From Rhodospirillales bacterium (GTDB taxonomy: Bacteria > Pseudomonadota > Alphaproteobacteria > Acetobacterales > Acetobacteraceae): 32,439 bases of DNA. Both the position numbers and the translations under genes were made by a program. This document shows positions 1 through 32,439 of the stretch, piece by piece. How positions within the stretch are numbered: the stretch's first letter is position 1; every line of letters starts with the position of its first letter. A model generated the notes under the pieces. The model was not told the origin of the DNA. It did not search any database and was given only the letters and a program-made list of their open reading frames with translations. The stretch covers positions 1 to 32,439 of the forward strand of contig JAQGHV010000170.1 in the NCBI GenBank assembly GCA_028288785.1. Reading direction: 5' to 3'.

Positions 1-1
1 C

Positions 2-1561
<1,560 letters not shown>

Positions 1562-1563
1562 GG

Positions 1564-1606
1564 CCAGGGCGCTGCCCTGGACCCGCCAGGATCGGAGCGA
1601 TCCTGG
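1564..1606. terminator. Tandem hairpins between convergent ligA and cysK
   Basis: Two perfect stem-loops lie side by side. The first pairs CCAGGGC with GCCCTGG around a 3-base loop (1564-1580); the second pairs CCAGGATCG with CGATCCTGG around a 3-base loop (1586-1606). They fill the short space between the two convergent stop codons. Neither has a T-run, so a factor-independent terminator is not proven; a transcript-end stabiliser or a bidirectional stop is the likely role. Confidence 0.6.
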
Positions 1607-1622
1607 ACCGCTGGGGTTGGCG

Positions 1623-2594
1623 CTAAAATCCCTCAAACAGGTCCGTCGAGAGATAGCGCTCGGCGAAAGACGGGGCGATGCCGACCACCAGCTTGCCCGC
1701 CATGGCCGGCTCCCGCGCGACCTGGATCGCGGCGTGCAGCATTGCGCCGGAGGAGATGCCGATCGGCAGGCCCTCCAGGCGCGCGCAGCGCCGCGCCGCT
1801 GCGAGTGACTCACGCTCCGAAACCCGCATGACCCCATCGAGTGCCTCGAGGTCCAGTACTGCGGGACGGAAGCCGGCGCCGATCCCCTGGATGCGATGCG
1901 GACCCGGCTCATCGCCCGACAGCACCGCGCTCTCCGCCGGCTCCACCCCGATCACCCGCAAGCCCGGCCGGCGCGGCTTCAAGGTGTGCGCAATGCCGGT
2001 GAGGGTGCCGCCAGTTCCGATCCCGCCGACCACGGCATCGACCGCGCCGTCGCTATCCACCCAGATTTCCTCCGCCGTGGTGGTGGCGTGGATGTCGGGA
2101 TTGGCGGGGTTGTCGAATTGCCGCGGCATCCAGGCGTCCGGCGTCTCCGCGACGATGGCCTCGGCGCGCGCGATGGCGGCGGCCATGCCTTGCTTGGCCG
2201 GGGTTAGCACCAGCTCGGCGCCCATGAGACGCATCATCTTGCGCCGCTCGATACTCGCGCCGTCCGGCATCACGACGATCAGGCGATAGCCCTTCGCAGC
2301 GGCAACGAAGGCGAGCGCGATGCCGGTATTGCCCGAGGTCGGCTCCACCAGGATAGTGCGCCCGGCTGCGATCAGGCCATGACGCTCCGCCGTCTCGACC
2401 ATCGCGAGCCCGATGCGGTCCTTGACGGAGCCGAGCGGATTGAAGAACTCAAGCTTCAGCGCGATGCGCGCGGCAAGCCCATCCGCCGCCGCCAGCCGCG
2501 GCAGCAGCACGAGCGGCGTGGCGCCGACCGTCTCCAGCACGCTGGCGAAAAGGCGCCCGCGCGCCAGGATCGGAGGGGGAGTTACGTCGGCCAT
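1623..2594 (-). CDS. cysK: Cysteine synthase A (O-acetylserine sulfhydrylase)
   Basis: A PLP enzyme of the last step of cysteine synthesis, turning O-acetylserine and sulfide into cysteine and acetate in the cytoplasm. The PLP lysine is K58 in NPLGSVKDRIG; the substrate loop TSGNTG is at 86-91; the phosphate-binding GIGTGGTLTG loop, RIQGIGAGFRP and the late GISSGA serine motif follow in family order. The end, ERYLSTDLFEGF, matches the typical CysK tail. At 323 residues it is the usual length, without a CBS domain. It lies 54 bases downstream of the hydrolase on the same strand, so it may be read with that gene or from its own promoter; I see no clear promoter. CysM is the alternative, but the motifs favour CysK. 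Confidence 0.93.
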   Translation of the reverse strand: MADVTPPPILARGRLFASVLETVGATPLVLLPRLAAADGLAARIALKLEFFNPLGSVKDRIGLAMVETAERHGLIAAGRTILVEPTSGNTGIALAFVAAAKGYRLIVVMPDGASIERRKMMRLMGAELVLTPAKQGMAAAIARAEAIVAETPDAWMPRQFDNPANPDIHATTTAEEIWVDSDGAVDAVVGGIGTGGTLTGIAHTLKPRRPGLRVIGVEPAESAVLSGDEPGPHRIQGIGAGFRPAVLDLEALDGVMRVSERESLAAARRCARLEGLPIGISSGAMLHAAIQVAREPAMAGKLVVGIAPSFAERYLSTDLFEGF

Positions 2595-2648
2595 CGCGGT
2601 TCCATATCACGGCTTCGGATTGTGGAAAGCACCGCGTGTCGCGGCGCC

Positions 2649-3404
2649 CTATCCAAGCACCGCGAGCGCGTCCTTCAGATTCTGCACGGGATCGCGCCCA
2701 GGTCCCCCGCTCACGCAAGCGAGATGGCTGCCCTGCCGCGCCAGGCTCTTCGCGCCGGGGATGATGGCGCTGCTCACGGGCACCAGGCCATCGCTCGGCC
2801 CGGCCCCGCGCGCCTGCATCCAGGCGGCGGCGATGGCATAGGCGCGGTCACGGCCATGGGCACCCTTGGTCAGGACGGTGGTCGCGACGCAGACCACCGG
2901 GATCTGCGTGAGAAGCGCCGCAATCGCCTTCGCGTGCGTCGTCATCCACGCCCCGCGGCGTGCGGTGGTGAGGTCGCGCACGCCCTCTCCGCTGCCGATC
3001 TTGAGCAGGCGCGTCAGGCTCATGGCAGTGCCATCGAACACCGGCGTGGTGGTCACGAGATCCGCGATCGGGCTGCCGAAGAAGGTTGACTGCAGGGCGA
3101 TGAAGCCGGCACAGCGATCGGCGGTCTCCGGCTCCATCAGCGCAGCAAGGGCTTCGAGGCCGCCCTTGCTGTGCGCGATGATCAGCGGCGGGCGGGGTTC
3201 GGCGGCGATGGCGACGCGCAGCGCGAGGGCGTTGCGGATGATCGGCTCGGCGGTCGGAAGCTTCGCTACGGCGACATGGGCCCCCTCCTCCCGCAGCCAG
3301 GTGGCGAGTCCGTGCATGTAGTCGATGCCGATCGGGCGCAGCGCCGCCATCACCTCGCCCATCAGGCCATGAACAAGAAGGATGCGCTGCCCGGCAAGCG
3401 TCAC
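2649..3404 (-). CDS. Alpha/beta-hydrolase (putative esterase/lipase)
   Basis: A 251-residue alpha/beta-hydrolase-like protein. ILLVHGLMG near the N-terminus is the oxyanion-hole HG motif, and IIAHSKGG carries the likely nucleophile S79 in the class elbow. An acid near DGLVP and the histidine in QGSHLACV would complete the triad. No signal peptide is seen, so it is probably cytoplasmic. The open frame runs upstream to 3872, but that part lies inside the aminopeptidase gene and is arginine-rich noise. I choose the GTG at 3404 because it overlaps the upstream TGA as GTGA, a usual translational-coupling arrangement, and because the fold begins directly after it. The substrate is unknown. Confidence 0.8.
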   Translation of the reverse strand: MTLAGQRILLVHGLMGEVMAALRPIGIDYMHGLATWLREEGAHVAVAKLPTAEPIIRNALALRVAIAAEPRPPLIIAHSKGGLEALAALMEPETADRCAGFIALQSTFFGSPIADLVTTTPVFDGTAMSLTRLLKIGSGEGVRDLTTARRGAWMTTHAKAIAALLTQIPVVCVATTVLTKGAHGRDRAYAIAAAWMQARGAGPSDGLVPVSSAIIPGAKSLARQGSHLACVSGGPGRDPVQNLKDALAVLG

Positions 3405-5200
3405 AGCGGCGCGCAGGCGGCGTCGAGCCAGGCGGCGGTGGCGGCGTCCTCGATCAGCGGTCCGATCTCGGCCACGACGCGTGCGTGGTAGCCGTCGATC
3501 CAGCTGCGCTCCGCCGGCGTAAGCAGGGACGCGTCGATCAGCGCGCGGTCGAAGGGGGCGAGCGTCAGGGTCTCGAAGTCGAGGAAGGGGCGGGTCGCGC
3601 CAGGCCGGTCCGTGCGGCGCACGAGGAGCAGGTTCTCCAGCCGGATGCCGTATTCGCCGGTCGCGTAGAAGCCGGGCTCGTCGGACAGAATCATGCCTTC
3701 GCGGATGGGAACCGGGCGGGCGGCGCGGCTGAATGCCACCGGGCCCTCGTGGACGGACAGGTAGCTGCCGACGCCGTGGCCGGTGCCGTGGTCGAAATCC
3801 TCGCCGGCATCCCAGAGCGGGCGGCGCGCGATCGCGTCGAGATGAGGGCCCGCGACGCCTTCGGGGAAGCACAGCGTGGCGAGCGCGATGTGGCCGCGCA
3901 GGACGCGCGTGGCTCGCGCACGGAGCAAGGCCGGCGCGGGTCCCGGGCCGGTCCAGATCGTGCGGGTGATGTCGGTGGTGCCATCAGCGTATTGCGCCCC
4001 GCTGTCGAGCAGGAAGCATTCATCGGGCGTGATGGTGCGGTTGCTTTCGGGGCTTGCGCGGTAGTGGACGATGGCGCCGTGCGGGCCGCTCCCCGCGATC
4101 GCCGGGAAGCTCTCGCCGCGGAACAATGGGCTCCTGGCGCGCTCGGCGAGCAAGGCTTCAGCGGCGGCGATTTCGGTCAACGTGCCGGTGGGCGCCATGG
4201 CCGCGAACCAGGCGAGGAAGCGCACCATGGCGGCGCCGTCGCGGCGATGCGCGTCGCGTGCGCCATCCTGCTCGGTGGGGTTTTTGGAGGCGCGCGGCAG
4301 GCGGCAGGGGTCCTCGGCCAGGTGCAGTACGGCACCGGCGGCACGGAGGTGGCGCGTGATGGCGGCTGGTGTCGCGTCGGCGTCGATCCGCACGCATTGG
4401 CCGCCCAGGGCCTCGAGCGCGGGCAGGAACTCGCTGCGTGGACGCAGCCGCACCGCGTTGCCGAGATGGGCACGCACCTCCGCATCGGCGCGGCCGGGAT
4501 CGATGAACAGGTCGACCGCGCCGTTGCGGTTGGCGATGGCGAAGGCGAGCGCGAGCGGCGTGAAGGGCACGTCATGGCCGCGAATGTTCAACAGCCAGGC
4601 GCTCGACGCCGGGTCGGCCAGGACCACGGCGTCTTCCCCGGCCGCGGCAAGGGTGGCGGCGAGCTCGGCCCGCTTCGCGCCCGCCTCGCGCCCGGCAAAG
4701 CGGGCGGGGTGGACGATGAGGGGGGAGGCCGGCAGCGGCGGTCGGTCAGGCCAGGCTGCGTCGATCGGGTTGGCGTCTGTTGGCACGAGGGTGATCCCGG
4801 CGGCTTCAAAGCGGGCAAGCGCGGGCTCGGCATAAAGCCAGGGATCAAAGCCGATGCGCATTCCCGCGGCATGCGCCTTCAACCATTCGGCCGGCGGCTC
4901 CTCGGTGAGGTGACGACGCTCCCACAAGGCGGGATCGGTCTGCTGGGTGACCTGGAGGGTGTAGCGGCCATCGGTGAAGATCGCGGCGCGGTCGCGCAGC
5001 ACGATCGCCATGCCGGCGCTGCCGGTGAAGCCGGTCAGCCATGCGAGACGCTCGGCGCTGGCGGGGACGTATTCGCCGAGATGTTCATCCGCACGCGGAA
5101 CCAGCATGGCGTCGATTCCGGTAGTGTCGAAGCGGGCGCGAAGGTCGGCAAGGCGTTGGGCAACGGTCACGGCGGCGGCGTCCTCACGGGTTGTTACCAT
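3401..5200 (-). CDS. Xaa-Pro aminopeptidase, M24 family (long form)
   Basis: A cytoplasmic metallo-aminopeptidase that removes an N-terminal residue preceding proline. At 599 residues it is the long three-domain form, with two creatinase-like N-terminal domains and a C-terminal pita-bread domain. All five metal ligands are visible: D399 and D410 (DSGAQYADGTTD), H475 (HGTGHGVG), E508 (DEPGFY) and E522 (RLENLLLV). GPHGAIVHY supplies the upstream active-site histidine. The ATG at 5200 is the first plausible start; a strong hairpin sits just before it. The gene overlaps the hydrolase by 4 bases. A 595-residue frame opposite it on the plus strand is an artefact of GC-rich codon use. Confidence 0.93.
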   Translation of the reverse strand: MVTTREDAAAVTVAQRLADLRARFDTTGIDAMLVPRADEHLGEYVPASAERLAWLTGFTGSAGMAIVLRDRAAIFTDGRYTLQVTQQTDPALWERRHLTEEPPAEWLKAHAAGMRIGFDPWLYAEPALARFEAAGITLVPTDANPIDAAWPDRPPLPASPLIVHPARFAGREAGAKRAELAATLAAAGEDAVVLADPASSAWLLNIRGHDVPFTPLALAFAIANRNGAVDLFIDPGRADAEVRAHLGNAVRLRPRSEFLPALEALGGQCVRIDADATPAAITRHLRAAGAVLHLAEDPCRLPRASKNPTEQDGARDAHRRDGAAMVRFLAWFAAMAPTGTLTEIAAAEALLAERARSPLFRGESFPAIAGSGPHGAIVHYRASPESNRTITPDECFLLDSGAQYADGTTDITRTIWTGPGPAPALLRARATRVLRGHIALATLCFPEGVAGPHLDAIARRPLWDAGEDFDHGTGHGVGSYLSVHEGPVAFSRAARPVPIREGMILSDEPGFYATGEYGIRLENLLLVRRTDRPGATRPFLDFETLTLAPFDRALIDASLLTPAERSWIDGYHARVVAEIGPLIEDAATAAWLDAACAPL

Positions 5201-5204
5201 TCAT

Positions 5205-5232
5205 TTGCATGCTTCCACAGGAAGCCATGCAA
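5205..5232. promoter_or_regulatory. Imperfect 12-bp palindrome directly before the aminopeptidase start
   Basis: TTGCATGCTTCC and its complement flank a 3-base ACA loop, with one bulged base at 5226. The element ends only 4 bases from the minus-strand ATG at 5200. In the mRNA the arm nearest the start reads GGAAGC, the only Shine-Dalgarno-like stretch there, so a hairpin would hide it. As DNA it could equally be an operator for this gene or the divergent DUF1127 gene. Confidence 0.5.
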
Positions 5233-5377
5233 TATCGTCGTGGCTCTGTTGCTGCATTGCCGCATCGATTAGCTCGTAAGCCTACCTACATTCCCGGTGT
5301 GGCCAATGCTCCGACGCCGGGATGGTAATCACCATTCGGCGTGGACGGGGCATCCCGCAACCGAGGATTATTTTACC

Positions 5378-5740
5378 ATGGACGCCCGTCTCACCGAGAG
5401 TGAGCTGAATTCCCTCCGCCCCAGCATCGGCATGCGTGACGCAGCCGAGCGCGAGGCCATCCGCGTTGCCGCGACGACCGAAGGCGATGCGCAGTTCGTG
5501 CAGAAGCTTGGCCGCGGCCTGCGTGCCGGCGCGACTGCCTTCGCGACGATCGCCCGCGCCGTCGCCAGCTTCCCCGCGAAGCGCCGCGCCTATAGCGACC
5601 TGCTCGCGCTCAATTCCCGCGAGCTGGCGGATATCGGTCTGACGCGCGCCGACATCCCGCGTGTATTCGACCCGGACTTCATGGCGCAAAAGCCCCGTGC
5701 CCCGGTGGCCATGCGTTCGCGCCAGCCGCAACTCGCCTGA
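5378..5740 (+). CDS. DUF1127 (YjiS-like) domain protein
   Basis: A 120-residue protein with the short DUF1127 motif at about residues 68-97 (KRRAYSDLLALNSRELADIG). Such basic, cytoplasmic proteins are common in alphaproteobacteria; small members have been linked to RNA turnover and to phosphate or carbon metabolism, but the role of this one is unknown. The frame is open from 5297, but the ATG at 5378 is preceded by a GAGG ribosome site and starts a more credible sequence. The first 60 residues, rich in Ala, Arg and Glu, lack a recognisable domain. It is divergent from the aminopeptidase. Confidence 0.85.
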   Translation: MDARLTESELNSLRPSIGMRDAAEREAIRVAATTEGDAQFVQKLGRGLRAGATAFATIARAVASFPAKRRAYSDLLALNSRELADIGLTRADIPRVFDPDFMAQKPRAPVAMRSRQPQLA

Positions 5741-5746
5741 GCGACG

Positions 5747-5778
5747 GCAACCGGTGAGGCGTAGGCCTCGCCAGTTGC
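5747..5778 (+). terminator. Hairpin after the DUF1127 gene
   Basis: GCAAC plus GGTGAGGC pair with GCCTCGCC plus GTTGC around a 4-base loop; there is one mismatch (C5752/A5773) and one G-T pair. A second, weaker hairpin (5779-5807) follows. It starts 6 bases after the stop codon. There is no T-run, so termination is likely but not certain. Confidence 0.5.
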
Positions 5779-5846
5779 AGCGACGCATAGCAGCCGCGCG
5801 TTGCTGATACTTCTCTTGGCGCCGCACCATCCTGCCCTATGGCAGA

Positions 5847-7040
5847 ATGACACGTAGCGCCTGGATTGTAATATTCGCGGCCTCCCTTTCGGTGAGCCTG
5901 GCGCTCGGCATTCGACAGACATTCGGCCTGTTCCTGCTGCCGCTCGGCGTCGAGCATGGCGTGACCGCGACGGCCATCGGTCTGTCGGTCGCGACTCATA
6001 ACCTGCTCTGGGGATTGACCCAGCCCTTCACGGGGGCCCTGGCGGACAAGTTCGGCGCCGGGCGCATCGCGCTCATTGGCGCGGGATTTTACGCGTGCGG
6101 GCTGACGCTGGTCGCCGCCTACCCCTCCGGGCTCACCGTGTTCATCGGCATTGGGATCTTGACGGGCCTTGGCGTCGCCTGCGCCGGCGCCGGAACGGTG
6201 CTCGCCGCCGTGGCGCGCGCGGTACCGGCGCACCAGCGCGGCAACGCGATGGGGCTCGCTTCGGCTGGAGGCTCCTTCGGGCAGGCGGCGATGGTGCCGC
6301 TGGCCATGGGGAGCATCAACGCCTTCGGCACACAGACGGCCCTGTTGATCCTGTGCTCGACCCTGCTGCTCGCCTTCATCGCCGCGCCGCGCCTGGAATG
6401 GCGGCCGACGCCGCGCGTGGGGCCACCGGCGGTGGGGATGTCCGGCCTTCCGGCTTTGGCGCGCGTCGCCTTCGCCGACAAGGGGTTCGCGCTGCTCACG
6501 CTGGGGTTCTTCGCCTGCGGGTTCCAGCTCGCCTTCCTGACCACGCACCTGCCGGCGCACCTGGCGCTGTGCGGCATGCCGGCATCATTGGGTGCGACGG
6601 CACTGATGCTGGTGGGGCTGTTCAACATCCCCGGCTCCTGGCTGTGCGGAAGGCTTGCCAGCAGCGGTCGACCCGAGCGCGCGCTGGGCGTCATCTACCT
6701 GATCCGCACGGTGGCGATCGCGATCTTCGCCAGCAGCGTGCCGAGCGAATGGGGAACCATGATCTTCGCCGCCGTGATGGGATTCGTCTGGCTGGGCACC
6801 ATCCCACTGACCTCGGCGGCGATCGCGCGGCGCTTTGGCGTGGCGGATTTGGGAGCGCTGTACGGGCTGTGCTTCTTCTCGCACCAAGTAGGCGGCTTCT
6901 TGGGTGCGGGCTCCGGCGCCATCCTCGTGGATGTAAGCGGGAGCTACGCCGCCTTCTGGCCGGTGATGGTGATCGTCGGGCTGGCGGCGGTTGGGTTCAA
7001 CTGGACCATCAGGGCGCCGGCTCGCGCGGTGGCGGCCTAA
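5847..7040 (+). CDS. Major facilitator superfamily transporter
   Basis: A 397-residue inner-membrane permease with about 12 hydrophobic segments in two halves. The loop after the second segment reads GALADKFGAGR, the MFS motif A. The opening (IRQTFGLFLLPLG) resembles the monocarboxylate/oxalate-type MFS group of proteobacteria, but nothing fixes the substrate. It has no partner enzyme or regulator next to it. The start is the ATG at 5847; an upstream out-of-frame ATG at 5839 reads only three codons and ends TGA, overlapping this start, which could slightly couple translation. A family A repeat follows the stop. Confidence 0.88.
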   Translation: MTRSAWIVIFAASLSVSLALGIRQTFGLFLLPLGVEHGVTATAIGLSVATHNLLWGLTQPFTGALADKFGAGRIALIGAGFYACGLTLVAAYPSGLTVFIGIGILTGLGVACAGAGTVLAAVARAVPAHQRGNAMGLASAGGSFGQAAMVPLAMGSINAFGTQTALLILCSTLLLAFIAAPRLEWRPTPRVGPPAVGMSGLPALARVAFADKGFALLTLGFFACGFQLAFLTTHLPAHLALCGMPASLGATALMLVGLFNIPGSWLCGRLASSGRPERALGVIYLIRTVAIAIFASSVPSEWGTMIFAAVMGFVWLGTIPLTSAAIARRFGVADLGALYGLCFFSHQVGGFLGAGSGAILVDVSGSYAAFWPVMVIVGLAAVGFNWTIRAPARAVAA

Positions 7041-7043
7041 GAA

Positions 7044-7086
7044 GAAGCGAGGCCGGGGCAAAGAATTTCCGTGGGCCCATTTTTAT
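7044..7086 (+). repeat. Family A terminator-like repeat, copy 1 (degenerate)
   Basis: GAGGCCGGGG, then AAAGAATTTCC, then GGGCCCATTTTTAT. It follows the MFS stop codon in the direction of transcription. The stem has decayed compared with other copies, but a small CCCAT/ATGGG hairpin spans its T-run. Confidence 0.55.
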
Positions 7087-7176
7087 GGGTGCGGTGGCGA
7101 CGCTTGGGGCGATATGGCTCGCGAGCCCAATGACCGCTCCCTCAGACGGCAACCGCCCTCAAGGCCGAGCCATAGA

Positions 7177-7229
7177 TAAAGATAAAAGAAAGGGGTCCGG
7201 GGAAATTCCCTTCCCCGGCCTTCTTCTCA
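7177..7229 (-). repeat. Family A terminator-like repeat, copy 2
   Basis: On the minus strand it runs directly on from the TGA of the oxidoreductase gene: GAAGAAGGCCGGGG, loop containing GGGAATT, then CCCCGG and a T-rich CTTTCTTTTATC. The CCGGGGA/TCCCCGG stem is perfect (7198-7204 with 7212-7218). Its position and orientation fit a terminator for the oxidoreductase, and it may also stop the convergent MFS transcript. Confidence 0.7.
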
Positions 7230-8657
7230 AAGATGCTTCAGCCAGCTCACCACCCGCTTCACCGCCGGACTCAGCAGCTTCGGCGTGTAGAACTCCCCCG
7301 CCGCGCGCTTGCCCATTTCGGCCAGGGTCGGATACGGCAGCACCACCCCGGCGAGCGCGGAAAGGCGCAGCTTCCTCCCGATCATCAACCCATAGGTGCC
7401 GGCCATCTCCCCCGCACCCGGCGCCAGGATTGAGGCGCCCAGCAGCATGCCTTTCTTGGTCGCGACCAGCTTGATCAACCCGCCGTCGATGCCCTCCGCC
7501 GCCGCGCGGTCATTCTCTACCAACGGCCAGCGCAGGATGGCGAGTTCCGCATGGCCCGCCGCGCGCGCCTCCGCCTCGGTCAGGCCGACCTGCGCGATCT
7601 CGGGGTCCGTGTAGGTGATCCGAGGCAGCGCCGCGTAGTCCACCTTCGCCGGCAGCCGGAAGATCATCCGTCGCGCCAACACGCCGGCATGCTGGCTTGC
7701 CACATGGGTGAAGGCGCGCGGGCCAATCCCCGCTGGGTCCGCGATATCGCCGCAGGCGAATACCCGGCGGTTGCTCACGCTGCGCAGCCCGGCATCGGTC
7801 GTGATCCCGCGCTTGGTTGAATCCACCCGCCCCGCCACCAGGTCGAGCGCGGCCAGGCGTGGCGCGCGCCCGGTCGCCAACAACAAATGCGAAGCGGTGA
7901 TCTGGCTGCCGTCGCCGAGCATGATGGCGATCTCGGCACCATCGCGCGCCACACGCTCCACCGCGACGCCCTCATGGAAGACGACACCCTCACCCACCAG
8001 CACGTCGCGCAGGCCGGCGACCAACTCGGGGTCCTCCCGGCTGGCGATGCCGGCGGCGGCCTCGATCACCGTGACGCGGCAGCCGAGCCGGACATGCGCC
8101 TGCGCCATCTCCAGCCCGATCGGGCCGCCGCCGATGATCGCGAGGTGCTCCGGCGCCTCCTCCAGCTCGAACAGCGTCTCGTTGGTGAGGTAGCGCACAT
8201 CGCCGAGGCCCGGGATCGGCGGCACGATGGCGGCACTGCCGGCCGCGATCACGCAGCGGCGAAAGCGGATGCGCCTTGTGCCGGCCTCCACCTCGTCCGG
8301 CCCGATGAAATGCGCGGAGGCCTCGATCACATCGACGCCCATGCCGCGAAACCGCGCCGCGCTGTCGTTCGGCGCGATCCGCGTAATCGCACCCTTCACA
8401 TGGGCGCGGACACCGGCCCAATCGATCTCGGGGGCGGAGACCTTCACGCCGAAGCGGTGCGCGCCGCGCGCCTGGGCGGCCGCGTGGCCCGCAGCGAGCA
8501 TGGCCTTCGAGGGGACGCACCCGTAGTTGAGGCAGTCACCGCCCATCTTGCCGCGCTCGATGAGGACCACCTTCAGGCCGAGGCCCGCGGAGATGGCCGC
8601 CACGGACAGGCCGGCGGCGCCGGCGCCGATTACGAGGACATCAGCCAGATCGGGCAT
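7227..8657 (-). CDS. FAD-dependent pyridine nucleotide-disulfide oxidoreductase (mercuric reductase/Lpd-like)
   Basis: A 476-residue flavoprotein of the class I disulfide oxidoreductases. The FAD dinucleotide motif GAGAAG is at 11-16, the redox-active pair C42/C47 is in GGDCLNYGCVPSK, the NAD(P)H fold is near IIGGGPIGLEMA, and the second FAD motif contains FACGDIAD. The usual C-terminal HPT, whose His acts as the general base in lipoamide dehydrogenase and glutathione reductase, reads YPT here (Y442), while the partner E447 remains. It is therefore probably not a true E3 subunit; no 2-oxoacid dehydrogenase genes adjoin it. An open frame extends to 8735, but those 26 codons cross a family A repeat, so I use the ATG at 8657. 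Confidence 0.88.
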   Translation of the reverse strand: MPDLADVLVIGAGAAGLSVAAISAGLGLKVVLIERGKMGGDCLNYGCVPSKAMLAAGHAAAQARGAHRFGVKVSAPEIDWAGVRAHVKGAITRIAPNDSAARFRGMGVDVIEASAHFIGPDEVEAGTRRIRFRRCVIAAGSAAIVPPIPGLGDVRYLTNETLFELEEAPEHLAIIGGGPIGLEMAQAHVRLGCRVTVIEAAAGIASREDPELVAGLRDVLVGEGVVFHEGVAVERVARDGAEIAIMLGDGSQITASHLLLATGRAPRLAALDLVAGRVDSTKRGITTDAGLRSVSNRRVFACGDIADPAGIGPRAFTHVASQHAGVLARRMIFRLPAKVDYAALPRITYTDPEIAQVGLTEAEARAAGHAELAILRWPLVENDRAAAEGIDGGLIKLVATKKGMLLGASILAPGAGEMAGTYGLMIGRKLRLSALAGVVLPYPTLAEMGKRAAGEFYTPKLLSPAVKRVVSWLKHL

Positions 8658-8667
8658 TCGGACTCCT

Positions 8668-8724
8668 AAAAACAAAAAGATCGGGGAAAAGAATTCCCCG
8701 AACCCAATTCTTTTCTTTTTTATC
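8668..8724 (+). repeat. Family A terminator-like repeat, copy 3, upstream of rpmH
   Basis: Perfect stem TCGGGGA/TCCCCGA (8681-8687 with 8695-8701) around AAAGAAT, followed by AACCCAATTC and a long T-rich run. It lies between two divergent genes, with the T-run pointing towards rpmH and ending about 24 bases before the rpmH -35 box. It could shield that promoter from transcription coming from behind. Confidence 0.7.
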
Positions 8725-8747
8725 ACTTGGTTCAAAACCGCCCAAGG

Positions 8748-8776
8748 TTGACGCCTGGGGGCGGTCCTCCCTATAC
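8748..8776 (+). promoter_or_regulatory. Sigma70-type promoter for rpmH-rnpA-yidD-yidC-engB
   Basis: TTGACG at 8748-8753 and CTATAC at 8771-8776, separated by exactly 17 bases. This would start transcription near 8783 and give a leader of about 55 bases before the rpmH GTG. It is the clearest housekeeping promoter in the window. Confidence 0.75.
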
Positions 8777-8838
8777 GTCCGGGCCTTGCCGCCGGTTACC
8801 CTGAGGGGTGCGGGGAGCGGCAACCAGGAGATTGCGTC

Positions 8839-8973
8839 GTGAAGCGTACTTATCAGCCATCCAAACTCGTCCGGAAGCGCCGCCATGGCTTCCGCGCCCG
8901 CCTGTCCAGCGTGGGCGGCCGCAACATCCTGGCGAACCGCCGGTCCAAGGGCCGCAAGAAACTCTCCGCCTGA
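8839..8973 (+). CDS. rpmH: 50S ribosomal protein L34
   Basis: A 44-residue basic protein of the large ribosomal subunit. It begins (M)[18 protein letters not shown] and ends with a [12 protein letters not shown]-type tail, which is diagnostic for L34. The start is a GTG at 8839, preceded by the ribosome site CAGGAG at 8825-8830. It heads the conserved rpmH-rnpA-yidD-yidC cluster and follows the promoter at 8748. Confidence 0.97.
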
Positions 8974-8997
8974 GCAGGCCTCGGCCGGACATGCCCA

Positions 8998-9354
8998 ATG
9001 GCGCCACGGCCCCCTCGATTGAAGCGCCGGCGAGACTTCCTCCGCGTCGCTGGTAAAGGCAAGCGCGCCGCCCGTCCCGGGCTGGTGCTGCAGGCCCTGC
9101 CCGCGTTGACGGGCGAAACCCGCGTTGGCTTTACCGTGACCAAGAAGGTCGGCAATGCCGTGGTGCGCAACCGCGCCAAGCGCCGGCTGCGCGAAGCCGC
9201 CCGCCTCGCCATTCCCGTGCTGATCGCCGAAGGTGCCATGGAGCCTGGCTGGGACCTGGTGCTGATCGGTCGCGACGCCACCGGCAAGCGGGACTTCGCG
9301 ACGTTGCAAGGCGACCTCCGCGGTGCGCTGCGCCAGGCGGGCGTAACCCGATGA
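8998..9354 (+). CDS. rnpA: Ribonuclease P protein component
   Basis: The small basic protein subunit of RNase P, which helps the RNA subunit bind pre-tRNA leaders. At 118 residues it has the usual length; the start region [11 protein letters not shown] and the RNR motif within [18 protein letters not shown] are typical. The ATG at 8998 is 24 bases after rpmH. An ATG at 8991 is in another frame. No strong ribosome site precedes it, so it may be translated by coupling from rpmH. The stop codon overlaps the yidD ATG. Confidence 0.95.
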
Positions 9355-9611
9355 GCGTCCTCGGCCAGGTCGACAAGGCCACCGCCTTCGTCCTCAAGGG
9401 CTGCGTCCACACCTACCGCTACACGCTGCGCGGCATCATCGGCCCTAACTGCCGGTTCGAGCCGCATTGCAGCGCCTACGCGATCGAGGCCCTGACCGAA
9501 CACGGCGCGCTCCGCGGCAGCATCCTTGCCGCCCGCCGCGTGCTGCGCTGCCACCCCTGGCACCCGGGCGGTTATGACCCGGTGCCGCATCCCCCGTCGC
9601 CAAAAGGCTGA
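9351..9611 (+). CDS. yidD: Membrane protein insertion efficiency factor YidD
   Basis: An 86-residue protein thought to help the YidC pathway of inner-membrane insertion. The family core is present: [19 protein letters not shown], then [18 protein letters not shown]. The ATG overlaps the rnpA stop as ATGA. Ten bases separate its stop from yidC. Confidence 0.95.
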
Positions 9612-9621
9612 TCCGCCCGCC

Positions 9622-11397
9622 ATGGACCAAAAGAACCTCATTTTGGCGATCGCGCTTTCGATCGGCATCCTGCTGACCTTCAACCTGCTGATCAAGCCGA
9701 CGCCGACGGTGCAAACAGCACAGGCACCGCAATCCTTGCCCGCGCTGCCCGCCACGCCCGCGTCACCCGCCGGCGGGCAGAGCGTGACCACCACTCCCGG
9801 CGACGCCACCGCCGCAGCCGCGCAGCGCGGCCCGGCGCCCCGCATTCCCGTCCAGGGCCCACGCGTCCAGGGCAGCCTCAACCTGCGCGGTGCGATGCTC
9901 GATACGCTGGAACTCTCCGGCTACCGGGAGACGCTGGAGCCCAACTCGCCGCTCGTGCAGCTGTTCGCGCCGCGCGAATCCGCTGCTGGCTATTTTGCGC
10001 AATGGGGCTGGAGCGCCGCCGGCGGCGGCACACGCGTGCCCGACGGCAACACCGAATGGGCGGCGAGCGCGCCTCGCCTCGCCCCCGACAGCCCGGTCAC
10101 GCTGACCTGGGACAATGGCCAGGGCCAGGTCTTCTCGATCGCGCTGACCTTGGACGATCGCTACATGGTGAGCGTCACGCAGAGCGTACGCAACACCGGC
10201 GCCGAAACCGTCTCCGTCCTGCCCTGGGCGCGCATCCGGCGCGAGCACACGCCGGTGTTGGCGGGCTTCTACATCCTCCATGAAGGCTTCGTCGGTGTGC
10301 TCGACGGGCGACTGCAGGAATGGAGCTACTCCAGCGCCAAATCCGAAGCCGCCAAGCGGCCGGGTAGCGCGGCCTTCGAGCTCACCTCGAGCGCGGGTGG
10401 CTGGGCCGGCATCACCGACAAGTACTGGCTCGCCGCGCTGATCCCGTCGCGCGAGACTCCGATGCGCACCGCCTTCCGCCATGTCTCCGAGGGTGGCGTG
10501 GACCGCTGGCAGGCCGATCTGGCCGCCGCCTCGCCCCAGGACGTCGCCGCGGGTTCTACGACCACCATCGCGACGCGGCTTTTCGCCGGCGCGAAGGAAG
10601 TCGCCACGCTCGATCTCTATGAGCGCACGCTGGGGATCACCGATTTCGACAAAGCCGTGGATTTCGGCTGGTTCTACTTCCTGACCAAGCCGTTCTTCTA
10701 CGCCATCGACTTCCTGTTCGACCTATTCGGCAATTTCGGCGTCGCCATCCTGGTCTTCACGCTCGGCATCAAGATCTTGTTCTTCCCGCTGCAGAACAAG
10801 GCCTATCACTCAATGGCCAAGATGAAGATCCTGGGCCCCAAGATGACGGAAATCCGTGAGCGCAACACGGAAGACCCGCGCAAGGCCCAGGCCGAGATGA
10901 TGGCGTTGTACAAGACCGAGAAGGTGAACCCGGTCTCCGGCTGCCTGCCGATCCTCATCCAGATCCCGGTCTTCTTCGCGCTCTACAAGGTGCTGTTCGT
11001 CACCATCGAGATGCGCCAGGCGCCCTTCGTGGGCTGGATCCGCGATCTCTCGGCGCCAGACCCGACCAACCTGTTCAATCTGTTCGGTCTGCTGCCGTTC
11101 GACCCGATGCAGTACTCCTCCTTCCTGCACCTGCCGGCCTGGGCGCTCATCATGGGCATCACGATGTTCGTGCAGCAGAAGTTGAACCCGCAGCCGACCG
11201 ACCCGATCCAGGCAAAGCTGTTCACCTACATGCCGATCCTGTTCACCTTCATGCTCGCCTCGATGCCGGCGGGGCTGGTGATATACTGGAGCTGGAACAA
11301 CCTGCTCTCGATCGCGCAGCAGGCCTACATCACGCGGCAGGAGCGGGCCGAGCGCCAAGCCGTGCGCAAAAACCTCGCGCTCGCGAAAAAGGTGTGA
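9622..11397 (+). CDS. yidC: Membrane protein insertase YidC
   Basis: The inner-membrane insertase (Oxa1/YidC family), acting alone or with SecYEG. It has 591 residues. A first membrane segment lies at about 7-23 (LILAIALSIGILLTFNLLI), followed by a Pro/Ala-rich linker, a large periplasmic beta domain to about residue 340, then the conserved membrane core with five segments. The cytoplasmic loop with MAKMKILGPKMTEIRERN and the segment GCLPILIQIPVFFALYKVLF are signatures. The open frame starts earlier (9526), but the ATG at 9622 begins the standard MDQKN N-terminus. Its TGA overlaps the engB GTG. Confidence 0.97.
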   Translation: MDQKNLILAIALSIGILLTFNLLIKPTPTVQTAQAPQSLPALPATPASPAGGQSVTTTPGDATAAAAQRGPAPRIPVQGPRVQGSLNLRGAMLDTLELSGYRETLEPNSPLVQLFAPRESAAGYFAQWGWSAAGGGTRVPDGNTEWAASAPRLAPDSPVTLTWDNGQGQVFSIALTLDDRYMVSVTQSVRNTGAETVSVLPWARIRREHTPVLAGFYILHEGFVGVLDGRLQEWSYSSAKSEAAKRPGSAAFELTSSAGGWAGITDKYWLAALIPSRETPMRTAFRHVSEGGVDRWQADLAAASPQDVAAGSTTTIATRLFAGAKEVATLDLYERTLGITDFDKAVDFGWFYFLTKPFFYAIDFLFDLFGNFGVAILVFTLGIKILFFPLQNKAYHSMAKMKILGPKMTEIRERNTEDPRKAQAEMMALYKTEKVNPVSGCLPILIQIPVFFALYKVLFVTIEMRQAPFVGWIRDLSAPDPTNLFNLFGLLPFDPMQYSSFLHLPAWALIMGITMFVQQKLNPQPTDPIQAKLFTYMPILFTFMLASMPAGLVIYWSWNNLLSIAQQAYITRQERAERQAVRKNLALAKKV

Positions 11398-12068
11398 GCG
11401 CGCCGCTTCCCGCCGGCGGGCTTTCCGAAGCGCGCGACGATGGCGAAAGGGCCGCGCTGATCGAGGCCGGACGGCTGCTGTTCGCGCGGCCGTGCACCTT
11501 CTTCTACGCGGCGCAGAAGCTTGAGCAGTTGCCACCAACGGACAAGTTGGAGATCGCCTTCTGTGGTCGCTCCAACGTGGGCAAATCCTCGCTGGTCAAT
11601 GCGCTCACCAGGCAGAACGCGCTCGCCCGTGTTTCCAACACGCCGGGCCGCACACGCCAGCTGAACTTCTTCGACCTTGGCGAGCGCATGACGCTGGTGG
11701 ACATGCCTGGCTATGGCTACGCCCAGGCCGCGAAGAGCGTGAAGGCGGATTGGCAGGGCCTGATGTTCGGCTTCCTGCGCGGACGCCCGACCTTGCGCCG
11801 CGTGTTCCTGCTGCTCGACGCCCGCGTCGAGACCAAGACCGCCGACACGGCCGCGATGAAGCTGCTGGACGAGGCCGCCGTCACCTTCCAGATCGTGATC
11901 ACCAAGGCCGACGACACCAAGCCCGCCCGCCTCGCCGCGCGCCAGGAGGAGGCCCAGGCCCTCGCGCGCCGGCACATCGCGGCGCATCCGCTCGTGCTGA
12001 CGACCAGCAGCCAGACCGGCGCCGGCATGGACGAACTTCGCGCCGAGATCGCAGCCCTGCTGAATTAA
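11394..12068 (+). CDS. engB: Ribosome biogenesis GTP-binding protein EngB (YsxC/YihA)
   Basis: A cytoplasmic TrmE-Era-EngA-EngB-type GTPase needed for assembly of the 50S subunit. It has 224 residues: G1 GRSNVGKSS at 58-66, G2 in TPGRTRQ, G3 DMPG, G4 TKAD and G5 near TSSQTGAG. The GTG at 11394 overlaps the yidC stop as GTGA, indicating coupled translation at the end of the rpmH operon. Its TAA forms the first bases of a strong terminator stem. Confidence 0.95.
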   Translation: MSAPLPAGGLSEARDDGERAALIEAGRLLFARPCTFFYAAQKLEQLPPTDKLEIAFCGRSNVGKSSLVNALTRQNALARVSNTPGRTRQLNFFDLGERMTLVDMPGYGYAQAAKSVKADWQGLMFGFLRGRPTLRRVFLLLDARVETKTADTAAMKLLDEAAVTFQIVITKADDTKPARLAARQEEAQALARRHIAAHPLVLTTSSQTGAGMDELRAEIAALLN

Positions 12069-12109
12069 CTTCAGCAGTCGTGAAGAACGACCGCTGAAGT
12101 TAGATTTTT
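12066..12109 (+). terminator. Intrinsic terminator of the rpmH-engB operon
   Basis: TAACTTCAGCAGTCG (12066-12080) pairs with CGACCGCTGAAGTTA (12088-12102), 15 positions with one mismatch, around a 7-base loop; GATTTTT follows. The engB stop codon is the base of the stem. Confidence 0.93.
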
Positions 12110-12119
12110 CATCCCGTCA

Positions 12120-12210
12120 AGCGCCGGGCGCCGCCTCCGGCGGCTTGGCTCGCCGCACTACCGGCGGCGGCCATTCGGCCTTGCGACGCTGCGCGCCGAT
12201 TTGGCCCCCA
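12120..12210 (+). repeat. Family B repeat, copy 1 (after the engB terminator)
   Basis: Starts AGCGCCGGGCGCC, contains the hairpin GCCGCCTCCGGCGGC, then GGCTTGGCTCGCCG, ACTACCGGCGGCGGCC, ATTCGGCC. It closely matches the two copies at 26385-26566 and begins 10 bases after the terminator T-run. A second partial unit start (GGTGCCGGGCGC) is seen at 12211. Confidence 0.75.
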
Positions 12211-12280
12211 GGTGCCGGGCGCAAGGGTCCACGCGCCGAAATTCCGTGACATCTCTCCCATTGCGGGCCAGGGACGGGGA

Positions 12281-13570
12281 ATGCCGCCGAAGACGCCCAC
12301 AAGCCCACCGCGACCGCTTGCCGACCGGGTCCGTCCCACGACCCTGGCCGAGGTGGTCGGCCAGGAGCAGGTCCTCGGCCCCGGCGCGCCGCTTGGTCGC
12401 ATGGTCGCGGCCGGCGCGGTCACCTCCATCATCCTCTGGGGCCCACCGGGGACCGGGAAGACCACCATCGCGCGACTGCTCGCGCAGCAGAGCGGCCGGC
12501 ACTTCGTGGCGATCTCGGCGATCCAGAGTGGCGTCGCCGAGCTGCGCCGCGTCTTCGAGGATGCGCGCAAGGCACGCGCCGCCGGCACCGGCACCCTGCT
12601 GTTCTGCGACGAGATCCACCGCTTCAACCGCGCCCAGCAGGACGGATTTCTTCCTGTGGTGGAGGACGGCACCGTCGTGCTGGTGGGCGCGACCACGGAA
12701 AACCCCTCCTTCGAATTGAACGGTGCGCTGCTCTCGCGCTGCCAGGTCCTCGTGCTGAAGAAGCTCGGCGAGGCGGCGCTCGAGCAGCTTCTTGCGCGCG
12801 CCGAGGCCGAAGAGGGCCGCGCCCTTCCCCTGCTGCGGGAGGCGCGCCAGGCCATGCTCGACCTGGCCGGCGGCGATGGCCGGTACCTGCTCAACATGGC
12901 GGAGCTCGTCTACAGCGCCGGCGAGGACGCGCCTCTCGGCCTTGAAGAGATGGGCCAGTTGCTGCAGCGCAGGATGCCCACGCACGACAAGGCCGGCGAC
13001 GGGCACTACGACCTGCTGAGTTGCTTTCACAAGGCGCTTCGCGGGTCGGACGTCCATGCCGCGCTCTATTACGCCGCGCGCATGATGGTCGCGGGCGAAG
13101 CCGGCGAGACCGTGTTCCGCCGCCTCGCCTGCGCCGCCGCCGAGGATGTCGGCATGGCCGACCCGCAGGCGGTGCCGCAGGTGATCTCGGCCTGGGACGC
13201 GTACCTCCGCATCGGCTGGCCGGAAGGCAAGCTGTTCATGGCCCAGGCCATCACCTACGTGGCGACCGCGCCGAAATCCAACGCGTCGTACATGGGCTTC
13301 ACGGCCGCGCTGGAAGCCGCCGAACGCACCGCCCACCTGCCCCCGCCGCTCAGCATCCTCAACGCGCCGACACGGATGATGAAGGAACTCGGCTACCACG
13401 CCGGCTACCGCTACGACCACAATCAGCCCGACGCCTATGCCGGCCAGGAATTCTTTCCCGAACAGCTCGGGCCGCAGGAGTTCTACGTGCCGAATGAGCG
13501 AGGGTTCGAGAGGGACGTGAAGAAGCGGCTGGAGTATTGGGCGGGGCTCAAGGAGAAGCGGAAGAAGTAA
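12281..13570 (+). CDS. rarA: Replication-associated recombination protein A, AAA+ ATPase (RarA/MgsA)
   Basis: A clamp-loader-like AAA+ ATPase of the RarA/MgsA/WRNIP1 family that acts at stalled replication forks. It has 429 residues: Walker A GPPGTGKT at 54-61, Walker B with D110-E111 (FCDEIHRF), sensor 1 GATTENPSF, and the C-terminal tetramerisation part with HYDLLSCFHKALRGSD and the late NAPTRMMKELGY. A GTG at 12212 would add 23 residues, but it lies in the family B repeat; the ATG at 12281 follows GGGACGGGGA and gives the usual MPPK-like start. It is probably transcribed apart from engB, since a terminator and a repeat lie between. Confidence 0.94.
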   Translation: MPPKTPTSPPRPLADRVRPTTLAEVVGQEQVLGPGAPLGRMVAAGAVTSIILWGPPGTGKTTIARLLAQQSGRHFVAISAIQSGVAELRRVFEDARKARAAGTGTLLFCDEIHRFNRAQQDGFLPVVEDGTVVLVGATTENPSFELNGALLSRCQVLVLKKLGEAALEQLLARAEAEEGRALPLLREARQAMLDLAGGDGRYLLNMAELVYSAGEDAPLGLEEMGQLLQRRMPTHDKAGDGHYDLLSCFHKALRGSDVHAALYYAARMMVAGEAGETVFRRLACAAAEDVGMADPQAVPQVISAWDAYLRIGWPEGKLFMAQAITYVATAPKSNASYMGFTAALEAAERTAHLPPPLSILNAPTRMMKELGYHAGYRYDHNQPDAYAGQEFFPEQLGPQEFYVPNERGFERDVKKRLEYWAGLKEKRKK

Positions 13571-13614
13571 GGCCGGGAACAGGAATTTCGCCGGGCCTCA
13601 TTCTTTTGTTTTTG
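13565..13614 (+). repeat. Family A terminator-like repeat, copy 4 (after rarA)
   Basis: Starts at the rarA stop codon: AAGGCCGGG, ACAGGAATTTCG, CCGGGCCTC, then ATTCTTTTGTTTTTG. Outer pairing AGGCC/GGCCT remains, with an internal mismatch. Same orientation as rarA, so probably its terminator. Confidence 0.65.
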
Positions 13615-13909
13615 TCCGGGATGCACGGGAAGGACGTTCACAAGTTTTGGGACCGAGAGCCCAGAGATGTGAATGCCTCAAGCGTGGCGAGCCGGCGCCA
13701 GAGACCGCGTCCGCTTGATGGCACCACATCAAAGGCGCGCTCCTCGCCCGAGCGGGGCAACGCCGAAAGTCAGGTGAACCGAGCCGATGAAGGCCGCGCC
13801 CGCCATTTCATGGTACTCTTTCGAGGCGCGCCTCCGCGCCTCGCGAGGCCGAATGGCCGAACGCCGGTAGTCCGGCGGGCCAAGCGCGCGAAGCGCACGC
13901 TCGGCACCT
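13615..13909. other. Non-coding or repeat-derived intergenic stretch
   Basis: No convincing gene. An open frame from ATG 13621 to 13911 (96 codons) begins MHGKDVHKFWDREPRDV and ends in an Arg-rich tail, but that tail is the reverse complement of family B repeat, so I treat the frame as chance. The first 18 bases after 13620 (TGCACGGGAAGGACGTT) recur with one change at 19481-19497 after the Bug receptor gene, which suggests that this stretch is a longer dispersed repeat. Confidence 0.45.
13822..13908 (-). repeat. Family B repeat, copy 2 (divergent; after SBP terminator)
   Basis: On the minus strand it starts GGTGCCGAGCG and shares GCTTGGC, CGCCGGACTACCGGCG and GGCCATTCGGCC with the other copies. 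It begins 9 bases after the T-run of the terminator at 13918-13948, in the same direction. It ends in a different hairpin: CGAGGCGCG/CGCGCCTCG at 13822-13843. Confidence 0.6.
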
Positions 13910-13917
13910 GAAGGCAT

Positions 13918-13948
13918 AAAAAAGCGCCCATGCACTACCGCATGGGCG
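13918..13948 (-). terminator. Intrinsic terminator of the AapJ-like gene
   Basis: On the minus strand CGCCCATGC pairs with GCATGGGCG (13940-13948 with 13925-13933) around a 6-base loop, then C and six T. The gene's TAG stop codon (13935-13937) is in the loop, so the stem includes the last coding bases. Confidence 0.92.
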
Positions 13949-14963
13949 GTGGGTAGTGCAGGCCGCCGCGGTTCCACAGGTTGTTGATCCCGCGCGGGAT
14001 GCCGATCGGGGTGATGTTGCGCTCCCACATCTCCGCGAAATTGCCCACCTGGCGGACGATCTGCACCGCCCAGTCGTTGTTCACGCCGAGCTGGCGGCCA
14101 AGCTCGCCGGTGCGGCCGAGGAAGCGCTGCACGTCGGGGTTCGGGCTGTCGTTGAAGGTGCTCAAATTCTGCGATGTGATGCCCAGTTCCTCCGCCGTCA
14201 GCTGTGCGAAAATGCTCCAGCGCACGATGTCGAAGAAGCGTTGGTCGCCCTTGCGCACCACCGGCCCCAGCGGCTCCTTCGAGATGATCTCGGGCAGCAG
14301 CAGGTAGCGCTCGGCATTCGGGCCCTCGGCGGCGCGGAAGGAGGCGAGCGAGGACGCATCGGTGGTGTAGGCATCGCAGCGGCCAGAGCGGAAGGCAGCG
14401 CGCAGTTCCTCGATGCTCTCGATCACCACCGGGGTAAAGCGCATCCGGTTGGCGCGGAAGTAATCGGCCATGTTCAGCTCCGTGGTGGTGCCCGGCGAGA
14501 CGCAGACGGTTGCGCCATCGAGCTGCGTGGCCGCAGTCACACCTGATTCGCGGCGCACCATGAAGCCTTGGCCGTCATAGAAATTGACACCGGCGAAGCT
14601 GAGGCCGAGCGAGGCCTCGCGGCCCAGCGTCCAGGTCGTGCTGCGCACCAGGATGTCGACCTCACCGGATTGCAGCATGGTGAAGCGCTGCTGCGTGCTG
14701 GCAGGCACGAACCGCACCTTCGTTGCATCGCCGAGTATGGCGGCCGCAACCGCACGGCAGGTATCCACGTCGATGCCCCGCCACTCGCCCCGGCTGTCGG
14801 GGGCGGAGAAGCCCGCGGTCGCAGGTGCCACGCCACACAGCAGCGCCCCGCGCGCTCGGATGGCGGCGACGGTGTCGGCCGGCGCCGGCGATTGCGCCGC
14901 CGAGGGCAAGGCCGCAGCCAGGAGCGCAAGCGCGCCGACAGCGAAAGTGAGCAGACGGTTCAT
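13935..14963 (-). CDS. AapJ/BztA-like amino-acid ABC transporter binding protein (stand-alone)
   Basis: A 342-residue periplasmic solute-binding protein of family 3. A Sec signal peptide covers about residues 1-23, with likely cleavage after SAA. The mature part carries the general L-amino-acid receptor signature: LCGVAPATAGFSAPDSRGEW, GIDVDTCRAVAAA, LQSGEVDILVRSTTWT and NFYDGQGFMVRR. Two cysteines (VCVSPG and RCDAY) may form a disulfide. A GAGAAGGAA ribosome site precedes the ATG. Neither permease nor ATPase genes adjoin it, unlike aapJQMP operons, so it must use components encoded elsewhere or act as a sensor. A close paralogue lies at 25307. Confidence 0.9.
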   Translation of the reverse strand: MNRLLTFAVGALALLAAALPSAAQSPAPADTVAAIRARGALLCGVAPATAGFSAPDSRGEWRGIDVDTCRAVAAAILGDATKVRFVPASTQQRFTMLQSGEVDILVRSTTWTLGREASLGLSFAGVNFYDGQGFMVRRESGVTAATQLDGATVCVSPGTTTELNMADYFRANRMRFTPVVIESIEELRAAFRSGRCDAYTTDASSLASFRAAEGPNAERYLLLPEIISKEPLGPVVRKGDQRFFDIVRWSIFAQLTAEELGITSQNLSTFNDSPNPDVQRFLGRTGELGRQLGVNNDWAVQIVRQVGNFAEMWERNITPIGIPRGINNLWNRGGLHYPPPMR

Positions 14964-15238
14964 TGGCTATTCCTTCTCCCTCGAAGCGAAATGCGCTGAG
15001 GGCGATCGTCGCCGACAACGCCTGGTCCCACGAACAGACAAAGCCGGAGCACGCTGCGTCGGCGCGCGCAGTCTCAGCGGCGGCACACGGCCATGTCCAG
15101 CGTGATCGGTGGGCGTTCCTCGGCACCCGCCCGTCGCATTGCCTCGTATTTAGGCGCCGTCCCGTAAGAACTGCCTTGCGGTCCAGCCCGGAACAACGCG
15201 AGGATATCCTCAAGAAAATAACCAAGGGGGGAATGTTC
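14964..15238. promoter_or_regulatory. Divergent intergenic region between two binding-protein genes
   Basis: It must hold the promoters of the AapJ-like gene (minus) and the ABC operon (plus), but I see no confident -35/-10 pair. The ABC operon side has a perfect 12-base palindrome, GAGGATATCCTC (15200-15211), about 27 bases before the start; this may be an operator or chance. AAGGGGGG at 15224-15231 is the ribosome site. Confidence 0.4.
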
Positions 15239-16561
15239 ATGCAGGGCATCACACGCCGCGGCGCGCTTCTGGGCACGCTCGTGGCCCCGGCGCTCATCGA
15301 ACGCGCCAACGCGCAGAGCACCTTCGATTGGCGCCGCTTCCGTGGTGAACGCATCGAGGTCTCGGTGCAGACATCGCCGCGCGGCACCCTGCTGCAACAG
15401 CACAACCGAGAATTCGAGGAACTCACCGGCATCCGCGCCGGGGTCGAGGTGGTGCCCGAGCAGCAGCACCGCCAGAAGATCATCATCGAATACGCGTCCG
15501 GCCGCCCCTCTTTCGATATCGGCGAGGTGAGCCTGCACGTGAACAAACGCCAGGTCGGCCGCGCACGCTGGAACACCGATATCCGCGCGCTGATCGCCGA
15601 CCGCACCCTGACCGCGCCCGATTTCGACTTCGATGATTTCGGGGCAGGCATGCGCACCTACGCGACCCAGGCCGATGGCCGCATGGACACGCTGCCGGCT
15701 TTCGCCGACTACTTCATCCTCTATTACAACAAGGAATTGCTGGCCGCGAAGAACGTCGCCGTTCCCACCACCTGGGACGAGATGTTCGATGGTGCGAAGC
15801 GCATCGAGGACCGGTCGCGGCAGGTCTATGGCCATGTCGGCCGCGGCGTGAAGAACGCGAACGTGGTGCTGTGGTCGTCCTTCCTGCTCGGCACCGGGCA
15901 GCGCGACATGATCAACGCCGAGCGCCAGCTCATCACCGATACCGACGACGCGATCTGGGCCACGGTGCAGTACCAGCGCTTCCTGCGCGACGCGTCACCG
16001 CCCGGCTCCATCGGCTTCAATTGGAACGAGTGCCAGACTACCTTCATGCAAGGCCGCGCCGCGATGTGGGTGGATGGCATCGGCTTTGCGGCACCGCTCG
16101 AGAACGCCCAACGCTCCCGTGTGGCGGGCAAGGTCGGCTATGCGGTGGTGCCGCGTGGCCCCGTCAACCACCATTGCGCGCTGTTCGGATCCGGCTACGG
16201 CATTCCCGAGGCGAGTGCCAAAAAGGGACCGGCCTGGTTCTACCTGCAATGGGCGCTGGGCAAGCAGATGCAGACCCGGATGCTCGCCGCCGGCGCGGGC
16301 GTACCGGCGCGCAGCAGCGCCTTCCGCGACGAGGCCGCGATGGCCGGCGGCCCCTTCCCGCGCGAATTCTTCACCACCCTGGCCGCCAGCGCGCCCATCG
16401 CGCGGGCCGGCCTGCCGGAGATCCTGCCGGTCACGGAATTCCGCGACACCATCGGCACCGCCCTCACCAACACCATTGGCGGCGCTGACCCAGCCACTGA
16501 AATGCGCGCGGCGACGGCGGCCTTCCGCCCGATCCTGGAGCGGAGCGAGCGCGAGACTTGA
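15239..16561 (+). CDS. ABC transporter family 1 extracellular binding protein (CUT1-type)
   Basis: A 440-residue binding protein of a carbohydrate-type (CUT1) importer. ITRRGALLGTLVAPALIERA at the N-terminus is a twin-arginine signal, with cleavage likely after ANA, so export would be by Tat. The body (PTTWDEMFDGAKRI, QGRAAMWVDGIGFAAPLENA, GSGYGIPEASAKKG) is typical of family 1 receptors for sugars or polyols; the ligand is unknown. ATG 15239 has better spacing to the AAGGGGGG ribosome site than ATG 15233. A longer open frame to 14963 is upstream noise. The stop overlaps the next gene by 4 bases. Confidence 0.9.
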   Translation: MQGITRRGALLGTLVAPALIERANAQSTFDWRRFRGERIEVSVQTSPRGTLLQQHNREFEELTGIRAGVEVVPEQQHRQKIIIEYASGRPSFDIGEVSLHVNKRQVGRARWNTDIRALIADRTLTAPDFDFDDFGAGMRTYATQADGRMDTLPAFADYFILYYNKELLAAKNVAVPTTWDEMFDGAKRIEDRSRQVYGHVGRGVKNANVVLWSSFLLGTGQRDMINAERQLITDTDDAIWATVQYQRFLRDASPPGSIGFNWNECQTTFMQGRAAMWVDGIGFAAPLENAQRSRVAGKVGYAVVPRGPVNHHCALFGSGYGIPEASAKKGPAWFYLQWALGKQMQTRMLAAGAGVPARSSAFRDEAAMAGGPFPREFFTTLAASAPIARAGLPEILPVTEFRDTIGTALTNTIGGADPATEMRAATAAFRPILERSERET

Positions 16562-17469
16562 GCAGCGCCTCCGCCATCGCGGCGGCGGCCGCCACGATCG
16601 AACGGCGCCGCCGCAACTACGCGCGTACGTACCTGTGGTTCGTGGTGCCCGCCGCCGTCGCGGTGCTGGGCACCATCCTGTTCCCCTGGGCGTTCACCTT
16701 CTTCATCAGCGCCTTCGATTGGCATCTCGGCAGCCCGCGCGAGTTCGTTGGCTTCGCCAACTACGCCAAGCTGTTCACCGACGAGCGCTTCGGCCTGGCG
16801 CTGCTGCGGACGCTTTACTACACCTCGCTCGCGGTGGTGTTCCCGCTCGGGCTCGGCCTCGCCGCGGCGCTGATCTTCAACCAGAAATTCCCACTGCGCG
16901 GCCTCGCTCGCACCATCTTCATCCTGCCGATGATGGCGACACCGGTGGCCGTCGCCCTCGTCTGGACCATGATGTTCCACCCGCAGCTCGGCGTGCTGAA
17001 CTGGCTGCTGCAGGAGATCGGCATTCCCCCGAGCATGTGGGTCTATCACGCCGATAGCGTCATCCCGACCTTGGTGCTGGTCGAGGTCTGGCACTGGACG
17101 CCGCTGGTGATGCTGCTGCTTCTCGGTGGCCTCGCCGCCTTGCCGATCGACCCCTACGAGGCCGCGAAGATTGACGGCGCCACACCGTTCCAGACCTTCC
17201 GCTACATCACCCTGCCGCTGCTGGCACCCTACTTGGTCGTCGCACTCATCATCCGCACGATCGACGCGCTGAAAGCCTTCGACACCATCTACGTGATCAC
17301 CGGAGGCGGGCCCGGAAGTGCGAGCGAAACGATCAACATCTACCTGTATCTGCAGGCTTTCGCCTTCTACAACATGGGCTACGCGAGCGCCGTGGTGGTA
17401 GTGTTCTTCGCGCTCATCCTGACGCTCGCCGCGCTGCTGATGTGGACGCGCGAAAAGGTGCGGCCATGA
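16558..17469 (+). CDS. CUT1-type ABC transporter permease (MalF-like)
   Basis: A 303-residue inner-membrane subunit with six membrane segments, starting with WFVVPAAVAVLGTILFPWAF. The EAA loop that docks on the ATPase reads EAAKIDGATPFQTFRYITLP at roughly residues 200-220. The start is a TTG overlapping the receptor's TGA as TTGA; no other start fits as well. The next permease follows with an ATGA overlap, so the three genes are translationally linked. Confidence 0.93.
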   Translation: MSSASAIAAAAATIERRRRNYARTYLWFVVPAAVAVLGTILFPWAFTFFISAFDWHLGSPREFVGFANYAKLFTDERFGLALLRTLYYTSLAVVFPLGLGLAAALIFNQKFPLRGLARTIFILPMMATPVAVALVWTMMFHPQLGVLNWLLQEIGIPPSMWVYHADSVIPTLVLVEVWHWTPLVMLLLLGGLAALPIDPYEAAKIDGATPFQTFRYITLPLLAPYLVVALIIRTIDALKAFDTIYVITGGGPGSASETINIYLYLQAFAFYNMGYASAVVVVFFALILTLAALLMWTREKVRP

Positions 17470-18284
17470 AGCGCATTCTCGGTAAGCTGGGCTTCGCGAT
17501 TTCCGTGCTGCTGCTGATCTCGCCCGCGATCATGATCTTCCTCTGGATGCTCTCACTCTCGCTTAAGAACGAGCTCGACAACACCGCCTATCCGCCGGTC
17601 TTCATCCCCTCGCCGCCCACACTCGGCAACTACGCCGAGGTCTTCGCGCGCAACGACTTCCTGCTCTACGCGTGGAACAGCGTGGTCGTCAGCTTCTCCG
17701 CCACCGGCATCGCACTGCTGCTCGGAGTCCCCGCCGGCTACGGCATCGCCAAGATGCGCGCTACGCGCCTCGCCGGCCTCATCCTCATCGCGCGCATCAC
17801 CCCCGGCCTGTCCTACCTCATCCCCCTTTTCCTCATGTTCCAGTGGCTTGGCCTCACCGGTACCCTCGTGCCGATCGTGATCACGCACCTGGTCATCACG
17901 CTGCCCATCGTGGTCTGGGTAATGATCTCATTCTTCGAAGGCCTGCCCGGCGAGCTCGAAGAAGCCGCCCTCGTCGACGGCGCCACCATCTGGCAAGCCT
18001 TCCGCCACGTCGCCATGCCCCTCGCACGACCCGGCATCACCGTGGCCTGCATCCTCAGCTTCATCTTCTCCTGGAACAACTTCATCTTCGCCGTCGTCCT
18101 CGCCGGCCGCGAAACCCGAACCCTCCCTGTCGCCGTGAACAACATGCTCACCTTCGAACAGATCTCCTGGGGCCCCCTCTCCGCCGCCGCACTGCTCGTG
18201 ACCGCCCCCGTCCTCATCCTCACCCTCCTCGCCCAAAAACAAATCGTCGCGGGGCTGACCGCAGGCGGCGTGAAGGGGGCGTAG
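17466..18284 (+). CDS. CUT1-type ABC transporter permease (MalG-like)
   Basis: A 272-residue partner permease with six membrane segments and the EAA loop EEAALVDGATIWQAFRHVAM. The ATG at 17466 overlaps the stop of the previous gene; the open frame extends 8 codons further but this start is the natural one. No ATP-binding protein gene follows: the next gene is an unrelated receptor 230 bases away. The ATPase must be encoded elsewhere, as happens with shared MsmX/UgpC-type ATPases. Confidence 0.92.
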   Translation: MKRILGKLGFAISVLLLISPAIMIFLWMLSLSLKNELDNTAYPPVFIPSPPTLGNYAEVFARNDFLLYAWNSVVVSFSATGIALLLGVPAGYGIAKMRATRLAGLILIARITPGLSYLIPLFLMFQWLGLTGTLVPIVITHLVITLPIVVWVMISFFEGLPGELEEAALVDGATIWQAFRHVAMPLARPGITVACILSFIFSWNNFIFAVVLAGRETRTLPVAVNNMLTFEQISWGPLSAAALLVTAPVLILTLLAQKQIVAGLTAGGVKGA

Positions 18285-18324
18285 GAGGTGTAAGCAAGGC
18301 GAGGGGCCTGCAGGTTCCTCGCGG

Positions 18325-18349
18325 GGGCCAGGGGCGGAGCCCTTGGCCC
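18325..18349. terminator. GC-rich hairpin after the ABC operon
   Basis: GGGCCAGGGGC pairs with GCCCTTGGCCC around GGA (11 pairs, one G-T). No T-run follows. It lies 40 bases after the permease stop and resembles the stem style of the 1564-1606 hairpins (CCAGGG-type arms with 3-base loops). The rest of 18285-18514 holds nothing else I can name. Confidence 0.5.
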
Positions 18350-18514
18350 TGCTCGCCGCCCACCAATGCTCCCAGCCACGCTCGGCCGTTGCCTGTCGGC
18401 CGCGAGAGTTGTGCCGGGGGTCCCGGGTAGCGATGTGCTTGACAGCCTCGTGGGGCGTCTGTCCTTTGCCGGCAAGAGATGCGCGCACCAATGCGCCGGA
18501 TGGGGAGTGAGGCG

Positions 18515-19477
18515 ATGCGGCGTCTGGTGCTGATTTGCACGCTGTTTCTTGGCGCTGCCGCGGGCGCGATGGCGCAGGCGCCCTACCCTGATCGTCCCAT
18601 CCGCGTGGTGATGCCATTGGCCGCGGGCAGTGCGGTGGATGTTGTGTTCCGCATTGTGGCCGAGCCGGTGGAGCGCACGCTCGGGCAGCGCCTGGTGATC
18701 GAGAACATGACGGGTGCGTCCGGCATCGTGGGGATGCGTGCTGGGGCGCGGGCGGCGCCGGATGGCTACACGCTGCTGGCGACCAACGACGCCGTGCTGA
18801 CCATGCTGCCGAACCTGAACACGCAGGCGGGGTACGATCCACTGCGCGATTTCGCACCGGTCGGGCAGATCGTGCAGATCCGCTGGGCGCTGGTGGCGCA
18901 TCCGGGGTTTGCGGCAACGAGCGTGGCGGAAGTGATCGCCGCGGCGCGGGCGCGGCCGGGGGCGATCGACTATGCCTCGGGCGGGGCGGGCAGTCCGCAG
19001 CATGTGGCAATGGAGATGTTCATGCAGCGCGCGGGGGTGCGGATGAACCACATCTCCTATCGGGGCGCGACGCCGGCGCTGACGGGAGTGGTGGCCGGGG
19101 ATGTGGCGCTGGGCTTCTTCGGGCTGCCGACGCCGAACGGGTTCATCCGCGACGGACAGCTGCGCCTGATCGCGACCGCGGGCAGGACGCGCGAGGCGTT
19201 TGTGGACACCCCGACCATCGCGGAGGCGGGGCTTCCGGGCTTCGCCTTCTACACCTGGGCGGCGCTGCTGGCCCCTGCCGGGACGCCAGCGCCAATCGTC
19301 GCGCGTCTGAACGGCGCGCTGCGGGAGGCCCTGGCGTTGCCAGTGATCCGTGAGCGGCTGGAGGGGCTTGGCTACGGCATAGTCGGCAACACGCCGGACG
19401 CCTTCACACAGATCCTCGCGACCGAACACGCGAGCATGGCGGCGCTGATTCGGGATGCCGGGATCCGGATGGAATGA
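18515..19477 (+). CDS. Bug-family tripartite tricarboxylate transporter receptor
   Basis: A 320-residue periplasmic receptor of the Bug/TctC family. A Sec signal peptide covers about residues 1-21 (LVLICTLFLGAAAGAMAQA). YPDRPIRVVMPLAAGSAVDV, the ENMTGASGIVGM loop, APDGYTLL and ISYRGATPALTGVVAGDVAL are family hallmarks. The membrane subunits TctA and TctB are not nearby, as is common for the many stand-alone Bug receptors. ATG codons at 18479, 18491 and 18500 are possible; I use 18515 because GGGGAGTGAGG lies just before it and the signal peptide then has a normal N-region. The ligand is unknown. Confidence 0.9.
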   Translation: MRRLVLICTLFLGAAAGAMAQAPYPDRPIRVVMPLAAGSAVDVVFRIVAEPVERTLGQRLVIENMTGASGIVGMRAGARAAPDGYTLLATNDAVLTMLPNLNTQAGYDPLRDFAPVGQIVQIRWALVAHPGFAATSVAEVIAAARARPGAIDYASGGAGSPQHVAMEMFMQRAGVRMNHISYRGATPALTGVVAGDVALGFFGLPTPNGFIRDGQLRLIATAGRTREAFVDTPTIAEAGLPGFAFYTWAALLAPAGTPAPIVARLNGALREALALPVIRERLEGLGYGIVGNTPDAFTQILATEHASMAALIRDAGIRME

Positions 19478-19621
19478 TGGGTGCACGGGCAGGACGTTGG
19501 GCGCTGGCGTTGCCGCCGCGTGCGACTGCGCCAGCACGGCGCTGACTGCGTATCTTGGGTCCACGGCGAGAGAGCAGCCGCCAGCAGTGTCGCGAACACA
19601 CGTGCACCGTCGCGTCGCATC

Positions 19622-21055
19622 TTACCCGCCGACGGAACCGTCTCCCGCCCGGGGCCTCGGTATGAACCGGTGCCCCGACACCTCCGCAGCCGCATCGCGC
19701 GCCAGCCGCAAGCCGAGCGGCACCGCCAGCAGTGCCACCGCCCCGGCAACCCAGTATCCCACTGCGAAGTCCGGCATCCCCGCAGCGCCACGCTCGCCGA
19801 GCGCCGCGCTTGCCCCGATCGTGGCACTTGCGAGCACCACGCCGAGCGCGCCTGGCAACTGCTGCGCAGTGCCATAGAAGGACGTCCCCGCAGACAGGCG
19901 CTCCGGCGGCAGGTCCGCGAAGGCCAGTGTGTTGTAGGCGGTGAACTGCAGCGACCGCGACAACCCTCCGAGCGCAAGCACCACGAAGATCGCGACCGCC
20001 GGCCATGCCGGCGAGAACAGCGCACCCACGCCGAGCCCCATCGCCGCCAGAAAACCATTGCCGATCAGCACATTGCGGAAGCCGAACTGGCGCAGCAGCG
20101 GCCTCGCCAGCGGCTTCATGGAAAAGGCGCCGAGCGCGGTCGCCAGGGCCACAAGCCCGCTCTGTGTCGCACTCCAGCCGAACCCGATCTGCAAGGTGAG
20201 CGCCAACAGGAAGGGCGAGGCGCCCGCGGCGATGCGGAACACCGTCCCGGCCACGGCCGCGACGTGGAAGGTCTGCACGCGAAGCAACGTCAGGTCGATC
20301 GCCGGCTGCACCACCCGGCGCAGGTGCCAGACGGCGACGAGTCCGAGCAGCGCGCTCAGCGCCAAGGTGCCGAGCCAGCCATAATCGGGCAGGATGCCGC
20401 GCCCCGCCGTCTCGATGCCGACCATGCCGGTGGCGAGCGTTCCGCCCACCAGCAGCAGCCCCACCGCGTCGAGCTTGGGCGGCGGTCCCTGCTCCGGCCG
20501 AGGGATGAGGCGCCAGGCCGCGATCAGCCCGATGATGCCGACGGGGATGTTGATCCAGAACACCCATCGCCAGGACAGCGCATCGGTCAGCAGCCCCCCG
20601 AGTGGCGGGCCGATCACCGGCCCCAGCACCGCCGGTGTGGTGAGCCAGGCCGTCGCCGTCAGCAGCTGGTCCTTGCGGACGCCGCGCAGCAGGAGCAGCC
20701 GCCCGACCGGAACCATCATCGCCCCTCCCAAACCCTGGAGGATGCGAGCGGCGACCAGCTGCGGGAAGGTGAGCGCAGCGCCGCACAGCACCGAGGAGCC
20801 GACGAACAGCACGATCGCCATCAGGAAGATGCGCTTCGCTCCGAACCGGTCCGCGATCCAGCCGGAAGCCGGGATGAATACGGTGAGCGAGACGAGGTAG
20901 GCAGTGACGGCCGCGCTCATATGCGTGGGATCGGCGCCAAATTCGCGCGCCATGGCGGGCAGCGCGGTGTTCACCGCCGACCCGTCAAGATTCTGCATGA
21001 ACAGCGCGCAGGCCACGATCGCGGCGGTGAGCCGCGGGTCGCCGCGCCGGATCAT
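19622..21055 (-). CDS. MdtD-like DHA2-family MFS exporter
   Basis: A 477-residue inner-membrane proton-driven exporter of the DHA2 (EmrB/QacA) group with about 14 hydrophobic segments. FMQNLDGSAVNTALPAMA is the first-segment signature, GWIADRFGAKR is motif A, and GPVIGPPLGGLLTDALSWRW is motif C. LQGLGGAMMVPVGRLLLLR and the overall spacing recall Escherichia coli MdtD. The ATG overlaps the YeiH-like stop as ATGA, so the two exporters form an operon. Substrates of such proteins are poorly known, and a drug-export label would be a guess. The 144 bases between it and the convergent Bug gene show no clear terminator. Confidence 0.9.
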   Translation of the reverse strand: MIRRGDPRLTAAIVACALFMQNLDGSAVNTALPAMAREFGADPTHMSAAVTAYLVSLTVFIPASGWIADRFGAKRIFLMAIVLFVGSSVLCGAALTFPQLVAARILQGLGGAMMVPVGRLLLLRGVRKDQLLTATAWLTTPAVLGPVIGPPLGGLLTDALSWRWVFWINIPVGIIGLIAAWRLIPRPEQGPPPKLDAVGLLLVGGTLATGMVGIETAGRGILPDYGWLGTLALSALLGLVAVWHLRRVVQPAIDLTLLRVQTFHVAAVAGTVFRIAAGASPFLLALTLQIGFGWSATQSGLVALATALGAFSMKPLARPLLRQFGFRNVLIGNGFLAAMGLGVGALFSPAWPAVAIFVVLALGGLSRSLQFTAYNTLAFADLPPERLSAGTSFYGTAQQLPGALGVVLASATIGASAALGERGAAGMPDFAVGYWVAGAVALLAVPLGLRLARDAAAEVSGHRFIPRPRAGDGSVGG

Positions 21056-22068
21056 CGGATCAGCATGACTCCGCCCAGCGCCAGCCCCGCAATGAACAGG
21101 CTGCTGCCGATGCCCAGCGCCATCGGCCGCACGCCCCGCGCCTTGAGCGCGCGTAGGTCGGTCGACAGGCCGAGGGCCGCGACCGAGGCGGCCATCATCA
21201 ACGGCACCAGGAAGCGGCTGCCCTCAACGGCCTGGCGCGGCACCAGGCCCGTGCTGCCCAACACCACCAGCGCCAGGAACCCGAAGGCGAACCACGGCAC
21301 CGGCGCGCGCACCTGGCCAGCTGCCCCGCGCGAGACCCACCACCCGAGTGCCAGCAGCGCGGGCGCGAGCAGGAAGACGCGGGCGAGCTTCATCACCGTG
21401 CCGCTCTGCGTTGCGACCTCGCCGCCCGCGGCCGCGGCACCTACCGCCTGAACCACCTCATGCACGGAGGCGCCGGCCCAAAGGCCATAGGCAGCAGCGT
21501 CGAGCCCGAACGGTCCCGCGAGACCCGGCAGGATCAGCATGGCCGCGGTGCCGCACAGCGTGATGACGGCGAGCGCATAGCTCACATCCTCGCCCTTGCC
21601 GCGCACCACCTGGTTGGCCGCGACGATGGCGGAGGCGCCGCAGATCGCGGTCCCCATGCCGATCAGTTGCGACAGCGCCCGGTCCACCCCGAGCACGCCG
21701 CCGAGCCACACGGTGAAGGGCAACGTGAGCGTCACAACCGCCAGCGCCAGCGCCAAGGCGCCAGGCCCGAGTGCCACCAGCTGCGGCAGCGTGACCTGCA
21801 GGCCGAGCAGCACGATCGCCGCGCGCAGCACCGGCCGCACCGCATAGGCGATGCCCGGCACCAGCACCGGCATCGGCCCGGTGGCGGCGCGGATGGCGAT
21901 GCCCACCACGAGCGCGACCACGACCGGGTTCAGCGCGGCGATGCCGGATTGGGCACGGAACAGGATGGCGGCGGCGGCGACCGCGAACGAAACCAGCAAC
22001 CCTGGCGCGAGACCGCGAAATCTGTCCAAGCGAGAGGCAGGCGCCGCGGCGCCGGTGGGTGCAGCCAT
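21052..22068 (-). CDS. YeiH-family putative sulfate/sulfite exporter
   Basis: A 338-residue membrane protein of the YeiH family (conserved hypothetical 698) with about ten hydrophobic segments. The core motif GMGTAICGASAIVAANQV and the following KGEDVSYALAVITL are present. Members are annotated as sulfate exporters, and SuyZ-type relatives are linked to sulfite export in sulfonate breakdown; function here is inferred only. The open frame runs to 22212, but the ATG at 22068 begins a sensible cytoplasmic N-terminus. It is divergent from the TAXI-TRAP receptor across 221 bases in which I find no confident promoter. Confidence 0.85.
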   Translation of the reverse strand: MAAPTGAAAPASRLDRFRGLAPGLLVSFAVAAAAILFRAQSGIAALNPVVVALVVGIAIRAATGPMPVLVPGIAYAVRPVLRAAIVLLGLQVTLPQLVALGPGALALALAVVTLTLPFTVWLGGVLGVDRALSQLIGMGTAICGASAIVAANQVVRGKGEDVSYALAVITLCGTAAMLILPGLAGPFGLDAAAYGLWAGASVHEVVQAVGAAAAGGEVATQSGTVMKLARVFLLAPALLALGWWVSRGAAGQVRAPVPWFAFGFLALVVLGSTGLVPRQAVEGSRFLVPLMMAASVAALGLSTDLRALKARGVRPMALGIGSSLFIAGLALGGVMLIR

Positions 22069-22289
22069 GATGATTGGGACGAGTCCTGAATTCGAAAAGA
22101 CGCTCGCCCCGGGGCGGGTCCGCGTCAACCCGCGCTCTGCGGTTGGCTGTGCAAACGGCAGCCTTGTGCTTCGATTGCTCAAGCCGCGCCCGTTGCTTGC
22201 GCCCGAGCACATTCCAGCGTCATTCCGCGCATTGCACTTTCGCCACCGGCACGTCCATGATCGCGCCGAGCGAAGAAGGATTACCCGCC

Positions 22290-23276
22290 ATGACCGTCAC
22301 CCGCCGCGCCATGCTGGGCACCGCTCTCGCCATGCCCTTCATCCACTTGGCCCACGCGCAGACCACTGTGGAATGGGTCGCGGGCTCGCTCGGCGGTGGC
22401 TGGTACACCATGGCGGCCGGCGTCTCCGCGCTGATCCGCGATGAGAATACGGACCTCCAGATCCGCGTCGTTCCGGGCGGCGGGCTGGCCAACTCCACCC
22501 GGGTCAACAACGCGTCGAGCATGATGGGCTGGGGGATCGACGCCTTCGCCGCCGCCGCGGCGCGTGGCGAGGCCCCCTACACCGCCAAGCATGAGCGCCT
22601 GCGCAGCCTCGGTACCGGCTATTCGCCGACCGAGCACAACTTCATCCGCGCCGTCAGCGCCAGCGGCCCCGCCGACATGCGCGCCATCCTGACAGCGCGG
22701 GGCGTACGAATCGGCGCGCCGCAGCGCAGCTCGACAGACGAGATGACGCTTCGCCGCATCCTGCGCTTCTACGACACCTCGCCCGAGAAGATCGCGGCGG
22801 AGGGTGGGCGCTACCTGATGGGGAGCTACAACGACATCGCCTCGGCCTTCGGCGATGGCCAGGTGGACTGCCTGTACGTGGCGCTCGCGAAGCCCGCGGC
22901 CATCCTCACGGAGATTTCCCAAGGCCGCCGCACCGCGCAGCTCGTGGCCTTCCCGCAGGATGTGCGCAGCCATCTCGAGACAACCTACGCCTATAGCCAG
23001 GGTGTGCTGCCGACCGGCACCTACCCGCAATTGCAGACGGCGGACGTGCCGGTGACGACGATGGACACCGTCATCATGGTGCACGACACGCTGCCGGACG
23101 ACATCGCCTACCGCGTCACGCGCACGCTGATCCGCAACAAGGGCCAGCGCCTGGTCACCATCCATCCGAGCATGGGTGCCTGGGACCCGGCCACCGCCTG
23201 GCGCTACTCCGGGCTGCCGTTGCACCCCGGCGCCGCGCGCGCCTTCCGCGAGGCCGGAGTGATGCCGGCGGCCTGA
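22290..23276 (+). CDS. TAXI-family TRAP transporter receptor
   Basis: A 328-residue periplasmic binding protein of the TAXI family. VTRRAMLGTALAMPFIHLA is a probable twin-arginine signal ending at AHA-Q. GSLGGGWYTMAAGVSALIRD and VVPGGGLANSTRVNN are typical of the TAXI core. GAAGAAGGA lies about 10 bases before the ATG at 22290; the upstream open frame is not needed. The TRAP permease follows after 12 bases, so the pair forms a complete secondary importer. Ligands of TAXI receptors are mostly unknown; glutamate is one reported case. Confidence 0.9.
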   Translation: MTVTRRAMLGTALAMPFIHLAHAQTTVEWVAGSLGGGWYTMAAGVSALIRDENTDLQIRVVPGGGLANSTRVNNASSMMGWGIDAFAAAAARGEAPYTAKHERLRSLGTGYSPTEHNFIRAVSASGPADMRAILTARGVRIGAPQRSSTDEMTLRRILRFYDTSPEKIAAEGGRYLMGSYNDIASAFGDGQVDCLYVALAKPAAILTEISQGRRTAQLVAFPQDVRSHLETTYAYSQGVLPTGTYPQLQTADVPVTTMDTVIMVHDTLPDDIAYRVTRTLIRNKGQRLVTIHPSMGAWDPATAWRYSGLPLHPGAARAFREAGVMPAA

Positions 23277-23288
23277 GGCGAGGCACCC

Positions 23289-25172
23289 GTGCGCACCCTT
23301 TCGAGCCCCCTCCGCGTCGCCATCCTGGCCCTGATGGCGGCGGCGGCGGCCGTGCACCTGTACTTCGGCGGCACCGGCTTTCCTGAGCCGATCCGCATGC
23401 GCGGCTTCCACCTTCTCGTCTTCGTGCCGCCGCTGTTCCTCCTCTACCCTGCGCGCGCCAGCTCACCGATGGACCGCGCGACGCTGCTCGATTGGGCCTG
23501 GGCCATCGCCGCCGCGGCGCCGCACGCCTGGGTGCTGTGGAACGCCGATGCGGTCAGCGACCGCATGGAATACGTCGACCCCTTCTCGCCGCTGATGATG
23601 GCGCTCGGCATCGTCTGCATCGTGACCCTGCTGGAAGCGACGCGCCGCGCGGTGGAGCCGGGCCTCGCCTGGATGGTCGCCGGCAGCCTCGCCTACATGT
23701 GGTGGGGGCATCACCTGCCCGGTGTCCTGAACAGCCGCGTCTTCACCCCGGCGGAGATCATTGAATCCGCATGGCTGGTGCCGACCGCCGGCGGCGTCTA
23801 CGGCCCGCTCACCGGCATCGTGGCGACGACCATCGCCGTCTTCATCATCTTCGGCGCCTTCATGCAGGGCAGCGGCACGGGGCGGCTGTTCCAGAACCTC
23901 GGCGCCGTCGCGGCCGGGCGCTACACCGGTGGACCGGCGAAGGTGGCCGTGGTCACCTCGGGCCTGTTCGGGACGATGAGCGGCTCCTCCGTTTCCAACG
24001 TCATCACGACCGGTGCGATGACCATCCCGCTGATGATGAAGATCGGCTATCGCCCCGCCGTCGCCGCGGGCATCGAGAGCGCGGCCTCGGTCGGCGGCGC
24101 GCTGATGCCGCCGGTGATGGGCGCGGCCGCCTTCGTCATGGCCGAGATCACCAACATCCCCTACGGCGAGATCCTGATCGCCGCGACGCTCGGCGCCATC
24201 CTCTACTACTTCGCGATCCTGGCGGCGGTGCATTTCGAGGCGAAACGCCTGGGCATGAAGCCGATGGCCGCCATCGACATCCCGCGCGCGCGGGAGGTGC
24301 TGGCCGACATCCACCTCGTCATCCCGATCGTCGTCCTCGTCTGGCTGATGACCGAGCGCTGGAGCGGCAATTTCGCTGCCTTCTGCGCGACCATGGCGAT
24401 GATCGCGGTGGCGATGCTGTTCCGCCGGACGCGGATGTCGCCGCGCGCCATCTTCGACAGCCTGGCCAATGCCGGCATGACCATGGCGCCGCTCGCGGTG
24501 TCCATCGCGGGCGCTGGTATCGTCGTCTCCGCACTGACCGCGACCGGCATGGTCGTGGCGTTCGGCGGCATCATCAAGGAGATGGCGGGCGGGCAGCTTT
24601 GGCTGCTGGCGACGCTGCTCGCGATCACCGTGCTGGTGCTCGGGCTCGGGTTGCCGACCACGCCGTCCTACATCATCGCGGCCGCGATCGGCGTGCCGCA
24701 GCTGCTGGCGCTGGGTGTGGACCTGCTGCCGGCCCACATGTTCCTGTTCTACTTCGCGGTAATCGCGGATGCGACGCCCCCGGTCGCCGCTGCCGCCTTC
24801 GCGGCCGCCGCCATTGCTCGAGCTAGTCCCACCATGAGCAGCGTGCACGCGACGCGTTTCGGTATCGCAGGCTTCACCGTCGGCTTCGCCTTCCTCTACG
24901 ACCCCGGCATCATGATGCGCGGCAGCCTGACCGAGATCATCAGCGCCTTCGTGCTCCAGGTCGCGGCGCTCCTGCTGGTGACGAGCGCCTATGCCGGCTA
25001 CCTGCTCGCGCCGCTCAATGTGTGGCTGCGGGTGCTACTCGGCGCGGCGGGTTTGACCACTGCCTTCGTGCATATGATCCCCGACGCGGCGCGACTGGCG
25101 GTGGGTATCGGCGCGCTGGTTCTGGTCGCAACCTGGCAGACGTTGCGACGCGTCGCGCCGCGGATCATCTGA
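23289..25172 (+). CDS. TRAP transporter fused permease (DctQ-DctM fusion)
   Basis: A 627-residue inner-membrane protein, the fused 4TM/12TM form found with TAXI receptors. The first 130 residues hold the small-subunit segments; the large subunit follows with GVYGPLTGIVATTIAVFIIF, SGLFGTMSGSSVSNVITTGA, ESAASVGGALMPPVMGAAAF and GLPTTPSYIIAAA. It uses an ion gradient, not ATP. The start is a GTG at 23289 with GAGGCGAGG about 8 bases before it. A further receptor gene of a different class begins 134 bases after its stop. Confidence 0.95.
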   Translation: MRTLSSPLRVAILALMAAAAAVHLYFGGTGFPEPIRMRGFHLLVFVPPLFLLYPARASSPMDRATLLDWAWAIAAAAPHAWVLWNADAVSDRMEYVDPFSPLMMALGIVCIVTLLEATRRAVEPGLAWMVAGSLAYMWWGHHLPGVLNSRVFTPAEIIESAWLVPTAGGVYGPLTGIVATTIAVFIIFGAFMQGSGTGRLFQNLGAVAAGRYTGGPAKVAVVTSGLFGTMSGSSVSNVITTGAMTIPLMMKIGYRPAVAAGIESAASVGGALMPPVMGAAAFVMAEITNIPYGEILIAATLGAILYYFAILAAVHFEAKRLGMKPMAAIDIPRAREVLADIHLVIPIVVLVWLMTERWSGNFAAFCATMAMIAVAMLFRRTRMSPRAIFDSLANAGMTMAPLAVSIAGAGIVVSALTATGMVVAFGGIIKEMAGGQLWLLATLLAITVLVLGLGLPTTPSYIIAAAIGVPQLLALGVDLLPAHMFLFYFAVIADATPPVAAAAFAAAAIARASPTMSSVHATRFGIAGFTVGFAFLYDPGIMMRGSLTEIISAFVLQVAALLLVTSAYAGYLLAPLNVWLRVLLGAAGLTTAFVHMIPDAARLAVGIGALVLVATWQTLRRVAPRII

Positions 25173-25306
25173 CTTCGACGACAGGAAATGCCCATCCACG
25201 CCTCGCATGAGAAGCGGGTCCGCGGCGCGCGCATTGCGCTACAAGAGTTACCACCGGCGTTTCGCATGGCAGCGGCGCTTTGGACAACACAACGAGGGGA
25301 ACCCCC

Positions 25307-26332
25307 ATGCTTCGCCATCTCATCACCGCGGCCTTGCTCGGCCTCACCACCGCCGCCGCCGTGGCGCAACCCGTCGCACCAGGCCCCACACTGGCGACGG
25401 TGCGTCAGCGCGACGTGCTCGCCTGCGGCGCCCATCCCGGCGCACCAGGCTTTGGCGTCATGGACAGCCGCGGCGTCTATCGCGGCCTCGACGCGGATTT
25501 CTGCCGAGCCGTCGCGGCCGCGGCCATCGGCGATCCGGAGAAGGTGCGCTTCACCGTCCTCACCTCCCAGGCGCGGCTGCCGGCGCTGCAATCCGGCCAG
25601 ATCGACGTCCTCGCGCGCACCACCACCTGGACGCAGACGCGCGACACCGCGAACGGGCTCAACTTCACCGCGGTGAATTTCTTCGACGGCCAGGGCTTCC
25701 TGGTCCGCCGCGCCGCCAATGTTCAGCGCGCGGCCCAGCTCGACGGTGCGACGATCTGCGTCACCTCCGGCACCACGAACGAGCTGAACCTCGCCGATTG
25801 GTCGCGCAGCAACAACATCCGCATCAGCCCGATCGTGTTCGAGCAGAATGACGAGACGCGCCTCGCCTACCTGTCCGGCCGCTGCGATGCCTTCTCGACC
25901 GATGCGTCCCAGCTTGCCGGCATCCGCTCGACCGCGCAGGTGCCGAACGACCACATCGTGCTGCCCGACATCATCAGCAAGGAACCGCTCGCACCCGCCG
26001 TCCGCCATGGTGACGACCAGTGGTTCGACATCGTCCGCTGGACGCTGTTCGCCCTCATCGAGGCCGAGGAGCTCGGCGTTACCCAGGCCAATGCGGAGGC
26101 CATGCTGGCGAGCCCGAATCCCGCCATCCGCCGCCTCCTCGGTGTCGCCGGCGATCATGGCCCGATGATGGGCGTGGACCGACGCTGGGCGTACAACGCG
26201 ATCCGCGCGGTCGGCAATTACGGCGAGATATACGATCGCCATTTCGGACCGCAGTCCGCCGTACCCTTACCGCGCGGCATCAACGAGCTTTGGACGCGCG
26301 GCGGGCTGATGTACGCTATGCCAATCCGCTGA
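25307..26332 (+). CDS. AapJ/BztA-like amino-acid ABC transporter binding protein (second, stand-alone)
   Basis: A 341-residue family 3 periplasmic receptor, paralogous to the product at 13935. A Sec signal peptide ends near AAAVAQ. LACGAHPGAPGFGVMDSRGV, LDADFCRAVAAAAIG, LQSGQIDVLARTTTWT and NFFDGQGFLVRR match the same positions in the paralogue, as does the tail with PRGINELWTRGGLMY. Start ATG 25307 follows GAGGGGAA; a TTG at 25280 is possible but weaker. It has no permease or ATPase beside it. Its TGA lies in the stem of its terminator. Confidence 0.9.
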   Translation: MLRHLITAALLGLTTAAAVAQPVAPGPTLATVRQRDVLACGAHPGAPGFGVMDSRGVYRGLDADFCRAVAAAAIGDPEKVRFTVLTSQARLPALQSGQIDVLARTTTWTQTRDTANGLNFTAVNFFDGQGFLVRRAANVQRAAQLDGATICVTSGTTNELNLADWSRSNNIRISPIVFEQNDETRLAYLSGRCDAFSTDASQLAGIRSTAQVPNDHIVLPDIISKEPLAPAVRHGDDQWFDIVRWTLFALIEAEELGVTQANAEAMLASPNPAIRRLLGVAGDHGPMMGVDRRWAYNAIRAVGNYGEIYDRHFGPQSAVPLPRGINELWTRGGLMYAMPIR

Positions 26333-26375
26333 TCCCTGCGGTTAGAAGGGCTGACCGCTGGGATCAGCTCTTTTT
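26328..26375 (+). terminator. Intrinsic terminator of the second AapJ-like gene
   Basis: GCTGATCCC (26328-26336) pairs with GGGATCAGC (26360-26368); an inner GCGGT/ACCGC stem extends it; TCTTTTT follows. The TGA stop is bases 3-5 of the stem. Confidence 0.92.
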
Positions 26376-26384
26376 GTGCCATCG

Positions 26385-26475
26385 AGTGCCGGGCGCCGCC
26401 TCCGGCGGCTTGGCTCGCCGGACCACCGGCGGCGGCCATTCGGCCTTGCGGCGCTGTGCGCCGTTCCAGCCCTCA
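26385..26475 (+). repeat. Family B repeat, copy 3 (first tandem unit)
   Basis: A 91-base unit starting AGTGCCGGGCGCCGCC and ending CCAGCCCTCA, with internal hairpins GCCGCC-TCC-GGCGGC and GGCC-ATTC-GGCC. It begins 9 bases after the T-run of the terminator. Any peptide read through it is chance. Confidence 0.85.
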
Positions 26476-26566
26476 AGTGCCGGGCGCCGCCTCCGGCGGC
26501 TTGGCTCGCCGGACTACCGGCGGCGGCCATTCGGCCTTTCGGCGCTGTGCGCCGTTCCAGCCCTCA
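26476..26566 (+). repeat. Family B repeat, copy 4 (second tandem unit, plus remnant)
   Basis: Directly abuts the previous unit with the same 91-base length and only two base differences (C/T near the middle, G/T in the CCTTGCGG part). A shortened third unit begins at 26567 (AATGCGGGCGGCGC, TTGGCTCGC) and fades by about 26600. Confidence 0.85.
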
Positions 26567-26599
26567 AATGCGGGCGGCGCTTGGCTCGCTGACCGTCCG

Positions 26600-26789
26600 T
26601 TCGGTGGCCCCGATGATCAAGCCGCCGTCACCCTGGGCATCGATCTGCGCATTTCCAAGGGCGCAGCAATGGCCGCGAGCGACCGGCACGACGGGGTCCG
26701 CGACCACAAAAAATCTCTCGCCACGAAGACTCTTCCCACCCCTTGACCGGCCAAACCGGCCTCACCAACTCCTGCAAGCCAGCGGTGCC
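26600..26789. other. Intergenic stretch before the hsp20 leader
   Basis: No gene seen. CCCTTGACC at 26740-26748 could be the -35 of a heat-shock (RpoH-type) promoter, since alphaproteobacterial RpoH sites begin with CTTG, but no good -10 lies at the right distance. Short frames here are shadows. Confidence 0.3.
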
Positions 26790-26897
26790 CTGATGAGGCC
26801 GCCGGCCCGGCGCCGAAGCCCGGGTTGCCCGTATGGGGACCCTCCAAGCCAAGTCGCCGGCTCCACGATCGGACCTTGCTACAGCAGGAGGTTCTCC
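26790..26897 (+). ncRNA. Probable ROSE-type RNA thermometer in the hsp20 leader
   Basis: Just before the hsp20 start, GGACCTTGCT-ACA-GCAGGAGG lets CTTGC pair with GCAGG and so covers the AGGAGG ribosome site (26886-26891). Pairing of a UUGCU-type strand with the Shine-Dalgarno site is the hallmark of ROSE elements, which control small heat-shock genes in alphaproteobacteria. Upstream lies another hairpin, GGGTTG-CCC-GTAT-GGG-GACCC (about 26821-26842). The 5' boundary is a guess. Confidence 0.6.
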
Positions 26898-27389
26898 ATG
26901 AACGCCATCGATTTTTCCCCCCTCTTCCGCTCCGCCATCGGCTTCGACCGGCTCACGAGCCTGATGGAATCGGCCCGCGGAACGGCTGACAACACCACCT
27001 ACCCGCCCTACAATATCGAGCGCACCGGCCAGGACGGCTACGTGCTCACTATGGCGGTCGCGGGCTTCGGCCCGGATGACATCACCATCACCGCGGTCGA
27101 GAACACGCTGTCCATTGCCGGGCGGGCGCAGGAACAGTCGGAGCCCGGCTCCCGCTTCCTGCATCGCGGCATCGCGGCGCGTGCCTTCGAGCGGCGCTTC
27201 GTGCTCGCCGATCACATCGTGATCGAGGGTGCGTCGCTGGTGAACGGCCTGCTGCACGTGACGCTGAAGCGTCAGGTCCCAGAGGCGCTGAAGCCGCGCC
27301 GCATTGCGATCCAGGGTGCGTCCCCGCAGGTGCAGGCACCGCAGGCCGAGGCGCCGGCGTCCGGCGACCAAGCGCAGCTCGCGGCCTGA
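26898..27389 (+). CDS. Small heat-shock protein, Hsp20/alpha-crystallin family (IbpA-like)
   Basis: A 163-residue ATP-independent holdase chaperone that binds unfolding proteins in the cytoplasm. The alpha-crystallin domain runs from about residue 35 (YPPYNIERTGQDGYVLTMAV) through DDITITAVENTLSIAGRA, FERRFVLADHIVIEGASL and GLLHVTLKR. The C-terminal IxI-type oligomer motif is in PRRIAIQ. The tail is Ala/Gln/Pro-rich. The open frame extends far upstream, but the ATG at 26898 with AGGAGG six bases before it is clear. It is transcribed alone, with a probable RNA thermometer in the leader. Confidence 0.94.
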   Translation: MNAIDFSPLFRSAIGFDRLTSLMESARGTADNTTYPPYNIERTGQDGYVLTMAVAGFGPDDITITAVENTLSIAGRAQEQSEPGSRFLHRGIAARAFERRFVLADHIVIEGASLVNGLLHVTLKRQVPEALKPRRIAIQGASPQVQAPQAEAPASGDQAQLAA

Positions 27390-27401
27390 GGCAGATGGAA
27401 C

Positions 27402-27427
27402 GGTCCGGGGGGCTTACCCCCCGGACC
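27402..27427. terminator. Perfect hairpin between convergent hsp20 and the next gene
   Basis: GGTCCGGGGGG (27402-27412) pairs exactly with CCCCCCGGACC (27417-27427) around CTTA. The minus-strand gene's TAA stop codon (27414-27416) is in the loop. No T-run on either strand; probably a bidirectional transcript end. Confidence 0.7.
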
Positions 27428-28277
27428 ACCCCTCGAGCTTCATGGATGAGAAGCGATTGTCCAGATGCTCGATCTGGAGCCAGCTCATCGCCGCACCCGT
27501 CGGTTTGTAGATCGGGAAAGTCTTCAACATCCCAAGCGTCGCCGCACTCTCCAGCGGCCCGATGAAACGGCAATCTTCATCGTTAAAATGCGCCTGCTCG
27601 ATCCAATGGGCGAGTTGCGCCGCGGTGATGGCAAAGAACCCCGAATGCGGGTTCCCGGCACGGCGGTATTCGATGGTTCGCCCAAGCGTTTGCTGCACCA
27701 CTGATGGCTCATCCGGCAGCGCCGCCTCGTAGGGCTCCATCAGCCCGCGCCTCAGGTCGCCATCGATGAAGGTCTTGAGGCGGTAGGCGCGCGGATTCCA
27801 TTCGTAGCGGTTGGGCGCGACGATGCGCCTGGGCCCGAACGCCGCATTGAACCCCATGATCTTGTCGAAGAACGAGGGGTCCGAGACGCGCAGATCATCC
27901 TCGCTGAAGCAGAACAGGTCGTACGCATTGCGCTGGTCCGCCATCAGCCGATGCGCCGCGAAACCGAGCTTTCGCGGGTCGGCCGGCTTCGCGTCGATGA
28001 CGCTGACGCCGAGGCGCGCCGCGTCCTCGGCCGTCATCAAATGATTGTCGCCATCGGTCAGCATGACGATATCGAGCGTGTCGACGCTGGGCGGCTCGGG
28101 TACGAAGCGACGCGACGCGACGTTGATCGACTGCACCGGCCCGAACTGGCCGCGGTAGGTGCTGACAACGCTGTGCACGACGTGCGTGCGCTGCTCGCGC
28201 CGGCGCGGATCGGTCGAGGAGTGGCGCGAATTCTCCTCGCCGCGGAAAAAATGCGCGATCGCAAGCAGGATGCGCAT
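27414..28277 (-). CDS. Unrecognised protein with glycosyltransferase-like features
   Basis: A 287-residue protein whose family I do not recognise. It begins MRILLAIAHFFRGE, then a charged stretch (STDPRRREQR). VMLTDGDNHLM (about 71-81) and DLFCFSEDDL (120-129) look like the strand-plus-acidic-motif pattern of GT-A glycosyltransferases, and RIVAPNRYEW, HSGFFAI and FIGPLESAATL could be substrate-loop parts. No signal peptide or membrane segment is evident. The start is uncertain: ATG 28277 lacks a good ribosome site, while an in-frame GTG at 28325 would overlap the upstream TAG by one base. It probably follows the gamma-glutamyltransferase-family gene in one transcript. Glycosyltransferase is a guess. 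Confidence 0.7.
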   Translation of the reverse strand: MRILLAIAHFFRGEENSRHSSTDPRRREQRTHVVHSVVSTYRGQFGPVQSINVASRRFVPEPPSVDTLDIVMLTDGDNHLMTAEDAARLGVSVIDAKPADPRKLGFAAHRLMADQRNAYDLFCFSEDDLRVSDPSFFDKIMGFNAAFGPRRIVAPNRYEWNPRAYRLKTFIDGDLRRGLMEPYEAALPDEPSVVQQTLGRTIEYRRAGNPHSGFFAITAAQLAHWIEQAHFNDEDCRFIGPLESAATLGMLKTFPIYKPTGAAMSWLQIEHLDNRFSSMKLEGWSGG

Positions 28278-28324
28278 CAGGGCAAGAAACGTCGCGGCGT
28301 GAGCGGAAGCGAACGCAGCATGCA

Positions 28325-30103
28325 CTAGCGCCCGACCGCGTAGCCCTGCATGCCACGAGGATTCGCACCCGCGAAAATCTGGCCATCGGCCTCGCGACGC
28401 ACACCGCTCAGCCGCCCCTCCGACCACTCGCCGCCGACATCCACCAGGTGCCCACGTCCGCGCAACGCAGTTGCGACTTCCGGCGCATAGCGGCCCTCGA
28501 TCACCAGCTTCCCGGGCTTGGCCACGCGCGGCCAGAAGCTCGAAGGCCAGTGTTCGGAATGGAAGGCCGGCAGGTCGATCGCCTGCTGGATATTCAACTT
28601 GTGGTCGACCATGCGGGCGAACATCAGCGGCGACCACTGGTCCTGCTGCTCACCGCCCGGCGTGCCGAACGCCATCCATGGCTTGCCATCCCTCAGCGCC
28701 ATCGAGGGCGACAGCGTCGTACGCGGCCGCTTGCCCGGCTTCAGCCCGTTGGGCAGCGACTCATCGAGCCAGAACATCTGCCCGCGGATGCCGAGGCAGA
28801 ACCCCAGCGCCGGGATCGCCGGCGAGGATTGCAGCCACCCGGCCGAGGGGGTCGCGCTGACCATATTCCCCCAGCGATCGACCACGTCGACATGGCAGGT
28901 ATCCGCGCCCGAGACGCCCATGCGTGATACGGTGGGCTCGCCGACGCCTGGTGCGAGCCGGCCGGCGCGGGACGCAGCATTGTGGTCCACCCAGGGCGAG
29001 CGGCCATCGACGGTGCCGGGGCGGAGTTCCAGCGAGGCGCGGTTGGTGACGAGCTTGCGGCGTTCGACGTTGTAGGCCTCCGACAGCAGCACCTGCATCG
29101 GCACGTCGGCGAAGTCGGGGTCGCCATAGAAGGCCTCGCGGTCGGCGAAGGCGAGCTTGGCGCATTCCACTACGGTGTGGACCAGTTCCTCGCCCACCGG
29201 GTCCATCGCCGCCAAGTCGAAGCCGGCGAGCAGCGCCATCTGCTGGAGGAAGGCAGGGCCCTGGCTCCAGGGGCCGCATTTCAGGATCGTGTGGCCTCGG
29301 TATTCGTAGGCCAGCGGCGCCTCGATCGGCGCGCGCCATTTGGCCATGTCCTCAGCCGTGATGAGGCCGGTGTGGCGGCGCCCGGAGGCATCAAGGGCCG
29401 CGAAGGATTTTGCGAAGGCGCCGATCTCCTCGGCCACGAAGCCGCGGTACCAGGCGTCCCGCGCCGCATCGATCTGGCGTTCACGGCTGCCGCCGGCGGC
29501 TTCCGCCTCGCGCAGCACGCGTTCATAGGTGTCGGCCAGGACCGGGTTGGCGTAGAGGCAGCCGGGCTGCGGGCCGCCATTGCGCAGCCAGATCGCGGCC
29601 GAGCTGGTCCACTCGGTCAGGAACAGCGGCGTGACGCCCGCGATGGTGGACACGACGCGCGGCACCATGTGGGCGCCGTTGCGGGCGTAGCCGATGGCGA
29701 ATTCCAGCACGTCGCGCAGGCCCCAGGTGCCCCAGTCGCGCAGCATCACGGCCCACGCCTCGAAGGCGCCGGGCACGACGGCGGGCAGGAAGCCGGTGCC
29801 GGGGATGAGGTCGAGGCCGAGTTCGCCCTTGATCTTTGCGACCGTGGCGGCTGCCGGCGAGACGCCTTGGCCGCAGATGACGGTCTGGGTGCCGGTCTTG
29901 GCGTCGTGCAGGATGATCGGGCAATCGCCGCCGGGACCGTTCAAATGCGGCTCCACGATCTGCAGGGTGAAGCCGGCGGCCACCGCGGCGTCGAAGGCAT
30001 TGCCGCCGCGTTCCAGCACGGCCATGCCGACCTGCGAGGCGATCCAGTGGGTGGAGGCAACGGCGCCGAAGGTGGCGGCGATCTCAGGGCGGGTGGTGAA
30101 CAT
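28325..30103 (-). CDS. Gamma-glutamyltransferase family protein
   Basis: A self-cleaving N-terminal nucleophile hydrolase of about 592 residues. GGNAFDAAVAAGFTLQIVEPH and NGPGGDCPIILHD are the large-subunit signature; DTCHVDVVDRWGNMVSAT marks the cleavage site, with Thr402 (412 from the ATG at 30133) as the probable nucleophile and small-subunit start. RTTLSPSMALRDGKP and FGTPGGEQQDQW follow. The usual TTH is TCH, and the lid region differs from E. coli Ggt, so the substrate may not be glutathione. No signal peptide is seen, which also differs from periplasmic Ggt. I choose ATG 30103 (GCGAGG just before it); ATG 30133 adds 10 residues. Confidence 0.9.
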   Translation of the reverse strand: MFTTRPEIAATFGAVASTHWIASQVGMAVLERGGNAFDAAVAAGFTLQIVEPHLNGPGGDCPIILHDAKTGTQTVICGQGVSPAAATVAKIKGELGLDLIPGTGFLPAVVPGAFEAWAVMLRDWGTWGLRDVLEFAIGYARNGAHMVPRVVSTIAGVTPLFLTEWTSSAAIWLRNGGPQPGCLYANPVLADTYERVLREAEAAGGSRERQIDAARDAWYRGFVAEEIGAFAKSFAALDASGRRHTGLITAEDMAKWRAPIEAPLAYEYRGHTILKCGPWSQGPAFLQQMALLAGFDLAAMDPVGEELVHTVVECAKLAFADREAFYGDPDFADVPMQVLLSEAYNVERRKLVTNRASLELRPGTVDGRSPWVDHNAASRAGRLAPGVGEPTVSRMGVSGADTCHVDVVDRWGNMVSATPSAGWLQSSPAIPALGFCLGIRGQMFWLDESLPNGLKPGKRPRTTLSPSMALRDGKPWMAFGTPGGEQQDQWSPLMFARMVDHKLNIQQAIDLPAFHSEHWPSSFWPRVAKPGKLVIEGRYAPEVATALRGRGHLVDVGGEWSEGRLSGVRREADGQIFAGANPRGMQGYAVGR

Positions 30104-30149
30104 GAGGCCTCGCTTGAAGTGCCCCGCTTCCATGCCCTGGTGCCAAGTG

Positions 30150-30196
30150 GCAGAAAGAAAAGAAGGGGGTTCGGGGGAATTCTTTCCCCCGTTCTG
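30150..30196 (-). repeat. Family A terminator-like repeat, copy 5, upstream of the Ggt-like gene
   Basis: On the minus strand: GAACGGGGG, AAAGAATT, CCCCCGAACCCCC, TTCTTTTCTTTC. The CGGGGG/CCCCCG stem is perfect (30172-30177 with 30186-30191). It sits in the divergent gap before phnN, with its T-run pointing at the Ggt-like gene, the same arrangement as copy 3 before rpmH. Confidence 0.7.
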
Positions 30197-30211
30197 TCAT
30201 CGGGTCAACTC

Positions 30212-30754
30212 ATGCTCATCGCGGTCGTCGGCCCGTCAGGCGCCGGAAAAGACACACTCATGGACCGTGCACGCTTAGCGTTGGCGGATGATGCACGCTT
30301 CGTCTTCGCGCGCCGCGTCATCACGCGCGCCGCCGATGCCGGCGGCGAAGCGCATGAAGCCATGAGCGAGGCGGAGTTCGCCGCCCGCCTGCCCGGCTTC
30401 GCCCTGCACTGGTCCGCGCATGGCCTGCGCTATGCAATCCCCGGAACCATCGAGGCGGCAATGGCGGAGGGCCGCGTCGTCATCGCCAACCTCTCGCGCG
30501 GCGTGCTGGCGAAGGCGGCCGCTCGCTACCGCCTGCGGGTGCTGCTCATCACGGCGCCGCTCGCTGTGCGAGCCGCCCGCTTGGCCGCGCGGGGGCGCGA
30601 GGATCCCGCCGATGTCGCGGCACGGCTGGCGCGCGAGGCGCCGCTTCCCGGCGGCCTTGATGTCGTGACGGTGATAAACGACGCCTCTCTGGAGGAAGGT
30701 GCGGCGCGCGTGGTGGAAGCCCTCAACCGCGCAGCGGCAGACGCTCGGCGATGA
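30212..30754 (+). CDS. phnN: Ribose 1,5-bisphosphate phosphokinase PhnN
   Basis: A 180-residue P-loop kinase making PRPP from ribose 1,5-bisphosphate, the salvage step after C-P lyase. Walker A GPSGAGKDT begins at residue 7; ARRVITRAADAGGEAHEAMS is the guanylate-kinase-like substrate region, and FALHWSAHGLRYAIPGTIE is a PhnN hallmark that separates it from Gmk. The ATG at 30212 lacks an obvious ribosome site. It runs against the DUF1045 gene and overlaps it by 32 bases at the 3' ends. Confidence 0.92.
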   Translation: MLIAVVGPSGAGKDTLMDRARLALADDARFVFARRVITRAADAGGEAHEAMSEAEFAARLPGFALHWSAHGLRYAIPGTIEAAMAEGRVVIANLSRGVLAKAAARYRLRVLLITAPLAVRAARLAARGREDPADVAARLAREAPLPGGLDVVTVINDASLEEGAARVVEALNRAAADARR

Positions 30755-31391
30755 GGAAGGGCGCGCCGGGTGCCGCCTGGGTGAACAGGCAGACCTCGCG
30801 CACCTGACGCGGCGCGGCGGGGACATCGCCGAAGTAGGCGGCGGCGGCGGGCTCGAAGACCGCGCGTTGGTCGTCGGTGAGGCGCCCGGTCAGCGTAGCG
30901 TGGAACTGGAAATCCTCGAACACCAGGTGGTAGCCCCATCGCTCCAGGCTATCGCGCTGCCGCGTGGAAAGCCGGTCCGGCCGGCGGCGCGCAATGTCTT
31001 CCACGCTCAGCGGGGCGCGGTGCGGGTCGAGCGTGCGGACGCAATCATCGGCGAAGGCGGCGAGCGCGGGACAGGGCTCGCTCTCGATCAGTGCCAGGAA
31101 GCCGCGCAGGTCGCGCAGCACCAAAGGCGGCAGGGTGAAGGGCGCGGTTCGGTCGGTAAGTATCGCCGCCGCCGAACGGGCCTCGTTATAGGAGGTCGCC
31201 AGCCGAAAGGGCGCCTTGAGCGTGGCGTGGAAGCCGTAGAGGCGCGGATCGGCGGTGGCCTCCGCAATGCCGGGAATTTTCGGCTGCGGCAGCGCGGCGG
31301 CGGTCTCGGCATCACGCCCTAGCCATGTGCTTGCGCGGACGTGCAGCGGGTCCGTGAGCTCGGGTGCCCAGTAGAGCGCGAGGCGCATCAT
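30723..31391 (-). CDS. DUF1045 phosphonate-metabolism protein (2H phosphoesterase-like)
   Basis: A 222-residue protein of the DUF1045 family found in C-P lyase gene clusters. Both HxT motifs of the 2H phosphoesterase fold are visible: H55-A-T57 (GFHATLKAPF) and H164-A-T166 (FHATLTGRL). The opening MMRLALYWAPELTDPL is typical. A cyclic phosphodiester role is likely from the fold; the exact reaction is not settled. The first ATG overlaps the phnM TGA, so the two are co-translated. Confidence 0.9.
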   Translation of the reverse strand: MMRLALYWAPELTDPLHVRASTWLGRDAETAAALPQPKIPGIAEATADPRLYGFHATLKAPFRLATSYNEARSAAAILTDRTAPFTLPPLVLRDLRGFLALIESEPCPALAAFADDCVRTLDPHRAPLSVEDIARRRPDRLSTRQRDSLERWGYHLVFEDFQFHATLTGRLTDDQRAVFEPAAAAYFGDVPAAPRQVREVCLFTQAAPGAPFLIAERLPLRG

Positions 31392-32439
31392 CCGGCGCGC
31401 ACACCCGCGACCCAGACGCCACGAAGCACCGGCAGGACGCCGAACGGCTTCAGCCGCGCGATATCAGCGCGCATTCCGGGCGCGAGGTGGCCGCGATCCT
31501 CGAACCGGGCCATGCGCGCCGGGCGGTCGGTGACCAGCGCGATAGCCTCGGGGATCGGCAGCGTGCCGCTTGCCGCGAGACCCCAGGCGGCCTCGAGCAT
31601 GGAGGCCGGCACGTAGTCGCTCGCGAAGGCATCGACCAGGCCGGCCTCGATCAGGTCGGCCGCATTGACGTTCCCGCTGTGGCTGCCGCCGCGCACGATG
31701 TTCGGCGCCCCCGCGATCACCTCCATCCCGCCGGCACGGGCCGCCTTCGCGGCAACCATGGTGACCGGGAATTCGGAGATCCGGATGCCGTCGGCGAGGT
31801 TCTCCGCAATGGTCTCCTCGGTGTCGTCATCATGGCTCGCGAGGGGCAGGTTGCGATGCGCGATGCGCGCCAGCATCCAGTCCCGCTGCGGACGGCGCAG
31901 GCGCTCGCGGCGCTCCAGCAGCTCGCCGATGCGGGTCTCGACCTCCACCTCGGTCATGCGCGTCTGGCGGATACGCAGCGCGCGGTAGCGCGTGAGGTCG
32001 CGGTACTGGCCGATGCCCGGCGAGTGGTCCATCAGGCTCGCCATCACGACGCGTGGGTTGTCCGCAACGCCATCGAGCGCCTCGGGCATGTCGAGCGCCG
32101 GGATCTCGCAGCGCAGGTGCAGGAAGTGATCGGCCTTGAGAACACCGACGCCGGCAAGTTGATCAAGGTTCCGGACGCCATCCTTGAAGGTTTGGTTGCG
32201 CTCCGTGTCGAAGCCGAGGTCGCCGAGGCACAGCGCGTCCAACACCGTCGTCACGCCGGCCGCGATGCACTGCGCGTCATGCGAGAGGTAGGCGGACACC
32301 CCGGGCCAGCGTGCGTTCGAGCGCGGCAGCACCTGGCGCTCCAGATTGTCGGTGTGCACATCCACCAGGCCGGGGATCAGCAGGTCGCCCTCGCAGTCGA
32401 TGGCTCCGGGGAGCGTGCTGCGGCCCTCAGCGATGCTCG
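31388..32439 (-). CDS. phnM: Alpha-D-ribose 1-methylphosphonate 5-triphosphate diphosphatase PhnM, 5' end outside window
   Basis: A metal-dependent amidohydrolase-fold enzyme that removes pyrophosphate from the triphosphate intermediate before C-P bond cleavage. About 349 residues are visible; only the N-terminal few tens of residues are missing, against about 380 for the family. The frame runs on past the GTG at 32365: upstream codons read LLIPGLVDVHTDNLE, whose HxD is the first metal site. GVTTVLDALCLGD, MDHSPGIGQYRDL, LASHDDDTEE and FASDYVPASMLEAAW are family motifs. It is followed by the DUF1045 gene with an ATGA overlap. Confidence 0.95.
   Translation of the reverse strand, partial: SIAEGRSTLPGAIDCEGDLLIPGLVDVHTDNLERQVLPRSNARWPGVSAYLSHDAQCIAAGVTTVLDALCLGDLGFDTERNQTFKDGVRNLDQLAGVGVLKADHFLHLRCEIPALDMPEALDGVADNPRVVMASLMDHSPGIGQYRDLTRYRALRIRQTRMTEVEVETRIGELLERRERLRRPQRDWMLARIAHRNLPLASHDDDTEETIAENLADGIRISEFPVTMVAAKAARAGGMEVIAGAPNIVRGGSHSGNVNAADLIEAGLVDAFASDYVPASMLEAAWGLAASGTLPIPEAIALVTDRPARMARFEDRGHLAPGMRADIARLKPFGVLPVLRGVWVAGVRAG

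Follow-up and report, generated by a model that had tools for sequence, protein, structure and literature searches.

REP palindrome dimers are the nearest known kind of element to the repeat family described here. In the available text of PMC3733652, REP and BIME sequences, including the CGTC-tagged REPs of alphaproteobacteria, are small palindromes of high copy number that lie mostly in codirectional or convergent gaps, close to stop codons or supplying them, and that form inverted dimers with unlike arms and structured classes of spacer, with single copies being remnants in one species. The same text reports that the CGTC repeats have no dedicated transposase and are missing from Acetobacteraceae. 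REPINs, in the accounts available, are inverted hairpin doublets moved by a RAYT (Y1) transposase. Intrinsic (Rho-independent) terminators consist of a hairpin followed by a T-rich tract after the stop codon. In Neisseria and Haemophilus, a repeated uptake sequence doubles as the terminator stem and exists in species dialects. RepRanger uses the T-rich tail to tell terminators from REPs, and REPs located no more than 15 nt from a stop codon stall ribosomes according to work cited in the same article (PMC12306157, available text).

The locus analysed here is a stretch of 32,439 nucleotides from a Rhodospirillales bacterium (the window), for which the original prediction was a family of five dispersed, terminator-like palindromes. 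This genome contains well over a hundred look-alike hairpins that have spread by copying, many of them in facing pairs at gene junctions. As high-copy extragenic palindromes in inverted dimers with spacers, they are REPs in the broad sense, and they resemble the elements of PMC3733652, as its available text describes them, in small size, gap preference, proximity to stop codons, unlike arms, structured spacer classes and the presence of single copies. Unlike the tagged REPs of that text, they have AAGG rather than a GTAG or CGTC tag before the stem, a tail of ACCCC and a T-run in place of CCA, and about 55 conserved nt per arm; some arms of Plastoroseomonas arctica begin GACGACAGCAT, which is not a tag at the stem. 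The inverted hairpin doublet is the likely mobile unit, as in REPINs, but no Y1 transposase was found in three genomes of the genus. The family works like a REP dimer but does not fit the tagged superfamilies or the REPIN-RAYT system. With intrinsic terminators it shares the hairpin, the T-rich tract after stop codons and a covarying stem, and it differs from them in being sequence-conserved, repeated and provided with ACCCC between stem and T-run. Like the uptake-sequence terminators, it is a repeat predicted to double as a terminator stem and it has species dialects; unlike them, it hardly ever lies within an ORF, and its unit of spread is a doublet containing a spacer. The arms carry marks of both of the classes that RepRanger separates (PMC12306157, available text). 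These elements are probably short, non-autonomous, REP-like mobile repeats in which the doublet is the spreading unit and the arms are putative terminators.

All five copies in the window were recovered with a covariance model trained on 54 arms from several genomes, four of them strongly (41.5–66.1 bits); these scores are unfiltered matches, and the arm at 30147–30202 is itself among the 54 model sequences. The copies at 7044 and 7177, originally taken as separate palindromes, are the two arms of one doublet (7041–7229) between convergent stop codons, those of an MFS-type gene (TAA, 7038–7040) and an oxidoreductase gene (TGA, 7229–7227). Its left arm (7043–7091, plus strand; 16.0 bits, E 0.041) is decayed and gave no stem in the fold (z 0.01), while its right arm (7173–7228, minus strand; 66.1 bits) is intact. 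A single arm at 8671–8725 (plus strand, 54.1 bits; the 8668 copy) occupies the gap between the diverging starts of genes for a FAD/NAD-dependent oxidoreductase (ATG 8657) and ribosomal protein L34 (GTG 8839); P. arctica has an arm in the same position, and no match was found in the orthologous P. hellenica stretch. The 13565 copy (13563–13618, plus strand, 41.5 bits) lies directly 3′ of the stop of an MgsA-type AAA+ ATPase gene and is a single arm in the window where P. arctica has a doublet. The 30150 copy (30147–30202, minus strand, 60.2 bits) lies in a divergent gap between a gamma-glutamyltranspeptidase gene (minus) and a P-loop-kinase-like frame (plus, ATG 30212; Pfam matches below cut-off). 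Gene calls came from a custom caller that missed genes shorter than 50 codons and made errors near 28982–30754. Three copies (7044, 7177 and 13565) follow a gene, as had been stated, and the 8668 and 30150 copies follow none; all three, rather than the two claimed, are directly at the stop codon. The common arm, loop, ACCC and T-run were confirmed, with conservation extending beyond that description to AAGG before the stem and TTCTTTT.TTTTTG after it. Rfam gave no match at the gathering score in the window and three chance-level matches around 7000–7260.

The significance of the family comes from genome counts, the window alone being weak. Within the window, a loose 22-base pattern was found five times against 1.78 expected, a count reached in 5 of 100 shuffles, and a generic terminator scan of positions 1–20000 gave 11 sites against 10.1 expected, as a chance resemblance of GC-rich hairpins would also produce. 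However, the 25-base pattern CGGGGNAARGAATTYCCCCGNACCC, with up to three mismatches, matched 134 times in the 4.11 Mb genome and never in the reversed control. A genome search with a covariance model had been proposed with the original prediction, with a lack of genome-wide enrichment named as the outcome that would speak against it; the search gave at least 150 matches in the window's genome (G000), at least 150 in P. arctica (G001), 12 in P. hellenica (G002) and none in G018. Chance resemblance is refuted by these counts and has next to no probability left. At up to one mismatch, the core was found 175 times in this genome, 205 times in G001, 12 times in G002 and 15 times in G013, and six of 40 relatives had any match.

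Occurrence of the family in Roseomonas-group Acetobacteraceae is patchy. In a scan of one genome per species, the 80 stretches listed, out of at least 102, all came from this group (Plastoroseomonas, Pseudoroseomonas, Roseomonas sp. and strain AT-5844). Exact core counts in 13 Roseomonas-group genomes ranged from 12 to 286, the highest being that of Roseomonas sp. E05, and 15 of 299 genomes of the family, spread over seven of 102 genera, had a core match. Within genus g17, G018 had none and the six other genomes had 37 to 286. Repeated intergenic 12-mers reached at most three gaps in 200 kb of G018, compared with eight in an equal stretch of P. arctica, and the eight convergent gaps displayed from G018 contain unlike hairpins. 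A plasmid search with the doublet returned three records of Pseudoroseomonas and Roseomonas, matching over 39–51 bases each. A literature search, mostly without subscription papers, found nothing on such repeats in Roseomonas. The results add a REP-like family in Acetobacteraceae, the family from which the available text of PMC3733652 reports the CGTC-tagged REPs to be missing.

The arm consensus is AAGGYYGGGGNAANGAATTYCCCCRRACCCCNTTCTTTT.TTTTTG, which comprises an A/G-rich edge, AAGG, the stem GGGG(G/A)AA, a tetraloop NGAA, the matching stem, ACCCC and a T-rich tail. Its fold extends through GG/CC pairs across a bulged A toward the T-tract. Typed consensus arms folded 2.3 and 2.6 sd below shuffles, whereas z for the five window arms ranged from 0.01 to −1.81, so that single copies are unremarkable by energy alone. 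Covariation of the stem was assessed in 54 arms, after six of 60 picked arms were omitted as palindrome-carrying, truncated or odd variants. Two-sided cells numbered 73 against 26.3 expected, and 98.1 % of cells were paired against 87.3 % expected, values that none of 500 shuffles reached. There was no excess of pairs with a two-sided change (three against 2.9 in shuffles) or of further pair types (six against 7.1) among these arms. Six of the nine stem pairs are invariant, partly because the seed pattern demanded them, and since the regex fixes this part of the stem the informative pairs are only 11–32, 12–31 and 17–26. These three pairs swap while the loop and flanking letters are nearly fixed, and both structure and sequence are kept in the arms.

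A variant form of the arm has a palindrome around AAACGTATACGTTT in place of the RRACC stretch that otherwise lies between hairpin and tail, so that two hairpins precede the T-run. This form was seen in 16 of 17 displayed loci, from G000, G001, G041, G047, G137 and G297, and the 17th (L228, G013) has the palindrome in another surrounding. The near-perfect palindrome GNAAACGTATACGTTTNC occupies one fixed place inside the arms at these 16 loci of six genomes (among L229–L244, for example L230, L233 and L240; G001 C2 291630 and 368748) and shows paired changes outside an almost fixed core; possible explanations are binding by a protein or the exchange of a hairpin module.

The arms are organized in doublets. 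All 126 pairs of neighbouring copies less than 300 bp apart face inward (118 after removal of identical ones; identical arms were also removed before the arm counts given below). The spreading unit is about 130–240 bp long and has two arms with tails inward and a spacer between them. With the P. arctica doublet between the TAXI-type and DctM genes as query, the eight best partners were 83–89 % identical over 123–137 bases. The doublet at the trpB-like/trpA junction of this genome matched others at 77–81 % over 162–179 bases in five rows, one being its own inverted repeat, and in further rows at 75 % over 173, 70 % over 195 and 90 % over 73 bases. The window's own doublet matched others only over its intact arm (42–72 bases). 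Doublet spacings cluster near 102, 140 and 211; quantised spacing was considered and dropped because spacers within a length class align as homologous families, an alignment covering the 58 of 118 doublets with both cores detected by regex. Spacers also align across species and often contain palindromes, such as TTGGTGCTGGCTGCGCAGCCAGCACCAA, and no conserved promoter was seen in them by eye.

Two observations concern spacers of particular kinds. Doublets with spacing of about 210 bp at L111, L117, L130, L145 and L146 have a common structured spacer (TGCCGTGTCCACGTG, CAGCGCGACCTT..AAGGTCGCGCTG, GGCGTCCCGCC), which could hold a small RNA or a mobile core of its own. At L032 (G013 C1 748242–748323), two facing arms lie at a distance of just 64 bases and the spacer is complementary along its whole length, which produces one long cruciform-like palindrome.

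Comparison of orthologous gaps indicated that whole doublets come and go. Among 111 gaps compared between P. arctica and this genome, 92 were empty in both, 14 occupied in both and five occupied in one only; the DNA was partly chosen for carrying copies, and these proportions are not genome-wide rates. All five gaps occupied in one species contained whole doublets, whereas the 14 shared gaps comprised eight single/single, four doublet/doublet and two doublet/single cases, from which single arms look like remnants left by the loss of half a doublet. A weak single at G001 C2 14621 (E 5e-3) was not counted as polymorphic, as it fell below threshold in the larger search and a related hairpin is present in both species. 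The 7041–7229 doublet is absent from P. arctica; the sequence there is GCGGCCTAGAC, and the two convergent stops overlap in CTAG at the position of the window's 186 bp gap. This site is unpolarised because the P. hellenica stretch is without the neighbouring gene. At two further sites (G001 C2 180718 and L187 15765), the gap in the other species is unlike and 109–117 bases long, and the empty site is not clean.

The other two events are polarised and indicate that doublets were gained. In this genome, the trpB-like and trpA genes (PALP and Trp_syntA by Pfam) are separated by a doublet in a 190-nt gap (L065, 13602–13791), lying between TGAGC and ATGAGCC such that TGAGC occurs twice and both frames are intact. 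No arm match was found at this junction in any of ten other genomes (nine stretches and P. arctica), seven of which have a 4-nt overlap of the two genes and three of which have gaps of 26, 62 and 124 nt. Similarly, TAXI-type (NMT1_3) and DctM genes are separated by a doublet in P. arctica, while the site had no arm match in the window (a 12-nt gap at 23277–23288), G002, G267, G102 or G013, the last with a longer, unlike gap. By eye, the leader before trpA at the filled site has no clear ribosome-binding site, which makes trpA expression there puzzling.

Spread by copying, as originally proposed, is well supported by the genome-wide copies, by two doublets that match others along most of their length and by the presence or absence of whole doublets at orthologous sites. 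It has been weighed against an account in which the arms are normal intrinsic terminators whose similarity is maintained by selection at each site, for example through a reader protein specific to the lineage or a dialect resembling uptake signals, with no copying involved. Such selection would fit the covarying stem with fixed loop and flanks, the 14 shared among 19 occupied orthologous gaps, and a loop letter that differs by species: G in 33 of 53 copies in this genome, A in 34 of 72 in P. arctica and T in 106 of 154 at other loci, although these are non-independent copies, and records of P. arctica and P. hellenica are among the other loci. However, it is largely refuted by the polarised gains, in which whole doublets with their spacers stand between genes that overlap elsewhere, and it sits poorly with the alignment of spacers across species and the patchiness within genus g17, where one genome has no copies and others have 37 to 286. 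Conservation in place without copying is accordingly improbable. Some copy sites look old: three of 14 genes that carry a 3′ copy at other loci of the Roseomonas group also have one in Plastoroseomonas, against two of 76 genes that carry none; at 5′ ends the figures were one of six and two of 84.

If the doublets are mobile, the source of the enzyme can be considered. In one alternative they are MITEs of a DDE transposase. The inverted arms at both ends of the doublet and the TGAGC on both sides of the trp-site doublet, a motif present once in outgroups, would agree with this. Over 104 doublets, however, there was no clear excess of target duplication (5-mers, 47 against 41.2, with 25 of 200 shuffles as high; 7-mers, six against 2.9, with 10 of 200 as high). 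No transposase and no parent element was found in seven scanned genes (glyoxalase, TctC, S15, TruB, thioesterase, SDR and thiolase) of the nine called between five arm pairs spaced 0.5–2.6 kb apart. The terminal repeats of MITE-type elements do not usually each contain a hairpin, which also counts against this origin; we consider it unlikely, if less so than conservation in place. A REPIN moved by a RAYT transposase would account for inverted hairpin doublets in gene gaps, but PF01797 matched in none of three genus genomes compared with five of 14 control genomes, and the arm consensus has no GTAG tag. This makes a RAYT-driven REPIN highly improbable, although possibly such an enzyme was lost after the spread.

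Under the favoured reading of non-autonomous REP-like repeats, an enzyme provided in trans would insert copies of the doublet at new sites. They would survive where they are least harmful, flush with the end of an ORF, selection being the putative cause of the position bias; loss of half a doublet would leave a single arm. RNA leaving the ORF at an arm would form a hairpin with a U-rich tail, which should bring about intrinsic termination or, failing that, protect the 3′ end. The two arms could terminate transcripts arriving from either side, and the element would travel as a portable end-of-gene signal. A bolder version, which we put forward tentatively and would not bet on, is a selfish mobile terminator doublet that lands exactly at gene junctions, even within a 4-nt stop/start overlap, and splits operons with frames intact, moved by a non-RAYT enzyme and with loop dialects drifting by species.

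Position relative to genes bears on the terminator role. The arms are mostly flush with ORFs and their T-rich side points away from the ORF. For the 173 forward arms toward which a gene ends, the stem was within 15 nt of the stop codon in 125 cases, at 16–30 nt in 32 and further away in 16. All 27 copies on P. arctica contig 2 (380 kb) were intergenic, with two in divergent gaps where gap length predicts 8.4 (P 0.004), four in convergent gaps against 2.4 (P 0.21) and 21 in codirectional gaps against 16.2. Of 176 arms found by regex, 40 were codirectional forward, 60 convergent, 43 facing the start of a codirectional neighbour, 10 divergent and 18 at sequence edges, and five were called inside ORFs, at least one of these (30150 in the window) through an error of the gene caller. 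On the basis of the hairpin, the T-rich tail, the stop-codon position and the scarcity between divergent genes, we infer that the arms act as intrinsic terminators. By analogy with the REPs discussed in PMC12306157, ribosome stalling is a possible further effect.

Several results stand against a simple terminator reading. The mean T content of the 20-base tail was similar in all position classes (10.0–12.0), and thus the tail alone is no proof of terminator use. Forty-three of the 176 arms face a codirectional start, a position that would put them within the 5′ leader of the following gene. In two cases a doublet separates a gene pair whose members overlap or almost adjoin in most of the other genomes examined; termination there may be partial, or transcription may restart downstream. 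The generic scan also detected a stem with an immediate T-run at 7197–7218 and at 8701–8681, on the strand opposite to the arm, so that arm action in both directions, or mainly in reverse, is possible.

The filled and empty sites at the trpB-like/trpA junction and between the TRAP-type transporter genes are natural pairs in which to ask whether a mobile repeat ends transcription and to what extent operon splitting is tolerated. More generally, the family suggests that sequence-conserved terminators can signal mobility. The window also contains an unrelated, strong, intrinsic-terminator-like hairpin at 13923–13948 on the minus strand, CGCCCATGC..GCATGGGCG followed by CTTTTTT, located at the stop of a solute-binding-protein gene.
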